A program made the translations under genes and the position numbers. A stretch of DNA of 64,000 nucleotides from a virus. The stretch's first letter is position 1; the number at the start of each line of letters is the position of its first letter. The notes beneath the pieces were generated by a model. The model searched no databases, had not been told where the DNA came from, and saw only the letters and a program-made list of their open reading frames with translations. Of the stretch, positions 1 through 64,000 are shown one piece after another. The stretch covers positions 90,412 to 154,411 of the IMG/VR virus record IMGVR_UViG_3300042307_001176; one strand, 5' to 3'.

Positions 1-79
1 AAACAGATAAGGATTAATCAATCTATGTTTAATCAAAGGGGATTTATTGGTAAATAAATCATAAAATAATAATAATAAA

Positions 80-226
80 ATGGCTAAAGCTAAATCAATA
101 GACTCTTCAAAGAATCATATGCGTAAAGCTAAGACAAAAAGACCTGGCGTGCATTCTAAATGTAAGAATAGCATCAGCAAAAAAGCCAAGCATTATAATA
201 AGCCTTATAAATCTCAAGGAAGATAA
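80..226 (+). CDS. small basic protein, 48 aa
   Basis: A 48-residue ORF begins MAKAKSIDSSKNHMRKAKTK and ends in QGR followed by TAA. It is lysine- and arginine-rich throughout, with a single Cys and no hydrophobic segment, so it is probably a soluble nucleic-acid-binding or condensation peptide. The start is preceded by an A-rich stretch like that of most genes here. It lies 23 nt upstream of the next gene on the same strand. Small basic proteins of this composition are frequent in phages of Bacteroidota, but I cannot name a function. The main alternative is a virion-internal peptide packaged with DNA. Confidence 0.6.
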   Translation: MAKAKSIDSSKNHMRKAKTKRPGVHSKCKNSISKKAKHYNKPYKSQGR

Positions 227-230
227 TAAA

Positions 231-239
231 GATATATAA
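231..239 (+). promoter_or_regulatory. putative late promoter motif GATATATAA
   Basis: GATATATAA lies 11 nt before the start codon of the next gene. The same nonamer recurs before many structural genes in the window and resembles the T4 late promoter TATAAATA. Confidence 0.5.
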
Positions 240-249
240 AATAAAACAA

Positions 250-612
250 ATGAGACACATCAGAATATACGAACAATTCGACATGGCAGCAGCTCCTGAA
301 ATGATAGAATCTCCAGAATTAGTAAAAGATGCTCATTTTGAAGCAGAAACTACAGAGTTCAGACCAACTGAAGACAATGAAGAAGGAGAATATGTAGTTA
401 ATTTTACAAATCCAGAGGGCGAAGAAACAACAATTAATATTGGGTTTGCTAATGAACCGGAATACGTAGGTAATTCTATGATCAGTTCAATTGATATGGT
501 AGCAGATTCAAGTTCGGATGGTAAACAATATTCAATAATAGGATACTATGACGAACTTACAGGTACTGGAGGAGCTTATGAACTTAAAAAGGTACTAATA
601 GAAGAGATATAA
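250..612 (+). CDS. hypothetical protein with capsid-targeting-like N-terminus, 120 aa
   Basis: The protein begins MRHIRIYEQFD, matching the pattern of basic/hydrophobic residues followed by an I-x-E site seen at the start of six other ORFs here and in the capsid-targeting sequence of T4 internal proteins, which gp21 protease cleaves. The remainder is acidic, with no membrane segment; residues about 25-90 look like an acidic beta-rich domain. It follows a late-type GATATATAA motif and is followed after 4 nt by another small acidic ORF, so the two are likely co-transcribed. I infer a minor internal head protein; the N-terminal motif is the only support. Confidence 0.55.
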   Translation: MRHIRIYEQFDMAAAPEMIESPELVKDAHFEAETTEFRPTEDNEEGEYVVNFTNPEGEETTINIGFANEPEYVGNSMISSIDMVADSSSDGKQYSIIGYYDELTGTGGAYELKKVLIEEI

Positions 613-616
613 TATT

Positions 617-895
617 ATGTCGGTTTCGATCTATTCCACTTATAATGAATTTAAATTTGCAGATACAGAATCATGTGAATACTTAGAATCTGTTGAATCA
701 GACTATGAAGACGATTCAGATAAGGATGTGTTCTTTTATACAGAAAGCAAACTAGATCCTATAGATGACGCATCTTTTTATGTTGTAGCTGATACAGAGG
801 ACGAGGATATTGCCGAAGATATTTCTAATTACCTAGGAAAGTTTAGTAAGTTTTTTCTTATTGATCTACACAAGACTATTTTCGTTATAAAATAA
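617..895 (+). CDS. acidic hypothetical protein, 92 aa
   Basis: A 92-residue, very acidic protein (many Asp and Glu in residues 15-70) with a hydrophobic C-terminal tail around FFLIDLHKTIFVIK. No known motif is visible. It starts 4 nt after the preceding gene, implying translational coupling, and ends about 30 nt upstream of the early promoter of tRNA array A. The acidic character could suit a DNA-mimic or chaperone-like role, but nothing in the sequence settles this, so I leave it unassigned. Confidence 0.5.
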   Translation: MSVSIYSTYNEFKFADTESCEYLESVESDYEDDSDKDVFFYTESKLDPIDDASFYVVADTEDEDIAEDISNYLGKFSKFFLIDLHKTIFVIK

Positions 896-928
896 TCTAA
901 AAACATTTTTTTTATAATAGAAAAGTTC

Positions 929-936
929 TATATTTG
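929..936 (+). promoter_or_regulatory. early promoter -7 element of tRNA array A (TATATTTG)
   Basis: TATATTTG matches the Bacteroidota -7 consensus TAnnTTTG. A run of T at 906-913 is placed correctly for the -33 element. The leader ORF begins 37 nt downstream, almost the same distance as in arrays B (33) and C (39). Confidence 0.75.
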
Positions 937-972
937 TGAAACAAAATAACAAAGAGAACATATAATACTCAA

Positions 973-1032
973 ATGAACAAAACAATTAACATATTACCTA
1001 TATCATTAAGACCGTCGTCAAGACGATCCTAA
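973..1032 (+). CDS. leader peptide A, 19 aa, putative attenuator ORF
   Basis: A 19-codon ORF, MNKTINILPISLRPSSRRS, follows the TATATTTG promoter. Its last twelve codons are TTA CCT ATA TCA TTA AGA and then CCG TCG TCA AGA CGA TCC: almost entirely Pro, Ile, Ser and Arg, the amino acids carried by the tRNAs of the array that follows (Ser-UGA, Arg-UCU, Pro-UGG, Ile-UAU, Met). Ser appears only as TCN, and two of three Arg codons are AGA. The stop codon lies inside an anti-terminator segment (1030-1038) that can pair with the terminator's 5' arm. By analogy with amino-acid biosynthesis attenuators, I infer that stalling on these codons would allow transcription of the tRNAs. No ribosome-binding site is obvious, as is usual in this genome. 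Confidence 0.75.
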   Translation: MNKTINILPISLRPSSRRS

Positions 1033-1099
1033 AGGTCCTATGTTAATAAAAAATAATCATTAACTAAACCGGGACCTTTAAAAGTCTCGGTTTTTTTTT
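1030..1099 (+). terminator. attenuator A: alternative anti-terminator and terminator hairpins
   Basis: Terminator: 1067-1075 (AACCGGGAC) pairs with 1084-1092 (GTCTCGGTT), nine pairs with one G-U, followed by nine T. Alternative: 1030-1038 (TAAAGGTCC, including the leader stop codon) pairs perfectly with 1072-1080 (GGACCTTTA). Because both use 1072-1075, the two structures exclude each other. Confidence 0.8.
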
Positions 1100-1100
1100 G

Positions 1101-1112
1101 TGTTCTTTGACA
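1101..1112 (+). promoter_or_regulatory. boxA-like antitermination sequence, array A
   Basis: TGTTCTTTGACA directly follows the terminator T-tract and precedes the first tRNA by 17 nt. It resembles the NusB/NusE-binding boxA of rRNA leaders (E. coli core GCTCTTTAACA). A nearly identical copy precedes array C and a variant precedes array B. Confidence 0.6.
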
Positions 1113-1129
1113 TGTTGGATTATAAAATT

Positions 1130-1219
1130 GGAGAGTTGCCAGAGCCAGGCTTAATGGATCAGTCTTGAAAACTGACGTAGCGAAAGTTACCGGGGGTTCG
1201 AATCCCTCACTCTCCGCCA
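1130..1219 (+). tRNA. tRNA-Ser(UGA)
   Basis: Cloverleaf with acceptor GGAGAGT/ACTCTCC, anticodon loop CTTGAAA giving anticodon UGA, a long variable arm typical of tRNA-Ser and an encoded CCA. First tRNA of array A. It reads UCA and UCG, the Ser codons used in leader A. Confidence 0.95.
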
Positions 1220-1222
1220 ATT

Positions 1223-1296
<74 letters not shown>

Positions 1297-1463
1297 CACA
1301 AAGCCCTCTGCCTAGCGCTGGGTATGGATCGAAGATAGAATATGCCTCTACAACGTAGACAGTTAGAATATTTCGGTATTCTTTAATGATATGCACACTT
1401 ATTCTCTAAATCGTGGGTTAGCACAGTTTGTATGTTCTGGGGATATTTAAAGACATACAATTT
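1297..1463 (+). other. 167-nt gap in tRNA array A with several hairpins
   Basis: No tRNA or ORF is convincing here. The stretch has small stems: GGTAT/ATGCC (about 1320-1347), CTAC/GTAG (about 1349-1359), AGAATA/TATTCT (about 1366-1382) and TGTATG/CATACA (about 1429-1459). It is co-transcribed with the tRNAs and may be a structured RNA or the remains of tRNA genes. Confidence 0.35.
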
Positions 1464-1536
1464 CGGGATGTAGATCAGTTGGTAGATCGCCTGGTTTGGG
1501 ACCAGGAGGCCGTCAGTTCGAGTCTGGCCATCCCGA
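1464..1536 (+). tRNA. tRNA-Pro(UGG)
   Basis: Acceptor CGGGATG/CATCCCG, anticodon stem CCTGG/CCAGG, loop TTTGGGA giving UGG. Third tRNA of array A; Pro codons CCT and CCG occur in leader A. Confidence 0.95.
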
Positions 1537-1543
1537 CATCAAT

Positions 1544-1617
1544 AGAGGCGTAGCTCAATTGGTTAGAGCACATGCCTTATACGCATGCGGTCACGAGTTC
1601 GACTCTCGTCGTCTCTA
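1544..1617 (+). tRNA. tRNA-Ile(UAU)
   Basis: Acceptor AGAGGCG/CGTCTCT, anticodon loop CTTATAC giving UAU, which reads the rare codon AUA. Two of the three Ile codons of leader A are ATA, while leader C, whose array has tRNA-Ile(GAU), uses only ATC and ATT. Confidence 0.92.
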
Positions 1618-1621
1618 CTTA

Positions 1622-1695
1622 GGTCCCTTAGCTCAGTAGGTTAGAGCAACTGACTCATAATCAGTAGGTCCACGGTTCGAGCCCGTGAGGGACCA
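1622..1695 (+). tRNA. tRNA with anticodon CAU (elongator Met, or Ile2)
   Basis: Acceptor GGTCCCT/AGGGACC, anticodon stem ACTGA/TCAGT, loop CTCATAA giving CAU. It lacks the three-G:C anticodon stem and the 1:72 mismatch of an initiator. It is either elongator Met or a lysidine-modified Ile tRNA; sequence alone does not decide. Confidence 0.85.
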
Positions 1696-1763
1696 CTAAA
1701 TTTTAAAGTCTTTAGGAGAACAAAAGTTCATGCTGGTTCAGATCCAACCTCTTGTATTTTTTG

Positions 1764-1772
1764 GATATATAA
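1764..1772 (+). promoter_or_regulatory. putative late promoter motif GATATATAA
   Basis: GATATATAA lies 7 nt upstream of the lectin-like adhesin gene at 1779. The preceding stretch, 1696-1763, holds no gene; it has a T-arm-like piece (GGTTCAGATCC at about 1735) that may be left from a lost tRNA. Confidence 0.45.
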
Positions 1773-1778
1773 TAAATC

Positions 1779-2150
1779 ATGAATGATCATATTAGAATAT
1801 CCGGACTCGGTATAGAAATATACAAAAATGATATACCAGGAGTGAGATGGAATAAAGCTCAGACTTTTGCAGAATTTCTTAAAGATGGGTGGAGGTTGCC
1901 TACATTAAAAGAACTTGCTTTAATAAAAACACTAAGGGATGTTGGAGGCATAGGAAGATTTCCTGCGGAATATTCGGATTTTTCTGATTCATATTATTGG
2001 AGCGGAAAAGAAGGAGAAGCTGCCACTCTAAGAACTCAATTAAAAGACGGAAGTAGTAGTTATGCTTATTACTTTGATGTGGCTAAAGGAATTTCTTCAC
2101 ATAGTAAAAAAGCATACGATCTTAGGGTTAGGTTTGTCAGAGATATATAA
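1779..2150 (+). CDS. DUF1566/Lcl-like C-type-lectin-fold adhesin domain, 123 aa
   Basis: The sequence has the hallmark spacing of the DUF1566 (Lcl C-terminal) domain: WRLPTLKEL at about 38-46, YYWSGKEGE at about 71-80 and a terminal VRFVRDI. This fold is related to C-type lectin and DGR-type variable domains and is common at tips of phage fibres. The whole protein is the domain, so it probably assembles as an accessory subunit on a tail fibre or baseplate. It lies at the head of a cassette with two related adhesins, all behind late-type motifs. Host-surface binding is inferred. Confidence 0.65.
   Translation: MNDHIRISGLGIEIYKNDIPGVRWNKAQTFAEFLKDGWRLPTLKELALIKTLRDVGGIGRFPAEYSDFSDSYYWSGKEGEAATLRTQLKDGSSSYAYYFDVAKGISSHSKKAYDLRVRFVRDI
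2142..2150 (+). promoter_or_regulatory. putative late promoter motif GATATATAA
   Basis: GATATATAA overlaps the last codons and stop of the upstream gene and lies just before the adhesin gene at 2154. Confidence 0.4.
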
Positions 2151-2153
2151 TGT

Positions 2154-3005
2154 ATGGCAACAACAAGACCTTTTTCGTATAATCCAACGCAATCAACAAT
2201 TGCTGGAACTACTAATTTAGGTACCATATGTATAGGAGTATCTGATTTAGACTATGCTGCTAGCCCTGGAGGATTAACGTGGTGGATGGGACCGGATGAA
2301 GATAATTCTTATGTAGTATGCAAGGATGTACCAGCTCAAAATTTCCCTACTCCGTTAGGAAATATAGGCAATGTACAATTTTGGAGATGCACTAATACAG
2401 ATTTAGCATTTAGAGATATGGTATCTACAATAAGTGGTACTACACAAGCATCGGCTTCAGCAGCTAGTGATTGGTTAGCATCTAATAACTATTGGACTAA
2501 CAGAAATCCATATCTTGCAGGTCTATATAAAACAACTTACTCTGGATATTTCGCAGATTCAGTTAGTTTCTTTGCAACTGCAACTCCTCAAGCATTTGGA
2601 ACAAACCCAGCTACTTCTGTACAAACTACTGCAATATCAGAAGCAGCTAGTGGTGATGGTGATTATTTTAGTTGTCAATGGTTGGGTTATTTCAGTCCGA
2701 CTACTACTCAAACTTATACATTTTACACCAACTCGGATGATGCATCTTATGTGTGGGTTGGAGCAAATGCGATATCTGGATTTACTACAGCAAACGCAAC
2801 AGTCAATAATGGAGGTGCTCATGGTCCTATAGAGGCATCAGGTTCTATAGATCTAACTGCAGGAGTTTATTATCCTATAAGAATTCAATTCGGTGAAGCC
2901 GGCGGAGGTGATGTACTTACTTTCAATTATTCAACACCAACGATAGCAAAAACAACTAATGTAACAGGATTAGTTTTCTATAATACATCAACTAACGGAT
3001 TCTAA
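2154..3005 (+). CDS. tail adhesin with PA14-like C-terminal domain, 283 aa
   Basis: Residues 1-118 form a module shared almost unchanged with the next gene (PFSYNPTQSTIAGTTN, WWMGPDEDNSYV, FWRCTNTDLAF). Residues about 150-270 differ and resemble a PA14/GLEYA carbohydrate-binding domain (YFSPTTTQTYTFYTNSDDAS, VWVG, YPIRIQFGEAGGG). I infer a virion adhesin whose N-terminal part docks to the tail while the C-terminal part binds a surface glycan. The gene follows a late-type motif, and its 3' end has been copied into a downstream junk junction (see 3951-4106). No signal peptide. Confidence 0.65.
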   Translation: MATTRPFSYNPTQSTIAGTTNLGTICIGVSDLDYAASPGGLTWWMGPDEDNSYVVCKDVPAQNFPTPLGNIGNVQFWRCTNTDLAFRDMVSTISGTTQASASAASDWLASNNYWTNRNPYLAGLYKTTYSGYFADSVSFFATATPQAFGTNPATSVQTTAISEAASGDGDYFSCQWLGYFSPTTTQTYTFYTNSDDASYVWVGANAISGFTTANATVNNGGAHGPIEASGSIDLTAGVYYPIRIQFGEAGGGDVLTFNYSTPTIAKTTNVTGLVFYNTSTNGF

Positions 3006-3010
3006 AACAT

Positions 3011-3787
3011 ATGGCAACAACAAGAGCATTTTCATATAATCCAACACAATCAACAATTGCGGGAACTACGAATGTGGGTACTCTATGTATAGGTGTATCT
3101 CCTTTAGCATATAGTACTAACCCTGGTGGATTAACCTGGTGGATGGGACCAGACGAAGATAATTCTTACGTGATAGCTAAGGATGTATCAGCTGGAAATT
3201 TTCCCACTCCTGTAGGGAACGTAGGTAATGTACAATTTTGGAGATGCACTAATACGGATTTAGCATTTAAAGATTTAGTATCTATAATAAGTGGTACTGC
3301 ACAAGCATCGGCTTCAGCAGCTAAATCATGGCTAACAACAAATAATTATTGGACTAATTATACCAGTGGTGTAACTTTCTCTCGCCCTTTCGTTAATGGT
3401 ATTGCACCAGGAGCTACCACAGAAACTGCTTGGAATACATTCAGAGCAGCATTAACGGGATCTTATACACAATTTGTTATATCAAATTCATTAGGATTTA
3501 GTCTAACCGTAAGCCATGCTACTTCGGTCCAAACTTTGGCAGATGCTTTAAAAAATGCAACAAGCAATACCTCAGTAACTATAAACAGCGTAGTTTGGAG
3601 AGTGGGAACAGCTTGTGGAACTCCTTCTATTGGTGGAGTTGCTGTTGAATTTTCTAATGTAGGAAGCTGTACTGGATCAAGTACTATAGCATTTAGACCT
3701 ATGATTAATAACTTAAACTGGGGAGGTATGGGTACAGGGTCTACTGTAAGCCAGGCTTCTCAAACAATGACACTAACATTTAGCTAA
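3011..3787 (+). CDS. paralogous tail adhesin with different C-terminal domain, 258 aa
   Basis: Residues 1-118 closely match the preceding protein (PFSYNPTQSTIAGTTN becomes AFSYNPTQSTIAGTTN; same WWMGPDEDNSYV and FWRCTNTDLAF). After NNYWTN the sequence switches to an unrelated Ser/Thr/Val-rich beta domain with two Cys (ACGTP, GSCTG). This is a tandem duplicate in which only the presumed receptor-binding half was exchanged. It begins 5 nt after the previous stop, so the pair is translated together. Role in host binding is inferred from architecture. Confidence 0.6.
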   Translation: MATTRAFSYNPTQSTIAGTTNVGTLCIGVSPLAYSTNPGGLTWWMGPDEDNSYVIAKDVSAGNFPTPVGNVGNVQFWRCTNTDLAFKDLVSIISGTAQASASAAKSWLTTNNYWTNYTSGVTFSRPFVNGIAPGATTETAWNTFRAALTGSYTQFVISNSLGFSLTVSHATSVQTLADALKNATSNTSVTINSVVWRVGTACGTPSIGGVAVEFSNVGSCTGSSTIAFRPMINNLNWGGMGTGSTVSQASQTMTLTFS

Positions 3788-3948
3788 TGGAAAATTATAG
3801 AATAATGAATATAACAGTAACACCATATATTGTTGTTCCTGGTAAAGAATCGCTAACTCTAGAAGAATGCATATTGTGGATAAATGAAAACGGAGGAGAT
3901 TGTCCTTTATGTAATTACACCATACAGCCATCGGAACATAATATATAG
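3787..3948 (+). CDS. small hypothetical protein with CPLC motif, 53 aa
   Basis: An ORF of 53 codons starts at ATG overlapping the previous stop by one base (TAATG), a usual coupling arrangement here. It contains CILW, then CPLC near residues 39-42, giving three Cys that could bind a metal or form a disulfide. No family is recognised. Its position at the end of the adhesin pair suggests an accessory or assembly factor for those proteins, but this is only a neighbourhood argument. Confidence 0.5.
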   Translation: MENYRIMNITVTPYIVVPGKESLTLEECILWINENGGDCPLCNYTIQPSEHNI

Positions 3949-3950
3949 TC

Positions 3951-4029
3951 AGATATATAAGTAATGAAAACATTTAAAGATTTTATTTACGAAAAAATTA
4001 ATGAAGACACATTATCGTATAGGGGATTA
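3951..4029 (+). repeat. 79-bp direct repeat, copy 1
   Basis: Identical to 4219-4297: late-type motif plus the first 66 bases of the gene at 4232. It ends at GGATTA, which is also where a copy of the adhesin 3' end begins. Confidence 0.9.
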
Positions 4030-4062
4030 GTTTTCTATAATACATCAACTAACGGATTTTAA
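3964..4062 (+). pseudogene. chimeric 32-codon ORF from a recombination junction
   Basis: The first 22 codons copy the start of the gene at 4232 (MKTFKDFIYEKINEDTLSYR and on). Then, at a shared GGATTA, the sequence becomes a copy of 2967-3026, the 3' end of the adhesin gene (reads VFYNTSTNGF and stop) followed by the first codons of the next adhesin. The ORF keeps a late-type motif and so may still be expressed as a short peptide with a capsid-targeting-like N-terminus. It most likely marks an illegitimate exchange rather than a functional gene. Confidence 0.7.
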
Positions 4063-4083
4063 AACATATGGCAACAACAAGAG
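4024..4083 (+). repeat. 60-bp copy of adhesin gene boundary (2967-3026)
   Basis: Matches 2967-3026 with a single difference (C to T before the stop). It includes the end of one adhesin, the 6-nt spacer and the start of the next. Confidence 0.9.
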
Positions 4084-4106
4084 AATTTGCATATAATTTA
4101 CAATAA
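4068..4106 (+). pseudogene. truncated third adhesin start, 12 codons
   Basis: ATGGCAACAACAAGA reads MATTREFAYNLQ and then stops. It matches the first codons of the two adhesins at 2154 and 3011 and is the remnant of a third copy whose body was lost. Confidence 0.7.
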
Positions 4107-4134
4107 ATTAAATAAATAGAGAATATTAAAAATT

Positions 4135-4218
4135 AGGCAAAGTAACCACAAACCCACTGGTAATAGGCAGTTCTTGAGATGGAATGCAATATAAAACGTA
4201 AGTCCTGCTTTGCCTTTT
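4135..4218 (+). ncRNA. candidate structured RNA or terminator with a large loop
   Basis: AGGCAAAG (4135-4142) pairs with CTTTGCCT (4208-4215), followed by a short T-run, enclosing 65 nt with further pairing (ACTG/CAGT). It shares a motif (GAGATGGAATGCAA, 4176-4189) with the element at 12505. Possibly a regulatory RNA; a plain terminator is the alternative. Confidence 0.35.
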
Positions 4219-4219
4219 A

Positions 4220-4228
4220 GATATATAA
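4220..4228 (+). promoter_or_regulatory. putative late promoter motif GATATATAA
   Basis: GATATATAA lies 3 nt before the start codon of the gene at 4232. An identical arrangement occurs at 3952-3960, within the duplicated 79 bp. Confidence 0.45.
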
Positions 4229-4231
4229 GTA

Positions 4232-4816
4232 ATGAAAACATTTAAAGATTTTATTTACGAAAAAATTAATGAAGACACATTATCGTATAGGGGATTAAAA
4301 TTTAATTTTAATTCAACTATCGATGGGTATGTTAAAGTAAAAGAAGATGATCCAACTATATCATTTGATAGTGAAACCTCGTTTGATAAACTTATAATAA
4401 CCGATCCTCGTGAATTCTTTAACTTTAGATATGATAATGAAAAGGATAATAAGAACTTATCTTCTATTGATTCAGAAAATGTTCTTAGAATTAGAATTGG
4501 ATCTAAAGATTTTAAGGGAAGATCCGGCGGGGTTACTCATGTATCTGTAAGAGTCCCTGAAAATTTTGACTATAATAAATTTCAATTAGAGTTACCTAAT
4601 ATAAAGATAGCGCTTACAGATAGAACTGAAGTAGACAGAGTTATTAAAGAAGTTGAGGCTCTTGTAACTAAATGTGCAGGGGAAGAACCTAATGCGTATT
4701 CAGATAATAAACCAGATTACAGACAGGACATCGTAAATTTTATTAAATCTATAGAAGAAAAGCTAGGTAAAGAAGATACCAAAAGAATATTTATTGATAT
4801 TATTAATAAATTGTAA
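4232..4816 (+). CDS. hypothetical internal head protein with capsid-targeting-like N-terminus, 194 aa
   Basis: It begins MKTFKDFIYEKINE. This closely resembles the T4 capsid-targeting sequence (MKTFKEF/MKTYQEF type), with two I-x-E sites (IYE, INE) of the kind cut by the T4 prohead protease. The body is charged and soluble, with no recognised domain; residues 85-130 look beta-rich (NVLRIRIGSKDF, VSVRVPENF). It sits behind a late-type motif. I infer delivery into the prohead and possibly ejection into the host with the DNA. A duplicated 5' fragment lies upstream. Confidence 0.6.
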   Translation: MKTFKDFIYEKINEDTLSYRGLKFNFNSTIDGYVKVKEDDPTISFDSETSFDKLIITDPREFFNFRYDNEKDNKNLSSIDSENVLRIRIGSKDFKGRSGGVTHVSVRVPENFDYNKFQLELPNIKIALTDRTEVDRVIKEVEALVTKCAGEEPNAYSDNKPDYRQDIVNFIKSIEEKLGKEDTKRIFIDIINKL

Positions 4817-4854
4817 AATTTAATTTACATAGATAAGAATATATAAAATAAAAA

Positions 4855-5133
4855 ATGAAACATCTTAAAAAATATCAATCTAATAATTCAGAAATTAACG
4901 AAGGATTTTGGGATTCTCTTTTTGGCAAACCCACTGTTGATGATGCTGCTCATGACCAAATGAGAGGTCAAGGATGGAGCCACAGAGGTAAAGACGAAGA
5001 AAATTATATCATGTTTCAAGGACAAAAGTTCTATCCAGAACAGATCCAATATGATGATGCTTATTCAACTAAACAAATACCAAGAGTTGAAGGTGGTATG
5101 CTAATCGTAGCTAACCCAGCTTGGAATTTATAA
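4855..5133 (+). CDS. small protein with capsid-targeting-like N-terminus, 92 aa
   Basis: The N-terminus MKHLKKYQSNNSEINEGFW carries basic and aromatic residues followed by I-N-E, a possible prohead-protease site. The rest (GKPTVDDAAHDQMRGQGWSH and on) contains no known motif and no membrane segment. An AATATATAA motif at 4838-4846 resembles the late promoter. It is the last gene before leader B, whose promoter begins 50 nt downstream. Probable minor internal head protein; the evidence is only the N-terminal pattern. Confidence 0.5.
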   Translation: MKHLKKYQSNNSEINEGFWDSLFGKPTVDDAAHDQMRGQGWSHRGKDEENYIMFQGQKFYPEQIQYDDAYSTKQIPRVEGGMLIVANPAWNL

Positions 5134-5182
5134 TAAAAATAAAAAAATATCAGAAATCGTTTTTTAATGAGAAACTTTTCTG

Positions 5183-5190
5183 TACATTTG
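5183..5190 (+). promoter_or_regulatory. early promoter -7 element of tRNA array B (TACATTTG)
   Basis: TACATTTG matches TAnnTTTG, with T-run 5160-5165 as -33 element. The longer reading frame that starts at 5121 would cross this promoter, so the leader start at 5223 is preferred. A TATATAA at 5194-5200 follows closely. Confidence 0.75.
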
Positions 5191-5222
5191 GAGTATATAA
5201 TAAAAAAGGAACAAAACTTTCA

Positions 5223-5312
5223 ATGAAACACTTTTTAAATATCGCAACAGATTTTCAACTTCGTAAAGAGGATGACCTTCTAGAGGATAGATTTAAGTGT
5301 CAGAGGAAATAA
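5223..5312 (+). CDS. leader peptide B, 29 aa, putative attenuator ORF
   Basis: A 29-codon ORF beginning MKHFLNIATDF contains the consecutive codons GAG GAT GAC CTT CTA GAG GAT (Glu-Asp-Asp-Leu-Leu-Glu-Asp). Array B supplies tRNA-Glu(UUC), Asp(GUC), Leu(UAG) and initiator Met, so these seven codons in a row are all read by its tRNAs. Leu is CTN in three of four cases, although TTA is the usual Leu codon of this genome. The last sense codons (TGT CAG AGG) form the anti-terminator strand. The same frame is open upstream to 5121, but the promoter at 5183 lies inside that extension. Inferred role: ribosome stalling here would permit readthrough into the tRNAs. Confidence 0.75.
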   Translation: MKHFLNIATDFQLRKEDDLLEDRFKCQRK

Positions 5313-5362
5313 ATTTATATAATGATATAATTTAAACCTCTGATAACCTCAGAGGTTTTTTT
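5298..5362 (+). terminator. attenuator B: alternative anti-terminator and terminator hairpins
   Basis: Terminator: AACCTCTGA (5335-5343) pairs with TCAGAGGTT (5349-5357), followed by seven T. Alternative: 5298-5306 (TGTCAGAGG, inside the leader ORF) pairs with 5337-5345 (CCTCTGATA), nine pairs with one G-U. The two compete for 5337-5343. Confidence 0.8.
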
Positions 5363-5371
5363 GTTTTATAC

Positions 5372-5382
5372 GCTCTTTGAAA
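5372..5382 (+). promoter_or_regulatory. boxA-like antitermination sequence, array B
   Basis: GCTCTTTGAAA follows the terminator and lies 5 nt before the first tRNA. It shares GCTCTTT with the E. coli rRNA boxA core and corresponds to TGTTCTTTGACA of arrays A and C. Confidence 0.5.
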
Positions 5383-5387
5383 TTACG

Positions 5388-5457
5388 CTGCCATCGTCTA
5401 ACGGTTAGGACCTATGGTTTTCATCCATAAAATCGGAGTTCGATTCTCCGTGGCAGT
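5388..5457 (+). tRNA. tRNA-Glu(UUC)
   Basis: Acceptor CTGCCAT/GTGGCAG, anticodon stem TATGG/CCATA, loop TTTTCAT giving UUC. First tRNA of array B; Glu codons GAG occur twice in leader B. Confidence 0.93.
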
Positions 5458-5469
5458 ACAAAAAATTAA

Positions 5470-5544
5470 GGTCCCGTAGTTAAACGGCTATAATGCTGCC
5501 CTGTCACGGCAGAGTTCGGAGTTCGATTCTCCGCGGGACCGCCA
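5470..5544 (+). tRNA. tRNA-Asp(GUC)
   Basis: Acceptor GGTCCCG/CGGGACC, anticodon stem CTGCC/GGCAG, loop CTGTCAC giving GUC, encoded CCA. Asp occurs four times in leader B. Confidence 0.95.
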
Positions 5545-5552
5545 AATTATAT

Positions 5553-5625
<73 letters not shown>

Positions 5626-5629
5626 CTAA

Positions 5630-5710
5630 GCCCAGGTGGTGAAATGGTATACACGCTAGTCTTAGAAATTAGTGACGTAAGTCGTGAGGGTTCGAGTCCC
5701 TCCCTAGGTA
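5630..5710 (+). tRNA. tRNA-Leu(UAG)
   Basis: Long variable arm, anticodon stem CTAGT/ATTAG, loop CTTAGAA giving UAG (CUN codons). The acceptor GCCCAGG/CCTAGGT has one mismatch. The RNA-repair-type phosphatase gene starts 3 nt after its 3' end. Confidence 0.9.
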
Positions 5711-5712
5711 CT

Positions 5713-6282
5713 ATGAAAATTATATTTTTAGATCATGACGGTGTAATTTGTCTTTCCCAACAATTTGGAGGACGTTACAAAAAGCAGGCTAAAGCTAGAA
5801 AAAAGCTTTCTCAGGATCTGATGACTTTTCCTGTTGGAGCTAGGTTTGATAATTTTGATAAGAAAGCAATAAAGGTTTTAAATACAATCTTAGAAGAAAC
5901 AGGAGCTGAAATAGTGGTTTCTTCAGATTGGAAAAACTGGGCAACTGTAGAAGAAATGGGTGAATACTATAAAGAGCAAGGAATTATTAAAACTCCTATA
6001 GATTTCACTCCTAGAGAATACACGTTACCAGAGAAACAAGAATGGCATCCAGATTGGGATTTAGAAGCATCAAGAACTTTAGAAATCCAAGAATGGTTGA
6101 AAGATCATCCAGAAGTCTCTCATTGGGTAGCAATAGATGATTTGGATATGAGTTTTAAAGAAGTATCTTCTAATAGAAGCGGTACCGGATGGGGATTAAT
6201 AAATTTCGTACACACTCCAAGCCTTAATGAAGGTATTAAAAAATGTGGAATTAAAGAAAAAGTTTTAAAATTTTTAAAATAA
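5713..6282 (+). CDS. HAD-superfamily phosphatase of the RNA-repair (HAD_SAK) type, 189 aa
   Basis: The N-terminus MKIIFLDHDGVICLSQQFGG carries the HAD motif I (DxDGV). SSDWKNW near residue 77 fits motif II, and AIDDLDMSF near 143 supplies the C-terminal acidic motif. These features match the HAD domain found in polynucleotide kinase/phosphatase and related RNA-repair proteins, which removes 3' or 2',3'-cyclic phosphates from broken RNA. The in-frame ORF extends upstream through tRNA-Leu, but the ATG at 5713, only 3 nt after that tRNA, is clearly the start. Co-transcription with array B suggests healing of cleaved tRNAs, as T4 Pnkp does. No kinase or ligase partner is visible in this window. 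Confidence 0.7.
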   Translation: MKIIFLDHDGVICLSQQFGGRYKKQAKARKKLSQDLMTFPVGARFDNFDKKAIKVLNTILEETGAEIVVSSDWKNWATVEEMGEYYKEQGIIKTPIDFTPREYTLPEKQEWHPDWDLEASRTLEIQEWLKDHPEVSHWVAIDDLDMSFKEVSSNRSGTGWGLINFVHTPSLNEGIKKCGIKEKVLKFLK

Positions 6283-6308
6283 TTTAAGAAATCATTTTTT
6301 TATCCCGT

Positions 6309-6326
6309 TACATTTGGTTATCTTTG
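6309..6326 (+). promoter_or_regulatory. tandem early promoter elements TACATTTG and TATCTTTG
   Basis: TACATTTG (6309-6316) and TATCTTTG (6319-6326) both fit TAnnTTTG, with a T-run at about 6295-6301 at -33 for the second. They precede the gene at 6380 by a 53-nt A-rich leader. Confidence 0.65.
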
Positions 6327-6379
6327 TAATATAAATTAACAAACTTTATTTACAATTTACAATTTACAAAAAACCTATT

Positions 6380-6757
6380 ATGAAAAATCAAAAATTAAAA
6401 AGAGTTACTATGAGTGTATCTCACGAGAATCCTGATGCACAGGTAAATTTTAAATCAATCGGAATTGGAAAAGATCAAAGAGAAGCAGCTATTTTTGCTT
6501 TAGGATCTTTCTTAAATGTTATAGATGGAGTAAGCCAAGAAGGTATATCAGATTACAACGAAGCTTTGGAAATGGTTAATGCTCAATATTCGGAAGCTGA
6601 AATAGTATCATTTACTGAAACCCAATTGGAAAGGGCAAAAGATGCTTTTATTACTACTTACGAAACAACTAAAGTTGATTATGTTTGGGACGAAGTAGAA
6701 GATGGAATGGCTTTGGGCTTGATCGAAGGATTAGAAATAATCGAAGAGGAATATTAA
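6380..6757 (+). CDS. early hypothetical protein, 125 aa
   Basis: Soluble, acidic protein beginning MKNQKLKRVTMSVSHENPDA. It is predicted by eye to have a short beta N-terminal region and then mainly helices (FALGSFLNVIDG, NEALEMVNAQYSEAEI), ending IIEEEY. No catalytic motif is recognised. It has its own strong early promoter and lies between arrays B and C, so it is probably expressed soon after infection, like many host-takeover proteins. A second ATG at residue 11 is an alternative start. Confidence 0.55.
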   Translation: MKNQKLKRVTMSVSHENPDAQVNFKSIGIGKDQREAAIFALGSFLNVIDGVSQEGISDYNEALEMVNAQYSEAEIVSFTETQLERAKDAFITTYETTKVDYVWDEVEDGMALGLIEGLEIIEEEY

Positions 6758-6797
6758 AAAATATCAAAAAACATCTTTTTATTCAAAAAAGATATTG

Positions 6798-6805
6798 TAC
6801 TTTTG
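6798..6805 (+). promoter_or_regulatory. early promoter -7 element of tRNA array C (TACTTTTG)
   Basis: TACTTTTG fits TAnnTTTG with T-run 6775-6779 at -33. The leader ORF begins 39 nt downstream. A late-type GATATATAA at 6826-6834 lies between, so array C may have both early and late transcription. Confidence 0.75.
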
Positions 6806-6825
6806 CGAAACTATTCTGGAAACAG

Positions 6826-6834
6826 GATATATAA
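6826..6834 (+). promoter_or_regulatory. putative late promoter motif GATATATAA within leader C region
   Basis: Exact GATATATAA, 9 nt upstream of the leader C start codon. Leaders A and B have near matches (CATATAATA at 959-967, GTATATAA at 5193-5200). Confidence 0.45.
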
Positions 6835-6843
6835 TTAAGAAAA

Positions 6844-6951
6844 ATGAAAAACTGTAGTAAACATAACATCAATCGCATGATCAGTCAGATTAATGGCTGC
6901 TATCAAACGGTGGCGTTTTGGGCAAAGGGGAAAGAACCCGATCGAAGCTAA
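6844..6951 (+). CDS. leader peptide C, 35 aa, putative attenuator ORF covering 16 amino acids
   Basis: A 35-codon ORF beginning MKNCSKHNINRM and ending in Asp-Arg-Ser-stop. It contains at least one codon for every one of the 16 tRNAs in the array it precedes: Phe, Lys, Trp, Arg, Cys, Ser, Ile, Val, Asn, Tyr, Gly, Ala, Met, His, Thr and Gln. Isoacceptors also match. All three Ser codons are AGT/AGC (tRNA GCU), all three Ile codons are ATC/ATT (tRNA GAU), and both Arg codons are CGC/CGA (tRNA ACG, inosine wobble), although AGA dominates elsewhere. Leu, supplied by array B, is absent. Rare GC-rich codons (GGC, ACG, GTG, GCG, GGG, CCC) make this stretch locally GC-rich. Its end overlaps the anti-terminator strand. 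Inferred: a broad sensor of tRNA supply. Confidence 0.78.
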   Translation: MKNCSKHNINRMISQINGCYQTVAFWAKGKEPDRS

Positions 6952-7013
6952 TACAGGAAATCATATTTAGATATTTTGGAAAAGGCTTTGATTCACATCA
7001 AAGCCTTTTTTTT
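6940..7013 (+). terminator. attenuator C: alternative anti-terminator and terminator hairpins
   Basis: Terminator: AAAAGGCTTTGAT (6980-6992) pairs with ATCAAAGCCTTTT (6997-7009), 13 pairs, loop TCAC, T-run to 7013. Alternative: ATCGAAGCT (6941-6949, ending in the first base of the leader stop) pairs with GGCTTTGAT (6984-6992), nine pairs including two G-U. Confidence 0.78.
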
Positions 7014-7024
7014 GTTCTTTGACA
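7013..7024 (+). promoter_or_regulatory. boxA-like antitermination sequence, array C
   Basis: TGTTCTTTGACA, identical over 12 nt to the copy at 1101-1112 and in the same position, between terminator and first tRNA. Both are followed by an AT-nGG context (CATGTTGG, CATACTGG). Confidence 0.6.
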
Positions 7025-7037
7025 TACTGGAAAAAAT

Positions 7038-7110
7038 GGTACCGTAGCTCAGTCGGTAGAGCACTAGACTGAAAATCTAGGTGTCGCCGGTTCGATTCCG
7101 GCCGGTACCA
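7038..7110 (+). tRNA. tRNA-Phe(GAA)
   Basis: Acceptor GGTACCG/CGGTACC, anticodon stem CTAGA/TCTAG, loop CTGAAAA giving GAA. First tRNA of array C; leader C has one Phe codon (TTT). Confidence 0.95.
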
Positions 7111-7120
7111 CAATTAAAAT

Positions 7121-7193
7121 GATCTCGTAGCTCAGCTGGTAGAGCACCGCACTTTTAATGCGGGAGTCGAGGGTTCGAGCCCCTCCGGGATCA
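7121..7193 (+). tRNA. tRNA-Lys(UUU)
   Basis: Acceptor GATCTCG/CGGGATC, anticodon stem CCGCA/TGCGG, loop CTTTTAA giving UUU. Leader C has five Lys codons (four AAA, one AAG). Lys tRNA is a common target of defence anticodon nucleases. Confidence 0.95.
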
Positions 7194-7199
7194 CTACAC

Positions 7200-7272
7200 A
7201 CATCAGTAGCTCAATTGGTAGAGTGTTGGTCTCCAAAACCAAAGGTTGTAGGTTCGATTCCTACCTGGTGTG
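7200..7272 (+). tRNA. tRNA-Trp(CCA)
   Basis: Acceptor ACATCAG/CTGGTGT, discriminator G, anticodon stem TTGGT/ACCAA, loop CTCCAAA giving CCA. Leader C has one Trp codon. Confidence 0.93.
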
Positions 7273-7278
7273 CTAAAA

Positions 7279-7351
7279 GGCTCTGTAGTTCAAGGGATTA
7301 GAATGGATCACTACGGATGATCTGATCCTGGTTCGAATCCAGGTGGAGTCT
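7279..7351 (+). tRNA. tRNA-Arg(ACG)
   Basis: Anticodon stem GATCA/TGATC, loop CTACGGA giving ACG (inosine, reading CGU/CGC/CGA). The acceptor GGCTCTG/TGGAGTC has three G-U pairs. Leader C uses CGC and CGA, which this tRNA reads, and no AGA. Confidence 0.88.
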
Positions 7352-7362
7352 CAAACAAATAG

Positions 7363-7433
7363 GGTCGTGTGGTCGAGTGGTTAGGCACTAGTCTGCAAAA
7401 CTAGTTATACTGGTTCAATTCCAGTCACGACCT
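7363..7433 (+). tRNA. tRNA-Cys(GCA)
   Basis: Acceptor GGTCGTG/CACGACC, anticodon stem CTAGT/ACTAG, loop CTGCAAA giving GCA. Leader C has Cys codons TGT and TGC. Confidence 0.95.
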
Positions 7434-7450
7434 CAAAAAAATTTAAAAAT

Positions 7451-7588
7451 ATGATGATAGAAAGTAAAATAGTAGCCAGAGGAAGTTTCCCCTCAAGCAG
7501 AGAAAACTTAAGAAGAGAAACATTAAAATTTAATAGAGCCAAAATATTGATCGGAAGAATTAAAAGACTAATTAACAAAGGAAAGTAA
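7451..7588 (+). CDS. small basic protein inside tRNA array C, 45 aa
   Basis: A 45-codon ORF starts MMIESKIVARGSFPSSRENL and ends in a Lys/Arg-rich tail. It lies between tRNA-Cys and tRNA-Ser(GCU), and its stop codon falls in the acceptor stem of that tRNA (7580-7586), so tRNA processing would cut the mRNA at its 3' end. The high Arg/Lys content suggests RNA binding. Because it is embedded in the tRNA transcript, a role in tRNA maturation or translation is possible but unproven. Chance ORF is the alternative; codon usage (AGA for Arg, AAA for Lys) looks like real phage genes. Confidence 0.5.
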   Translation: MMIESKIVARGSFPSSRENLRRETLKFNRAKILIGRIKRLINKGK

Positions 7589-7665
7589 TCTCAGATGGTG
7601 ACGGGGCTCGCCTGCTAAGCGAAGCGTACCTTAATTGGTATTTGGTTCGATTCCAATTCTTTCCG
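7580..7665 (+). tRNA. tRNA-Ser(GCU)
   Basis: Anticodon loop CTGCTAA giving GCU (AGU/AGC), long variable arm with GTACC/GGTAT stem, acceptor GGAAAGT/TCTTTCC with a mismatch at 7:66. It overlaps the end of the small ORF at 7451. All Ser codons of leader C are AGT or AGC. Confidence 0.85.
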
Positions 7666-7671
7666 CAACAT

Positions 7672-7748
7672 TGACATATAGCTCAGTTGGTTAGAGCGTT
7701 GATCTGATACGTCAAAGGCCGAAGGTTCGAATCCTTCTATGTCAACCA
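7672..7748 (+). tRNA. tRNA-Ile(GAU)
   Basis: Acceptor TGACATA/TATGTCA, anticodon stem TTGAT/GTCAA, loop CTGATAC giving GAU, encoded CCA. It complements tRNA-Ile(UAU) of array A; leader C uses only ATC and ATT for Ile. Confidence 0.93.
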
Positions 7749-7753
7749 CATTT

Positions 7754-7826
7754 AGTCTCTTAGCTCAGTTGGCAGAGCGTTTGGTTTACATCCAAAATGT
7801 CGGGGGTTCGAATCCCTCAGGGACTA
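7754..7826 (+). tRNA. tRNA-Val(UAC)
   Basis: Acceptor AGTCTCT/AGGGACT, anticodon stem TTTGG/CCAAA, loop TTTACAT giving UAC. Leader C has one Val codon (GTG). Confidence 0.95.
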
Positions 7827-7829
7827 CAA

Positions 7830-7910
7830 GATTAGAAGCGGCGAATGGGGTTACTTCTCAGAACTTTTAAATTTGACCAAAAAACACCTCGCTCAAATAT
7901 TCTCTAATCT
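7830..7910 (+). ncRNA. tRNA-sized structured element of unknown type
   Basis: Perfect 7-bp terminal stem GATTAGA (7830-7836)/TCTAATC (7903-7909) encloses a further hairpin ATTTGA/TCAAAT. Size and placement resemble a tRNA, but no T-loop consensus or convincing anticodon arm is visible. Degenerate tRNA or other small RNA cut out by tRNA-processing enzymes. Confidence 0.4.
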
Positions 7911-7915
7911 AAACT

Positions 7916-7987
7916 GGGGATGTAGCTCAGCGGTAGAGCTCTCGACTGTTAATCGATAGGTCGCTGGTTCGAATCCAGCCTTCCCCG
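7916..7987 (+). tRNA. tRNA-Asn(GUU)
   Basis: Acceptor GGGGATG/CTTCCCC (one mismatch), anticodon loop CTGTTAA giving GUU, T-loop TTCGAAT. Leader C has four Asn codons. Confidence 0.93.
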
Positions 7988-7992
7988 CAATT

Positions 7993-8074
7993 CGGAGTGT
8001 TGAGCAATTGGCTGCTCAGCTGACTGTAAATCAGCCGCCTTAAGGCATTGGGGGTTCGAATCCCTCCGCTCCGA
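7993..8074 (+). tRNA. tRNA-Tyr(GUA)
   Basis: Acceptor CGGAGTG/CGCTCCG, long variable arm, anticodon stem CTGA/TCAG, loop CTGTAAA giving GUA. Leader C has one Tyr codon (TAT). Confidence 0.93.
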
Positions 8075-8076
8075 CA

Positions 8077-8147
8077 CAGTGTATCTGTAAGATATAGAGA
8101 CGGACAGTCCGACGGTTGAAGTGGATGCGTAATTCCACACGTCTCTA
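8077..8147 (+). ncRNA. structured spacer with 7-bp stem AGAGACG/CGTCTCT
   Basis: AGAGACG (8096-8102) pairs with CGTCTCT (8140-8146), enclosing 37 nt with a GTGGA/TCCAC hairpin; a TATCT/AGATA hairpin precedes it. The stem resembles the acceptor of tRNA-Ile(UAU). Too short for a tRNA; possibly a degenerate one. Confidence 0.35.
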
Positions 8148-8150
8148 AAT

Positions 8151-8226
8151 GCGATAGTAGCTCAGTTGGTAGAGCACCGTCCTTCCAAGTCGGGGGTCGC
8201 AGGTTCGAATCCTGTCTATCGCTCCA
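8151..8226 (+). tRNA. tRNA-Gly(UCC)
   Basis: Acceptor GCGATAG/CTATCGC, anticodon loop CTTCCAA giving UCC, encoded CCA. It reads GGA, the codon used for most of the thousands of Gly residues in the fibre genes. Leader C has GGC and GGG. Confidence 0.93.
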
Positions 8227-8227
8227 C

Positions 8228-8300
8228 GGGGTAGTAGCTCAATTGGCTGAGCGCTTCCTTTGCAAGGAAGAGGATGTGGGTTCAAGTCCCATCTACTCCA
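8228..8300 (+). tRNA. tRNA-Ala(UGC)
   Basis: Acceptor GGGGTAG/CTACTCC, anticodon stem CTTCC/GGAAG, loop TTTGCAA giving UGC. Leader C has GCG and GCA. Confidence 0.95.
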
Positions 8301-8307
8301 CTTATAT

Positions 8308-8380
8308 GGCGAGTTAGCTCAGTTGGTAGAGCGTTGGAATCATACCCCAAAGGTCGGCAGTTCGAACCTGCCACTCGCTA
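8308..8380 (+). tRNA. tRNA with anticodon CAU (elongator Met, or Ile2)
   Basis: Acceptor GGCGAGT/ACTCGCT, loop ATCATAC giving CAU. It lacks initiator features. Leader C has one internal Met codon besides the start, consistent with elongator Met. Confidence 0.88.
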
Positions 8381-8382
8381 CT

Positions 8383-8459
8383 GTGACGGTAGCTCAGTTG
8401 GTTAGAGCGTCTGATTGTGGTTCAGAAGGTCGGGGGTTCGATTCCCCTCTGTCACCCCA
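8383..8459 (+). tRNA. tRNA-His(GUG)
   Basis: Acceptor GTGACGG/CTGTCAC, anticodon stem TCTGA/TCAGA, loop TTGTGGT giving GUG, discriminator C and encoded CCA. The base at -1 is T rather than the usual G. Leader C has one His codon. Confidence 0.92.
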
Positions 8460-8460
8460 T

Positions 8461-8533
8461 GCCTTTGTAGCTCAGTTGGTAGAGCACTTCACTTGTAATG
8501 AAGATGTCGCAGGTTCAATCCCTGTCAAAGGCT
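8461..8533 (+). tRNA. tRNA-Thr(UGU)
   Basis: Acceptor GCCTTTG/CAAAGGC, anticodon stem CTTCA/TGAAG, loop CTTGTAA giving UGU. It reads ACA, the main Thr codon of the fibre repeats; leader C has ACG. Confidence 0.95.
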
Positions 8534-8539
8534 CTAAAT

Positions 8540-8612
8540 TGTCCTGTGGTGTAATTGGCAACACGTCTGGTTTTGGACCAGAAGAGTCCAGGTTCGAGCC
8601 CTGGCGGGACAT
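8540..8612 (+). tRNA. tRNA-Gln(UUG)
   Basis: Acceptor TGTCCTG/CGGGACA, anticodon stem TCTGG/CCAGA, loop TTTTGGA giving UUG. Last tRNA of array C; leader C has CAG and CAA. Confidence 0.93.
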
Positions 8613-8659
8613 CTAAAAAATAAGATAAATAGATTGACCAGTGTGTAAAAAATGTAGTT

Positions 8660-9148
8660 ATGAAAGTGCTAGTTCTAAATAATGACTTTACTCCTATAAG
8701 TGTTACCGACTTTGCTCGTGGATTTAAGCTTGTGTATAAAGGTAAAGCAGAAGTTTTAGAGCACGATGAACAAAATCCAATTGTTACTGAACAAAGCACT
8801 TACAAAAGACCTTCTGTTATCAGACTTTTAAAATATGTTGTATTGCCTTTTAAGAAGTTAAAACCGACTAGGGAAAATATCTTTAGAAGAGATGGGATGA
8901 AATGTGTTTATTGTGATACTACTAAGAACCTAACAATAGATCACGTTCTACCTAGATCTAGAGGTGGAGTTAATACATGGGAGAATCTAACAACATGTTG
9001 TTCAAAATGTAACAATAAAAAAGATGACAGGACTCCAGAAGAAGCTGGAATGAGAATGAGACAGAAACCATTCAAGCCAGGATACGGATATTTTATACGC
9101 AATTTCGCAAAAGGATTGGAGGTATGGACAGCATATCTCCCTGATTAA
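8660..9148 (+). CDS. HNH endonuclease, 162 aa
   Basis: The N-terminal half (MKVLVLNNDFTPISV) is the conserved lead-in of a bacterial HNH family. The nuclease core spans about 70-130: RRDGMKCVYC, then LTIDHVLPRSRGGVNTWENL with catalytic His, and CCSKCNNKK completing a two-CxxC zinc site. The enzyme probably nicks or cuts DNA. It follows array C by 47 nt and may be co-transcribed with it. A homing role is possible, since such genes often sit beside tRNA clusters, but the full-length, freestanding form could also serve in packaging or host DNA degradation. Confidence 0.8.
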   Translation: MKVLVLNNDFTPISVTDFARGFKLVYKGKAEVLEHDEQNPIVTEQSTYKRPSVIRLLKYVVLPFKKLKPTRENIFRRDGMKCVYCDTTKNLTIDHVLPRSRGGVNTWENLTTCCSKCNNKKDDRTPEEAGMRMRQKPFKPGYGYFIRNFAKGLEVWTAYLPD

Positions 9149-9155
9149 AAATTAA

Positions 9156-9186
9156 CCCCGGATTTATCAATAATCTGGGGCTTTTT
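9156..9186 (+). terminator. rho-independent terminator after HNH gene
   Basis: CCCCGGATT (9156-9164) pairs with AATCTGGGG (9172-9180), followed by C and five T. It ends the array C-HNH transcript. Confidence 0.85.
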
Positions 9187-9233
9187 GTGGAAATCTTTAT
9201 CGTCACATAATCTATAAGAAGTAAACTATTATT

Positions 9234-10298
9234 ATGTTATTTGATTTTGACGATATCTTAATTGAACCTGAAATACAAACCCACATTAGATCAAGAAAAC
9301 AGGTCGATGTAATGGACGAAAAACAAATGCTTCCTCTCTTTACTGCACCTATGGATACAGTTATAAATGAGGATAATATAAATATATTTAATAACAATAA
9401 AATATATGGAATTATTCCCAGAAAAGCCAATCCTGGATTAGATTACTTCTCAACTAATTATAAGGTATGGTATTCCTATGGTTTAGATGATTTTAAGAAG
9501 ATATTTATTGAAAATGATATAAACCTAAAGATAGGTGAAAGATCGTTTGTCTTAATTGATGTAGCAAATGGTCATATGAAATATGTTAAGGACTTAGTTA
9601 AAGAATCAAAAGAAAAATACGGAAGATCTTTAGTGCTAATGGTGGGAAATTGTGCTAATCCATCTACATTTTTATCTCTGTCACAAGTTGGAGCGGATTA
9701 CGTCAGAATGGGAATAGGTAACGGAGCTGGGTGTCTAACCACCGTTCAAACTGGTATCGGTTACCCTATGGCATCTTTAATTCATGAAACAGTTAAGATA
9801 CAACAAGAAAGAAACCTCACAACAAAGATAGTAGCAGATGGAGGTTTTAAAAAATATGCAGATGTTATTAAAGCATTGGCTTTAGGAGCTGACTATGTTA
9901 TGCTTGGTAGTATTTTTAATAAAACATTAGAAAGTTGTGGCGAAACATATGAAGGTAATAAAAAATATGATTCATGGACCGAGCCTGGTGACAAAGTAGA
10001 CCAATACTCTTTAGATGTTCTAATACAATTTGAAGCTGGTAAAAAATTCTATAAAAAATTTAGAGGCATGTCAACTAAGGATGTGCAGAAGAGTCTAGGC
10101 AAAACAGAATTAAAAACATCAGAAGGAATTTCTAAAATGCAACCAGTTGAATATACTCTTACCGGATGGATTGAGAACTTTACTGATTATTTAAAATCTG
10201 CTATGAGTTATACTGATTGTTTAACTATTGGTGAATTTATTGGAAAGGTTAGATTCAATAAAATTTCAAAAAATTCAATGGAAAGATTCAATAAATAG
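9234..10298 (+). CDS. IMP dehydrogenase / GMP reductase family enzyme, 354 aa
   Basis: The catalytic loop GNGAGCLTTVQTGIGYP contains the nucleophilic Cys (residue 167). The phosphate-binding segment ADGGFKKYADVIKALALGAD and YVMLGSIF follow as in the family, with GMSTKDVQ as the later flap. CBS domains are absent and the length equals GMP reductase more than IMPDH. The enzyme would act in purine nucleotide interconversion (IMP/XMP/GMP). A guanylate kinase is encoded at 51498, so the phage appears to manage its guanine nucleotide supply. Which direction it catalyses cannot be decided by eye. Confidence 0.82.
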   Translation: MLFDFDDILIEPEIQTHIRSRKQVDVMDEKQMLPLFTAPMDTVINEDNINIFNNNKIYGIIPRKANPGLDYFSTNYKVWYSYGLDDFKKIFIENDINLKIGERSFVLIDVANGHMKYVKDLVKESKEKYGRSLVLMVGNCANPSTFLSLSQVGADYVRMGIGNGAGCLTTVQTGIGYPMASLIHETVKIQQERNLTTKIVADGGFKKYADVIKALALGADYVMLGSIFNKTLESCGETYEGNKKYDSWTEPGDKVDQYSLDVLIQFEAGKKFYKKFRGMSTKDVQKSLGKTELKTSEGISKMQPVEYTLTGWIENFTDYLKSAMSYTDCLTIGEFIGKVRFNKISKNSMERFNK

Positions 10299-10339
10299 GA
10301 AACTAGATCAGGTTTTTTAGTATAATAAAGAAAAAAATA

Positions 10340-11125
10340 ATGAAAAAGTTTGGGCGTTTTAATGATGTGATCCGTTGGACTGCACAACAAATGTACGATT
10401 ACTCATATGAGGTACATACAGAAAAATGGCAGGGTAAGGAGATTAAACATGATCCTAAGTACACAATGATTGAAACATTAAACCTTTCTTTTTCGTGTCA
10501 GATGTCACCGGATATTAAAGAGATAGGTGAACAGATTAAACCAAATTTTGCATGGGCAGACGAACACTTTGAAGAAAGAGTTAGCGGATTACCATTGAAC
10601 CCTCCTCCCTCACATGTGAGATGGCCTTATGCTCAAAAGAATAATGAGGAATTTGGAGGACTTGAAAAATTTTCACATACTTATCCAGAAAGAATCTGGC
10701 CCAAATTTGCATCAGAAATTCCTAACAGTAAGATGTCAGGAATAAGATATGAATACGGGGATTTTAATGATGTTGTTGAATTAATGTCAAGAGAACCTTT
10801 CACTAGACAAGCATTCCTTCCTATTTGGTTTCCTGAAGATACTGGATCAGTTACAGGAGAAAGAGTTCCTTGTACTATTGGATATCATTTCATTAGGAGA
10901 GGAGATTGGGTACATGTTGTTTATTATATTAGATCTTGCGATTTCTTTAGACACTTTAGAGATGACATTTATCTTTGTGCTAAAAAAGTATTCTGGTTAA
11001 TTGAAAAACTAAAAGAAAAAGATCCAGAGAATTGGAATAATGTAAAACCTGGTATGCTTACTATGCACATTACTTCTTTACATGCTTGGGCAGTAGAAAA
11101 GTCTTTGCTAAAGAAATTAATGTAA
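10340..11125 (+). CDS. thymidylate synthase superfamily enzyme, possibly dCMP hydroxymethylase-like, 261 aa
   Basis: The signature region reads QAFLPIWFPEDTG, then RVPCTIGYHFI with the catalytic Cys at about 178, then YYIRSCDFFRHFRDDIYL. The RSCD arginine and serine bind phosphate in this superfamily. Thymidylate synthases have an Asn in the following FNI motif; here the aligned residue is Asp (about 209). Asp at this site is characteristic of dCMP hydroxymethylase, which acts on cytosine. This implies a deoxycytidylate substrate and perhaps modified DNA, but overall divergence makes the alignment uncertain. It follows the IMPDH-like gene by 41 nt and so probably belongs to a nucleotide-metabolism operon. 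Confidence 0.7.
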   Translation: MKKFGRFNDVIRWTAQQMYDYSYEVHTEKWQGKEIKHDPKYTMIETLNLSFSCQMSPDIKEIGEQIKPNFAWADEHFEERVSGLPLNPPPSHVRWPYAQKNNEEFGGLEKFSHTYPERIWPKFASEIPNSKMSGIRYEYGDFNDVVELMSREPFTRQAFLPIWFPEDTGSVTGERVPCTIGYHFIRRGDWVHVVYYIRSCDFFRHFRDDIYLCAKKVFWLIEKLKEKDPENWNNVKPGMLTMHITSLHAWAVEKSLLKKLM

Positions 11126-11138
11126 TGATATATATTGG

Positions 11139-11969
11139 ATGCTTAAACATCTAAAAGATTTTAAAAATTTTAGTCTATTCGAATCGATTAGAATAGAAAA
11201 AATGGATCCTTCCACATACGAAAAAGAAACAGTTACTGCTTTACCTTATGTTGATAAGATAGAGGAAAATAGACAATTATTTCTTAAAAAACTTTGTAAA
11301 ATTTCAGAAGAGCTAGATATAAAACCAGAATGGCTTTTACATACAATATTTCATGAAAGTAGGTTTGATCCTAAGTACAGAGATCAAATGTCACGTGCAG
11401 TAGGACTTATTTCTTTTCTTCCTAGTATTTTAAAAATATTTATCAACGATGAAACAGGTAAAACAATAACGCCTAATGACGTTTTACAAATGAGCAATAT
11501 TGATCAATTGGACTTAGTTGCGGAATTTTATAAAATGTGGTTCGAAAAAATGAAATTAAAATCACCAATTATTGCTGGAGATTTTGCAGCTTTAACTTTC
11601 TATCCTGCAGTAATACAAAAGGATTGGGGGTGGAAATTCCCTGATTATGTAGTGGATTTAAATATAGAAATGTTTAATAAGTTCCCTTCTGGTGTTGGTA
11701 GAACTAAAAAAGATTATTATGATTATATTGATCAAGTATTAAATAACAATACTGAACAAGATGATGATAATGATTATATACTAGGTAATTTTGGTGGTGC
11801 TTTTGCAGAGCCAGGAGTATATAGTAATAAGAAACCTTTAGAATTTTATAAAGATCTTTTATTTGCTATACAAGATCCAGCACAAAATCAAGAGCTACAA
11901 GCTCAGGACATAGAAAATACAGAGAAATCCAAGCAGATTGGTACACTAGGAATAAACAACGTAAAATAA
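11139..11969 (+). CDS. lytic transglycosylase (SLT-like) with capsid-targeting-like N-terminus, 276 aa
   Basis: The N-terminus MLKHLKDFKNFSLFESI has the basic/aromatic pattern and an L-F-E site like the putative head-targeted proteins here. Residues about 60-100 (DIKPEWLLHTIFHESRFDP, then SRAVGLISFLPS) match the soluble lytic transglycosylase core, with catalytic Glu in HES and the A-x-G-L helix. The C-terminal third is acidic and low-complexity. I infer a muralytic protein carried inside the head and ejected to open peptidoglycan during DNA entry. It starts 13 nt after the TS-like gene with a GATATATAT motif between. Confidence 0.7.
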   Translation: MLKHLKDFKNFSLFESIRIEKMDPSTYEKETVTALPYVDKIEENRQLFLKKLCKISEELDIKPEWLLHTIFHESRFDPKYRDQMSRAVGLISFLPSILKIFINDETGKTITPNDVLQMSNIDQLDLVAEFYKMWFEKMKLKSPIIAGDFAALTFYPAVIQKDWGWKFPDYVVDLNIEMFNKFPSGVGRTKKDYYDYIDQVLNNNTEQDDDNDYILGNFGGAFAEPGVYSNKKPLEFYKDLLFAIQDPAQNQELQAQDIENTEKSKQIGTLGINNVK

Positions 11970-11977
11970 AATATAAA

Positions 11978-12160
11978 ATGAAAGCTATTATTAATTTTTT
12001 TAAATCTTTATTTACAACTAAAAAAGAAGAGATGTTTTGTGAGATCGTGAAAAAAGAAGCTACTCCTAAAGCTAAAAGAGGAAAAAAACCTAAAACTGAA
12101 AAAGCGATAGGAAAGGAAGTTAAAGCTCCTGCTAAAAAATCCAAAAAAAGTGAAAATTAA
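11978..12160 (+). CDS. small Lys-rich protein, 60 aa
   Basis: N-terminal hydrophobic helix (MKAIINFFKSLF) followed by a Lys/Ala/Pro-rich tail (KRGKKPKTEKAIGKEVK) typical of disordered DNA- or RNA-binding segments. No family recognised. It starts 8 nt after the transglycosylase and overlaps the next gene by 11 nt, so the three are translationally linked. Possibly a DNA-condensing or membrane-associated virion peptide; this is inference from composition only. Confidence 0.5.
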   Translation: MKAIINFFKSLFTTKKEEMFCEIVKKEATPKAKRGKKPKTEKAIGKEVKAPAKKSKKSEN

Positions 12161-12437
12161 GAAGCTAACCGAATTCCTTATAGAAACTAATAGTCAATTA
12201 GAATATAGCGGAGAAGACGTTACAAAAATGCCAATTATAGGTAAGATTATTACCTATTCTATTGGTCCTTTTGAAGAGGGAGAATATGATGTAGTAGAAA
12301 TAATAGATTCTCCAGACGGGAAAGATATTTATGTTACAGATAAATGGTATAAAGAATACAAAAGAATACCACAGATCATACATTCTGATTTAGTAAAAGA
12401 ATATATTCCAGTAGAAAAATTGGGAAACTTTTATTAA
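12150..12437 (+). CDS. hypothetical protein with capsid-targeting-like N-terminus, 95 aa
   Basis: Starts at GTG (12150), overlapping the previous gene by 11 nt, and reads MKIKKLTEFLIETN: a basic helix ending L-I-E, like the T4 capsid-targeting sequence. The rest is a small beta-rich domain (GKIITYSIGPFEEGEYDVVE, DKWYKEY). No catalytic motif. With the upstream transglycosylase sharing the N-terminal pattern, the operon probably encodes internal head proteins. Confidence 0.5.
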   Translation: MKIKKLTEFLIETNSQLEYSGEDVTKMPIIGKIITYSIGPFEEGEYDVVEIIDSPDGKDIYVTDKWYKEYKRIPQIIHSDLVKEYIPVEKLGNFY

Positions 12438-12457
12438 TAAGGTTATATAATAATAGA

Positions 12458-12535
12458 ACTAGAGGTTTCTAGTCACTTCCCGGTCAACAAACCGTAGAGT
12501 TTTCAGAAATGGAAGCAAAGGAAGGGGCCAAATAA
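12458..12535 (+). ncRNA. candidate structured 5' leader
   Basis: Consecutive hairpins ACTAGA/TCTAGT (12458-12473) and CGGT/ACCG (12481-12494), with CTTCC (12476-12480) able to pair with GGAAG downstream. A motif (AGAAATGGAAGCAA, 12505-12518) resembles one at 4176. It ends 11 nt before the next start codon, so it could act in cis on that gene. Confidence 0.35.
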
Positions 12536-12545
12536 AATAGTCTTT

Positions 12546-13301
12546 ATGTATTATTCAACGCCAAGCGTAATGTCGGCATGTACTGCTAACATTACAAAAA
12601 ACAGAAATAGATCTAAGATCTATGAGAATTCCGTCTATCTAAAAGACGGTGAAAATTTCGAGATTGAGTTATTCAATCCAACAACGTCAAGGGTACTTGC
12701 AAAAATCACTATCAACGGTAATAGCATTTCTAATTCAGGAATTGTTCTAAAACCAGGAGAGAGAGTTTATCTGGAAAGATTTATTGATTCAAACAACAAA
12801 TTTGTTTTTGAAACGTATGAAGTCGAAGGATCAAATGAAGCTTTAAATGCTATCAGAAATAATGGAGGTGTAGAAGTTTCTTTCTATACTGAAATTACAA
12901 CTTCCACTTACTCGTCATTTCCAACTAGCCATACTGGATATGTGTCGGGTACATTGAATGATACCTACAGCTATCCATTTGGTGGTACTACAGTAAATAA
13001 TCTTTTTACAATGTCCAGTGTTACTAATAGTTCTATAGGAGTTAATTCTAGTGTATTAACTAGTTCAACAAAAAGTATTGAAACTGGTAGAATCGAAAAA
13101 GGTGATTCAAGCGATCAATTATTCGAAACAGTAAATGGGAATTTTAGCACATTTGCTACAAGTTCTATTACTATCAAATTACTTCCTGAGTCACAAAAAC
13201 CAGTTGAGGTTTCTACACTTAGAAACTACTGTGCAAATTGTGGAACAAGATCTAAAAAGCAATCTTGGAAATTCTGTCCAAATTGTGGAGAAAAAATCTA
13301 A
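12546..13301 (+). CDS. protein with C-terminal zinc ribbon, 251 aa
   Basis: Residues 1-100 form a beta-rich region (ENFEIELFNPTTSRVLAKI, GIVLKPGERVYLERF) similar in style to virion decoration or head-associated proteins. The middle is Ser/Thr-rich. The last 30 residues are a classic zinc ribbon, YCANCGTRSKKQSWKFCPNCG (two CxxC pairs). Location among putative head proteins and structured leader upstream suggest a late structural protein. Family recognised only as zinc-ribbon-containing phage protein; exact role unknown. Confidence 0.55.
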   Translation: MYYSTPSVMSACTANITKNRNRSKIYENSVYLKDGENFEIELFNPTTSRVLAKITINGNSISNSGIVLKPGERVYLERFIDSNNKFVFETYEVEGSNEALNAIRNNGGVEVSFYTEITTSTYSSFPTSHTGYVSGTLNDTYSYPFGGTTVNNLFTMSSVTNSSIGVNSSVLTSSTKSIETGRIEKGDSSDQLFETVNGNFSTFATSSITIKLLPESQKPVEVSTLRNYCANCGTRSKKQSWKFCPNCGEKI

Positions 13302-13316
13302 ACCCTACTACACAAA

Positions 13317-13340
13317 AAACCCAAGAGCGATCTTGGGTTT
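13317..13340. terminator. bidirectional terminator between convergent genes
   Basis: AAACCCAAGA (13317-13326) pairs with TCTTGGGTTT (13331-13340), loop GCGA. The A-run just before gives a U-tract for the minus strand, and the T-rich sequence after it serves the plus strand. Confidence 0.8.
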
Positions 13341-13350
13341 GTAGTTTTTA

Positions 13351-14163
13351 TTAATTAAGGTAAGTATCCCAATCCTGAGCCATTTCTGCTTGAGAAATTT
13401 CAGTATCTGTATAAGGTCTAATATTTTTTAAAGGAGTACCTTGATAGTTCATGTAAGCTTCTTTAGGTACTGGAATTTGTGATTGCTGAGGTGTTTCTGA
13501 TCCGTATCCAGCATATGTAGGTTGAGTTGTAACATCGCTTTTTGTAGGAGCTCCTGTTACCCAACTAACTGCTTTAACTCCAGATTTAATTTCAGTTGTT
13601 ACTCCTCTTAAAGCTTTAATTTTTCCAGCGTCTTTACTAAGAGCTACTAATTTAGATCCCCCATTAAGTACAAATGATTTTAAAGATCCTAGCATTTTTC
13701 CAACAAATGGTGCAATACCAGAGAATTTAGCTAAAAATTTAGAACCTTTTAAGAATTTAGCAATTTTAGGAAAGAATTTAGCAACTCCATTAATTAATGG
13801 CTTAAGAATCCCCGCTCCTATTCCTACACCTTTTCCTAGTGCTTTAACTAGAAGAGTTCCTCCTGCTCCAATGTATTGTCCAAATAATGGGATTAAACCA
13901 ATTGCACAAAGTCCAGCAAGAAGAAATTCGCCTTGCTTAGCATAAGAAACTAAATTAATACCTTCTGCTACTGATCCTACTCCTGGTATAAGAGCTGCAA
14001 AATCTAAAATTGTATTATACCATGCCTCTAGTAATTGATCATCATTAGAATTTAGATATTCTATAGATTCAATAATTTGTTCATGTGAAAAATCGTTCTG
14101 GTTGAAATTAAAGCTATTCTCATCTTCGAATAGAAATCCGTCCATTGATAATATGTGATTCAT
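13351..14163 (-). CDS. hydrophobic protein with capsid-targeting-like N-terminus, 270 aa
   Basis: Reads MNHILSMDGFLFEDEN at the start, with an L-F-E site. Residues 50-125 are hydrophobic and glycine-rich (LDFAALIPGVGSVAEGINLV, IGLIPLFGQYIGAGG), resembling the membrane-active pre-toxin-like segments seen in polymorphic toxins and in some phage virion proteins. Further Gly/Lys-rich amphipathic repeats follow (KFFPKIAKFLKGSKFLAKFS). This is one of only two genes on the minus strand, with its own late-type motif at 14179-14187. I infer a head-packaged protein that acts on host membranes during entry, or a pore former; neither is proven. Confidence 0.55.
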   Translation of the reverse strand: MNHILSMDGFLFEDENSFNFNQNDFSHEQIIESIEYLNSNDDQLLEAWYNTILDFAALIPGVGSVAEGINLVSYAKQGEFLLAGLCAIGLIPLFGQYIGAGGTLLVKALGKGVGIGAGILKPLINGVAKFFPKIAKFLKGSKFLAKFSGIAPFVGKMLGSLKSFVLNGGSKLVALSKDAGKIKALRGVTTEIKSGVKAVSWVTGAPTKSDVTTQPTYAGYGSETPQQSQIPVPKEAYMNYQGTPLKNIRPYTDTEISQAEMAQDWDTYLN

Positions 14164-14178
14164 ACTATTATTTTTATT

Positions 14179-14187
14179 TTATATATC
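14179..14187 (-). promoter_or_regulatory. putative late promoter motif on the minus strand
   Basis: The plus strand TTATATATC is GATATATAA on the minus strand, 15 nt upstream of the minus-strand gene. Its presence in the correct orientation supports the motif as a real promoter. Confidence 0.5.
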
Positions 14188-14227
14188 TGATTCAAGGAAA
14201 CTTTTGATGTTTTTCACTATAATTAGC

Positions 14228-14581
14228 ATGTTATATAGATCAAGTAAAATATATGTAGATGATTCTGATATTCATGGACGTGGAGTATTTGCATCGGAAT
14301 TTATAAAATCGGGTGAAATTCTAGAGGAATGTCATTTTTTAGTATTAGAAAATGGATTACAATATCCAGAAATTTTACATAATCATTTTTTTTCGTGGCC
14401 AAAAGGCGCAGGAGACAAATTAGCTATATGTCTTGGATATGGAAGTATCTTTAATAACTCAGACGAATCTCCCAATGCAGATTGGCAAACAGACACAACA
14501 AAAAACAAAATAATATTCTTCTCAATCCGAGATATTAATCAAGGAGATGAAATATTTACGAATTACCGAAAAAATGATTAA
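14228..14581 (+). CDS. SET-domain protein, putative lysine methyltransferase, 117 aa
   Basis: DIHGRGVFASEFIKSGEILEE at residues 13-33 is the SET N-terminal motif. FNNSDESPNADW corresponds to the N-H-S-x-x-P-N motif that binds S-adenosylmethionine, and INQGDEIFTNY is the terminal G-E-E-I-x-x-Y motif. The product would methylate lysine side chains; the substrate could be a host ribosomal protein, RNA polymerase or a virion protein. The ATG at 14228 places the motif as close to the N-terminus as in other short SET proteins; an in-frame ATG at 14207 is the alternative. It is divergent from the minus-strand gene. Confidence 0.75.
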   Translation: MLYRSSKIYVDDSDIHGRGVFASEFIKSGEILEECHFLVLENGLQYPEILHNHFFSWPKGAGDKLAICLGYGSIFNNSDESPNADWQTDTTKNKIIFFSIRDINQGDEIFTNYRKND

Positions 14582-14647
14582 TTTTTTAAAAAATCGTTTT
14601 TTATAACAAAGCAGTATCATTAAATTTATCCTATAAACAAAAACAAG

Positions 14648-14914
14648 ATGGACACGGAAGACAGGAAAAGATTAGAAGAAATAGAGAAAAGTATAGAAAA
14701 GCTCTATGATGAACAATCAAGAAAACTTTACGATTACATTGCTCAAATGGGTGAAGATGCTTTTATGGAAGGACAACCTTTATATAAGTTTAGAGACACC
14801 GATCTTTTTGATAAACTTATAGCACACTTTGAATCTATTGAAGAATACGAAAAATGTGCATTCATTCTAGAGCAATCTACAAAAATTAGACAAGCAATTA
14901 TAGAAAGGATGTAA
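14648..14914 (+). CDS. helical hypothetical protein, 88 aa
   Basis: Charged, mostly helical small protein (MDTEDRKRLEEIEKSIEKLY, then HFESIEEYEKCAFILEQSTK). The final helices resemble the UVR/TPR-like helical hairpins in regulators that bind ClpC-type chaperones, but the similarity is weak. No catalytic motif. It stands between the SET gene and another small ORF on the same strand. Function unknown. Confidence 0.5.
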   Translation: MDTEDRKRLEEIEKSIEKLYDEQSRKLYDYIAQMGEDAFMEGQPLYKFRDTDLFDKLIAHFESIEEYEKCAFILEQSTKIRQAIIERM

Positions 14915-14956
14915 TACAGAAGAAACTTTTCCAAGTTCATACAATATAAATAGTGT

Positions 14957-15211
14957 ATGGGAAAAGGACGAAGATACATAAAAAAATCTGCTGATGGCAG
15001 ATTTTTTTTGCATATAGAGAAGCCAGAGTATCAGATAGATCTTGATAAGAAAACAAAATTATGGACCTCTTCAGATTATCTGTTCTCAGAGGCTCTTAAA
15101 GAAGATTTAGAAAACACAAAAAATACTCTGGACGTATTAATAAGGTGGAATGAGATTCAACAGAATTTTGAAGCTTGTAATAAGCTTCTACTTTTAAGAA
15201 AAACTTTCTAA
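14957..15211 (+). CDS. hypothetical protein, 84 aa
   Basis: MGKGRRYIKKSADGRFFLHI suggests a basic beta-hairpin N-terminus, followed by a helical half (EALKEDLENTKNTLDVLIRW, FEACNKLLLLRKTF). No motif recognised. It follows the preceding gene by 42 nt and ends just before a strong terminator, so it is the last gene of that transcript. Confidence 0.5.
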   Translation: MGKGRRYIKKSADGRFFLHIEKPEYQIDLDKKTKLWTSSDYLFSEALKEDLENTKNTLDVLIRWNEIQQNFEACNKLLLLRKTF

Positions 15212-15216
15212 AATAA

Positions 15217-15244
15217 AAAAAAAGAGTGGATTCACTCTTTTTTT
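15217..15244 (+). terminator. rho-independent terminator
   Basis: AAAAAAAGAGTG pairs with CACTCTTTTTTT around loop GATT (15229-15232). It separates the small-gene block from the recombination and replication block. Confidence 0.9.
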
Positions 15245-15288
15245 GTGAACCTAAATTAAAAAATCGAGTATAATAATAAAAAGAAATT

Positions 15289-15594
15289 ATGGAATCGATT
15301 TTTGAAAACGAAAAATTATTATCGGGAAGAATGCTTTCCTTATCTAAATCTGGATATAGAGAAGAATTCCCAGATAATGAGGTTTATTTCAATGCAAACA
15401 TTTTTGTTTTAGAAGAGGGTAAAATTTGGTATGGTGATATTGATGTCACTAAAGAAAAAGAACAATTAGAAAATGTAGCAAGAGAAATTGGAAAAGATTT
15501 GTACATCCTTAGGGAAATGGACGGAAGATTTGGAAATGAAGAATTAAAGGATTCTGAAATTATTACTAGAGCAATGTGTAAAATAACTAAATAA
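15289..15594 (+). CDS. hypothetical protein, 101 aa
   Basis: Small soluble protein starting MESIFENEKLLSGRM, with a beta-rich middle (EVYFNANIFVLEEGKIWYGD) and helical segments. It lies 14 nt before uvsX and immediately after a terminator, so it probably heads the recombination operon. The pattern of an 'ILREMDGRF' segment near the C-terminus does not match any family I recognise. Confidence 0.5.
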   Translation: MESIFENEKLLSGRMLSLSKSGYREEFPDNEVYFNANIFVLEEGKIWYGDIDVTKEKEQLENVAREIGKDLYILREMDGRFGNEELKDSEIITRAMCKITK

Positions 15595-15608
15595 TAAAAA
15601 TAATAAAT

Positions 15609-16772
15609 ATGGCAAAGAAAGAATTTTCGTTCGCGGAATTAGACAAATCACTTTCAAAAATTGAAGGATTTGAAATGGGATCAATTTTAGAAACTAATGA
15701 GTTTTCTAAAACAACAGAATGGATCTCAACAGGTAATTATCTTTTAAATGCTCAACTTTCAGGAAGTTTATTTGGAGGAATAGCAAATAACAGATCAATA
15801 GGAATTGCGGGTGATCCTTCTACAGGTAAGACTTTTCTGGCAATGAATATTACAAGAGAAGCTCAGAAGCAAGATTATGATGTTATTTATTGTGACACAG
15901 AAGGTGCTATAGATAAAAGCTCAGCCAAAAAATTCGGAGTTGATCCAACAAGAGTTAGATACCAGCCTATTAAAACTATTAATGACTTTAAAATATTCAC
16001 AACAAATATTTTAGAAAAAGTTAAGAATGCAAGAAAAGAAGGGGCAGAACCTAAAATCATGATCATTTTAGATTCTCTTGGTATGCTTAGTACAGATAAA
16101 GAAACAGGTGATGCTATTAAGGGTAAGAGCGCAATGGATATGGGATTAAGATCTAAAGAAATGAGATCACTATTCCGTGTTATAACATTAGACTTAACAG
16201 GTGTTAGAATTCCATTGGTTTGTACTAATCACACAACAACAGGAGGAATAGGCGGATTTATGCCAACGAAAGAAGCATCAGGAGGTGATGGACCAATTTT
16301 CTCAATGAGTAATGTTATTATGCTTTCTAAAGCACAATTAAAAGAGAATGACACAAAAACCGGAATTATTGTAACATCTACACCTAAGAAAGCAAGATTC
16401 ACCAGACCTTATCCAGTTAAATTCCATATCTCATTTATGAATGGTATGAATCCTTATGTGGGATTACAAGATTTTACTTCCTGGGAAATTTGCGGAATTG
16501 AAAGAGGTAAATTAGAGGTTGATAAAAAAACAGGAGACATGGAATTTACCGCTAATGCTACTTCTACAAGATGGGCAATTAAACATTTAGGCAAGACCGT
16601 TACTTCTTCTCAATTATTTAATGGAGAAATATTCACTGATGAAGTATTAAGTATGATCGATGAGAAAGTAATTAAACCTCATTTCTTATTACCCGATCTT
16701 TTTGACGATGAAGAATTAGCAATACTAGCTGAACCTGAAGCAGACACTGAAGAGGAAGATGGAGAAGAATAA
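15609..16772 (+). CDS. uvsX: UvsX/RecA-type recombinase, 387 aa
   Basis: Walker A GDPSTGKT lies at residues 68-75 and Walker B ImIILDSLGML at about 150, with the RecA-type loop containing NHTTTGGIGGF. Length and an acidic C-terminal tail (EADTEEEDGEE) match T4 UvsX, where the tail contacts the gp32/UvsY machinery. It catalyses strand invasion for recombination-dependent replication. Neighbours (helicase, 47, 46) are the same set as in T4-like phages. No UvsY is identified in this window. Confidence 0.93.
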   Translation: MAKKEFSFAELDKSLSKIEGFEMGSILETNEFSKTTEWISTGNYLLNAQLSGSLFGGIANNRSIGIAGDPSTGKTFLAMNITREAQKQDYDVIYCDTEGAIDKSSAKKFGVDPTRVRYQPIKTINDFKIFTTNILEKVKNARKEGAEPKIMIILDSLGMLSTDKETGDAIKGKSAMDMGLRSKEMRSLFRVITLDLTGVRIPLVCTNHTTTGGIGGFMPTKEASGGDGPIFSMSNVIMLSKAQLKENDTKTGIIVTSTPKKARFTRPYPVKFHISFMNGMNPYVGLQDFTSWEICGIERGKLEVDKKTGDMEFTANATSTRWAIKHLGKTVTSSQLFNGEIFTDEVLSMIDEKVIKPHFLLPDLFDDEELAILAEPEADTEEEDGEE

Positions 16773-16779
16773 ACTTAAA

Positions 16780-17052
16780 ATGAAATATCTGCTAGGTATC
16801 TGGAAAGATCTTCCCGAATATCCAACAAAAGAAGATGTTATTTATGAGCTTAACTCATATTTAATTAAGGATGGAAGACCTGATGGAGAGTTTTCAGACC
16901 AGACTTTTAATTCTTTTCTTCCTGAAGGATGGGAAGAAAATAAATTTGCAGAAGCAGTTAATGAACTTATAGAGACAGACATTTTTGAAAAAACTGAAAA
17001 AACATTAGGAAATAAAAATTGGTATAAAATAAAGGATAATCCACACTATTAA
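16780..17052 (+). CDS. hypothetical protein between uvsX and helicase, 90 aa
   Basis: The start MKYLLGIWKDLPEYPTKEDV, 8 nt after the uvsX stop, is preferred over an in-frame ATG at 16759 inside uvsX. A winged-helix-like pattern is possible (EDVIYELNSYL, FAEAVNELIETDIFEKTEKT), but I see no diagnostic motif. Placement directly before the helicase, with 2 nt spacing, suggests a loader or accessory of replication; unproven. Confidence 0.5.
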   Translation: MKYLLGIWKDLPEYPTKEDVIYELNSYLIKDGRPDGEFSDQTFNSFLPEGWEENKFAEAVNELIETDIFEKTEKTLGNKNWYKIKDNPHY

Positions 17053-17054
17053 AA

Positions 17055-18356
17055 ATGCAAAATCAACACTTAGAAAATATTTGGTTTAAAGCGGTAATTG
17101 ACAATCCAGCTTATATTGAAGCAACAGAATCTAGTTACTTCAAAAATGCAGATTTCCAAGAAGCTTTTAAAGTCGTAAAATCATTTTGGAAAAAATATCA
17201 ACAGGTCCCTAGCAAAAATCAAGTCAGAGAATCTGCAAAACTTTTGAAATTAGAAGATAAACTCACAGATTCTTTACTTGAATCTATGTGGTCAATATCT
17301 CTTAATGATTACGATACTGATTGGTTACAACAGAATACCGAATCTTGGATTGAATGGAAGACATTAGAAAAAAGTGCGGTAGATTCAATAAATTATATCA
17401 AAAGTACTGATGTAACTCCAGATAATATTAAGGATGTGATTAACACTTACAAATCGATAGTTGTTGATCGTAATAAAGTGGATTTCTCATTTGATATGGG
17501 GCTTAACTTTAAAGATCCAGAAGCTCACAAGCAGCCAAGCAGCTTAACATTCTCTAGTGGATATGATTACATAGATCATTGCCTTGGTGGAGGATTTTCA
17601 GCTAAATGTCTATATGTTTTATTAGGACAGCCTAAAGTTGGAAAAACTCTTTGGCTTGGTAATATAGCAACACAAGCTATTAGAGCAGCAAATAATGTCG
17701 CTATTGTTACATTAGAATTAGGAGACAGAAAATACATGAAAAGATTAGGATCTAATCTTTTGGGAATCAAGATGTCAGAATATAAAGACTCAGCGGAGAA
17801 TGACTCACAAATTAAAAAGAAAATAACAAATCTTGGATTTGATAATTTAAGAACCCCCGGTGAATTAGTAGTGAAAGAATTTGCCACATCTCAAGCATCT
17901 GCAATAGACGTAGAAAATTGGTTAACTAAGGTTGAACAAGTAATGGGAATTAAATTCAAAATCGTTATTATTGACTATATTAATATTATGAAGAACTGGA
18001 GAAATCCAAATTCAGAAAATACATATATGAAAATTAAACAGATTGCAGAAGATCTTAGAGCTGCAGCACAAAGAAATGATTGGGCAATAGTGACAGCAAC
18101 TCAGACAAAACAAAGTGAATTTGATGCTACGGATCTCAGTATGAATTCAGCATCCGAATCATCAGGACTGGTAGCAACAGTTGATGGTATGTTTGGTATT
18201 ATTCAAGATCCTATGATGCTTACTAACAACGAATACAAGCTAAAATTGCTTGCAAATAGGGACGAAGGCTATAAAAACTCTTACAAAAAGTTTATAGTTG
18301 ATTACACCTTCATGAGAATATCTGAAGATCCCAACTCTCAAATAATAAATGATTGA
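17055..18356 (+). CDS. 41: DnaB-family replicative helicase (T4 gp41-like), 433 aa
   Basis: N-terminal helical domain (1-140) followed by a RecA-fold ATPase: Walker A GQPKVGKT at about 191-198, Walker B FKIVIIDYINIM at about 307, and the conserved glutamine motif TATQTKQSEF. The LEL acidic residue after motif I (TLELGDRKYM) is also typical. It is a hexameric 5'-3' helicase at the fork. The gene overlaps the next ORF through TGATG. No attached primase domain, as in T4, where the primase is separate; no primase is evident in the window. Confidence 0.9.
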   Translation: MQNQHLENIWFKAVIDNPAYIEATESSYFKNADFQEAFKVVKSFWKKYQQVPSKNQVRESAKLLKLEDKLTDSLLESMWSISLNDYDTDWLQQNTESWIEWKTLEKSAVDSINYIKSTDVTPDNIKDVINTYKSIVVDRNKVDFSFDMGLNFKDPEAHKQPSSLTFSSGYDYIDHCLGGGFSAKCLYVLLGQPKVGKTLWLGNIATQAIRAANNVAIVTLELGDRKYMKRLGSNLLGIKMSEYKDSAENDSQIKKKITNLGFDNLRTPGELVVKEFATSQASAIDVENWLTKVEQVMGIKFKIVIIDYINIMKNWRNPNSENTYMKIKQIAEDLRAAAQRNDWAIVTATQTKQSEFDATDLSMNSASESSGLVATVDGMFGIIQDPMMLTNNEYKLKLLANRDEGYKNSYKKFIVDYTFMRISEDPNSQIIND

Positions 18357-18832
18357 TGAAAAAACAGCAAAAACTGATCGAAGATGAAAAAACCGACCTT
18401 GACATAAATCAAGAACTAGCAGAAAAAAAGAACGAAAAAGATACTGTTGATGAAGAGTTTGAAATGGATTCAAGTACAGATTATAGAAGCTTACAGTCTA
18501 TAGTAACTTATGAAGATGAAGACTATATTCATTCGTGTAATTTAAATGATAAAATAGACGAGATCTTTCAAGTATCTAGATGGACTATCATAAGTCCAAG
18601 TAAAAAAATACCAAAGGATCTTATCCCTTTAATATTTCAAGACATATTAAAAGAATTGGAAGAGACAGAATTTACAATGGTAGAGAAATTTGTTGCTATT
18701 TGTGATTATACAGCAATAAATTATCAAAAAGCTTATGAATCTATTCATATGAAGTATAAAGAAATTATAGTTCAAGAGATGGATCAAAAATATGGTATTT
18801 TAAGTAAAAAAGGAATTAAAAAGATATTTTAA
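18356..18832 (+). CDS. hypothetical protein in replication operon, 158 aa
   Basis: ATG at 18356 overlaps the helicase stop (TGATG). Residues 1-50 are acidic and disordered (KKQQKLIEDEKTDLDINQEL); residues 60-158 form a helical domain (DKIDEIFQVSRWTIISPSKK). It ends one base into the next gene start (TAATG), so it is tightly coupled between helicase and gp47. Such placement suggests a helicase loader or ssDNA-binding mediator, but I recognise no family. Confidence 0.55.
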   Translation: MKKQQKLIEDEKTDLDINQELAEKKNEKDTVDEEFEMDSSTDYRSLQSIVTYEDEDYIHSCNLNDKIDEIFQVSRWTIISPSKKIPKDLIPLIFQDILKELEETEFTMVEKFVAICDYTAINYQKAYESIHMKYKEIIVQEMDQKYGILSKKGIKKIF

Positions 18833-19944
18833 TGGAAAAATTCTCAGATATTAAGAGAGTAATTTTTATTACAGATACTCATTTAGGTGTAAGGAACAAT
18901 TCTAATGATTGGATAGACATTCATGATGATTATTTTAAAAATTGGTTCATTCCCCTTTGTAAAAAAATATACAGACCAGGAGATTGTTTAGTGCATCTTG
19001 GTGATGTTTATGATAGTAGACAATCACTTAATCTTCGGGTTCTTAATCTTGGTATAGAAATATTTGAAGATCTTTCGCAAATTTTTAAAGATGGTATTTT
19101 TATAATATGTGGTAATCACGATATTTACGGAAAAAATACAAATGAAGTAAACTCTTTAAAATCTCTTAAATGGATACCAGGAATAAAAATATACGAAGAA
19201 CCTGAATCTATACAACTAGGTAACAGAAAGATTTTTCTTATGCCTTGGAGAAAAGATCATGATGCGGAGAGAGAAACATTAATGACAGTAAAAGAACCAC
19301 ATGATTATATGTTCTGTCATACAGATCTTAAAGGTCTAATGTTTAATAAGTTTGTGAGAATTGATGCAGGATTAGATTATGCAGATATGGATAAATTTGA
19401 AAGAGTTTATTCTGGACATATACATTATTCACAGACATTTGGAAAAATGAGAATGCTAGGATCTCCTTTTCAGTTAACAAGATCCGATACTGATAATGCA
19501 AAAGGGATAACCATACTAGATTTAGAATCTGGAGATGAGGAGTATTACGAAAACAATTACTCCCCTAAATTTGTTAGAATCACTTTTGATAAAGTTTTAA
19601 ATTCAACGCCTAATGAATTAAATCCTATATTCAAAAATAATTTTATAGACATATTAGTTGATCCAGAATTAGCAGTAAAAGCTCCTCTCGGATTATTAAC
19701 AGAATATGTAGTTCCCCCATTAAAAATATCATTCACACCTATAACTAATCCCGGAGAGGAATTAGTAGATGAAGGATTTCACGATCTAGAAGGAAAAAGC
19801 TTTTCTATTTTAGATCTAACTAAATTATACTTAGATAAGTGTAACTATGAAGATGATAAGAAAAGTAAGATCTATAAAGCGATAGAAAAATTATTACACA
19901 AAGTTTCAGTACAAGTTAAAGAAGATGAAGATCAAGAAGATTGA
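18832..19944 (+). CDS. 47: recombination nuclease subunit gp47 (SbcD/Mre11-like), 370 aa
   Basis: Calcineurin-like phosphoesterase motifs in order: DTHLG (15-19), GDVYDSR (about 57-63), GNHD (about 97-100), FCHTD and GHIHYS (about 201). These bind two metal ions for nuclease action. Residues after 240 form the capping and partner-binding domain. With gp46 it processes DNA ends for recombination-dependent replication and host DNA degradation. It overlaps gene 46 by 20 nt. Confidence 0.93.
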   Translation: MEKFSDIKRVIFITDTHLGVRNNSNDWIDIHDDYFKNWFIPLCKKIYRPGDCLVHLGDVYDSRQSLNLRVLNLGIEIFEDLSQIFKDGIFIICGNHDIYGKNTNEVNSLKSLKWIPGIKIYEEPESIQLGNRKIFLMPWRKDHDAERETLMTVKEPHDYMFCHTDLKGLMFNKFVRIDAGLDYADMDKFERVYSGHIHYSQTFGKMRMLGSPFQLTRSDTDNAKGITILDLESGDEEYYENNYSPKFVRITFDKVLNSTPNELNPIFKNNFIDILVDPELAVKAPLGLLTEYVVPPLKISFTPITNPGEELVDEGFHDLEGKSFSILDLTKLYLDKCNYEDDKKSKIYKAIEKLLHKVSVQVKEDEDQED

Positions 19945-21592
19945 ATGGAGAAATGTTGCTTCATACGGTAACAAAATCCAAAAATTAGAATTACCAGATA
20001 AATCTGGTCTAATCCAAGTAGTTGGTGAAAATGGTGTAGGTAAGTCCACAATATCCGATGTTATTACATTCGGGCTATATGGAAAGCTTGAAGGAAAGAA
20101 ACTTAAAGATATACCAAATAGATCTAATAAATGTGCTTGGATGAAGATAGAATTCGAGCAGGATGGAAAAATTTATGAAGTAGAGAGAGGATTAGAGCCT
20201 TCACTTTTTCAATTAACTATAGATGGTAATATTTACGATCAAGCTGGTAAAAATAATGTGCAAGATTTTTTAAGCGATGACATATTAAAAATACCTTATT
20301 ATGTTTTTAATAATACAATTTCGTTATCAATAAATGATTTCAAAAGCTTCCTTAAAATGAGCACAACAGATAAGAAATTGATTATTGATAAGATATTCGG
20401 ATTCTATATTCTCAATGAGATGAGAGACATTTTAAAAGAAGAATCAAAGACTATAAAATCATCAATTGATAGATTATCCGGTGAAATATTTGCTACTGGA
20501 AGATCTATAGCAGCATCACAAAAAGAACTAGAGGATTTACAACAAAAAATACTAGAAAATTCAGGGTCAGAAATAGAAAGTAATAAAGAGCAATTAGAAA
20601 ACTACAAAGAACTTTTAAAACTACACGGAGATAAACTAAAAGATTTTAGGTCTAAAGAAAATGAAGCAACTAGGAACGTAACAAAATCATACGAATTGTA
20701 TAGTGATCTTTCTTCTAAAATCAAAAATATAGATTCTAAAATGAATTTATATAATAATGAAAAATGCCCGACTTGCTCATCCGATTTATCTACAGAATTT
20801 CATAAAAATTTATTCGACGATCTTTCTGATACGAAGATTAAATTAACAGAAGATCTAGCTGATTTAAAAAAGAATTATGAGGATGCTAAGAAGGTTCAAA
20901 GTAATATTGCTACGATTAAGAATGACCTATTTACAAAAGGTGGTAAAATCGAAAGTGCAATTAGAACATTACAAGATAAAATTAAAACTCTCAAGACTTC
21001 AAAAAATAACGACCAGGTTAATTCGGTAAGGAAACTTTTAAATGGAGCTAATGAAGATCTTTCCGATTTTAGTCAAGAAAAGACTGTTTGGGAAGAAAGA
21101 CAGATTTGGATTAAGACTTTAGATGAAGTGCTTAGTGAGAAAGGGGTTAAACAATTAGCTATTAAGTCCATATTACCGTCTCTAAACAACGAAATACTAA
21201 ATACCTTATTATCCCTTCACTTACCTTACAAAGTCGTTTTTAACGAAGAATTTAATGCCCAGATATTCCACTTGGGAGAAGAGATATCAACACAGACATT
21301 ATCCACAGGAGAAATGAAGAAAGTGGATTTTGCAGTTCTTGTTGCTATAATAAAGCTAATGAAAATAAGATTCTCTTCAGTTAACATACTTTTCCTTGAT
21401 GAAATATTTAGTTCAGTAGATCCTGATGGAGTTCATAGTATATTAAACACATTAAGAAAATTAACGGACGATCTAAGCATGAGCATTTTTGTAATAAATC
21501 ATGCTCCAATGCCAACAGAAATATTTGATTATAAGATAGAAATATCAAAAAAGAATAATTTCTCAGATATTGCTTTCGATAAAATGGTGTAG
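19925..21592 (+). CDS. 46: recombination nuclease ATPase gp46 (SbcC/Rad50-like), 555 aa
   Basis: Walker A GENGVGKST lies at about 36-44. Coiled-coil arms flank a zinc hook CPTCSSDL at about 281, the ABC signature is LSTGEMKK, and Walker B is ILFLDEIFSSVD near 493. Length matches T4 gp46 (560). It forms the ATP-driven clamp with gp47. The start overlaps gene 47, giving coupled translation and likely 1:1 stoichiometry. Confidence 0.94.
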   Translation: MKIKKIEWRNVASYGNKIQKLELPDKSGLIQVVGENGVGKSTISDVITFGLYGKLEGKKLKDIPNRSNKCAWMKIEFEQDGKIYEVERGLEPSLFQLTIDGNIYDQAGKNNVQDFLSDDILKIPYYVFNNTISLSINDFKSFLKMSTTDKKLIIDKIFGFYILNEMRDILKEESKTIKSSIDRLSGEIFATGRSIAASQKELEDLQQKILENSGSEIESNKEQLENYKELLKLHGDKLKDFRSKENEATRNVTKSYELYSDLSSKIKNIDSKMNLYNNEKCPTCSSDLSTEFHKNLFDDLSDTKIKLTEDLADLKKNYEDAKKVQSNIATIKNDLFTKGGKIESAIRTLQDKIKTLKTSKNNDQVNSVRKLLNGANEDLSDFSQEKTVWEERQIWIKTLDEVLSEKGVKQLAIKSILPSLNNEILNTLLSLHLPYKVVFNEEFNAQIFHLGEEISTQTLSTGEMKKVDFAVLVAIIKLMKIRFSSVNILFLDEIFSSVDPDGVHSILNTLRKLTDDLSMSIFVINHAPMPTEIFDYKIEISKKNNFSDIAFDKMV

Positions 21593-21601
21593 GATATATA
21601 A
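21593..21601 (+). promoter_or_regulatory. putative late promoter motif GATATATAA
   Basis: Located just after gene 46 and 3 nt before the first structural gene of the tail block, where replication genes give way to virion genes. Confidence 0.5.
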
Positions 21602-21604
21602 ATC

Positions 21605-22024
21605 ATGGCAGATACATTTCCAGCAGGCACAGAATCTATAAGAAATTTAACACCCAAATTTAATTATTTTTTAGTAGTTAAAGAAGATTCTATTGCAGAC
21701 GATATTCCACAAAAAGAATATTTTGTTTATAGATTTAAAGTGGCACTTAGTGCTAGCGATGGAATTAGTGAATTAAAAAAATACTTTAAATTCATTCTAA
21801 ATTCCCAGGTTTTTGTTTGTAACGAACTTAGCGATGTTGAATATGCTACTGGAATTTTTTATCATCCATACTACAAGAATAGTAAAAAAGAACCTTTATC
21901 TTTCAGATTAAAAGAAATCCCTATTTATATGCAATCTGAAATAAGAGTTATTGATTTTAATAAGGATCTATACCAATACGGGAGTAAACCTATAATAAAG
22001 GATAATACATCTGTTATAATATAA
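21605..22024 (+). CDS. hypothetical structural protein, 139 aa
   Basis: Soluble mixed alpha/beta protein beginning MADTFPAGTESIRNLTPKFN. No known motif. It heads the late structural operon behind a GATATATAA motif and precedes the putative tail completion protein by 9 nt. In T4-like phages the corresponding neighbourhood encodes neck and tail-completion factors, so a connector role is plausible. Confidence in any specific function is low. Confidence 0.5.
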   Translation: MADTFPAGTESIRNLTPKFNYFLVVKEDSIADDIPQKEYFVYRFKVALSASDGISELKKYFKFILNSQVFVCNELSDVEYATGIFYHPYYKNSKKEPLSFRLKEIPIYMQSEIRVIDFNKDLYQYGSKPIIKDNTSVII

Positions 22025-22033
22025 TAATAAAAT

Positions 22034-22870
22034 ATGAATTTTTTAGAAAAATATAACACCGACGACGTATTCTTTAGAGGTATAATACTAGGTCTATTAA
22101 CTGAGTTAAATCAAATAATAACTTATGAACAAACTGATAATAACCAAGTAACCACTAAAATTTACATACCATTCTTTTATTCTATGGTAGGGGATGAACC
22201 ATTCCTACAAGACTTCTATCTTTCTTATGAAGACTGCAATGGTAAGCCAGCATTTGCTGAAGGAAATTATGATGTTATACCAAGAGGAATTATCGAAATA
22301 GGATCAACAAGAATTGACTCAGGATCGGCAACTACTAAATTTGTTAGAGGTTCTTATGTTAAGGAAGTCGAAAAAGAAGAGGGAAGTGAAATGGTTACTT
22401 TTTCTTCTTATTTTAATCCAATTCCATTAAGTATACAAATTACTGCAAAAATAAAAGTTGATACCACTCTTGATGCTTTTAAAGTCCAACAAAGTGTTCT
22501 TGAAATTCTTTATAAAAGGTTTATATACTATTTTTACTATAAAGGATTCAGAATACCAGTACAAGCGGTTCTCCCAGATGCACCACCAGATAAGCAGCCT
22601 AATAATTTCCAAATGTCTTATGGATCTCAAAGAGGAGAAGCAATAACCCTTTCTTTCTCTATGGAGCTAGAAACATATCTTCCTGATTTGGATTTAACTA
22701 CTGAAAGATTCAGAGGTAATTTAATGCAAGGAGGAATAAAATTAAATGCTGAATTTGGTACAGCTCCTGCAGATAATAGCCAAATAATATCAGGATTAGG
22801 AGTTTATGCTATTAATAGCGACATAAAAGGGGAAACGGGTGCAACAGGATCTGGTCCAGCTAATCCTTAA
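22034..22870 (+). CDS. putative tail sheath stabiliser/completion protein (gp15-like), 278 aa
   Basis: The pattern TKIYIPFFYSMVGDEPFLQDF, then RGSYVKEVEKEEG, then YFNPIPLSIQITAKIKVDTT matches the style of T4 gp15 family proteins: V-P-x-x-Y near the start, and N-P-x-P followed by strands and a helix ending in I-E. These cap the tail tube and stabilise the sheath. It adjoins the neck-like protein and terminase genes. The last residues, KGETGATGSGPANP, are a short collagen-like stub not expected in gp15. Assignment rests on pattern only. Confidence 0.45.
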   Translation: MNFLEKYNTDDVFFRGIILGLLTELNQIITYEQTDNNQVTTKIYIPFFYSMVGDEPFLQDFYLSYEDCNGKPAFAEGNYDVIPRGIIEIGSTRIDSGSATTKFVRGSYVKEVEKEEGSEMVTFSSYFNPIPLSIQITAKIKVDTTLDAFKVQQSVLEILYKRFIYYFYYKGFRIPVQAVLPDAPPDKQPNNFQMSYGSQRGEAITLSFSMELETYLPDLDLTTERFRGNLMQGGIKLNAEFGTAPADNSQIISGLGVYAINSDIKGETGATGSGPANP

Positions 22871-23178
22871 GAATTTAAAGGCTGATCATCTTTTACTTCT
22901 TCTTCTTCTTTTACTTCTTCTAGATCAGTAACTCCAGAATCTTTAGATTTTCTATAACCTAAAAGAGTTGCACCTATTGATATAAGAATAATAGATTGAG
23001 TTAGTATATCTGCACTTTTATCTAAAAACATTTTATCGATACAGCCAAGTAAGAAACAAATACCCCCAATAAAAACTATATATAGACCCGATGTGCCACT
23101 CCCAGAAGTTTTTCCATCTGAGTTAGAAGTAAGTTGCGCGAAGCTAAACCTCTCCATAGTTGCTCTGAATTTTTTCAT
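22867..23178 (-). CDS. membrane protein, 103 aa
   Basis: The minus-strand ORF starts at the ATG at 23178 (MKKFRATMERFSFAQLTSNS); a longer frame to 23229 would overlap the next gene. Two transmembrane segments follow (GLYIVFIGGICFLLGCI and ILTQSIILISIGATLLGY), then an acidic cytoplasmic tail (EEVKEEEEVKDDQ). It is convergent with the gp15-like gene, overlapping its end by 4 nt. Size and topology are consistent with a holin or inner-membrane inhibitor, but nothing specific supports either. Confidence 0.55.
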   Translation of the reverse strand: MKKFRATMERFSFAQLTSNSDGKTSGSGTSGLYIVFIGGICFLLGCIDKMFLDKSADILTQSIILISIGATLLGYRKSKDSGVTDLEEVKEEEEVKDDQPLNS

Positions 23179-23216
23179 ATTGTTTTTTCTGATATATATT
23201 ACAAACAGTAGCCAAA

Positions 23217-25406
23217 ATGGCAGAGACACTAATAGATTTTACTTCAATAGGAAATTACAGAATAATTTCTTGGAGCCAGCCATGGAAAAATGTTCAATCA
23301 TTTAATGGGTGGATAATTGATACAACAGGAGAAGATCCTCCACACATTTTTTTATATCTAGAATATAGATGGAGTATTAACGGGTCTAATTGGTCTTTAT
23401 GGAGTCAATTGACAGAAGCATCAGTTCAGGCATTATCTATATCACCCGATAATCCATTATGGTTAGAGGCGAGAATGACTGCTACGTCGGATGAAAATTC
23501 TAGTCCTTATTACCCGCCAGGAACACCTTTAAGCCCACCAATAGAATTATTAGACTTCGAATTTGATTTGACATATGTAACAGTAGATCCTAGAGATTTA
23601 ATGGGAAATCCGCCTGCACCTATGTGTAGTAAAGAATTAACAAATTATCCCATAGTATTTTCAGATTGTAATTATACATTTAGACCATATGATATCAATA
23701 GGGCTATAAATCTATATCAGGATTTAAGCAAGATCGTAAATAATGTTTTTGGACACGAGGTTGTTTATTATTCAGTACAGCCACAAGGTAGAGGTAAAGA
23801 TGTTGTATTAAAAGAGTATACATTATTTGATGTAGTAGAAGAAAAATGTGTGAAGGTAATGGTACCCAATAATACATTCCCTGATGCAGCTTTAACTTTC
23901 GATACCTACGGATTAAACTTTAATCAACCATTTGAAATCCATATTGATAGAAAATATTTTGAAAGCATATTTGGAAAAGCATCACAGCCAAGAAAAAGAG
24001 ATATCATTTTCTTTCCCTTAACTAATAGAATTTATCAAATAGATTCAATGTATGTGTTTAGGGATATAAATAATTATCCTGTATATTTTAAGATTCAGTT
24101 AGTTAAATATGAGATTAAGAAAAACACATCTTTTGTCAATCCTGCTGCAGAAACTGAATTATTAGATTACACGGTAAACACCCAAAAATTATTTGGAGAG
24201 GAAATAGAAAACCAAGAGATTGAATTAACCAAACCCCAACAATATGCAGTGACGTCGCAAAGAAGATTGGAAGATCCTATAAGATCATATATTAGCAAAG
24301 AACTTCCTATAATAGAATATGATCTAAATAATAACTGGACGATAGTTTTTAATAATTATTATGATTTAGATAAATTATTTATTGACTCACAAAATGCAGT
24401 AGATCCTGCATCTCCTGCATTATTAGATTTTGAAAGAGATGCTGTTAGATGGAAATCTGATCCAGTTTTAACAGCTACAGACGAAAGATCATTTATGTGC
24501 TGGTTTAGAACAAGAAATTTCTTAGATAGAAGTAGATTAGTTCCTAAGCCCGCTCCTAAATTGTCAATAACTATTGATACAATAGGAACAAATGAAATAA
24601 CTTACACAACTTATCCAATACCACATAAATTAAGTCTTGGAGAAAATCCTAATGGATTTATATCAATACTCGGGGATGGAATAAGATCTGGCGGATTTGA
24701 AATACTAGAAATAGTCGATCAATTCAGATTTAAAATAAAAGATGATGGAGCAGCAGCACCAGGTACTACTGCAGGATGGAAAGCTCAAAAAGCTCAAACA
24801 AGAATTCTATTCGATGGATATTACGGGGGACAAGGATTACGTATAGATTTCATATGGAGCGGATCAAATGCAGTCGCTAGTCCAACAGATAATAATTATA
24901 TAGAAACAGGAAGTTTTAGAATAAAGATAAATAACTTAGAAGTATACTCTCCGTTTGGGGCTGGAATAGCTAGTACCATAGGACAATTTATACCTTCTGT
25001 AGATGATTGGTACGGATTTGTTTTTAATTTTTCTAACATATTCAGACAATATTCACTAAAGGTTTGGCAATTGACTTATGATCCTGATAATCCGCTAGCT
25101 CAAACTTCGGATTTGAGTCTAATACATTCAACGGATGGAGTTACTTCACAGGCTTATACTTTTAATATTACGCCTGTAATTGATAATAATTATGATAGTC
25201 CATTTTACGGAACTAATAATTATTCATATAAAACTAGTTCTTGTCCACTTTGGGCAACTAACTATAGATTTTTTAAACATATGGTAGAAGAGGAAAAACA
25301 GTCAACAATGCTAAATCAGAATATAATAGGAGATGCGCATCTTGCTATTATAATAGATAATGCTAAACCTATATTAAAACTTCCTAAGGTCGCCAGAAAC
25401 AGATAA
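23217..25406 (+). CDS. neck-like protein (gp14-type core) with LamG-like C-terminal domain, 729 aa
   Basis: The middle part (about 225-300) contains FEIHIDRKYFESIFGKASQP and then DIIFFPLTNRIYQIDSMYVF, matching T4 gp14 neck protein features (F-E-x-x-F-G, P-x-x-x-D-x-I-x-F-P). Residues 1-100 are an extra beta domain. From about 400 the protein has a LamG/concanavalin-like jelly-roll pattern (ERSFMCWFRTRNF, YYGGQGLRIDFIW, DWYGFVFNFSN). The fusion would place a carbohydrate-binding module at the head-tail junction. It precedes the terminase pair, consistent with T4-like order. Confidence 0.6.
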   Translation: MAETLIDFTSIGNYRIISWSQPWKNVQSFNGWIIDTTGEDPPHIFLYLEYRWSINGSNWSLWSQLTEASVQALSISPDNPLWLEARMTATSDENSSPYYPPGTPLSPPIELLDFEFDLTYVTVDPRDLMGNPPAPMCSKELTNYPIVFSDCNYTFRPYDINRAINLYQDLSKIVNNVFGHEVVYYSVQPQGRGKDVVLKEYTLFDVVEEKCVKVMVPNNTFPDAALTFDTYGLNFNQPFEIHIDRKYFESIFGKASQPRKRDIIFFPLTNRIYQIDSMYVFRDINNYPVYFKIQLVKYEIKKNTSFVNPAAETELLDYTVNTQKLFGEEIENQEIELTKPQQYAVTSQRRLEDPIRSYISKELPIIEYDLNNNWTIVFNNYYDLDKLFIDSQNAVDPASPALLDFERDAVRWKSDPVLTATDERSFMCWFRTRNFLDRSRLVPKPAPKLSITIDTIGTNEITYTTYPIPHKLSLGENPNGFISILGDGIRSGGFEILEIVDQFRFKIKDDGAAAPGTTAGWKAQKAQTRILFDGYYGGQGLRIDFIWSGSNAVASPTDNNYIETGSFRIKINNLEVYSPFGAGIASTIGQFIPSVDDWYGFVFNFSNIFRQYSLKVWQLTYDPDNPLAQTSDLSLIHSTDGVTSQAYTFNITPVIDNNYDSPFYGTNNYSYKTSSCPLWATNYRFFKHMVEEEKQSTMLNQNIIGDAHLAIIIDNAKPILKLPKVARNR

Positions 25407-25409
25407 TTT

Positions 25410-26180
25410 ATGCCAAGAAGAAAACCAAAAATACCGAATCTTTCAAAAGAGGCAGAGCTTAATCTTAAAGATAAGCTTGATGGAATTGTTTTAGCAGATG
25501 AAATGCTAGCAGGACTAAGTACACCGGATATCCCGGCAATGAAGCCTCAGAGATTCATAAATGTAGATTCAGTAAAGAATGAGGTAGAAACAGAAGCTAG
25601 AGCTATACTAGATTCATTATCTAGATTCTATGCCGATTTAGAAGATATTCCAGAAGACAGTTATTTAAAACACAAACAGAAAATAGATGCTCTTAATATA
25701 TCAACTATGGCATTTCAGATAAGAACTGCACAGCATGCTATATCGAAGCTTGTAGAAGAAATAGATTCAGGAAGAATGGAGCCTAGGCTTTTTGAGGTTC
25801 TAGCACAGCTTCAAAATCAGATCATGCAAATGCCTAAAAATTTCTCTAACTACATGTCACAAATGGAGAAAAATTACAAACAGCTTAAAAATGAATCAGA
25901 AGAGATTAAAAGAGGCGGTAATATCCAATTAGATGAACACGGAAATGTTATACAAACTGACGAAAATATGGATCTTTTAAAAGTAAGAGGTACTAAAAGT
26001 TTAATGGAAAATTTACAATCTGTAATAAAATCTGGTAATCTTGTTAAAGACGCAGAAATAGTACCGCCTAACGATGATCTAATAAATCCACGAACAAAAT
26101 TCGGAACAGGATCAGGCGATTTATCTTTAGGCGGAGATGATGATATTGACTTTGTAATAGAAGATGATATTTTCGAATAA
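25410..26180 (+). CDS. 16: putative terminase small subunit (gp16-like), 256 aa
   Basis: Predominantly helical protein with a central coiled coil (about 75-165, e.g. MEPRLFEVLAQLQNQIMQMP) and an acidic C-terminus. It sits 3 nt after the neck gene and 10 nt before the large terminase, the place of the small subunit in most myoviruses. T4 gp16 is also a coiled-coil protein that forms oligomeric rings and recognises DNA for packaging. Sequence identity cannot be judged by eye, so the call depends on position and fold pattern. Confidence 0.6.
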   Translation: MPRRKPKIPNLSKEAELNLKDKLDGIVLADEMLAGLSTPDIPAMKPQRFINVDSVKNEVETEARAILDSLSRFYADLEDIPEDSYLKHKQKIDALNISTMAFQIRTAQHAISKLVEEIDSGRMEPRLFEVLAQLQNQIMQMPKNFSNYMSQMEKNYKQLKNESEEIKRGGNIQLDEHGNVIQTDENMDLLKVRGTKSLMENLQSVIKSGNLVKDAEIVPPNDDLINPRTKFGTGSGDLSLGGDDDIDFVIEDDIFE

Positions 26181-26190
26181 TTAATTTATT

Positions 26191-27996
26191 ATGGCACTTA
26201 AAGAAGATAAAATAGGTAATTTTTGGTCGACTGAAAAAGTTGATCAATTAAACTATAATGCAGAAGAAAATGGTATAGACTATAAAGATGTTGATAATCC
26301 TTATCATGAGAATGATCCAGAATTAAGAAAGGGACAAATTCTATTCGAATACACTGAATGGGAATTAGAGGAGATGAGAAAATGTGCAGAGAATGTTGTT
26401 TATTTTGCAAATAAGTATTGTAAAGTAATGACAGATGATGGTATACAGAAGATAAATCTTAGGGATTACCAGATACAGATCCTAGATCAATATCAAACTC
26501 ACAGAAAAAATATATTCGTTTCTCCAAGACAATCAGGTAAAACTATAACTTCCTCCATATTTCTTTTATGGTATTTACTTTTTAATTTTGAAAAGAATGC
26601 TATGATTATGGCAAACATTGGAGATACTGCTGCGGAATTAATGGATAAGATCAAAGTTATTATGAAAGGACTTCCTTTCTTCTTAAAGCCAGGTCTAATC
26701 GTCTATAATGTAATGACCATGAAGTTTGATAACGGATGTAGAATAATGGCTAAGACGACAACTAAAACATCGTCTATCGGTTACACAATTCATATGTTAT
26801 ACATGGATGAGTTCGCACACATTAACCCTAACTTTATCAATCAGTTCTTTAAATCAGTTTACCCTACTATATCTTCTTCACAGATAGCCAGAGTTATTAT
26901 AACTTCCACTCCTAACGGAATGAATAAATTCTGGGAACTTTATAAAGGAGCAATAGAAGGGGAGAATGAATTTAATCCAATCAGAGTTGAATGGTGGCAA
27001 ATTCCAAATAGGGATGAGGAATGGAAAAGGAAAGAAATTGCAGCATTAGGGTCTGAGGAGGATTTTAATCAAGAATATGGCTGCCAATTCCTTTCATCAT
27101 CAAGACTTCTATTGGATTCTTACACATTAAAAAGATTAAAAAATAGTGAAGAACAATTCATTTTTCACGAACTCTCCCCGTTCGAAAATAGTCCAATAGA
27201 TTATTCTAGCCTTATATGGCATCCTAAATTCGATCCCACATCAATTTTTGAAAAGGATGGTCAAAGATTTTATGTTTCAATAGATACAGCAAGTGGTGGA
27301 GGAGGAGATTATTCAGTAGCAAATATATTTAAGGTTGCTCCTATGCCATCTAATGTCATTAAGAATAAAAAATTCTTTGAGGATGAGAGCGATTTCTTCT
27401 GTCTTTTACAAGTTGGTATTTTTAGATCTAACACAATAGAGATAGACGAATTTAAAGCTTTGTTAGAGATATTAATAGGAAGTATATTAGGTGTTGATAA
27501 TACAAGAATAGTTCTAGAGCTTAATTATAAAGGGGAAATTCTAATGGATAAACTTTTAGATTGTGAAGAATTCTTTGACGAAATGTTTGTTTATACAAAA
27601 CATTCTGAAGCTTCGAATAGATTAAAGCCTGGAATTAAACTAACCGTTAAGAATAAAGAAAAATTCTGCTACGATTTAAAAATAAATACAAGATCTTCTA
27701 AAATAATTCCATGTAGTAAAAACGGAATACACGAATTAGCTAACTTTGGAATAAATCCAAATGGGAGTTTTTCTAGTCAAATAGGTAAAGATGATGAGGC
27801 AATGACACTGGTAAATATAAATTGTATATTTGATAACGGAGATTTTCAAGAGACAGTTTCTGACCTGTATGATATAATACCAGAAAAATTCAGAAAATTA
27901 ATGGAAGAAAGGTTAACTGAAAATGTAGAATCCATTCAAAACAAGACTAATGACCTTTCAAGTTATACTTTCTTAAACGGACTCCTTGATTCTTGA
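26191..27996 (+). CDS. 17: terminase large subunit (gp17-like), 601 aa
   Basis: ATPase: Walker A SPRQSGKT at about 111-118, Walker B MLYMDEFAHI at about 207, and coupling motif ITSTPNG. The nuclease domain starts with YVSIDTASGGGGDYS at about 361, giving the first catalytic Asp of the RNase H-like fold, with later acidic motifs (VLELNYKG, DDEAMTLV). Length close to T4 gp17 (610). It drives headful packaging and cuts concatemers. Followed by a late-type motif and the sheath gene. Confidence 0.95.
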   Translation: MALKEDKIGNFWSTEKVDQLNYNAEENGIDYKDVDNPYHENDPELRKGQILFEYTEWELEEMRKCAENVVYFANKYCKVMTDDGIQKINLRDYQIQILDQYQTHRKNIFVSPRQSGKTITSSIFLLWYLLFNFEKNAMIMANIGDTAAELMDKIKVIMKGLPFFLKPGLIVYNVMTMKFDNGCRIMAKTTTKTSSIGYTIHMLYMDEFAHINPNFINQFFKSVYPTISSSQIARVIITSTPNGMNKFWELYKGAIEGENEFNPIRVEWWQIPNRDEEWKRKEIAALGSEEDFNQEYGCQFLSSSRLLLDSYTLKRLKNSEEQFIFHELSPFENSPIDYSSLIWHPKFDPTSIFEKDGQRFYVSIDTASGGGGDYSVANIFKVAPMPSNVIKNKKFFEDESDFFCLLQVGIFRSNTIEIDEFKALLEILIGSILGVDNTRIVLELNYKGEILMDKLLDCEEFFDEMFVYTKHSEASNRLKPGIKLTVKNKEKFCYDLKINTRSSKIIPCSKNGIHELANFGINPNGSFSSQIGKDDEAMTLVNINCIFDNGDFQETVSDLYDIIPEKFRKLMEERLTENVESIQNKTNDLSSYTFLNGLLDS

Positions 27997-28048
27997 GAGA
28001 CGAATGATATATACATAGAAAAAGAAGTCTAAAGCAGTATACTTCTTC

Positions 28049-28057
28049 GATATATAA
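28049..28057 (+). promoter_or_regulatory. putative late promoter motif GATATATAA
   Basis: GATATATAA 17 nt upstream of the sheath gene start, in the 78-nt gap after terminase. Confidence 0.5.
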
Positions 28058-28074
28058 AAAAATAAAAATTAAAG

Positions 28075-31000
28075 ATGGCCAAACAAGTTAAACTTGACTT
28101 ATCCCAATTCAAAGCATCGGGTGTTTACACATTAGAATTTGATGCTTCGGAAAATATTATCATTAATCCTCAGACGATTAGATTAGTAATAGGTTACTCT
28201 AATATTGGACCTTTCAATACTCCAGTATATTGTCCCGATATTACAACTTTCCAGTCAGTATTTGGGAGTACTGATAAAGCTTTAGAGAAAAAAGGATCAT
28301 TCTTTCATAGATCTGTTTTAACATGTTTAGGGAGTGGACCTGTATTTGCTTTAAATCTAAGATCACTTAACAATACCGTAGATACTAACGGAGATCCTGA
28401 TTACGCTGCTGGTGCTGACGTTGCTAGATATCGTGCTTTCTCTATGGATTCAGAAGAGCAAAATGGTGCTAATGCAACAGGAGCATATTCAGATCCTTTG
28501 ACAAATCAGGATAAATTAGTTTCTTCTTATTACAACAAAGAGAAATTCTGGTTCCCAGACACTAATTATTTCTTAGCAACTGAAGATTCTGCTGGTGCAC
28601 AACCAGATACAAGAAAATTATTCAGCCTTGTTAACTTAGGTCAAAATCCAGTAAGTATTATAGTAAGAAAATCTTTAGATTCTAGATTTCCTTTAAGAGG
28701 ATTTGATATTACAGCTAGAGAATATTTTGGAGCTGATAATGTACCTTCTTATATGAATCAATACGATTATCTTTCAGATTGGTTTATTGATGTAATCGTA
28801 ATTAGTGGAAATTGGACCGATTATCAAGCTTTAGCTAATGACCCAGTTTATAACACATATTTCACTTCTAAAGGATTTATTAAATCACAAATAGATAATT
28901 TCTTATCACAAAATGGAGTTAATACTTTATTAACTGTTACTGGTACTATTATTCCTAACTTTACAGACCAAAACGGTACTCTTAGATACATTCAGACATT
29001 AATTAACAACCAAACACCAACTACTGGTATATTCTGTGCAGTTAATGAAGAAGCTTTAGATGATTTATTAGTAAACTCTTCAGTTTTTGATCTAGTTGGT
29101 CATCACTTAGTTGATGAAACTACTCCTGATGCTGATATCACTTCAGTTCCTAGGAATTTAAATTTCTTATCTTATAGCCAAAATCTATTTGCAGATTACA
29201 CTTACGATAGAAATGTAGACGGTTCTACTACAGGTACAGAGATTTCTGATTCTGGAGTTTCTCCTTCTACTGGCTTTGATATATTACCAGAAACTGGTAC
29301 ATTATTAATAGATACTAACTACAATGTTATAGGAGACGCTGGAATACCTTTCACTGAATTTGATACATATTCTACTACTGCTAGAGATGGGGGATCTATT
29401 TATTTAGATACTAAATTTCAAAACCCAACTCTACACGATACACAAATTACAACTTTAACACAATTCTTAGATACTACGCCAGATTCACCTGCTGAAAGAT
29501 GGGTATTAGGTAAAGTTACATCTACCTTACCAACAGCTGGTTATTTAGGATTCTACGTTGGTGACTTAGTTAAGATTAAGGTAACTGAAGCTAAATTTAT
29601 TACTAATAACACTTTACCAACAGGTCTAAAACAACAGGTAAGAATCAGAATGAATCACCCTTTAGTTGGTTCTACTGCTTCTACAACATATGTTGAACCT
29701 TGGTACGAAACAAATAAAAGTACAGTGGATGCTTACCAGATTGGTACTCCAGATTACTTTGATAATGATGATGTTTTCTTCTCACCAGATATCCCAGTAG
29801 GTACAGATAGCTATTTAGCTTATGAAAACTCTCTTATGTACAGAGACTGGACTAAGGGAAATATTGGAGATGGTGATCAAGACTGGAAAGATGATACTGG
29901 ATCTCTTAAACAATACTTAAAATTTGAAGTAAATGTAGATAGAGACGGTTATAAAATCCTAGTCTGTAGAGCGTTTTCAGAGGATACCCTCACAACTCCT
30001 GAAGCAATTGAAGGATTTGGCGATACTTTTATTAGTTCTTTACCTACTGGTACTAATGCAGTTGGAACATACCAATTTAATATCGTTTCAACAACAGGTA
30101 ACATTAGTGATTATATTGATATTGTTACTCAATTACAGCCTAACGTTATTGAATTAACTACAGCAATTGCTAATTCTTCAGGAATTAAAGTGGGAGATCT
30201 ATTAGTTTCTACTGACACTCAAATTTACGATAATCCATTAACTGAGAATCTTCAGTCAAGATTAACTAGAGTACTTGAGGTTAAAACAGTATCTTCTGCT
30301 TCTTCCCCTGGTATTTACACAGTACAAGTTAAAACTGAAAGACCTATTAAATTGTATCCAGGTACAACAACAAGAGTTTTGAGCTTTAAAAATATACAAG
30401 AATTTGTTACATCTTTCAATTTCACTTATCTACCAGGAGCTCAGATTAAAGCTGCTTCTGTACCAAACGGAACAGATACAAGAATGAATGAGATCTTGGA
30501 CGTACTTTCTAATACAAACTTAGCAAGAACATTAGCTGATACTGACGTAATCACATTCAGATACATCGTAGATACATTCGACGGAGGTATTCAACCAAAC
30601 TGTAAATTCCAACTTACTAGACTTGCTAAAAACAGACAAAAATGTTTAGCAATTTGTAATGTGCCTTCAATGAAGAAATTCTCTGATTCTATTGATCCTA
30701 GATTTACTTCAGCACCTACAGCAACAGATCCAGCTCCAATTTTACAAGCTAGATATATTGCAGACGGAGGTAACTTAAGTTTGAATCCTTCATTCACGTT
30801 CTCTTTACCTGATGAAGACTTAGGAGCAAAATTCTCAGGATTCTTCTCTCCTTTCTTAACAATCAGAGAGAATGGTAAGAACTTAAACGTTCCACCATCA
30901 GCATACGTTTCTAACAACTTCATTCGTAAATTTATTACAGGTGAACCTTATTCAATCGTAGCTGGTCTTAAAAGAGGTATTATCTCTGCTGGTAACTTAG

Positions 31001-31476
31001 TTGGTCTTGAGTATGATTTCGATATTGAAGATAGAGAATACTTAGAGCCATTCGGTATCAATCCAATCATCAGAAAAAGAGGTGTTGGTATTGTTATCTA
31101 CGGTAACCAAACAAGCTACCAAAGAACTAACTCAGCATTTAATAACTTACACGTTAGAGACTTATTAATCACTATTGAATCTGCAATAGAGCAAATACTT
31201 TCTAACTATGTGTTTGATTTTAACGAAGACAATGTAAGACTTGAAATTAAAACATTAGTAGACAATTATTTAACTGGAGTAAGATCTGTTGGAGGTATTT
31301 ATAACTACTTATCTATTATGGACTCTTCTAATAATACACCTGCAATCATTGATCAAAATATTGGTATTATTGACGTAATTATTGAACCTGCAAGAGGTAT
31401 TCATAAGTTTATTAATAGAATGACAGTTACTAGAACAGGTGGTATTGCTTCTGGAGGATTTTTGCAATTTAGTTAA
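28075..31476 (+). CDS. 18: tail sheath protein (gp18-like), 1133 aa
   Basis: The C-terminal 250 residues (GLKRGIISAGNLVGLEYDFD, then RGVGIVIYGNQTSYQR, NLHVRDLLITIESAIEQ) carry the conserved sheath core that interlocks neighbouring subunits. The N-terminus (SGVYTLEFDASENI) also fits. At 1133 residues it is far longer than T4 gp18 (659), owing to large inserted beta domains between about 130 and 800 that would project outward from the tail. The two tube genes follow, as expected. Confidence 0.9.
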   Translation: MAKQVKLDLSQFKASGVYTLEFDASENIIINPQTIRLVIGYSNIGPFNTPVYCPDITTFQSVFGSTDKALEKKGSFFHRSVLTCLGSGPVFALNLRSLNNTVDTNGDPDYAAGADVARYRAFSMDSEEQNGANATGAYSDPLTNQDKLVSSYYNKEKFWFPDTNYFLATEDSAGAQPDTRKLFSLVNLGQNPVSIIVRKSLDSRFPLRGFDITAREYFGADNVPSYMNQYDYLSDWFIDVIVISGNWTDYQALANDPVYNTYFTSKGFIKSQIDNFLSQNGVNTLLTVTGTIIPNFTDQNGTLRYIQTLINNQTPTTGIFCAVNEEALDDLLVNSSVFDLVGHHLVDETTPDADITSVPRNLNFLSYSQNLFADYTYDRNVDGSTTGTEISDSGVSPSTGFDILPETGTLLIDTNYNVIGDAGIPFTEFDTYSTTARDGGSIYLDTKFQNPTLHDTQITTLTQFLDTTPDSPAERWVLGKVTSTLPTAGYLGFYVGDLVKIKVTEAKFITNNTLPTGLKQQVRIRMNHPLVGSTASTTYVEPWYETNKSTVDAYQIGTPDYFDNDDVFFSPDIPVGTDSYLAYENSLMYRDWTKGNIGDGDQDWKDDTGSLKQYLKFEVNVDRDGYKILVCRAFSEDTLTTPEAIEGFGDTFISSLPTGTNAVGTYQFNIVSTTGNISDYIDIVTQLQPNVIELTTAIANSSGIKVGDLLVSTDTQIYDNPLTENLQSRLTRVLEVKTVSSASSPGIYTVQVKTERPIKLYPGTTTRVLSFKNIQEFVTSFNFTYLPGAQIKAASVPNGTDTRMNEILDVLSNTNLARTLADTDVITFRYIVDTFDGGIQPNCKFQLTRLAKNRQKCLAICNVPSMKKFSDSIDPRFTSAPTATDPAPILQARYIADGGNLSLNPSFTFSLPDEDLGAKFSGFFSPFLTIRENGKNLNVPPSAYVSNNFIRKFITGEPYSIVAGLKRGIISAGNLVGLEYDFDIEDREYLEPFGINPIIRKRGVGIVIYGNQTSYQRTNSAFNNLHVRDLLITIESAIEQILSNYVFDFNEDNVRLEIKTLVDNYLTGVRSVGGIYNYLSIMDSSNNTPAIIDQNIGIIDVIIEPARGIHKFINRMTVTRTGGIASGGFLQFS

Positions 31477-31521
31477 TAGATTTGTAAATAAATCAGGGAG
31501 AAAAATATATAAAATAAAAAC

Positions 31522-32094
31522 ATGGCAGGATTACCACATTATTCAAGTTCGAAAGCTTCGGTTAATAAATTCGAACCCGTTTTCCTTAATCAGTTTGAGG
31601 TGACTATTTCACCTCCTGCTGGTGTTATATCAGTTCAAGGAAATCCTGGTAGCGGAAATATTCTTTTAGAGCAGGTGACCAATATTTCAGGTTTACAAGT
31701 GGATCAAAATGCTGGTGAGATCACTCAACAGTACAAATTTGCTAAAAGATACTATGCTGGAGCAGCTCCACAAAGAACTGGTTTAGATGTTTCAATATCA
31801 TTCGAAGTTAACCTTGATGATGACAATTCAATGTATGTTTTTAAAATACTTCGTCAATGGTCTGATTTAATTTATAATCCTATTACAGGAGCAATGGGTC
31901 TTAAGAAAGATTACACAGGAAATATTTTAATTAATGTTTTTAATAAACAAGGGGATATTTTCAGAAAGATTAATCTTAAAGATTGTTTCCTTATGTCACC
32001 TATAACAGATATGGGATTAAACTATACTCAAGCATCTATTTATAAAATTGATGTACAATGGGCAGTAGATTATTTCGAAGACGTATTTATATAA
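31522..32094 (+). CDS. 19: tail tube protein (gp19-like), copy 1, 190 aa
   Basis: MAGLPHYSSSKASVNKFEPV, then FLNQFEVTI and VTNISGLQVDQNAGEITQQY match the gp19/Hcp-fold tube. The terminal AVDYFEDVFI is shared with copy 2. Directly downstream of sheath, behind an AATATATAA motif. It forms stacked hexameric rings of the inner tail tube. Confidence 0.88.
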   Translation: MAGLPHYSSSKASVNKFEPVFLNQFEVTISPPAGVISVQGNPGSGNILLEQVTNISGLQVDQNAGEITQQYKFAKRYYAGAAPQRTGLDVSISFEVNLDDDNSMYVFKILRQWSDLIYNPITGAMGLKKDYTGNILINVFNKQGDIFRKINLKDCFLMSPITDMGLNYTQASIYKIDVQWAVDYFEDVFI

Positions 32095-32106
32095 ATATAA
32101 AAGAAA

Positions 32107-32685
32107 ATGGCAGGATTACCACATTTTAGCTCAGCAAAAGCAGCAGTTCAATTATACGAACCAGTATATCTTAATCAATTCGAGGTTATTATTCAACCTC
32201 CTGTTGGTGTAACTCTTCCTCAAGGAAACGGCGGAAGGTCTTTATTGGTAGAAAATGTACTTTCTGTTTCTGGCTTATCAGTTGATAAAAACCCAGGTGT
32301 AATGGAACAAAGGTATAAATTCTCAAGAAGAAGATATGCAGGTGGTGCAGTTGATGATACTGGTGTAAAATTCAGAATTGAATTTGAAACCAATTTGGAT
32401 GATAACAACAGCAACTACGTATTTAAAACTATGCGTCAGTGGTCAGATTTAATCTATAATCCTTTAACAGGTGCTACTGGTATTAAATCTACATATGCTG
32501 GTGGAACTTATGTACTTGTATCAATATTCAATAAAGAAGGCGATGTATTTAGAAGAATTAAATTAGTAAATTGCTTTCCTACAGATCAAATAAAAGCAAT
32601 GGATTTAGATTATACTAACGGAACAACTCCGTACAAAATAGCACTTTCATTTAGAGCGGATTATTTCGAAGACGTTTTTAACTAA
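32107..32685 (+). CDS. 19: tail tube paralogue (gp19-like), copy 2, 192 aa
   Basis: Clearly homologous to the preceding protein over the whole length (MAGLPHFSSAKAAVQLYEPV, YLNQFEVII, SVSGLSVDKNPGVMEQRYKF, ADYFEDVFN) but diverged. It starts 12 nt after copy 1. A tandem tube pair could give a chimeric tube, or copy 2 could form a specialised ring such as the terminator-proximal or baseplate-proximal layer (gp54/gp48 role). No frameshift is seen, so both should be made. Confidence 0.85.
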   Translation: MAGLPHFSSAKAAVQLYEPVYLNQFEVIIQPPVGVTLPQGNGGRSLLVENVLSVSGLSVDKNPGVMEQRYKFSRRRYAGGAVDDTGVKFRIEFETNLDDNNSNYVFKTMRQWSDLIYNPLTGATGIKSTYAGGTYVLVSIFNKEGDVFRRIKLVNCFPTDQIKAMDLDYTNGTTPYKIALSFRADYFEDVFN

Positions 32686-32706
32686 AAAAAATCAAGGGAA
32701 TATATA

Positions 32707-32735
32707 AATGGAGACTCAACAAAGTCTCCATTTTT
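32707..32735 (+). terminator. rho-independent terminator after tail tube genes
   Basis: AATGGAGACT (32707-32716) pairs with AGTCTCCATT (32723-32732), ending in a T-run. It closes the sheath-tube transcript and overlaps a possible upstream TTG start of the next ORF, making that start unlikely. Confidence 0.88.
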
Positions 32736-32790
32736 GTTTGATCTTATTTCTTACAAGAATGTCGATATTAAAATAATATGGACGACGATT

Positions 32791-33006
32791 GTGACTCAGA
32801 AACAGAAAAGAAGACTTGCCTCAATCTGCTTAATCCTAGCAACATTTTTCAATCCTTTCGGATTCGATATCCTTTTTGCAGCTTTAATGAAATGGACACA
32901 TTCCTATTGGCATACTGTCGCAATTTTTTATTTCCTTTCGGGATTGTTCTTTGGTCTTTACTTTTTTTTATCGTCTAATAGGAAACTAAAAGAAAAAAAA
33001 GAGTAA
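32791..33006 (+). CDS. two-helix membrane protein, about 71 aa
   Basis: Two hydrophobic segments (LASICLILATFFNPFGFDIL and HTVAIFYFLSGLFFGLYFFL) precede a Lys-rich tail (SSNRKLKEKKE). The start is uncertain. The frame opens at TTG 32734 within the terminator; GTG at 32791 gives a sensible 71-residue protein starting MTQKQKRR. A different frame from ATG 32778 is open for 66 codons but looks like a shadow. Holin-like topology, yet no holin family is recognised. Confidence 0.5.
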   Translation: MTQKQKRRLASICLILATFFNPFGFDILFAALMKWTHSYWHTVAIFYFLSGLFFGLYFFLSSNRKLKEKKE

Positions 33007-33027
33007 AAGAAATATAAGAAAAAAAAT

Positions 33028-34059
33028 ATGATTGACAATTTTGACGATGAGCTTCTAAATGAACTCAACCAAAAAGAAGCTAAATCTAAGTTCGAGTATG
33101 ATGCTCAACAAAGGATTGAAGAACAAGATCCAGATGTAGAAAATGTAACAATTCCCGATTGGATACCAACAGAAGATAATATAACACCGAGAAATTTAGG
33201 AAAAGTTAACGTCAATAGAACTCCACTTGGAATGGAGGCGGAATGGAAAAATATACCAGCAGACACTTTACCCTCTAAAGGATTTGGCTATCCTGATGGA
33301 TTTGAAATTGCAATAAAATCAGCTAAGGTTACTGAAATTAGGCAATTCTCCACAGTAGACGATAGCGATAGATTAGATCTAGATGACAAATTAAATACTA
33401 TCATTGAAAAATGTATGAAAATACGTTGGAATGGTGGTATTCTTGAATCATACGATTTATGGTACGAAGATAGATTCTTTATTATTATGTCAATAAGAGA
33501 TATGACTTTCTTAAAAGGAGAGAATAGAATCTTATTACCTATTACAAAAAACTGTACTAAAGAAGAATGTAACATTCCTGATATGATAGAATTAAAATCT
33601 AATCTATTAGATAGTTTTGTTGTTGATCAGGAGATATTAAAAAGATACAATAAAGATTCATATTCATTCAAATTTATACCTAAAGACGGAAGTGCAGAAA
33701 TGGATTTGTATATTCCCACCATTGGTGTTACCACAGTATGTAGAAGAATTATAGCAGATAAAAGAAAGAAGGGTAAAAAATTCGACGATAGCTTTGCAAA
33801 GGTTGCAACTTTTATAATTCCAGACTGGAGAGGTCTAGATGAAAGATTATATGATCAATATGAAAGAGCGTCGTTAGAATGGACTCCATTACAATTCTCA
33901 ATAGCAGATCAAATCAGTGAAAAAATTAATTTTGCAACAAAATCAAGAATTTATACAAAATGTGAAAGCTGTGATGGGGAGGTCACAGCAGAAATTTCCT
34001 TTCCCGGAGGATACAGATCCCTTTTCATTATTTCAAATATCCTTGAGCAACTATTTTGA
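33028..34059 (+). CDS. baseplate hub subunit (gp26/gp28-like), 343 aa
   Basis: LPSKGFGYPDGFEIAIKSAK and then FIIMSIRDMTFL reproduce the central pattern of T4-type baseplate hub proteins (S-x-G-x-x-Y-P, then I-R). C-terminal CESCDGEV and an upstream TKNCTKEECN supply Cys residues that could bind zinc, as in related hubs. It lies in the tail block and overlaps the next ORF. Location in the hub is inferred from family. Confidence 0.65.
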   Translation: MIDNFDDELLNELNQKEAKSKFEYDAQQRIEEQDPDVENVTIPDWIPTEDNITPRNLGKVNVNRTPLGMEAEWKNIPADTLPSKGFGYPDGFEIAIKSAKVTEIRQFSTVDDSDRLDLDDKLNTIIEKCMKIRWNGGILESYDLWYEDRFFIIMSIRDMTFLKGENRILLPITKNCTKEECNIPDMIELKSNLLDSFVVDQEILKRYNKDSYSFKFIPKDGSAEMDLYIPTIGVTTVCRRIIADKRKKGKKFDDSFAKVATFIIPDWRGLDERLYDQYERASLEWTPLQFSIADQISEKINFATKSRIYTKCESCDGEVTAEISFPGGYRSLFIISNILEQLF

Positions 34060-34237
34060 TATTAAATTTAGACTTTGGGAAGAATTTAAACTCTCAATAG
34101 ATAATTTAGAATCTCTTCCATTTTATGAATATCAACTATATGTAGATAAGCTTAATGAAAAAATAGAACGAGAGAATAAGAAATCCGAACAGGGAGATTT
34201 AGTAGAAGCATTTTCATTTTCAAAGCCAAAAAGTTAA
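34043..34237 (+). CDS. small hub-assembly-type protein overlapping hub gene, 65 aa or longer
   Basis: The frame is open from 33917, but the sensible part begins near TTG 34043 (MSNYFDIKFRLWEEF), overlapping the hub gene by 17 nt. It contains IDNLESLPFYEYQLYVDKLN, a helical pattern shared by small baseplate or tail-assembly factors in T4-like phages. Non-ATG start and out-of-frame overlap leave two readings: a separate coupled gene, or an extension of the hub protein by frameshifting. Its stop codon is within the terminator palindrome. Confidence 0.5.
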   Translation: MSNYFDIKFRLWEEFKLSIDNLESLPFYEYQLYVDKLNEKIERENKKSEQGDLVEAFSFSKPKS

Positions 34238-34251
34238 CTTTTTGGCTTTTT
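34222..34251 (+). terminator. rho-independent terminator
   Basis: Perfect palindrome AAAGCCAAAAAGTT/AACTTTTTGGCTTT followed by T. It includes the stop codon of the preceding ORF. Confidence 0.88.
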
Positions 34252-34274
34252 AGGTATATAAATAAAAATACATT

Positions 34275-35975
34275 TTGGCAGGAGAAACAGGAACACAAGG
34301 ATCAGAATTTCCAATTTTTAAATCTGGAGAAGGTGCTTTCGATAGAGCTAAATATAAGCAAGAAGAAAGTGCAATGATAACCCCTACGGGGCAATTAACG
34401 GGAAAGGAAATAGACGAAGATTTAAAAAAGAAGAAGAAATCTGCAGATGAGGTTATAAAAGAAGCTAAAGCATTCTATAATGAATCGTTTGAAAAAAATC
34501 TAAAAGCTTTAGATCCTGCTTATGATCCTAAACTTATTTATTATTCAGAAGCTTACGATGAAAGCGGAACTGATAGAATGGATATTGGTGAAAAAATAGA
34601 CAATGGAGAGGCATTAGACGGTAAGGAAATTTTTGAAATGTCCAAAGGATCTGCTCAAAATAAGATAGGAAATGCACAAAAGCTTAAAACTGGTAGTGTA
34701 ACTCAGATAGTAGAAAATTTAGGGCTTAGAAATATAAAAGAGTACGAAAAGTACGATACAATCAAAGGAGAATTTGATAGTAAAGTAAAAGATGATAAAC
34801 TTAAATTTGATCCATTATTGGATAAATTTTTAGATATTCTATCATATTTTAATGGGGATGGTGGCCCAATGACTGTACAAAAATCTGCAATTCTTTTTAC
34901 ACCAGAGAATAACGCTATAATATCTGCATTTGCTAAAATACTAGAAGCTGAAGGGTTTGCTAGTGAAAGCGTTGTAAACATGTCCAAAAGATATGATGAT
35001 AATTTAGCTAAGCTTATAGATAAATCTAAAGGCGGATCCATAGAGTCAATGAAAATGACTAAAGAGGGAGATGTTGTACCAGCTACAGGACCTACAGGAG
35101 CATCTACAGAAACTAAGTTAGTAGAAAAAACAAGTACTACAGAAGGCACAGGAGGAACTACAGGACCAGCAGTTTCATCAACAGAAACTAAATTAGAAGA
35201 AGCAAAAAACACTACAGGAACTACTGGTGGAACTACTGGACCAGCAGTTTCATCAGCAGAAACTAAATTAGAAGAGACAAAAAACATTACGGGAGGTACA
35301 GGTACAGTAAACTCTGAACCAGCAAAAATAGATACTGTAAATAATAATAAAGAAAGTAAAGTTAATAATTTGCTTAAGGATTTATTTGGTATAGATTCAG
35401 GAGCTTCCAGTGGAACTGGAGGAACTGGAGGAACTGGAGGAACTGGAGATAGTAAAGCTAAGACTGAAACAGAAAAACTTACAGAAAAAAAAGCAGAAGA
35501 TATTACAGGCGCTCCTAAAGGAGTAACGGGATCTACTGTGGGAACTGAAAAAAAAGAACCGGAGAAAAAAAATGAGGAGACTAAGTTAGAAAATAAAATA
35601 GATAATAAAAATGATAAAGTAAATGAAACTTTACCTGTTTCTACGGGTAAGATAGAAACAACAACACAAAATTTATCTAGTGTAAGCACAATGGTAGAAA
35701 AGCCCAAAGAGCCAGAACCTAATACTGCTACCACTACTAATACCACTACTAGTAATACTAGTTCTGATAACGGAAGCTCTGGAAGTACCACTACAGAAGT
35801 TCCTAAGAGCGAAACTACTAATAACGAAAAAAAAGTTGAAGGAAATAAAACAGAAGGAGAAGGAAATAAAGAAATGTTAGATACTATGAAAAATATGGTA
35901 TCATTACTGACACAGCTTAATAGCACTATGCAAGGACCCTTAATTGTTACTCCAACTAATAAAAAGTTTCAATAG
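34275..35975 (+). CDS. low-complexity virion-associated protein, 566 aa
   Basis: TTG start at 34275 (MAGETGTQGSEFPIFKSGEG) after a GTATATAA motif. Residues 1-260 are helical and charged. Residues about 270-530 are Thr/Gly/Lys-rich repeats, including duplicated TTGPAVSSTETKLEEAKN-type units and a (GGT)n run. The last 35 residues (MLDTMKNMVSLLTQLNSTM) form an amphipathic helix. The arrangement, helical head then flexible linker then short anchoring helix, suits a tail component or chaperone-tethered protein. No family recognised. The long antisense frame is a shadow of the repeats. Confidence 0.55.
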   Translation: MAGETGTQGSEFPIFKSGEGAFDRAKYKQEESAMITPTGQLTGKEIDEDLKKKKKSADEVIKEAKAFYNESFEKNLKALDPAYDPKLIYYSEAYDESGTDRMDIGEKIDNGEALDGKEIFEMSKGSAQNKIGNAQKLKTGSVTQIVENLGLRNIKEYEKYDTIKGEFDSKVKDDKLKFDPLLDKFLDILSYFNGDGGPMTVQKSAILFTPENNAIISAFAKILEAEGFASESVVNMSKRYDDNLAKLIDKSKGGSIESMKMTKEGDVVPATGPTGASTETKLVEKTSTTEGTGGTTGPAVSSTETKLEEAKNTTGTTGGTTGPAVSSAETKLEETKNITGGTGTVNSEPAKIDTVNNNKESKVNNLLKDLFGIDSGASSGTGGTGGTGGTGDSKAKTETEKLTEKKAEDITGAPKGVTGSTVGTEKKEPEKKNEETKLENKIDNKNDKVNETLPVSTGKIETTTQNLSSVSTMVEKPKEPEPNTATTTNTTTSNTSSDNGSSGSTTTEVPKSETTNNEKKVEGNKTEGEGNKEMLDTMKNMVSLLTQLNSTMQGPLIVTPTNKKFQ

Positions 35976-36002
35976 GGGATTTACTTTATAAAAAGTATTT
36001 TC

Positions 36003-36010
36003 TATATTTG
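36003..36010 (+). promoter_or_regulatory. early promoter element TATATTTG
   Basis: TATATTTG matches TAnnTTTG, 27 nt upstream of the gene at 36037. It starts a block of metabolic and regulatory genes. Confidence 0.7.
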
Positions 36011-36036
36011 TAAAATAAAACCTAAAATAAAAAAGT

Positions 36037-36309
36037 ATGAGTAAAAACTATGAGATTTCGAAAGAGCTTAAACAGGCATCGGCTCAATTCCTTAAGGAAT
36101 ATTCGAACTATGAAAAATGTCTGCAGAATTTAGAAAATGAAGAAAAAATTGGATTTACGGAAGATGAAGTTAATGAGATATTAAATCTCCTTGGTGCTTT
36201 TAGACTAAGAGACGTGTTTTCTATTGTAGAACGCTATAAAATCGAAGTCGTACCTTTAAAAGCACAAGCTGATGATCAATCAGAGCCTACCGCTGCAGAA
36301 GCAGAATAA
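36037..36309 (+). CDS. hypothetical early protein, 90 aa
   Basis: Helical soluble protein (MSKNYEISKELKQASAQFLK, then FTEDEVNEILNLLGAFRLRD) with an acidic tail. First gene after an early promoter and overlapping dCMP deaminase by 38 nt. No motif recognised; the overlap implies coupled translation with the deaminase. Confidence 0.55.
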   Translation: MSKNYEISKELKQASAQFLKEYSNYEKCLQNLENEEKIGFTEDEVNEILNLLGAFRLRDVFSIVERYKIEVVPLKAQADDQSEPTAAEAE

Positions 36310-36709
36310 GATCGATTTATTGTACTTAAGAATGGCCAAAGTTTGGTCGGAAAATTCTCACTGTAAAAGAAGTCAGGTAGGATGTCTAATAGTCAATAAT
36401 CGTACAATTATATCTGATGGGTATAATGGAACTCCTTCAGGATTTCCTAATCAATGCGAGGATTGCGATAACAACACCATATCAACGGTTTTACATGCAG
36501 AAGCTAATGCTATAACGAAAATAGCTAAAAGTACAAATACGGCGGAAGGCGCTACATTATATGTAACCCTATCTCCTTGCTTCGATTGTGCTAAACTTAT
36601 AATTCAGGCAGGAATTAAAAGAATAGTTTACTCGGAAGTTTATAGAAAGACAGATTCTTTTAAACTTTTTGAACAAGCAGGAATAGAAATAAAAAGATTA
36701 GAAATTTAA
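36272..36709 (+). CDS. cd: dCMP deaminase, 145 aa
   Basis: Zinc-dependent deaminase signature HAEAN (His 75, Glu 77) and SPCFDC (two zinc Cys). The family N-terminal pattern KIDLLYLRMAKVWSENSHCK followed by QVGCLIV fixes the reading frame. It converts dCMP to dUMP, the substrate of thymidylate synthase. This is interesting beside the TS-like enzyme at 10340, which may prefer a cytosine nucleotide. The start overlaps the previous gene; a later ATG at 36332 would delete conserved residues. Confidence 0.92.
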   Translation: MINQSLPLQKQNKIDLLYLRMAKVWSENSHCKRSQVGCLIVNNRTIISDGYNGTPSGFPNQCEDCDNNTISTVLHAEANAITKIAKSTNTAEGATLYVTLSPCFDCAKLIIQAGIKRIVYSEVYRKTDSFKLFEQAGIEIKRLEI

Positions 36710-36725
36710 AAAAATTGGAACTAAA

Positions 36726-37346
36726 ATGGCAGTAAAAAACATTCAAGAATTGGCAGAGAGCTTTATGAGAAGCTCATCAGAAAAAGATTTTGTAGAACTA
36801 TACAAAAGAATAAAACCTGGATTATTAAATCATTGTAAATCTATTTTAATAGAACAGGAAGCTGCAGAAGATGCTGTTTCTAACACAATGGCTAAGATCT
36901 GGACTAAGATCACTCAGTATGATTCAACTAGAGGTAATTTTTCTACATGGGTCTACAATATAGCTAGGAACGAATCTTTAGTTATTAAAAAATGTGAAGA
37001 TAGGTATATGCCTATTATAAACGAGATGGTTAGAAATTCCGATGATTCTGACGATCATGTATTCAGATCAAGTTCAAATGTAGTTCAAGGTGACACCACT
37101 TGCGACTATATAACTACTGATAATGATGAGATGGAGGATCTTTATGATAATGTTATAGAGAAAATGAGTGACCTACCGGAAATTTATAAAGACATTCTTT
37201 ATGATAGAGAAATTCTAAGAATGAAATATCAAGAGATAGCAGATAAACATGGAATGAAAAAAAGAGCTATAGCTACAAGAATTAGAAGAGCAAGATTAAA
37301 AGTCAGAGAAATGTTTCCTGGAGTTAATTTAACTTTTAATAATTAA
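36726..37346 (+). CDS. sigma-70-family RNA polymerase sigma factor, 206 aa
   Basis: The N-terminal region (DFVELYKRIKPGLLNHCKSI, EQEAAEDAVSNTMAKIWTKI, GNFSTWVYNIARNE) is a sigma region 2 pattern. The C-terminal MSDLPEIYKDILYDREILRM followed by YQEIADKHGMKKRAIATRIR is region 4 with its helix-turn-helix. Size and two-domain layout are of the ECF type. It could direct host RNA polymerase to a class of phage promoters. A gp55-like protein is separately encoded at 44236. Confidence 0.85.
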   Translation: MAVKNIQELAESFMRSSSEKDFVELYKRIKPGLLNHCKSILIEQEAAEDAVSNTMAKIWTKITQYDSTRGNFSTWVYNIARNESLVIKKCEDRYMPIINEMVRNSDDSDDHVFRSSSNVVQGDTTCDYITTDNDEMEDLYDNVIEKMSDLPEIYKDILYDREILRMKYQEIADKHGMKKRAIATRIRRARLKVREMFPGVNLTFNN

Positions 37347-37389
37347 TGTAACTTTTCTTATAGTATAATCTAAAATTAAGAAAAAAGTT

Positions 37390-37851
37390 ATGAAATATCC
37401 ATTTAAAAGAGTTATAATAGACATAGGTAATTATTTCTTTGTGAGAAGAACTATAAAGAATAATATGAGTTCTATAGAGTGGAATAAATTTAAGCTTAGA
37501 GTAGATTGGATTGGAAGAATTTATACTGTTGTAAATCTTCCGCCAGAAGTAATATATTCTCCAGATACACCAGAAGAAATAAGACCTGCATATGTTATTG
37601 AAGAGTCTAAGCCATTAAATGAGTATCTTACTGGATTAGGATTGTCTGAAGTTATTTTACCCGAAATAACACCAATACCAAAATCAATTTCTTATCTTAT
37701 TACATACACTCCAGCTTTTCAAAGATTATCATTGAGATGGATTTTTTATAGAATTGGTTTAATCTTAGTAATTAGTTATCTTCAATACAAGTTCGGATTC
37801 TTATCATGGATAGGTGGTCTAATAAAATCGTTATTTGATGCCATCTTCTAA
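37390..37851 (+). CDS. membrane-anchored hypothetical protein, 153 aa
   Basis: Soluble N-terminal two thirds (MKYPFKRVIIDIGNYFFVRR) followed by two hydrophobic segments near the C-terminus (WIFYRIGLILVISYLQY and FLSWIGGLIKSLFDAIF). No motif recognised. It ends overlapping the exonuclease gene by 14 nt. Possibly a membrane tether for the replication or packaging machinery; inference only. Confidence 0.5.
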   Translation: MKYPFKRVIIDIGNYFFVRRTIKNNMSSIEWNKFKLRVDWIGRIYTVVNLPPEVIYSPDTPEEIRPAYVIEESKPLNEYLTGLGLSEVILPEITPIPKSISYLITYTPAFQRLSLRWIFYRIGLILVISYLQYKFGFLSWIGGLIKSLFDAIF

Positions 37852-38593
37852 TATAGAAATTACAAGAAAAGCTTACCCATGGGGTAGAGCATATATCGTT
37901 GAGGGAGCTTCTGAAGCTCCTTTAATTTTGCCATCTGTTACTACTGTGCTTAAATTATTAAAAAACGAAAAATACGAAATGCTCAGAAAGCAATTCGGAG
38001 ATAAGAGATGGGATAAGATATTACACGATGCTGCAGAACGAGGAAATGTAATGCACAGAATGCTAGAACTTTTTCTTCTTGAATGGGCAAAAGAAAAAAA
38101 CGTAGACAGATCGTTAAAGAAAGCACAAATATTTGCAATAGAAGAATCAAGAAGAGATGAGGGTAAATTTTCTAAATACGTAGATAAAGGAAGAGATCTT
38201 TTTTGGAATTTTTATCACGAAAAGTTTTGGGAAAATATCTTAGAAGTTGTAGATAACGAAGCTTTCTTATACACAACATTTAAAGGAGGATGGGCTGGTG
38301 CGTGCGACTTTGTTTACAGAGATCTGGAATACAATTTAATAGTAGAAGATTTTAAATCATCAACTTCTTTAAAAGACGAAGAAGATATATTAAGTTATAA
38401 ATTACAAATAGCAGCTTACATGTTTATGTGTGCTGAAAAATATAATGAAGTTCCTAAAGTTGGTAAGATACGTATAGCAAATGAGCAGACATCTGATATA
38501 CAAACATTTGAAGTACATGATTATGAATTAAAAGATTACCTTTCCCAGTTCATAGATTTATGTGAAAAATTCAGAGAAATTAACAATATTTAA
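37838..38593 (+). CDS. PD-(D/E)XK exonuclease (RecB/Cas4-like), 251 aa
   Basis: Start ATG at 37838 overlaps the preceding gene by 14 nt. ERGNVMHRMLELFL supplies the family's His motif, and GWAGACDFVYRDLEYNLIVE with following DFKSS gives the D...E-x-K catalytic motif. YKLQIAAYMFMC is the typical Q-x-x-x-Y helix. It should be a single-strand or end-directed DNA exonuclease. It may work with UvsX and 46/47, or in host DNA breakdown. No iron-sulphur Cys cluster is evident. Confidence 0.78.
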   Translation: MPSSNIEITRKAYPWGRAYIVEGASEAPLILPSVTTVLKLLKNEKYEMLRKQFGDKRWDKILHDAAERGNVMHRMLELFLLEWAKEKNVDRSLKKAQIFAIEESRRDEGKFSKYVDKGRDLFWNFYHEKFWENILEVVDNEAFLYTTFKGGWAGACDFVYRDLEYNLIVEDFKSSTSLKDEEDILSYKLQIAAYMFMCAEKYNEVPKVGKIRIANEQTSDIQTFEVHDYELKDYLSQFIDLCEKFREINNI

Positions 38594-38637
38594 GAAACTT
38601 TCTATTACAAATAACCTATAAAATATAAAAATACAAA

Positions 38638-39147
38638 ATGGCAAAAATAGCGAAAACACCGAAAATGGAAGTGATTAAAGAAGAAGCAAACGAAGCTGCT
38701 CTCGAAAAATATCTTTCTAATGTTGATCACGATAAAGTTAATTCTATCAAAAAAGATCTAGAGGATTACAAAAAGAGTCTAGCAGGAAAAGAATATGCTG
38801 TGTCTATGACACCAGAGATTTTAGATGTATTTCTAGACTACATGAAAAATGGAGTTCAGTGGAGATCTAAAGAAGCTCTTGGAGTTAAAGAGATTTTAAA
38901 AAGTATAGAGAGAACAAAAAAAGAAGGTATTAAAGATGGCGTTGCTTATTTTAATAACCTAGAGGTGGAAGCTTCACATTATTTTATTTTAAAAATGGAA
39001 GGGACTGGAGAAAGCCGAATTGATAATTTCGTAGCTCTTTGGAAAACTTTTGAAGAGACATTAGTACTAATTCAACAAGATAACTTGGTTGTTAAAGATC
39101 TTGAGCAACAATTAGCTGCTGCAGAGCAAGGATTGGAGCTAGCATAA
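38638..39147 (+). CDS. hypothetical helical protein, 169 aa
   Basis: Charged helical protein (KIAKTPKMEVIKEEANEAAL) with a coiled-coil C-terminus (VKDLEQQLAAAEQGLELA). No motif. It ends 24 nt before a strong terminator and begins 44 nt after the exonuclease. Function unknown. Confidence 0.5.
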   Translation: MAKIAKTPKMEVIKEEANEAALEKYLSNVDHDKVNSIKKDLEDYKKSLAGKEYAVSMTPEILDVFLDYMKNGVQWRSKEALGVKEILKSIERTKKEGIKDGVAYFNNLEVEASHYFILKMEGTGESRIDNFVALWKTFEETLVLIQQDNLVVKDLEQQLAAAEQGLELA

Positions 39148-39170
39148 TAAACCTTATACCCTAATATAAC

Positions 39171-39202
39171 AAAAGACTAGAAATATTTCTAGTCTTTTTT
39201 TT
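39171..39202 (+). terminator. rho-independent terminator
   Basis: AAAAGACTAGAAA pairs with TTTCTAGTCTTTT, followed by more T. It ends the early/metabolic block. Confidence 0.88.
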
Positions 39203-39217
39203 GTGGATATATATGTC

Positions 39218-40486
39218 ATGAAGAAAAAATTGTTACCGTGGATAATAACACTTTCAGCACTGTCAGTTTCTGGATCTGCTGCTTTTTATTCTGTATCGGG
39301 TTTAGGAAAAATGTTTGCGGGTGCATCCACACAAGTTATGGTTCTAGCGGGAAGCTTAGAACTTGCAAAATTAGTAACTGCATCATTACTTTATCAATAC
39401 TGGAAACAACTTAATGGATTCCTTAAAACTTATCTCTCTGTAGCCACCTTAATATTGATTTTAATCACGTCTGCTGGAATTTACGGCTTCCTTTCATCTG
39501 CTTATCAAGAAACTGCATTTAAAGTCCAGAATCAGGATAAAAACATTGAAATATTAGATAAGGATATCGCGGTCGTTCAAACAGAGATTAAGAATTACGA
39601 ATCACAGATTTCACAGAAGAATAGCAGATTAACGCAGCTTACTACAATAAGAACAGGTCTACAAACAACACAAGATGTCCTTATAGAAAAATCAAAATCT
39701 ACAACAGCTATTAGAAAACAAATTAATGATGTTGATTCTGAAATAAAAAGAATGGATTCAGAAATATCTGTAATGAATGATTCAATATCATCAAAAAATA
39801 ATAAAATAGGAGGTATTGAAAGGAATAAATTAGGAGTTTCATCAAACTCAGATCTAGCAAAAGAAGTAGGTCCTTTAAAATATATTGCAGAGCTCACTGG
39901 TAAAACGTTAGATCAAGTTGTGAATTGGTATATCATTGTACTAATGTTAGTTTTTGATCCTTTAGCAATTGCTTTAGTTATTGCAGCAAACTTTGCTTTT
40001 GAGATAACCAAAGATAAAGAAAACAAAATAGAAATAAAAAAAAACAAAGAAATGAAAGAGAATAAATTGAAAAAGTTTTGGAGTAATCTATTTAAGAAAA
40101 AAATCCAAAAAAACCAAGAAGCAATAGTAAAAGAAACAAAAGAGAATAAATTAAAAAAGTTCTGGGATAATTTATTCAAGAAAAAAGTACAAAAACTGCA
40201 AGAAGAAAATAGCGGAATACATCACAAAAAAGAATATGTTATAGATTACAGTGAGACAAAAAATGATTCGGAAGGTATTATATTTATACCTCAAGAAACT
40301 GTAATTGAAGAGCCTAAAATTATTATAGAACCAGTATCTATTATTCCAATAGAAGAAAATGTGAAAGATATAGAGAATAAAATAGATGATACGGATAAAT
40401 ACAAAGATATTAATCTTTCTTTTGAAGAACAAAAAAAAATTAGAGAGAGATTTAGAAATAATCCAGAGTCGGACCTTTTAAATTAA
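39218..40486 (+). CDS. membrane protein with coiled coil, 422 aa
   Basis: The ATG at 39218 (MKKKLLPWIITLSALSVSGS) is preferred over an upstream in-frame GTG that lies in the promoter motif. Transmembrane segments occur near 5-30, 40-60 and 70-90, followed by a long coiled coil (about 100-215), another hydrophobic segment (VNWYIIVLMLVFDPLAIALV) and a basic tail. The tail holds a tandem duplication, KENKLKKFWxNLFKKK, about 28 residues apart. This topology recurs in T4-like phages of unknown function. It could be a host-membrane protein that spans or clusters. Confidence 0.6.
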   Translation: MKKKLLPWIITLSALSVSGSAAFYSVSGLGKMFAGASTQVMVLAGSLELAKLVTASLLYQYWKQLNGFLKTYLSVATLILILITSAGIYGFLSSAYQETAFKVQNQDKNIEILDKDIAVVQTEIKNYESQISQKNSRLTQLTTIRTGLQTTQDVLIEKSKSTTAIRKQINDVDSEIKRMDSEISVMNDSISSKNNKIGGIERNKLGVSSNSDLAKEVGPLKYIAELTGKTLDQVVNWYIIVLMLVFDPLAIALVIAANFAFEITKDKENKIEIKKNKEMKENKLKKFWSNLFKKKIQKNQEAIVKETKENKLKKFWDNLFKKKVQKLQEENSGIHHKKEYVIDYSETKNDSEGIIFIPQETVIEEPKIIIEPVSIIPIEENVKDIENKIDDTDKYKDINLSFEEQKKIRERFRNNPESDLLN

Positions 40487-40487
40487 G

Positions 40488-41072
40488 ATGATAAAACCTG
40501 TTTATACAACAAATCCTGTTCATATTAAATATCTAGATTGTAATCCCGCAGTCTATAGGAGGATTAGTTTTCAATCGTGTAATTTAGATATTAAAGAAGG
40601 TGCAAACGTTCTATCTACTATATCTTTATGTGATTTTAAACTTGAATCATTAGGGAGTTCTGAATTAGGTGGTTGCGGTGGTTCATTAAAAAAGAACATA
40701 ACTTTAAATGCTTTAAGTACCTATATACTAACAGCAAGTGAAATTGGACAAGCACAAGGAGAGGTTCAAATGATAGTGGTAAAAGCTACGTACCAAAAAA
40801 ATCATCGAGAAGAGGATAGACTTGTATACTGGGAATATAAAGGAAACACCTACCCAATGCATAATTTAATGATATTAACAGGCAGAACACAAGCAGAAAT
40901 ACCATGGCAAGGGTGGGATTTAGGATATTATTCAAACACTCCACCAAGTCCGGTATTTAGCCCACACACATATCCACCAATAGCATCGCCCGATTTATCG
41001 TTCGGAGGAATTATGTTCAGTAATCCTAGCAACACATATAATACTGAACTAGAAATATTTGTTTTTAATTAA
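40488..41072 (+). CDS. virion-type protein, paralogue 1, 194 aa
   Basis: Shares with the next protein RISFQSCNLDIKEGANVLS, ISLCDF, and the LTG...GWDLG segment near the C-terminus, indicating a tandem duplicate. It is beta-rich with several Cys and Pro, like small tail or head decoration proteins. It starts 1 nt after the preceding stop. No family recognised. Confidence 0.5.
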   Translation: MIKPVYTTNPVHIKYLDCNPAVYRRISFQSCNLDIKEGANVLSTISLCDFKLESLGSSELGGCGGSLKKNITLNALSTYILTASEIGQAQGEVQMIVVKATYQKNHREEDRLVYWEYKGNTYPMHNLMILTGRTQAEIPWQGWDLGYYSNTPPSPVFSPHTYPPIASPDLSFGGIMFSNPSNTYNTELEIFVFN

Positions 41073-41557
41073 TGGCTACACCACCTATAGTATGTGATAC
41101 AATACAGTTTGAAGGAGCAATATTTCAAAGATGTAACTTGAGTGTAATAAAAGGCACTACGGTTCTTAGAGAAATAAGTCTTTGTGATACTAATATAATT
41201 TTGAATAATTACACATCTTTTAATGGGTGCATATACAGTAATTCAAGTCTTATTCTTAATTCTGAAGGATTAGGAGAGGTATCTTTTATAATGATAAAAG
41301 CAAGTTACCCATCAACACTTCCAGTATATAATAGATTTATTAATATAATTTATAATGGATCATATTTACCAATGTCAGATATAACATTATTAACGGGGAA
41401 TCCGTCAGATCTTTCCCCATATTTTTTAGGAAGAGGTTGGGATTTAGATCCAAACGGAAGTGATATTGAATCCCCTTACTTTGATGAAGGAGGTATGTTA
41501 TTATATAATCCACATTCAGTTAGAGTAAATGTTGAGGTTATTATTGGGGGAAATTAA
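41072..41557 (+). CDS. virion-type protein, paralogue 2, 161 aa
   Basis: Overlaps the previous stop by one base (TAATG). FQRCNLSVIKGTTVLREISL and LLTGNP...GWDLD correspond to the first paralogue, and the end (GGMLLYNPHSVRVNVEVIIG) matches its end. The pair probably forms related subunits of one structure. Role unknown. Confidence 0.5.
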   Translation: MATPPIVCDTIQFEGAIFQRCNLSVIKGTTVLREISLCDTNIILNNYTSFNGCIYSNSSLILNSEGLGEVSFIMIKASYPSTLPVYNRFINIIYNGSYLPMSDITLLTGNPSDLSPYFLGRGWDLDPNGSDIESPYFDEGGMLLYNPHSVRVNVEVIIGGN

Positions 41558-41654
41558 ATAAACGAGATTGAAACTTATTATTATAAAGATCATTAAATAA
41601 TAACAAAGAGGAATCTAGAAAAGAATAGATATATACTAAAAAAGCGAATTAAAA

Positions 41655-43991
41655 ATGGAAAAAAATATTAATCCAGAGATCAACAGATTAAACATGGAAA
41701 CATCTAAGCAAGCAGCTGATTCTTTAAGAGAATGGGCAGGATTAGGTGCTTCTCAAGCTCCTGTTGCTTCTTCATTTCTTAATGGCTCAACTGCTCAGCA
41801 CTTAAACGAATCTGCATTTCCAGATATGTCAACTAAAGCTTCTAAAAGAACTTCTTTCAGCTTTGGTGTTTTAAATACTGTTTCAGCATTAAGAAACTCA
41901 AGCTTAAATGAATTACCAGCAGGTAAAATTCTTTTAGAAAAATACAATTACTTACTAATAGAAAAAGGTATTTCTGAATCCTTTATTATTGAAGAATTGT
42001 TAAACGATCTTAGCTCTTTTTCTTGGGAAAATTCAGTTAAACCAGTTTTAGAAAACTTAACAAATACTTTTGAAAGTAACAGAAGAGAAGTTGAGGTTTT
42101 AAAAACTTACGAGACTATTAAGAATAATTCAGGAAAAGAACTTTTTTCAGATGCTACAGACCAAATGAAAAATTGGTTATCCTCAGAAAAAAGAAGCTCA
42201 GATACTTTAGTTCACGGATTAAAAAGATTTGGATTTAACCCGATGGTTAGAAATTTAGTTAGTTTCCTTTCAATTTACGAAAATCAAGGCACTAGCAAAT
42301 TTAATGTTGGATTTGACAATAATATTTGCGAGATCAGTAATATCTATTCTCCAGTATATGTTAACGAAAATGAAGTGGTATTTTACTCTTCTGGTAAATT
42401 CTTAAAACTTCAAGAATCTGAAGGAACTATTTTTGAATGCGAAATGGAAGAAGTTCCTGCTGAGCTACAAGACAAAGCTTCAATCTTAGCTGATAGAGAC
42501 GTTAGAGTTGAGAATAACAGAATATTATTAACACTTGGAAATAATAAAATCGAGATCTCTTTTGCAAATGAATCAAAAACTATCTTCTTTGATGGTAAAG
42601 AAATTAAGGAAGAAGATTTACCGCTTGCAGTAAGTGTTTCAACTAATAACTTATTGGAAAATTCAAACTACAAGATCAATAAAGCAATTTTTATTGCTAA
42701 AGTTGCTGATGAGATTATTGATTTGGATTTTGGTAAAAAAATTAAATCTAAAGTTTATGAAGGTGTAGAAGCTAATATATTTAAAATTGGCGCAACTATC
42801 TACGTTCAAACAGTTAATCCAGCAATGAAATTAAATAAAATCTACGAAGCTAATGCTACTCAAGCTATTAATATCGTTAAAGACTTTATTAAATATGATA
42901 TCTCTGAATCTTTAACAGAATTCTTAGATGGCGAAGTAGCTTTCTTAAGCGTTATGAAAAATGACAAAACAGAAATCGTTAAGAATATTGATATCTTAGA
43001 AAGCGAATTAAGAAAATTAGATGTTGTTAAGGAACAAAATCCTCTTATTGCTAATTCTGATGAACTAATATCTTTAGAAGAAGGTATCGAAAACGAAATC
43101 GAATCTTTAAAAGACAGATGGAATCAAATCAATGTAGAAATTGAAAGATTTGAAAATAAAGCTAAAGACGTTTCTTCAAATATGAATGAAGATCTTGGAT
43201 ATCCAATTGATACTGAGGTTAGAGTAAAAAGAAACGGCGTTAAAGGCAGAGTGATTGGAGTAGACGGAAGCTCTAAGACTTACACTATATTATTCCAAGA
43301 GGGTAAAACAGGAGAATATTTCTTCTCTGATGTAGAAGATCTTACTGATGAAGTTAACAACTACGACATTAAAACTCCTGATTTAGATATTGAATACACT
43401 GACGATTTAGCTAATGAATCTAATCAAAATTTAGCATCTGCACCAGGAAATAAAGGAGGTAGTTATAAAGATAAATCGGTTATGAATTTATCTAAAAAAC
43501 ACATGGCTGCTGCTCCTAATAAAAAAACAGGATCATCTCCTAAATTTATAGATAATGATTCAAATGCTAATTTTGGAAAAACACCTAAGTCTGGTAAAAG
43601 AACATCTGAAACAGGAAACAGTGTAAAATCTGGAGCTAGTAATTTAGCAAAACTTCCTAAAGGATCTGCTGGTAAAGGACAAAACTTTATTGATGGATTA
43701 GAAAATTTAGATTTAGCTAAAGCACCAAGTGGATCTGTTAAAGGATCAGCTAAATTTATTCAAGATCTTAAGAATATGAATCTTGCAATTAAAGAGAGTC
43801 AAAAAAATTCGCACATTGAAAAAGCTCCTGCAGGATCAAAAGAAGTACCTAAAAAGTTTATTGAAAAAGAAGAGAGAGCTAATTTAGCAGATGCTCACGG
43901 AAATTCCAATAAGAATGGTAAAAGATTTGCAGAAGCAGATTCTGTAGCAGCATTTGCTACTACACCAGGGAGAGCATCAAAAAAAAAGTAA
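41655..43991 (+). CDS. large head-region protein with C-terminal repeats, 778 aa
   Basis: Residues 1-500 are helical and soluble (MEKNINPEINRLNMETSKQA). A small KOW/SH3-like domain lies near 520-560 (VRVKRNGVKGRVIGVDGS). From about 590 a loose repeat of the type NLAKAPxGSxKGSxKFIxDL recurs about five times. It ends SKKK with a run of nine A then TAA. The A-AAA-AAG run is a classical -1 slip site, and the -1 frame continues for 83 codons to the next gene. Located upstream of gp55, gp4 and portal; probably a prohead core or head-associated protein. Confidence 0.55.
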   Translation: MEKNINPEINRLNMETSKQAADSLREWAGLGASQAPVASSFLNGSTAQHLNESAFPDMSTKASKRTSFSFGVLNTVSALRNSSLNELPAGKILLEKYNYLLIEKGISESFIIEELLNDLSSFSWENSVKPVLENLTNTFESNRREVEVLKTYETIKNNSGKELFSDATDQMKNWLSSEKRSSDTLVHGLKRFGFNPMVRNLVSFLSIYENQGTSKFNVGFDNNICEISNIYSPVYVNENEVVFYSSGKFLKLQESEGTIFECEMEEVPAELQDKASILADRDVRVENNRILLTLGNNKIEISFANESKTIFFDGKEIKEEDLPLAVSVSTNNLLENSNYKINKAIFIAKVADEIIDLDFGKKIKSKVYEGVEANIFKIGATIYVQTVNPAMKLNKIYEANATQAINIVKDFIKYDISESLTEFLDGEVAFLSVMKNDKTEIVKNIDILESELRKLDVVKEQNPLIANSDELISLEEGIENEIESLKDRWNQINVEIERFENKAKDVSSNMNEDLGYPIDTEVRVKRNGVKGRVIGVDGSSKTYTILFQEGKTGEYFFSDVEDLTDEVNNYDIKTPDLDIEYTDDLANESNQNLASAPGNKGGSYKDKSVMNLSKKHMAAAPNKKTGSSPKFIDNDSNANFGKTPKSGKRTSETGNSVKSGASNLAKLPKGSAGKGQNFIDGLENLDLAKAPSGSVKGSAKFIQDLKNMNLAIKESQKNSHIEKAPAGSKEVPKKFIEKEERANLADAHGNSNKNGKRFAEADSVAAFATTPGRASKKK

Positions 43992-44052
43992 TTACGAAGA
44001 AAATAATTGAGTCTGTTGGCCAAAAATCCGAAGAGGGTATTGGCAACAGACT
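43979..44052 (+). other. candidate -1 frameshift site with downstream stem-loop
   Basis: Nine A (43979-43987) then G, read AAA AAA AAG, followed by UAA. Twenty nt further, GAGTCTGTTG (44009-44018) pairs with CAACAGACTC, extended by GCCAA/TTGGC with one bulge. The spacer is longer than usual, so efficiency is uncertain. Confidence 0.5.
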
Positions 44053-44239
44053 CAATTTTGTTTTAGATGATTTGAAAGATTGTCTAGCAAAGATAAAGGA
44101 ATTGGAAACTTCTAGCGAAGAACACGGTAAGATAGGTATAGAAACAATTAGAAATTCGAGGATAAATTTGGAAAAATTAAGATTAAATTTAGAAGATCAA
44201 ATAGAGAAACTCCAAAATAACAGCCCCGAAGCACAATGA
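43988..44239 (+). CDS. 83-codon -1 frame extension or separate coiled-coil gene
   Basis: This frame is open from the slip site to a TGA that overlaps the next start as ATGA, a coupling arrangement typical of real genes. The product (VITKKIIESVGQKSEEGIGN, ending in a coiled coil LEDQIEKLQNN) has normal composition for this phage. It lacks ATG or GTG starts; TTG at 44072 is the only plausible independent start. Either the 778-residue protein is extended by frameshifting in part of the molecules, or a short gene begins at TTG. Confidence 0.5.
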   Translation, partial: VITKKIIESVGQKSEEGIGNRLNFVLDDLKDCLAKIKELETSSEEHGKIGIETIRNSRINLEKLRLNLEDQIEKLQNNSPEAQ

Positions 44240-44592
44240 TATATGTAAAAAACAAAGAGCTTAAAAGAGCTTTACAAGAAAGCAAAGAAGTAGGAAAACT
44301 CACATCCGAAACTGTGCAAATGTTTACTTTAATAGTAAACGGAATGTCTAAGACCCATTCATACAGAGATCACGAAGATCGCGAAGATTGTATCTCATTC
44401 GGATTAGAGGATTTAATAAAATACTGGAACAGATACGATCCAGCAAAATCTGATAATCCTTTTGCTTTCATTTCGCAAATAGCACATAATGGAATGAAGA
44501 AAGGATGGAAAAAAATATATCCACCTAAAGCTCCTAAAACTATACCATTTTCAAGAATCGTAAGAGAAGAAAATTCCAATTATAATATATAA
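44236..44592 (+). CDS. 55: late sigma factor, gp55-like, 118 aa
   Basis: MIYVKNKELKRALQESKEVG, then MFTLIVNGMSKTHSYRDHED, DCISFGLEDLIKYWNRYDPA and NPFAFISQIAHNGMKKGWKK follow the T4 gp55 pattern (YVNNKEL, SKRFNF, DGIE, FD..K..NPhAYiTQ.. FNAF). gp55 is a minimal sigma factor that directs RNA polymerase to late promoters together with the sliding clamp. This fits the GATATATAA motif found before structural genes. Shorter than T4 gp55 (185). Start overlaps the preceding frame (ATGA). Confidence 0.75.
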   Translation: MIYVKNKELKRALQESKEVGKLTSETVQMFTLIVNGMSKTHSYRDHEDREDCISFGLEDLIKYWNRYDPAKSDNPFAFISQIAHNGMKKGWKKIYPPKAPKTIPFSRIVREENSNYNI

Positions 44593-44598
44593 TTGTGA

Positions 44599-45084
44599 AT
44601 GGACATCAAAAAACTAAAGCCGAATGGTAAATGGAAGTCTGGTAAATACTACCCTACTAATCCAGAAAAGTATATTGGTGATATTCATAATATAATTTAT
44701 AGAAGCTCTTGGGAACAAAGATTTTGTCAGTATTGTGATATTAATCCCAATATAACTAAATGGAGCTCAGAACCTACAGGTATTCCTTATTGGAGTCCAA
44801 TTGATAAAAAAGAACATAAATACTTTGTTGATTATTATATCCAGGTATTAAAAAATAACTCGGTAGAAAATTGGTTAATTGAAATAAAGCCAGAAGATCA
44901 GTATGCTTTACATATGAGGCCAAAAGAGCCTACAGGTAATCTTACGGAAAAGAAAATAAGAAGCTATAATGAAAGACTCAAAACTTGGATCACAAACAGA
45001 TGTAAGTTTGAAGCAGCAACAAGATTTGCAGAATCTAGAGGTTATAAGTTTGGAGCTATAAACGAAACCTTTATAATGCGATGA
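44599..45084 (+). CDS. 4: head completion nuclease (gp4/gp50-like), 161 aa
   Basis: KYYPTNPEKYIGDIHNIIYR then SSWEQRFCQYCDINPNITKW, EPTGIPYWSPIDKKEHKYFV and DYYIQ...LIEIKP reproduce T4 gp4, a TnsA/PDDEXK-fold protein needed to finish DNA-filled heads before tail joining. The D and E-x-K residues are in place. Length 161 against 150 in T4. It overlaps the next gene by 4 nt. Confidence 0.88.
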   Translation: MDIKKLKPNGKWKSGKYYPTNPEKYIGDIHNIIYRSSWEQRFCQYCDINPNITKWSSEPTGIPYWSPIDKKEHKYFVDYYIQVLKNNSVENWLIEIKPEDQYALHMRPKEPTGNLTEKKIRSYNERLKTWITNRCKFEAATRFAESRGYKFGAINETFIMR

Positions 45085-45674
45085 AACCTTTTAAAACACA
45101 ATTTGAAGATTATAAATTATCAGTATCTGGTCTTTCGTCATTAGCCGAGGATTCTTTTATGCACTGGTTTAAAACATTTGTAAATAGTAAGAGCCAATTT
45201 AACCCTTCGAGTTTTTTGTCAGGTAAAGTTTATTCATTAGAATATAACGACCAATTAGAAAAATCTAAAAAATATATTAATAAAAGACCCATAGTATTCT
45301 TTACTGGCTTTAAAAGCTACGAAGATAAGACAATATTTTATGGTATAGATTTAATATTGCTGTCTCCTCAATTTAGAATTCCTTTTTTTACAAGAATACA
45401 AAGTGTTTATCAAGAAATCATAGAAAAGAACCAAGAAAAAATCGGCAGGGGGGAAATTAAATCACAGGTTCTGTTAAAAACAGATTACGAAACACTTGAC
45501 ACTATTCTTAAAGGAATAAACTATAAACATGCTTATAGAGCATGGGATTTAAAAAAAGTTCGTGATGTTGTGGAAATTCCTTACGAAGATTGGACTAGAA
45601 TAGTATATCTGGATACTAGGTCAATTGAAGGGACCCAGTTAAATGAGATATATAAGAAAAATTTACAGATCTAA
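45081..45674 (+). CDS. hypothetical morphogenesis protein, 197 aa
   Basis: Contains FLSGKVYSLEYNDQLEKSKK, RPIVFFTGFKSYEDKTIFYG and IDLILLSPQFRIPFFTRI. This G-K-x-Y...P-x-V-x-F...G-x-x-L pattern is shared by a widespread T4-like phage family near head and baseplate genes. It is flanked by overlaps on both sides (gp4 and portal), so it is surely expressed with them. Specific function not recognised; baseplate wedge or connector are candidates. Confidence 0.5.
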   Translation: MKPFKTQFEDYKLSVSGLSSLAEDSFMHWFKTFVNSKSQFNPSSFLSGKVYSLEYNDQLEKSKKYINKRPIVFFTGFKSYEDKTIFYGIDLILLSPQFRIPFFTRIQSVYQEIIEKNQEKIGRGEIKSQVLLKTDYETLDTILKGINYKHAYRAWDLKKVRDVVEIPYEDWTRIVYLDTRSIEGTQLNEIYKKNLQI

Positions 45675-47317
45675 TGGCTGGATTTACAGATGATAAAAAA
45701 ACATTCTTTAGTGCTATTATAGATAGCGTTAAAAAAGTTGGCAGTTTTGGTATGTCTTATGAGGATCTAGTGATTAAAAATTCACAAGCAGTAGGTGTAA
45801 GCGAAGCACAATTCCTACAAAAAGGAGGTATTAAAGATGAGGCTTTCTTATTCGGTTTAAGAAGAGCAGATACAACAACTAAGCAGTATATAGCTTATTT
45901 TGATAAAGATTATAAAAATAAAAAGCATTACTTACAAGGTTTTTCACAGAATCCAGAGATTGAATTTATTTTAGATACTATTTGTGATGAAGCTATAGTG
46001 TATGACGAAAGAAACTTTTGGGCTTACTTCTCATTTATGCAGCACGATGATGTTGATGAAGAGACATACGATAAAGTACAAAAAAGATACAAAGAGATCT
46101 ATAATCTATTTGGATTTAACCAAGACATATTAGCTTGGCACTTATTCAGAAAATTCTTATCCGATGGTATATTATCTTTTGAAATAGTATTTGATAAGAA
46201 AGGTAAAAATATAGTAGGTTTTAAGGAATTAGATCCTGCTTCTCTTGTACCAACAGTAGAAGCACAGCCTGACGGATCATTTATAGACATATGGATTCAA
46301 TATCCAGATAACCCATCTTTGACTAGAAAGCTTTATGATTCGCAGATAATTTATATAAGTTATGCTAAAGGTGGAGGTACAGCAGGTAGAGTAAGTTATA
46401 CTGAAAGATTAATTAGATCATTCAACTTACTTAGAATTATGGAACACACCAGAATCATCTGGAACGTAATGAATTCTTCTTATCGTATGGCAATGACAGT
46501 TCCAATTGGAACTAAATCTCCGCAAAAAGCTAAACAGACTCTTGGAGAGTTAATGTCAATCTATAAAGAAGATATTAGATTAAATACTGATAGTGGAGAA
46601 TTATCAGTAGACGGAAAACCCAAAATACAATTCTTTAAGAATTATTTAATGCCTTCATCTCCTAACGGAACACCAGATATTCAGCCTTTAGCTGGAGCAG
46701 GTGATGCTACCGCATTCTCCGATACTACGGTATTAAAATATTTTGCAAATAAATTAAGGATGGATTCTAAAATACCTGCTACTAGATTCGGTAGGGAAGA
46801 ATCAGGATCAGAAGGTACTATTACATTTACTGCAGAAGGATTAGACCAAGAAGAAATTAGATTCGGTAAATTTATAAACAGATTAAGGTCAATATACCAA
46901 GATATTTTAATGAAACCATTATGGGTTCAATTCTGTTTAGATTTTCCTAATCTAAAAACCGATTACATTCTAAAATCTGAATTCGGACTAGACTACGTTA
47001 AGGAAAATATGTTTAGAGAAGCCAAGGATATGGAGGTAATGGTAGCAAGAAAGGATCAGGTTATAAAAATTTCAGGTCTACTAAATTCCGAAGGTAAAAA
47101 ATACTTCAGTATGGATTTCTTAGTTGATAGATTTCTAGGAATGAATAACCAAGATATTTCCGATAACAAAAAAGCTAAAGAAGAAGCTGCTGATAAGAAA
47201 AAAGAAGCTGCAGGAGCAACAGGCGGAACACCAACTGAAGACGAAGCACCAGCTGAAGGAGCAACAGGTGAAGCACCAGCTGAAGAAGAAGAAGGAGGAG
47301 AAGAATTTACACTATAA
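45674..47317 (+). CDS. 20: portal protein (gp20-like), copy 1, 547 aa
   Basis: Family features: DTTTKQYIAYFDKDYKNKKH, TICDEAIVYDERNFWAYF, GFKELDPASLVPTVEA, RVSYTERLIRSFNLLRIMEH, then MAMTVPIGTKSPQKAKQTLG and SIYKEDIRLNTDSGEL. Length near T4 gp20 (524). The C-terminal 40 residues are an acidic Gly/Ala/Thr tract (AAGATGGTPTEDEAPAEG). It forms the dodecameric DNA channel at the head vertex. It is followed 7 nt later by a full-length paralogue. Confidence 0.9.
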   Translation: MAGFTDDKKTFFSAIIDSVKKVGSFGMSYEDLVIKNSQAVGVSEAQFLQKGGIKDEAFLFGLRRADTTTKQYIAYFDKDYKNKKHYLQGFSQNPEIEFILDTICDEAIVYDERNFWAYFSFMQHDDVDEETYDKVQKRYKEIYNLFGFNQDILAWHLFRKFLSDGILSFEIVFDKKGKNIVGFKELDPASLVPTVEAQPDGSFIDIWIQYPDNPSLTRKLYDSQIIYISYAKGGGTAGRVSYTERLIRSFNLLRIMEHTRIIWNVMNSSYRMAMTVPIGTKSPQKAKQTLGELMSIYKEDIRLNTDSGELSVDGKPKIQFFKNYLMPSSPNGTPDIQPLAGAGDATAFSDTTVLKYFANKLRMDSKIPATRFGREESGSEGTITFTAEGLDQEEIRFGKFINRLRSIYQDILMKPLWVQFCLDFPNLKTDYILKSEFGLDYVKENMFREAKDMEVMVARKDQVIKISGLLNSEGKKYFSMDFLVDRFLGMNNQDISDNKKAKEEAADKKKEAAGATGGTPTEDEAPAEGATGEAPAEEEEGGEEFTL

Positions 47318-47323
47318 AAAAAT

Positions 47324-48970
47324 ATGGCAGGATTTCTAGATAATATTGGAAAGTTTAATCCTAATATCTCAAGGATATTAAAATCAATTAGTGGTTTAGG
47401 ATCTTTTGGTATGGAATATAAAGATATGGTAATAGAGGATTCTATGGCTATAGGTATTTCAGAAGCTAATATGAGAGAAAGATTTGGATTCTCTGGAGAT
47501 GACGAAGATTTTATTTATAGTATAGCTGCACAGGATACCACAAATAAAAAATACATAGCATACTTTGATAAAGATTATCCATTCAAAAGAGATTTTCTTA
47601 GAACATTTGCACTTAATGCTGAAATAGAATACATCTTAGACACTATTTGTGATGAAGGTATAGTTTACGATGAGAAGAACTTCTTCTGTCATCCTGCAAC
47701 CATTAATATGGAATTAAAGGATGACGTATTAAAATCCTTAAGAGGCAATTTCAGAAAACTTTATGTCCTTCATAATTTTTGCAACGGTATAACGGGATGG
47801 CAATATTTTAGACAATTAATTGTTGAGGGATTTTTGGCATTTGAAATCATTTATTCTAGTGACGGAAAAGAAATTGTGGGATTTAAAGAATTAGATGCTA
47901 TAAGTCTTACACCAGCTATAGAAAAAAAACCTGATGGCACAAGAGAAACTATCTGGTGGCAGTACTATGGTGAAACTACTAGACAAAGAAGATTATTAGA
48001 TGCACAGGTGATTTATATCTCTTACTCTAAAGCTAATTCAGTTTCAAGAATATCTTATACGGAAAGATTAATTAGATCTTTCAATTTGCTTAAGATTATG
48101 GAGCATTCAAGGATTATCTGGAACGTAATGAATGCCCAGTACAGAATTAAAATGACAGTTCCTATCGGAAGTAAAGCTCCACAAAAAGCTAAAGAGACTT
48201 TAGGAGAACTTATGTCAGTTTACAAAGAGGATATTAAACTCGATACCACATCAGGTGAATTATCTATAAATGGAAGACCCGATTTACAATTTTATAAAAA
48301 TTATCTTTTTCCACAAAGTGGTGGCGAATCAGTAAAAGTGGAAACAATTAACGGACAAGGACCAAATCTGAACGTAATGGATTCTGTGGTTTATTTCTAT
48401 AATAAATTAAGACAGGATTCAAAAATTCCATACAATAGATTCTCTTCTAGATTCGGTGTTAGTAGTAGCAATACATTTAAATCTGGTGCAGATGGTGCAG
48501 AAAGGGATGAAGTTAGATTTTCTAAATTTATAACAAGACTAAGATCTATCTTTCAGGAAATTATGGTTAAGCCATTATGGATCCAAATGTGTTTAGAATT
48601 TCCACATCTTAAAGACGATGCAGAATTTAGAAGTCAAATAGGTGTTAAGTTTGAAAGCGATAACATGTTTGGTGAATCTAGAGAGATTGAACAACTAATT
48701 AAAAAAGTAGATTTTGTAACTGCTTTAGGAGAGGTAAAAGAAACAATAAATGAAGAAGAAGTTCAATATTTCAATCAGGATTACTTAATAGAAAGATGGT
48801 TAGATTTATCTAATGATGATATTAAGATGAACAAATTTTATGTTAAAAAAGCAGAGGAGGAAGTAAAAGCAGGAGCAACTGGAGCAGCAGAAGGAGCAAC
48901 TGGAGCAGCAGAAGGAGCAACGGGAGCAGAAGGTGAAACTGGAGCAGAAGAAGAAGAAGCATCTATTTAA
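47324..48970 (+). CDS. 20: portal protein paralogue (gp20-like), copy 2, 548 aa
   Basis: Homologous to copy 1 along its whole length: DTTNKKYIAYFDKDYPFKRD, TICDEGIVYDEKNFFCHP, RISYTERLIRSFNLLKIMEH, IKMTVPIGSKAPQKAKETLG. It also ends in a Gly-Ala-Thr tract (GATGAAEGATGAAEGATG). All conserved segments are intact, so it is not a decaying copy. Two portals may form a hetero-oligomer, or alternate portals may be used in different steps. Confidence 0.88.
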   Translation: MAGFLDNIGKFNPNISRILKSISGLGSFGMEYKDMVIEDSMAIGISEANMRERFGFSGDDEDFIYSIAAQDTTNKKYIAYFDKDYPFKRDFLRTFALNAEIEYILDTICDEGIVYDEKNFFCHPATINMELKDDVLKSLRGNFRKLYVLHNFCNGITGWQYFRQLIVEGFLAFEIIYSSDGKEIVGFKELDAISLTPAIEKKPDGTRETIWWQYYGETTRQRRLLDAQVIYISYSKANSVSRISYTERLIRSFNLLKIMEHSRIIWNVMNAQYRIKMTVPIGSKAPQKAKETLGELMSVYKEDIKLDTTSGELSINGRPDLQFYKNYLFPQSGGESVKVETINGQGPNLNVMDSVVYFYNKLRQDSKIPYNRFSSRFGVSSSNTFKSGADGAERDEVRFSKFITRLRSIFQEIMVKPLWIQMCLEFPHLKDDAEFRSQIGVKFESDNMFGESREIEQLIKKVDFVTALGEVKETINEEEVQYFNQDYLIERWLDLSNDDIKMNKFYVKKAEEEVKAGATGAAEGATGAAEGATGAEGETGAEEEEASI

Positions 48971-49034
48971 GAAACTTAGTATTTTATAACAAGTATAATA
49001 ATAGAAATCATTTTTATTATTTAGTAGGTATTTC

Positions 49035-49042
49035 TACATTTG
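49035..49042 (+). promoter_or_regulatory. early promoter element TACATTTG before ligase
   Basis: TACATTTG fits TAnnTTTG with a T-rich -33 region (about 49010-49016). It lies 15 nt upstream of the preferred ligase start. Confidence 0.65.
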
Positions 49043-49057
49043 TTTAAAATATATCGG

Positions 49058-50386
49058 ATGCAAAAAGAGCTTAAAATTTTATTAGAAATTGAATGTTTGT
49101 CAGGAAACGGTTCTCAAAAAATCAAGCAAGATTTAATTAAAAATAACTATTCGAAAGAATTAGAATATCTTCTTAAGGTTGCGTTAGACCCATTTTTAAC
49201 TACCAAATTACATAAACTAGAGGTTTTGGAAGAAAGTCCATATCTAGTTTCTGCTGACCAAGACATATTTGAAAGATTTAAAGATCTAACAGAAAGACTT
49301 TTTATAGCACCTGCAGCAAATGATAAGTTTAGAGAAGAAGCTTTTGAATTAGTTAATTGTTTTCCTCTTTCTGTAGAGGAAAGAAAAGTATTATGTAAAG
49401 TTCTAACCAAAAGACTTAATATTGGTATAGGAGCTAAGCTCATCAATAAATCTTTTGGTAAAGAAATTATACCAGATCCAAGTCTAATGTTAGCTCAAGA
49501 TGATGAAGACGAAATAAAAAAATGGAGTCATATTATTTGTGAGGAAAAATACGACGGCGTACGAGTGATAGCTTTTGTTTCTGGCAATGAGGTTAAATTC
49601 TACACTAGAGCATTTAATGAAATTCCAAATCAGTATTTAGAAAAAATCGGAAATGAATGTTTGTCCTTAATTAAAAATTCAGGATTACCTGGTGATTGGT
49701 TTTTTGATGGCGAGCTAACAGATCTGAATAGAAAAAGTGTATCTGGCAAAGTCACACAAATGTTAAAGGGTAAGCCCATGAATGCTATAGGTGATGATCT
49801 AATCTATAATGTATTTGATTTAGAATATGCAGATACTCTTAAGACGGGTAAAGGTATCATTCCTTTTAGTATCAGAAGGTCTACGTTAGAGGGAGTTTTT
49901 AGTACATATAAGACCACTTCACTAACACTTGCAGATTCTTTCTTGACTACAGAAAAAGAAGACATATACGCTTACTATAAGAAGATCGTATATAATGGTG
50001 GGGAGGGTGTTATTCTTAAAAATCCAGAACATGTATACGAATGTAAAAGATCTAAAAATTGGATTAAATTAAAAGAAGTAAATGAATGTGATTTAGTAAT
50101 CACTGGCTGGTATCCAGGAGAAGGAAAAAGAGAGGGTTTTATTGGTGGATTCTTTTGTAAAGATTTGTCAGGAACACTTAAAGTAAAAGTTGGATCGGGA
50201 TTTACAGATTTAGATTTAAAAGAATTAAGTAAAGATCCCGATTCGCACATAAACAAAGTGTGCTCGGTTTTATATAATGTTATAATTAATGACAAGAACA
50301 ACAACTGGTCGTTATTTTTACCTAGATTTGTAGAGATTAGACATGATAAAGACCAAGCAGACGATTTAAAAGAAAAATGTAAATAA
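49058..50386 (+). CDS. 30: ATP-dependent DNA ligase (gp30-like), 442 aa
   Basis: Start ATG at 49058 (MQKELKILLEIECLSG); an in-frame TTG at 49040 lies in the promoter. Adenylation motif I is EEKYDGVR, with Lys about 164. Motif III is WFFDGELT, motif IV GGEGVILKNP and motif V RSKNWIKLK, followed by an OB-fold (GWYPGEGKREGFIGG). It seals nicks during replication and repair. Clamp loader starts immediately after its stop. Confidence 0.93.
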   Translation: MQKELKILLEIECLSGNGSQKIKQDLIKNNYSKELEYLLKVALDPFLTTKLHKLEVLEESPYLVSADQDIFERFKDLTERLFIAPAANDKFREEAFELVNCFPLSVEERKVLCKVLTKRLNIGIGAKLINKSFGKEIIPDPSLMLAQDDEDEIKKWSHIICEEKYDGVRVIAFVSGNEVKFYTRAFNEIPNQYLEKIGNECLSLIKNSGLPGDWFFDGELTDLNRKSVSGKVTQMLKGKPMNAIGDDLIYNVFDLEYADTLKTGKGIIPFSIRRSTLEGVFSTYKTTSLTLADSFLTTEKEDIYAYYKKIVYNGGEGVILKNPEHVYECKRSKNWIKLKEVNECDLVITGWYPGEGKREGFIGGFFCKDLSGTLKVKVGSGFTDLDLKELSKDPDSHINKVCSVLYNVIINDKNNNWSLFLPRFVEIRHDKDQADDLKEKCK

Positions 50387-51334
50387 ATGATACAAGAATT
50401 ATTAACGGAAAAATTAAGGCCAAAAGAATTAAAACATATGATCCTTCCAGAAAGGATTAAAGGATCATTCGAAAACGGACTTCAACAAAATGTTTTATTA
50501 GCTGGATCACCAGGATCTGGTAAAACTAGTATGGCTAAAATTCTGATAAGGAATCATCCCTATATTTTTATAAACGTATCTGATGAGAGCTCAGTTGAAA
50601 CAATAAGAACTAAGGTACATGATTTCTGTTCTACTGTTTCTATCCTTGACGGAGAGAATCGAATAAAGATAGTAGTACTAGATGAGTTTGACGGTGCATC
50701 AGATCAGTTCTATAAAGCTTTAAGAGGTACAATTGAGAAATATGCTAAGACAACAAGATTTGTTGCTACGTGTAATTATATAAGTAAAATACCAGATGCT
50801 ATAAAATCAAGATTTGAAGTTTATGATTTTGATCCAGTATCTAAAGAAGAAGAGGCTGAAATACAGACACAGTGGCAAGAAAGAATTTCTAAAATTCTTT
50901 CAGCTATGGAAATAGCACACAATGACAGAACATTAAAGTTATTTACTAAAAAATATTTTCCGGATATGAGATCAGCTTTGAATACAATTCAAAGATGGAA
51001 TATTGATGGAGTGACAGATCTTACAGAACAGAAAATTAATGAGGCTCTATTTGATCACGAGGATCTTTTTAATCTTATAATGAGTTCGCCAGATCCTTTA
51101 AAGAATTATCAATACATTATTGGACATTATTCAGGAAAGGTTGATGAAGCTATGTCTTCGTTAGATTCAGAATTTATAAATTGGCTGACAGAGAAACATC
51201 CTAGTAAATTAGGACTTATTCCTAATATAATAATTCTTAGTGCTAAGCACCAGGCAGAAAGAAGTCAAGTCATAGACCCTATTACAAGTCTATTAGCATT
51301 AGTATTCAGTTTGCAAGGGACAATGAACAAATGA
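50387..51334 (+). CDS. 44: sliding clamp loader ATPase (gp44-like), 315 aa
   Basis: AAA+ motifs: Walker A LLAGSPGSGKTSMAK at about 39-53, Walker B KIVVLDEFDG at about 100, sensor 1 VATCNYISKIPDAIKSRFEV, which includes the SRF arginine finger region. It loads the replication clamp with a small subunit. It begins directly after the ligase stop. The small subunit may be the ORF at 53104. Confidence 0.9.
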   Translation: MIQELLTEKLRPKELKHMILPERIKGSFENGLQQNVLLAGSPGSGKTSMAKILIRNHPYIFINVSDESSVETIRTKVHDFCSTVSILDGENRIKIVVLDEFDGASDQFYKALRGTIEKYAKTTRFVATCNYISKIPDAIKSRFEVYDFDPVSKEEEAEIQTQWQERISKILSAMEIAHNDRTLKLFTKKYFPDMRSALNTIQRWNIDGVTDLTEQKINEALFDHEDLFNLIMSSPDPLKNYQYIIGHYSGKVDEAMSSLDSEFINWLTEKHPSKLGLIPNIIILSAKHQAERSQVIDPITSLLALVFSLQGTMNK

Positions 51335-51336
51335 TC

Positions 51337-51491
51337 AGTATACTACTCGTTACCTTAGATTTTCTCACTTAGCGAGTAGTATACTATACAAAATAGTCTA
51401 AAAATGACCAGCAAAATAGTCTAAAAATGACCAGTAAACTATGCATTAATTAAGAAATATAATGATAATGCTTAGTATACTATACAAAATA
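51337..51491. repeat. palindrome and direct-repeat cluster, intergenic
   Basis: A 13-bp inverted repeat AGTATACTACTCG/CGAGTAGTATACT (51337-51349, 51373-51385) is followed by two perfect 23-bp tandem repeats (51389-51411, 51412-51434; CAAAATAGTCTAAAAATGAC and on). A 19-bp direct repeat beginning TAGTATACTATACAAAAT also occurs at 51377 and 51473. No ORF is present in this 163-bp gap. Operator array or replication origin are possible. Confidence 0.75.
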
Positions 51492-51497
51492 TGAAAT

Positions 51498-51968
51498 ATG
51501 AAAGGTAAAATTATAATAGTAGGACCAGGAGGATCAGGAAAAGATTTTCTAAGAAAAAAAATGGTTGAAAGAGGATTTGATTATGGTGTATCTTTTACTA
51601 GCAGACCTCCAAGGGAAGGAGAGAAAGAAGGAATTGACTATTATTATAGAGATGTTGATTTTTTTGAATCTAATAGAGACATATTTTTAGAACTACAAGA
51701 ATTTAATGAATGGAAATATGGAATTTCTAAAGGGGAGTTTTTAATAAAAAATCTTTTTATTTTAAGCCCTGCAGGACTTAAAAGCTTACCTGAGAATTTT
51801 AGAGCTGATTCTTTTGTTATTTATTTAAATCCTCCAGAGGATACAAGAGTCAAAAGATTAAAAGAAAGAAATGATGCAGATGATGTCGAAAGAAGATTAA
51901 TTGCAGACCAGAAGGATTTTTTTAAATTTTCAGACTATGATATAATGATAACAAATGAAGATTTTTAA
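51498..51968 (+). CDS. gmk: guanylate/nucleoside monophosphate kinase, 156 aa
   Basis: P-loop variant GPGGSGKD at about 9-16, then FTSRPPREGEKEGIDYYYRD, the GMP-binding motif of guanylate kinase, and a lid region with RVKRLKERND. It phosphorylates GMP or dGMP. With the IMPDH/GMP reductase at 9234 it gives the phage control of guanine nucleotides. The LID is shorter than in bacterial Gmk (about 205 residues), so specificity may be broader, like T4 dNMP kinase. Confidence 0.82.
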   Translation: MKGKIIIVGPGGSGKDFLRKKMVERGFDYGVSFTSRPPREGEKEGIDYYYRDVDFFESNRDIFLELQEFNEWKYGISKGEFLIKNLFILSPAGLKSLPENFRADSFVIYLNPPEDTRVKRLKERNDADDVERRLIADQKDFFKFSDYDIMITNEDF

Positions 51969-51971
51969 AAT

Positions 51972-53102
51972 ATGGTAACGATACTAATAGACGGAAACTA
52001 CATATTTCACAAGACGTTCGGGGTTTTTTCTGGATTTGGTAGCAAAAATCCAGGAGACGTTTTATCTTCTGAGGCAGAAAGAAATATGTTTATAAGAAAG
52101 GTGATAACAGATTTATGCTACTCATTAAATCAAATACCTAATATAAATCGTATAGTGTTTTGTAAAGACTCTAGATCTTGGAGAAAAGATTATAAAATAA
52201 CACGAAGTGTATATAAAGAGAGTAGAATAAAAGGCGAAGGAGTTGACTGGGGATCTTTCTTTAAACTCATGGACGAATTTTCCGAATATTTAGAAGAGAG
52301 TGGATTTATTTATAGCTCTTATAGAGGTGCGGAAGGCGACGATTTAATTTGGGCTTGGTGTGATTATTTAAAAGATTCAGAAGATTGCGTTATAGTAATA
52401 AGTGGAGATAAGGATATGCACCAGCTTGTAGAATATAACGGAAAAAGATGGACTGGTATATGGAATACCAATTCAAAAAATAATAAGTTAGTGGTATCAC
52501 AAGATTGGTCTATTAATCAAGTTGAAGAACCCACTATATTTGATGTCACACCAGCTTCTGGATCTAATGATGATAAATTAGATAAGCTAATCTCTTCTTG
52601 TATTGTTGAAAAAATAGATATTAAAGAATACGTCTTTAAAAAAATCCTTATGGGAGATAAAAAAGATGATGTTCCTGGTGTTTTTCCTTACAAAACAAAA
52701 AACGGTAAGAATTCAAATATTGCAGAAGGTAAAGCACAGAAGATTTGGGATCTTTATGTGGAAACTGAATGGTCCAAATTCAGTCTAGAAGAAATTTGGG
52801 ATAACGAAGATTTTCTTGGTTGGATCGCAGGATTATCTTTAAGACTAATATCACAGACCGATAATAAAGAAAACAGAGATCAATTTAAAAAATTCTACGA
52901 AGAGAATGCCAGATTAGTTTGGCTAAATAGTAAATCATTACCACATAATATAGTGGAAGGACTTAGATCTCATGTTCAAGAATTAGATGCAAAAGAAAAA
53001 TTCGAAGTTAAGATTGACAAAAAAGAAATGATTGACAATTCACCATGGGCTAGAGAGTCAACACCACCTAGAGGATTTGATCCTTTTGATTTATTTAAGT
53101 GA
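51972..53102 (+). CDS. rnh: RNase H / 5' nuclease (FEN family), 376 aa
   Basis: N-terminal ILIDGNYIFHK supplies the first Asp, then WRKDYKITRSVYKESR the bridge region, EGDDLIWAW and VISGDKDMHQL the acidic metal site, and MGDKKDDVPGVFPY the helix-hairpin region of flap endonucleases. T4 RNase H has the same order (305 residues). It removes RNA primers and flaps during lagging-strand synthesis. Extra C-terminal residues after about 300 may contact other replication proteins. Confidence 0.88.
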   Translation: MVTILIDGNYIFHKTFGVFSGFGSKNPGDVLSSEAERNMFIRKVITDLCYSLNQIPNINRIVFCKDSRSWRKDYKITRSVYKESRIKGEGVDWGSFFKLMDEFSEYLEESGFIYSSYRGAEGDDLIWAWCDYLKDSEDCVIVISGDKDMHQLVEYNGKRWTGIWNTNSKNNKLVVSQDWSINQVEEPTIFDVTPASGSNDDKLDKLISSCIVEKIDIKEYVFKKILMGDKKDDVPGVFPYKTKNGKNSNIAEGKAQKIWDLYVETEWSKFSLEEIWDNEDFLGWIAGLSLRLISQTDNKENRDQFKKFYEENARLVWLNSKSLPHNIVEGLRSHVQELDAKEKFEVKIDKKEMIDNSPWARESTPPRGFDPFDLFK

Positions 53103-53103
53103 T

Positions 53104-53505
53104 ATGAATAATCCTTTCGATATAATTAAAGCTTTTCATTCTAAGAACTGGGATAAAATTCCAGATAGAGATAAAGCTAGAAATTTATTTATGATAAACA
53201 GGATATGTTCTATTGCATATCCTTTACAAGCTAATTCTTTCAATCATATAAAAATAAATCCCTCAAAGGTTGTTGACTTCTGGAAGGTTTTTATCACACA
53301 CAAGCATAAAAGTACTCCATCTTGGATTTGGACAAAGACTCTTAAGAAAGAGAAAGAGAAATTAGAAAATAAATACAAGGAAGAGATCATAGATTTTATA
53401 AAAGAGAAGAACGAAATCTCTAATAGAGAGATAAAAGAACTGATTGAGTTTTTTCCTAGTAAATTCAAAGAATACTATAAAGAAGTAGAAAGTCTCCTGA
53501 GATAA
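53104..53505 (+). CDS. hypothetical protein, possible clamp-loader small subunit, 133 aa
   Basis: The ATG at 53104 (MNNPFDIIKAFHSKNWDKIP) is preferred over an in-frame start inside the RNase H gene. NLFMINRICSIAYPLQANSF and DFWKVFITHKHKSTPSWIWT recall the phage family with F-x-x-N-R...S...K-x-x-K seen next to replication genes and sometimes proposed as the small clamp-loader subunit (gp62). Its neighbours (ligase, gp44, RNase H) fit. Identity is low-confidence. Confidence 0.45.
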   Translation: MNNPFDIIKAFHSKNWDKIPDRDKARNLFMINRICSIAYPLQANSFNHIKINPSKVVDFWKVFITHKHKSTPSWIWTKTLKKEKEKLENKYKEEIIDFIKEKNEISNREIKELIEFFPSKFKEYYKEVESLLR

Positions 53506-53553
53506 GATTGATATTATTCGTTAGGATATATATCATAAACAAAATAGTCCGGG

Positions 53554-56500
53554 ATGAAGGAACTTAATCAAATAACGATAAAACAACTCCTGGCTTCTAA
53601 TACCATAGGAGTCAATAATTCTATCACTAATGCCAATTTTGCACAATTACAAGAGGGATTACTTCTTATAAATTCAGCATTTGGTATTTCAATACAGAAT
53701 AAGACATTAAATTTCCCTACTGGTAAAATTAATACTGGTGCAATAAAAGCAGACACCATAAGATTGCCTATCAATGGTAATTCTTCTATTCAATTAAATG
53801 GAAGCAATGGAGAAATATTAGTAAACGGATTAATTACAACTGCTAATGCCTTTATTGGAGGAAACTTAATAGTAGGTGACAGTAACAATGGAGGAAGATT
53901 AAAATTAATCCTAGACCGAACTTATATAGACGAAACAATTAAACCTGGAGAACCCGGACAGGTAAGGTTTATTGGAGATGACTATGAGGTTTATTTAAAT
54001 TATGGAGAGGTATTATCGTCATTCTCATTTACTGTGGGTTCTGGTGCAAATGGACAGGATATAGCAGTTTTATATAATGGAGCAACAGCAGGACAAGTTC
54101 AATGGAATAATGATAATGTTTTAACATCAGAAAATTTAGTAAATGCTATACTTACTAACGCCACTGGTCCTTGTTTAGCAGAATCAAATCTAAATACAGT
54201 TACAATCCTAGCATTACCTGGATTAGGTGCAACAGCAAACGGAGACACTATAACAATATCAGGAAGTGTACCTGTCAGTGTGACATCTGGAACTATGTCA
54301 GGCGGTGTTAATGGAACAGGAGCTTGGGTTTCTATAATAGGATCACAAGGACCTACAGGACCTACAGGATCAGGAGCTGGACCTACAGGAGCTACAGGAA
54401 CAGGAGCTACAGGAACAACAGGTGCTACCGGTGCTACCGGGGCAACTGGTGCAGGAATCACAGGAGCTACTGGAGCTACTGGAACAGGAGCTACAGGAAC
54501 AACCGGAACAACCGGACCAACAGGTGATACAGGACCTACTGGTCCTAATGGAGCAAAAGGATCCGCAGGAGCTCCTGGTGTTACTGGTGCTACCGGACCT
54601 TCTGGACCTTCTGGACCTACTGGATCTACGGGAACAGCAGGAAGTAATGGTGCCACTGGATCTACAGGTTCTACCGGACCTACTGGAGCTACTGGAGCTA
54701 CTGGAACTAATTGGTACACAGGATCTGGTGCTCCTTCTATAGGAACAGGAAGCGAAGGAGACTTATACTTAGACGGTGTTACTGGAGATGTATACGAAAA
54801 AATAGGGGGAATTTGGCAATTACAATCTAATATTAAAGGTGTTACTGGCGATACTGGAGCAACAGGAGCAACAGGGGAAACAGGAGCTACTGGAGCTACT
54901 GGAGATACTGGAGCTACTGGAGCTACGGGAACTGGTGAAACGGGAGCTACCGGAGCAACAGGAGCAGTAGGAACGCCTACACCTATGGGATATGTAGATT
55001 TATCTAAACTTAGCACATCACAACAAATATCACAAGGTGGATTTAAGCCTATAAATTTTGACACCACAAATCTTATTGATAGTTCATATTTTACAGTAGG
55101 GACTTTTACAATCTCTTCGACAACTGGTGTATATGTTGAGGTTTTAAAAGCCGGAACATATTTTATATCATACAAAGTTGGATTGGAACATGCGTCTTCG
55201 GGATCTTATAGTTTTTTATCTAGTAGCTTATGGAAGGATACAACAACACCAGTAGAGATAACAAATTTTAAAGGATTTACAACATTAGAAGATGTTGCAT
55301 CTGGTGTAATACCATCTGATATAATTACTATTACTGGTATTTTGAATGCAGCTGTTGGTGATCAGTATTGGGTAAAGGTAGTATACCAAGGAGGAGGATC
55401 AGGTATTGTAGATATCACCGATGGTGACACAGGATTTAGTATGTTTTCTTTAGAAGGAAATCAAGGAACAGATGGAACTAGCGGCACATCAGGAATAAGT
55501 GGTTCATCAGGAACATCAGGAATAGGAGGAACTAGTGGAACTAGTGGAATAAGTGGAACAGACGGAAGTTCTGGTTCTAGCGGTACATCAGGATCAGGAA
55601 CTAGTGGAACATCAGGAACATCCACTCCAGGTATAACAAGCGGATCTAGTGGTACATCAGGAATAGACGGCACATCAGGATCTAGTGGAACATCAGGAAT
55701 AGGTGGTACATCAGGATCTAGTGGTACATCAGGAATAGACGGAACATCAGGATCTAGTGGAACATCAGGAATAGACGGAACATCAGGATCTAGTGGAACA
55801 AGCGGTATAACAGGAATAGATGGTAGTTCAGGATCTAGTGGAACATCAGGAATAGGTGGCACATCAGGATCTAGTGGCACATCAGGAATAGATGGAACAT
55901 CGGGTACATCCGCTCCTGGTATAACAAGTGGAACTAGTGGATCATCAGGATCTAGCGGTAGTTCAGGATCTAGTGGAACTTCTGGAATAGATGGATCAAG
56001 TGGAACTTCTGGAATAGATGGTTCAAGTGGAACAAGTGGATCTAGTGGAACAAGTGGATCTAGTGGAACATCAGGATCTAGTGGAACATCAGGATCTAGT
56101 GGTAGCTCAGGATCTAGTGGTAGCTCAGGATCTAGTGGAACTTCTGGAATAGATGGTTCAAGTGGAACCTCAGGAATAAATGGTTCAAGTGGAACTAGTG
56201 GTTTATCAGGAGTAGATGGAGTATCAGGATCTAGCGGAACATCAGGATCTAGTGGAAGCTCGGGATCCAGTGGAACTTCAGGATCTAGTGGTAGCTCGGG
56301 AACTTCGGGAATAGATGGTTCTTCAGGAACTTCAGGGATAGATGGTTCAAGTGGAACATCAGGAATAGATGGATCTAGTGGAACATCAGGATCTAGTGGA
56401 ACTTCAGGATCTAGTGGAACTTCAGGATCTAGTGGAACTTCAGGATATAGTGGTAGCTCAGGAACTTCGGGAATAGATGGTTCTTCAGGAACTTCAGGGA

Positions 56501-57627
56501 TAGATGGTTCAAGTGGAACATCAGGAATAGATGGATCTAGTGGAACATCAGGATCTAGTGGAACATCAGGATCTAGTGGAAGCTCAGGATCTAGTGGAAC
56601 TTCAGGATATAGTGGTAGCTCGGGAACTTCGGGAATAGATGGTTCTTCAGGAACTTCAGGTTCAAGCGGAACATCAGGAATAGATGGATCTAGTGGAACA
56701 TCAGGATCTAGTGGAAGCTCAGGATCTAGTGGAACAAGTGGATCAGGATCTAGTGGAACAAGTGGATCTAGTGGAACTTCAGGATATAGTGGAAGCTCAG
56801 GAACTTCAGGAATAGATGGTTCAAGTGGCACATCAGGATCTAGTGGAACATCAGGATATAGTGGATCTTCAGGAACATCAGGATCTAGTGGAACATCAGG
56901 ATCTAGTGGAACATCAGGATCTTCGGGTAGCTCAGGATCTTCAGGATCTTCAGGATCTAGTGGAACATCAGGATCTAGTGGCTCAAGTGGTACATCAGGA
57001 GTAGGAACAGCTATTCTTTATAATTCAGTTTCTAGATACAGAACATATCTTAATTCGGATATAGAATGCTGGATAGCCTCAAGTTCAAGCGTTAACATTG
57101 GACTTGATTGGTCTAGATCTGGAACAACTCTAACAATCACACATAACTCGCACGGAAGATCTGATGGTAATATGATCATTGTGAGAAACGCAAATGCTGA
57201 TAATTTCAATGGTACTATTAGTGTAGTAAATGCAAACACCTTCACAGTAAATACTGTGGACAGTGGGGCACTTTCAGGTAAAGAAGCAGCTTATTCTCTA
57301 GGATTTACAGTGGGAACACCTACAGCAGCAGCACTGACTATAACAGCACCCGCAAGTGCTGATTGCCAATTATTGTCTGTATTATATGCAACAGGAGCTA
57401 GATCTGGGCAAACATTAGCAGTAACTACTCCTATTGGTGCAACAAATGGTTGTGGAGCGAATAGTACTGCTCAAAATCAATTTTATCCTGTATTTTTAGT
57501 TAGGACAATATCAACAGGTGCAACGCAGGCGGCTACATTAACTTTAAATACATCATCTAACTTTCATGTATTTAACTTTGCAGCAATGAATCCATCATTA
57601 AGTAATCTCGTAAGATTAGATTTCTAA
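53554..57627 (+). CDS. giant collagen-like tail fibre, 1357 aa
   Basis: Residues 1-265 are a globular attachment region ([20 protein letters not shown]). A Gly-X-Y region rich in GATGATG and some Pro (about 265-475) is interrupted near 385-430 and followed by a beta jelly-roll of C1q/TNF type ([32 protein letters not shown]). A second Gly-X-Y region (about 640-1150), [19 protein letters not shown] in style, leads to a C-terminal tip domain of about 200 residues ([20 protein letters not shown]). I infer a trimeric fibre whose tip binds the host. Behind a GATATATAT motif. Long antisense frames here are shadows. Confidence 0.85.
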
Positions 57628-57681
57628 TTAAAAGAAGAAGAATATATACAATAAGACAAATAAATATAAAGAAATTAATCT

Positions 57682-60600
57682 GTGGCTAGACCTAATTTAA
57701 TAACCGGACAAATTACCATACCGGGGTTTTCTCAATACATTGCAGTTAACCCCACAGCAGACGTAGCTTCAGGTAATGCTAATATTAGCGGTATAACTGA
57801 TACGAATCTGCTCTATCCTGGATTAGAAGTATCTAATAGTAATTTTCCACCTGGTACAACTATATTAAGTGTAAATTATGGAGCGAACACTGCAATATTA
57901 AGCAATAATGCAACAGGTACAGCTACCGGAACTACTTTAACTATAGTATTCTCTGATGGGCTTTACTACTGTCCTGGATCTACATATTTGGATGTAAACG
58001 GAGCTTATGACAATACAGATATAACAGAGGGATTTCAGATAGTTAATCTAGCTACTGATGCTAACACTAGTTATTATTTATCAGGCGTATTTAATCTTTG
58101 GAGAATCACATATATTTCTGATGTTGTTGGAGATGGTACTACACTTTCTTTCTATGTACAATTTGATGAGGAAGCCCCATATTCAGCTTTTAATAGAATA
58201 CCTACAGATGCTATACAAAATGCTATAAGTCAACAAACATCTAACAGAGCTTATGGATGGAACGTGTCTTCACAAGTTTATCCTAGTCTTCCTGCAGGAT
58301 CTGATATAGCTCAAACCAATTTAGATGCACAGAACATCTCAGATTATGTTCCAGTAATTGTAGGTCCTACAGGACAACAATTTAATGGAGCTTGGTATGT
58401 TGGATTTACTGGTGCTGGTGTTACAGTAGCTGGTGATGGTGCAGAATTTGAAAAAGTAACAGTTACAATACCAGGTGGATCTGGTGGATCTGCTATAGCA
58501 ATATACGGACCAACCGGACAAGTGGCTACAGGAGCTACCGGTATTAATTTTACGGGATCCGGTATTAGTTCAGTTACATCTTCAAATAACTTTGTTACTG
58601 TATCAGTATTAGGAGGAGCAGGAACATCAGGTTCAAGTGGTACCTCAGGTTCTTCTGGGACTAGTGGAACTTCAGGAATAGATGGTTCTTCAGGAACTTC
58701 AGGCTTAAGTGGAACAGATGGTTCTAGTGGAACTTCAGGCTTAAGTGGAACAGATGGTTCTAGTGGAACTTCAGGCTTAAGTGGAACAGATGGTTCTAGC
58801 GGAACTTCAGGAATAGATGGTTCTAGTGGAACTTCAGGAATAGATGGTTCTAGTGGAACTTCAGGAACTTCAGGAATAGACGGTTCTAGTGGAACTTCAG
58901 GAATAGACGGTTCTAGTGGAACTTCAGGCTTAAGCGGAATAGATGGTTCTTCAGGAACTTCGGGAATAAGTGGTTCTTCAGGAACTTCGGGAATAAGTGG
59001 TTCAAGCGGATCTAGTGGAACTTCAGGAATAGATGGTTCTTCAGGAACTTCGGGATTAGATGGTTCTTCAGGAACTTCAGGATTAGATGGTTCTAGTGGA
59101 ACTTCAGGATTAGATGGTTCTAGTGGAACATCCGGAACATCCGGAACATCCGGAATAGATGGCTCAAGTGGAACTTCGGGAATAGATGGTTCTAGTGGAA
59201 CTTCAGGAATAGATGGTTCTTCAGGAACTTCTGGAATAGATGGAACATCAGGAACTTCTGGAATAGATGGAACTTCAGGAACTTCAGGATTAGATGGATC
59301 TAGTGGAACATCGGGAATAGATGGTTCTAGTGGAACTTCAGGATTAGATGGTTCTTCAGGAACTTCGGGAATAGATGGAACTTCAGGAACAGATGGTTCA
59401 AGTGGAACTAGTGGAACTAGTGGAATAGATGGAACTTCAGGAACAGATGGTTCAAGTGGAACTTCAGGAATAGATGGAACTTCAGGAACAGATGGTTCAA
59501 GTGGAACTTCAGGAACAGATGGTTCAAGTGGAACTAGTGGAACTAGTGGAATAGATGGAACTTCAGGAACAGATGGTTCTTCAGGAACATCAGGATCTAG
59601 TGGAACTTCAGGAACAGATGGTTCTAGTGGAACTAGTGGAATAGATGGAACTTCAGGAACAGATGGTTCTTCAGGAACTTCAGGAATAGATGGAACTTCA
59701 GGAACAGATGGTTCTAGTGGAACTTCAGGAATAGATGGTTCTAGTGGAACTTCAGGAATAGATGGTTCTTCAGGAACTTCTGGAATAGATGGAACTTCAG
59801 GAACTTCAGGAATAGATGGTTCAAGTGGAACTTCTGGTTCTTCAGGAACATCAGGATCTTCAGGAACTAGTGGAATAGATGGAACTTCAGGAACAGATGG
59901 TTCTTCAGGAACTTCAGGAATAGATGGAACTTCAGGAACAGATGGTTCTAGTGGAACTAGTGGAATAGATGGAACTTCAGGAACAGATGGTTCTTCAGGA
60001 ACTTCAGGAATAGATGGAACTTCAGGAACAGATGGTTCTAGTGGAACTAGTGGAATAGATGGAACCTCAGGAACAGATGGTTCAAGTGGAACTTCAGGAA
60101 TAGATGGTTCAAGTGGAACTTCTGGTTCTTCAGGAACATCAGGATCTTCAGGAACTAGTGGAATAGATGGAACTTCAGGAACAGATGGTTCAAGTGGAAC
60201 TAGTGGAATAGATGGAACTTCAGGAACAGATGGTTCAAGTGGAACTTCAGGAATAGATGGAACTTCAGGAACAGATGGTTCAAGTGGAACTTCAGGAATA
60301 GATGGAACTTCAGGAACAGATGGTTCTTCAGGAACATCAGGATCTAGTGGAACTTCAGGATCTTCGGGAACATCAGGATCTAGTGGAACTTCAGGAATAG
60401 ATGGAACTTCAGGAACAGATGGTTCAAGTGGAACTTCAGGAATAGATGGAACTTCAGGAACAGATGGTTCAAGTGGAACTTCAGGAATAGATGGAACTTC
60501 AGGAACAGATGGTTCTAGTGGAACTTCAGGAATAGATGGAACTTCAGGAACAGATGGTTCTTCAGGAACTTCAGGAATAGATGGAACTTCAGGAACAGAT

Positions 60601-63600
60601 GGTTCTTCAGGAACTTCAGGAATAGATGGAACTTCAGGAACAGATGGTTCTAGTGGAACTTCGGGTTTAAGTGGAATAGATGGTTCTTCAGGAACATCAG
60701 GTTCTAGTGGTAGCTCGGGTTCAAGTGGATCTTCGGGAACATCAGGATCTTCAGGTACTTCTGGAGTAGACGGTTCAAGTGGAACTTCAGGTTCAAGTGG
60801 AACTTCGGGAATAGATGGAACTTCAGGAACAAGTGGATCATCAGGAACTTCAGGAATAGATGGCTCTTCAGGAACTTCTGGATCTAGTGGAACATCAGGT
60901 TCTAGTGGAACATCAGGAACTTCAGGAATAGATGGCTCTTCAGGAACTTCTGGATCTAGTGGAACATCAGGTTCTAGCGGATCTTCAGGAACATCAGGAA
61001 TAGATGGTTCAAGTGGAACTTCAGGATCTTCAGGAACATCAGGATCTAGTGGAACATCAGGATCTAGCGGTTCTTCAGGAACATCAGGATCTAGTGGATC
61101 TTCAGGAACGTCAGGTTCTTCAGGAACATCAGGATCTAGTGGAACATCAGGATCTTCAGGATCTTCAGGATCAAGCGGTACATCTGGTTCTTCAGGAACA
61201 TCAGGATCTAGTGGATCTTCAGGAACATCAGGCTCATCAGGTTCAAGCGGTGCATCTGGATCTAGTGGAACATCAGGTTCTAGCGGATCTTCAGGAACAT
61301 CAGGATCTAGTGGATCTTCAGGAACATCAGGATCTAGTGGATCTTCAGGAACATCAGGTTCAAGCGGTACATCTGGTTCTTCAGGAACATCAGGATCTAG
61401 TGGATCTTCAGGAACATCAGGTTCAAGCGGTACATCTGGTTCTTCAGGAACATCAGGATCTAGTGGATCTTCAGGAACATCAGGTTCTAGTGGATCTTCA
61501 GGAACATCAGGTTCTTCAGGAACATCAGGATCTAGTGGAACATCAGGCTTATCAGGCTCATCAGGTTCAAGCGGTACATCTGGATCTAGTGGAACATCAG
61601 GATCTAGTGGATCTTCAGGTACAAGGGGAACCTCTGGTATATCGGGGGTTAGTGGATCTAGTGGAACTTCGGGTTCATCTGGAACATCAGGTATCTCAGG
61701 ATCTAGCGGAACATCGGGTTCTTCAGGTTCAAGCGGAGTATCAGGATCTTCAGGAACTAGCGGTAGCTCAGGATCTAGCGGTTCATCAGGAACATCAGGT
61801 TCTTCAGGATCTAGCGGATCTTCAGGAACATCAGGTTCAAGTGGATCTTCAGGAACAAGCGGTAGCTCAGGAACATCAGGAATAAGCGGTAGTTCAGGTT
61901 CTTCTGGAACATCAGGTTCTAGTGGTTCTTCAGGAACTAGCGGTAGCTCAGGAACATCTGGTTCAAGTGGTACATCAGGAAGTTCAGGAACATCAGGTTC
62001 AAGTGGTTCTTCAGGAACATCAGGATCTAGCGGAACATCAGGTTCTTCAGGAACTAGCGGTAGTTCAGGTTCAAGTGGAGCATCAGGATCTTCAGGATCT
62101 TCAGGATCTTCAGGATCTTCAGGATCTTCAGGATCTTCAGGAACATCAGGTTCAAGTGGAACATCAGGTTCAAGTGGAACATCAGGAACATCAGGAACAT
62201 CAGGATCTTCAGGAACATCAGGATCTAGTGGATCATCAGGATCATCAGGATCTTCAGGAACTAGCGGTAGTTCAGGTTCAAGTGGAGCATCAGGATCTTC
62301 AGGATCTTCAGGAACATCAGGTTCAAGTGGAACATCAGGATCTTCAGGTTCAAGTGGAACATCAGGTTCAAGTGGAACATCAGGTTCTAGTGGATCTAGT
62401 GGAGCATCTGGTTCTTCAGGATCTTCAGGAACATCAGGAACATCAGGATCTAGCGGAACATCAGGATCTAGCGGAACATCAGGTTCAAGCGGAGTATCAG
62501 GATCTTCAGGATCTAGTGGATCTTCAGGAACATCAGGTTCTTCAGGAACATCAGGTTCTAGTGGATCTTCAGGAACATCAGGTTCTAGTGGATCTTCAGG
62601 AGCATCAGGTTCTAGCGGATCTTCAGGAACATCAGGTTCTTCAGGAACATCAGGAACATCAGGTTCAAGCGGAACATCTGGATCTAGTGGAACATCAGGT
62701 TCTTCAGGAACTAGCGGTAGTTCGGGTTCAAGTGGAGCATCAGGATCTTCTGGAACATCAGGAACATCAGGTTCAAGTGGAACATCAGGATCTAGTGGAT
62801 CTAGTGGATCTTCAGGTTCAAGTGGAGCATCAGGATCTTCTGGAACATCAGGAACATCAGGTTCAAGTGGAACATCAGGATCTAGTGGAACATCAGGATC
62901 TAGTGGATCTTCAGGATCTAGTGGAACATCAGGATCTTCAGGAACATCAGGTTCAAGCGGAACATCAGGATCTAGTGGATCTTCAGGATCTAGTGGATCT
63001 TCAGGATCTAGTGGAACATCAGGAACATCAGGATCTAGTGGAACATCAGGATCTAGTGGATCTTCAGGATCTAGTGGAACATCAGGAACTTCAGGAACTA
63101 GCGGTAGTTCAGGTTCAAGTGGAACATCAGGATCTTCTGGAACATCAGGAACATCAGGATCAAGTGGAACATCAGGATCTTCAGGATCAAGTGGAACATC
63201 AGGATCTAGTGGATCTTCAGGAACATCAGGTTCAAGTGGAACATCAGGTTCTTCAGGAACATCAGGATCTAGTGGTTCTTCAGGAACTAGTGGAACTTCT
63301 GGTAGCTCAGGTTCAAGTGGAGCATCAGGATCTTCAGGATCTTCAGGATCTTCAGGAACATCAGGTTCAAGTGGAACTTCTGGTAGTTCAGGTTCAAGTG
63401 GAACATCAGGATCTAGTGGATCTTCAGGATCTTCAGGAACATCAGGTTCAAGTGGAACATCAGGATCTAGTGGATCTTCAGGAACATCAGGTTCAAGTGG
63501 AACATCAGGTTCAAGTGGAACATCAGGATCTAGTGGTTCTTCAGGAACTAGTGGAACTTCTGGTAGCTCGGGTTCTAGTGGTTCATCAGGAACATCAGGT

Positions 63601-64000
63601 TCAAGCGGATCTTCAGGAACATCAGGAACATCAGGTTCAAGCGGAACATCAGGATCTAGTGGTTCTTCAGGAACTAGTGGAACTTCTGGTAGTTCAGGTT
63701 CAAGTGGAACATCAGGATCTAGTGGAACATCAGGATCTTCAGGAACATCTGGAACATCAGGATCTAGTGGAACATCAGGTTCTTCGGGAACATCAGGTTC
63801 TTCGGGTTCTTCAGGAACATCAGGTTCTAGTGGATCTAGTGGATCTTCAGGAACATCAGGATCTTCAGGAACATCAGGAACATCAGGTTCAAGTGGAACA
63901 TCAGGAACATCAGGATCAAGCGGAACATCAGGATCTAGTGGATCTAGTGGATCTTCAGGATCTTCAGGATCTTCAGGAACATCAGGATCTAGTGGAACAT
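57682..64000 (+). CDS. second giant collagen-like fibre, partial, more than 2106 aa
   Basis: GTG start at 57682 (MARPNLITGQITIPGFSQYI) and one uninterrupted frame to the end of the window; the 3' end lies outside. Residues 1-310 are globular beta domains. From 58618 onwards the protein is pure Gly-X-Y, nearly 1,800 residues of GTS, GSS, GID and GTD triplets, with no Pro. The region can be divided: [13 protein letters not shown]-type up to about 60.7 kb, then almost only GSS/GTS/GAS. The frame is kept across more than 5 kb of repeats, so it is under selection. Inferred trimeric fibre, parallel to the preceding gene. Confidence 0.82.
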   Translation, partial: MARPNLITGQITIPGFSQYIAVNPTADVASGNANISGITDTNLLYPGLEVSNSNFPPGTTILSVNYGANTAILSNNATGTATGTTLTIVFSDGLYYCPGSTYLDVNGAYDNTDITEGFQIVNLATDANTSYYLSGVFNLWRITYISDVVGDGTTLSFYVQFDEEAPYSAFNRIPTDAIQNAISQQTSNRAYGWNVSSQVYPSLPAGSDIAQTNLDAQNISDYVPVIVGPTGQQFNGAWYVGFTGAGVTVAGDGAEFEKVTVTIPGGSGGSAIAIYGPTGQVATGATGINFTGSGISSVTSSNNFVTVSVLGGAGTSGSSGTSGSSGTSGTSGIDGSSGTSGLSGTDGSSGTSGLSGTDGSSGTSGLSGTDGSSGTSGIDGSSGTSGIDGSSGTSGTSGIDGSSGTSGIDGSSGTSGLSGIDGSSGTSGISGSSGTSGISGSSGSSGTSGIDGSSGTSGLDGSSGTSGLDGSSGTSGLDGSSGTSGTSGTSGIDGSSGTSGIDGSSGTSGIDGSSGTSGIDGTSGTSGIDGTSGTSGLDGSSGTSGIDGSSGTSGLDGSSGTSGIDGTSGTDGSSGTSGTSGIDGTSGTDGSSGTSGIDGTSGTDGSSGTSGTDGSSGTSGTSGIDGTSGTDGSSGTSGSSGTSGTDGSSGTSGIDGTSGTDGSSGTSGIDGTSGTDGSSGTSGIDGSSGTSGIDGSSGTSGIDGTSGTSGIDGSSGTSGSSGTSGSSGTSGIDGTSGTDGSSGTSGIDGTSGTDGSSGTSGIDGTSGTDGSSGTSGIDGTSGTDGSSGTSGIDGTSGTDGSSGTSGIDGSSGTSGSSGTSGSSGTSGIDGTSGTDGSSGTSGIDGTSGTDGSSGTSGIDGTSGTDGSSGTSGIDGTSGTDGSSGTSGSSGTSGSSGTSGSSGTSGIDGTSGTDGSSGTSGIDGTSGTDGSSGTSGIDGTSGTDGSSGTSGIDGTSGTDGSSGTSGIDGTSGTDGSSGTSGIDGTSGTDGSSGTSGLSGIDGSSGTSGSSGSSGSSGSSGTSGSSGTSGVDGSSGTSGSSGTSGIDGTSGTSGSSGTSGIDGSSGTSGSSGTSGSSGTSGTSGIDGSSGTSGSSGTSGSSGSSGTSGIDGSSGTSGSSGTSGSSGTSGSSGSSGTSGSSGSSGTSGSSGTSGSSGTSGSSGSSGSSGTSGSSGTSGSSGSSGTSGSSGSSGASGSSGTSGSSGSSGTSGSSGSSGTSGSSGSSGTSGSSGTSGSSGTSGSSGSSGTSGSSGTSGSSGTSGSSGSSGTSGSSGSSGTSGSSGTSGSSGTSGLSGSSGSSGTSGSSGTSGSSGSSGTRGTSGISGVSGSSGTSGSSGTSGISGSSGTSGSSGSSGVSGSSGTSGSSGSSGSSGTSGSSGSSGSSGTSGSSGSSGTSGSSGTSGISGSSGSSGTSGSSGSSGTSGSSGTSGSSGTSGSSGTSGSSGSSGTSGSSGTSGSSGTSGSSGSSGASGSSGSSGSSGSSGSSGSSGTSGSSGTSGSSGTSGTSGTSGSSGTSGSSGSSGSSGSSGTSGSSGSSGASGSSGSSGTSGSSGTSGSSGSSGTSGSSGTSGSSGSSGASGSSGSSGTSGTSGSSGTSGSSGTSGSSGVSGSSGSSGSSGTSGSSGTSGSSGSSGTSGSSGSSGASGSSGSSGTSGSSGTSGTSGSSGTSGSSGTSGSSGTSGSSGSSGASGSSGTSGTSGSSGTSGSSGSSGSSGSSGASGSSGTSGTSGSSGTSGSSGTSGSSGSSGSSGTSGSSGTSGSSGTSGSSGSSGSSGSSGSSGTSGTSGSSGTSGSSGSSGSSGTSGTSGTSGSSGSSGTSGSSGTSGTSGSSGTSGSSGSSGTSGSSGSSGTSGSSGTSGSSGTSGSSGSSGTSGTSGSSGSSGASGSSGSSGSSGTSGSSGTSGSSGSSGTSGSSGSSGSSGTSGSSGTSGSSGSSGTSGSSGTSGSSGTSGSSGSSGTSGTSGSSGSSGSSGTSGSSGSSGTSGTSGSSGTSGSSGSSGTSGTSGSSGSSGTSGSSGTSGSSGTSGTSGSSGTSGSSGTSGSSGSSGTSGSSGSSGSSGTSGSSGTSGTSGSSGTSGTSGSSGTSGSSGSSGSSGSSGSSGTSGSSGT
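58618..64000 (+). repeat. 5.4-kb Gly-X-Y coding repeat
   Basis: A degenerate 9/18-bp repeat of the form GGA ACA TCA GGA TCT AGT continues to the window end. Serine codons vary (TCA, TCT, AGT, AGC, TCG), which lowers exact DNA repetition. Gly is almost always GGA or GGT. Confidence 0.95.

Follow-up and report, generated by a model that had tools for sequence, protein, structure and literature searches.

The E. coli trpL, hisL and ilvGMEDA leaders control amino-acid operons by ribosome-mediated transcription attenuation. T-box riboswitches bind uncharged tRNA directly and have no leader ORF, and boxA/Nus-factor antitermination acts in rRNA operons. Some phage tRNAs act against host defences directed at tRNAs (van den Berg 2023, PMC10264068; PMC11555353), and the expression of these tRNAs has been attributed to a strong phage tRNA promoter (PMC11555353). 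We looked for attenuation or a leader in both of these papers and found neither. Here we describe short ORFs that precede phage tRNA arrays and list in their codons the tRNAs encoded downstream; judging from the sequences, each array is very probably under ribosome-mediated transcription attenuation.

The window, by which we mean the whole stretch of DNA that was analysed, comprises 64 kb of a 154-kb viral contig. Its terminase is akin to the terminases of jumbo and T4-like phages, among them the Tenacibaculum and Prevotella Lak phages. No relative turned up when genome contigs were searched for the terminase. Three arrays (A, B and C) hold all of the tRNAs of the contig apart from one weak match elsewhere. 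All three begin in the same order, with a promoter element of the Bacteroidota type (TAnnTTTG) followed by a short ORF, an intrinsic terminator, a boxA-like site and the first tRNA. The features are as follows:

929..936, + strand: promoter element TATATTTG of leader A, from the sequence
973..1032, + strand: leader A ORF, MNKTINILPISLRPSSRRS and stop
1031..1038, + strand: antiterminator A, AAAGGTCC, overlapping the stop codon and complementary to GGACCTTT of terminator A
1068..1099, + strand: intrinsic terminator A
1130..1696, + strand: array A, Ser(tga) Arg(tct) Pro Ile(tat) Met, by ARAGORN
5183..5190, + strand: promoter element TACATTTG of leader B, from the sequence
5223..5312, + strand: leader B ORF, MKHFLNIATDFQLRKEDDLLEDRFKCQRK and stop
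5300..5306, + strand: antiterminator B, TCAGAGG, in the codons C-Q-R, complementary to CCTCTGA of terminator B
5334..5362, + strand: intrinsic terminator B
5387..5711, + strand: array B, Glu Asp Met Leu(tag), by ARAGORN
6798..6805, + strand: promoter -7 element of leader C, Bacteroidota-type TAnnTTTG (TACTTTTG), from the sequence
6844..6951, + strand: leader C ORF, 35 codons, MKNCSKHNINRMISQINGCYQTVAFWAKGKEPDRS and stop, by translation and near-identical DNA in relatives
6940..6948, + strand: antiterminator C, GATCGAAGC, in the last codons D-R-S, pairing with the terminator C 5' arm GGCTTTGATT, G-U pairs included
6981..7013, + strand: intrinsic terminator C (AAAGGCTTTGATTCACATCAAAGCCTTT and a T run)
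7038..8613, + strand: array C, Phe Lys Trp Arg(acg) Cys Ser(gct) Ile(gat) Val Asn Tyr Gly Ala Met His Thr Gln, by ARAGORN and Rfam, with Ser(gct) by eye
7013..7025, + strand: boxA-like element TGTTCTTTGACAT of array C, from the sequence
1101-1118, 5370-5384 and 7013-7030: boxA-like sites (TGTTCTTTGACAT / CGCTCTTTGAAAT) in the gap between terminator and first tRNA of arrays A, B and C, the last of them containing the element listed above

Several other features of the window were observed. Structured, conserved-looking non-tRNA elements lie between or near the tRNAs at 1298-1463, 7828-7916, 8076-8151 and 4134-4217, and an element resembling the last of these is found near the end of array B in another locus (L009). 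A small ORF (MMIESKIVARGSFPSSRENLRRETLKFNRAKILIGRIKRLINKGK, 7454-7588) lies within array C and its 3' end overlaps the start of tRNA-Ser(gct). A very long protein with collagen-like or GTSGSS repeats, probably a fibre or adhesin, is encoded at 53554-57627.

Leader C contains every amino acid except Leu (19 of 20). ARAGORN identified 15 tRNAs in array C, and a 16th, tRNA-Ser(GCT), can be read by eye at 7580-7667, although ARAGORN and, at its gathering score, Rfam both overlook it; with this tRNA added to the 15, the set of 16 amino acids given for the array in the initial annotation is correct, and translation together with the tRNA calls bears out its claim that the leader holds all 16 of them and no Leu. 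The annotation had taken 6844-7013 as the leader; this interval does contain the ORF (6844-6951), and it also includes the terminator (6981-7013). Random draws of 34 codons with the window protein composition covered the 15 non-Met amino acids without Leu in 324 of 2,000,000 cases (1.6e-4), and the annotation's remark that the codons are GC-rich agrees with a GC content at third positions of 51% in leader C vs 25% in the terminase gene. Glu, Pro and Asp had been described as extras near the end of the leader; they are indeed there, all in the zone just before the antiterminator at 6940-6948, starting 6, 3 and 0 nt ahead of it. These three codons are expected to be blind because a ribosome stalled there would be indistinguishable from one that had finished translation.

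The match extends to codon families. Leader C uses AGY for Ser, ATC/ATT for Ile and CGN for Arg, corresponding to Ser(gct), Ile(gat) and Arg(acg) in array C. In leader A all Ser codons are TCN, Arg is mostly AGA and Ile is mostly ATA (two codons), corresponding to Ser(tga), Arg(tct) and Ile(tat) in array A. Leader A also contains TTA codons, and the region at ~1697-1760 was examined as a possible lost tRNA-Leu(taa) and is an ambiguous remnant.

Leaders recur in IMG/VR relatives of the window phage. The DNA of leader C is nearly constant among them, including at synonymous positions, and the upstream flank has diverged. It had been expected that a leader would follow the tRNA content of its array, and this was found in part. 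In a leader of the A family (L045), codons for His and Thr are present and the array behind it carries tRNA-His and tRNA-Thr, and in another locus (L017) the leader has Phe replacing Tyr and array C is without Tyr. In one relative (L012), however, the situation that the annotation had set against its own reading does occur: leader C is intact and all that is left of array C is Phe, Arg, Cys, Ile, Thr and Gln. Here the leader looks as though it lags behind a recent loss of tRNAs. Cellulophaga phage phi4:1, which belongs to a separate lineage, has three arrays with three leaders that divide the amino acids among themselves. Additional viral loci were obtained by scanning for the terminator plus boxA pattern. 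Leaders from outside the window include:

MKIQRLHLQELEQPIISGGTGV of phi4:1, before Pro Glu Gln His Leu Leu Arg
QLTKTGITVIDKTKGARAYLGDTVIG of phi4:1 (GTG start), before Ala Lys Ile Gly Met Asp Thr Val Arg Met
MKTNYCTYNNSNWSFSYDTG... of phi4:1, before Tyr Ser Asn Trp Phe
MTTTQQIQQQQINQTD, before three tRNA-Gln
MSNIINIQPQPQHHPQGC, before Pro-His-Gln-Gln
MRSFRKYYYGKKSYKKY..., before Tyr Lys
MNTITNIASYESYYEEGN..., before Glu and Tyr
MKAISVHIIHIWEHLLEEV..., before His Glu Val Trp
MKTLNMTYCMHPVCGMIHMFPCGGGR... of Prevotella phage Lak-B1, before His Pro Arg Arg Gly Gly Cys
MMKCSWFEFDTDFTDVFYCEYTFYS... (gp86) of Bacillus phage G, before Cys Asp Phe Tyr Glu Thr Ser and, farther downstream, tRNA-Trp
MNNILHINLLNSLCLLGIKLIG of a 735-kb metagenomic phage, before five tRNA-Leu

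Agrobacterium phage Atu_ph07, Salicola phage SCTP-2 and metagenomic phages of 400-735 kb share this design, which is found in phages of Bacteroidota, Firmicutes and Proteobacteria. One phage (L018) combines matching leaders with CCA-encoding tRNAs and sigma-70-like promoters. The leader of Vibrio phage KVP40 covers an array of 27 tRNAs except for Gly, its antiterminator is weak, and it probably belongs to the same design. TAnnTTTG was found within 90 nt upstream of 26 of 51 non-redundant leaders (2.6 expected), and boxA-like sites are present at 27 of 52 leader loci. The design is widespread and not universal, since this screen found no such leader in the tRNA-rich phages T5, phiCbK, 121Q and crAss001 and none is present in the annotated region of T4 (annotation only). 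A Certrevirus array (L179) likewise gave no leader candidate. Suppressor-like tRNAs with the anticodon tta, which reads a stop codon, were called by ARAGORN in some tRNA-rich phages (L093, L155 and L191). A host origin was considered by searching 84,980 genomes for the terminator, boxA and tRNA pattern and was rejected: the six matches are all Bacteroidota MAG contigs, and those that have an array carry the Thr-Tyr-Gly tRNA operon and no leader. Chromosomal Bacteroidota Thr-Tyr-Gly tRNA operons (L172, L173, L174, L175, L176 and L177) were observed to start with a promoter-proximal hairpin, a T run and boxA, and have no leader ORF.

Leader-array pairs for the wider set were picked by ORF and terminator geometry only, with an intrinsic terminator between leader and array as a selection criterion, and were then made non-redundant. 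The mean coverage of array amino acids by the leader was 0.986 vs 0.678 for permuted pairs (n=44 pairs; sd 0.037, max 0.828), although the choice of the longest ATG ORF and the scripted definition of a terminator may have mis-assigned a few leaders. Precision was 0.462 vs 0.286 in the same 44 non-redundant pairs, and none of 100,000 permutations matched the observed coverage or precision. When the sensor part alone was considered (49 pairs with a recognisable antiterminator), coverage was 0.935 vs 0.520 and precision was 0.599 vs 0.325. The idea of a checklist ORF put forward in the initial annotation is thereby supported for leaders A, B and C and for 44-52 non-redundant leader-array pairs from several phyla. 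Codon families also follow the isoacceptors for Arg (CGN/AGR, p=0.0012), Leu (p=0.0034) and Ile (p=0.0021). Ser families were not separated across the set (p=0.74), partly because ARAGORN misses Ser tRNAs. Sensor codons end in G or C at a frequency of 0.32 vs 0.18 predicted from coding usage (p=8e-10), which fits the use of weakly decoded codons, although 0.32 equals the plain AT-rich base composition and may come from an absence of codon bias.

The leaders could instead be general sensors of translation or starvation, with the amino-acid match arising only from a need for many codon types. Large leaders (e.g. C and that of KVP40) do contain nearly all amino acids, but narrow leaders (MTTTQQIQQQQINQTD, MSNIINIQPQPQHHPQGC and MRSFRKYYYGKKSYKKY) precede small arrays and the pairing is specific within genomes. 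In eight genomes with two to seven arrays, which were curated by hand, the true pairing had the top precision in 8/8, and 26 of 27 leaders covered their whole array vs 15 of 82 mismatched pairs from within a genome. We therefore regard a general sensor as improbable.

The antiterminator/terminator switch is a step beyond what the initial annotation had proposed. The duplex of the leader's own antiterminator with the terminator arm scored 18.9 vs 12.9 +/- 0.37 in permuted pairs (z=16); in some leaders (e.g. L066, L128 and KVP40) the antiterminator is weak or was not recognised. For all three leaders of the window, RNA folding predicts the antiterminator structure in nascent RNA that stops short of the 3' arm of the terminator. 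When the whole untranslated RNA is folded, A and C favour the terminator and B favours the antiterminator, and with a ribosome placed at the stop codon the terminator alone remains in all three folds. A 1:2 pause or anti-antiterminator hairpin was not evident in the folds of leaders A-C, and none was consistently recognised.

Among the tests, the position of the codons bears most on the mechanism. Array codons, expected at about 32% throughout, reach 78-79% of codons in the zone 13-30 nt ahead of the antiterminator, compared with 55-61% farther upstream (31-60 nt) and 46% closer in (4-12 nt); where the antiterminator starts they fall to 23%, and past that point they stand at 27%. The footprint of a ribosome extends roughly 12-15 nt past the A site on the downstream side, and the listed codons thus end where a stalled ribosome would start to cover the antiterminator. 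This is the profile expected if a stalled ribosome leaves the antiterminator free. The anatomy, the match between codons and array, the complementarity of the antiterminator and this profile are all read directly from the DNA.

The same profile bears on whether the product of a leader might itself have a function, e.g. as a small peptide that binds tRNA or regulates, in which the range of amino acids is incidental. Leader C is strongly conserved in relatives and gp86 of phage G is annotated as a protein gene, as such a peptide would predict. However, leaders of different arrays have no common sequence and share only the match to their own array, for three of the four amino acids with split codon families the codons agree with the tRNA isoacceptor, an agreement that a working peptide could do without, and in-array codons cease at the antiterminator, so that we consider a functional peptide highly unlikely. 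It is also very doubtful that the polarity is reversed, with stalling in the leader causing termination and the arrays being transcribed only under healthy translation. Sequence alone cannot give the polarity of the translation state, but the terminator 5' arm has a second, mutually exclusive partner at the end of the leader, and the listed codons are placed upstream at a distance just sufficient for the antiterminator to stay clear of a stalled ribosome, an arrangement that matches the trp/his logic. It is almost certain that neither chance nor an effect of base composition and of the way ORFs were selected accounts for the match. Short ORFs are common and some mismatched pairs have high coverage (15/82 full), but permutation of pairing, arm complementarity and position excludes this explanation for the set, though a single leader might be mis-assigned.

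Ribosome-mediated attenuation of the arrays would proceed as follows; we infer that the leader is translated, that ribosomes stall and that polymerase reads through, as well as in which direction the switch acts and what triggers it physiologically. RNA polymerase would initiate at the promoter and a ribosome would translate the short leader. When all listed tRNAs are available and charged, the ribosome would reach the stop codon and mask or disrupt the antiterminator, the terminator hairpin would form and transcription would end before the array. When any listed tRNA is scarce, for example because a host anticodon nuclease has destroyed it or because the host tRNA pool is lost, the ribosome would stall about 10-60 nt upstream, the antiterminator would pair with the terminator 5' arm and the polymerase would continue into the array, perhaps aided by the boxA-like site. 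The newly made tRNAs would then lift the stall and close the loop. Because a shortage of any listed tRNA would stall the ribosome, one leader would act as an OR-gate over the tRNAs of its array. We think it likely that large phages of several phyla carry an unrecognised class of codon-checklist attenuators that monitor tRNAs singly in infection and release replacement tRNAs on demand, and that would in this way both detect and counteract the targeting of tRNAs by host defences or the decay of tRNAs.

The leaders would record in their codons what the phage monitors and when its tRNAs may be wanted, namely when a specific tRNA is missing. The idea is open to direct test in the cultured phages phi4:1, phage G, Atu_ph07 and SCTP-2. 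If it is true, attenuation extends from amino-acid synthesis to tRNA supply, a multi-input gate can be made from a single short ORF, and arrays and leaders read jointly would predict which tRNAs are attacked in infection. Additionally, the leaders could serve as ready-made reporters of codon-specific tRNA depletion. Searches of the open-access full texts of published papers returned no earlier description. The new part is the target and the logic: tRNA arrays placed under leaders that list the tRNAs they encode.

The phage arrays resemble T-box systems in that transcription would be controlled by tRNA status and differ in having a leader ORF; a T-box riboswitch was rejected, as an Rfam search of window positions 1-12000 gave tRNAs only, with no T-box covariance match and no other family. 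The TGTTCTTTGACAT-like element precedes untranslated stable RNAs as boxA does in rRNA operons, but in the phages it lies between a conditional terminator and a tRNA array. In the systems of PMC10264068 and PMC11555353, the replacement by phage arrays of host tRNAs depleted in infection would give such a switch a purpose. The leaders are closest to attenuators of the trp/his type and would work like them, with matching regulatory codons, an intrinsic terminator, an antiterminator near the end of the leader and the corresponding codon placement. Both have a short leader rich in regulatory codons (its translation being presumed in the phages), mutually exclusive antiterminator and terminator structures, and a terminator ahead of the controlled genes. 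The phage leaders differ from the amino-acid operon attenuators in that they are phage-borne, that one to about 16 amino acids are listed as an OR-gate and that their targets are tRNAs, and because the controlled genes are the tRNAs themselves the molecule sensed would also be the product.
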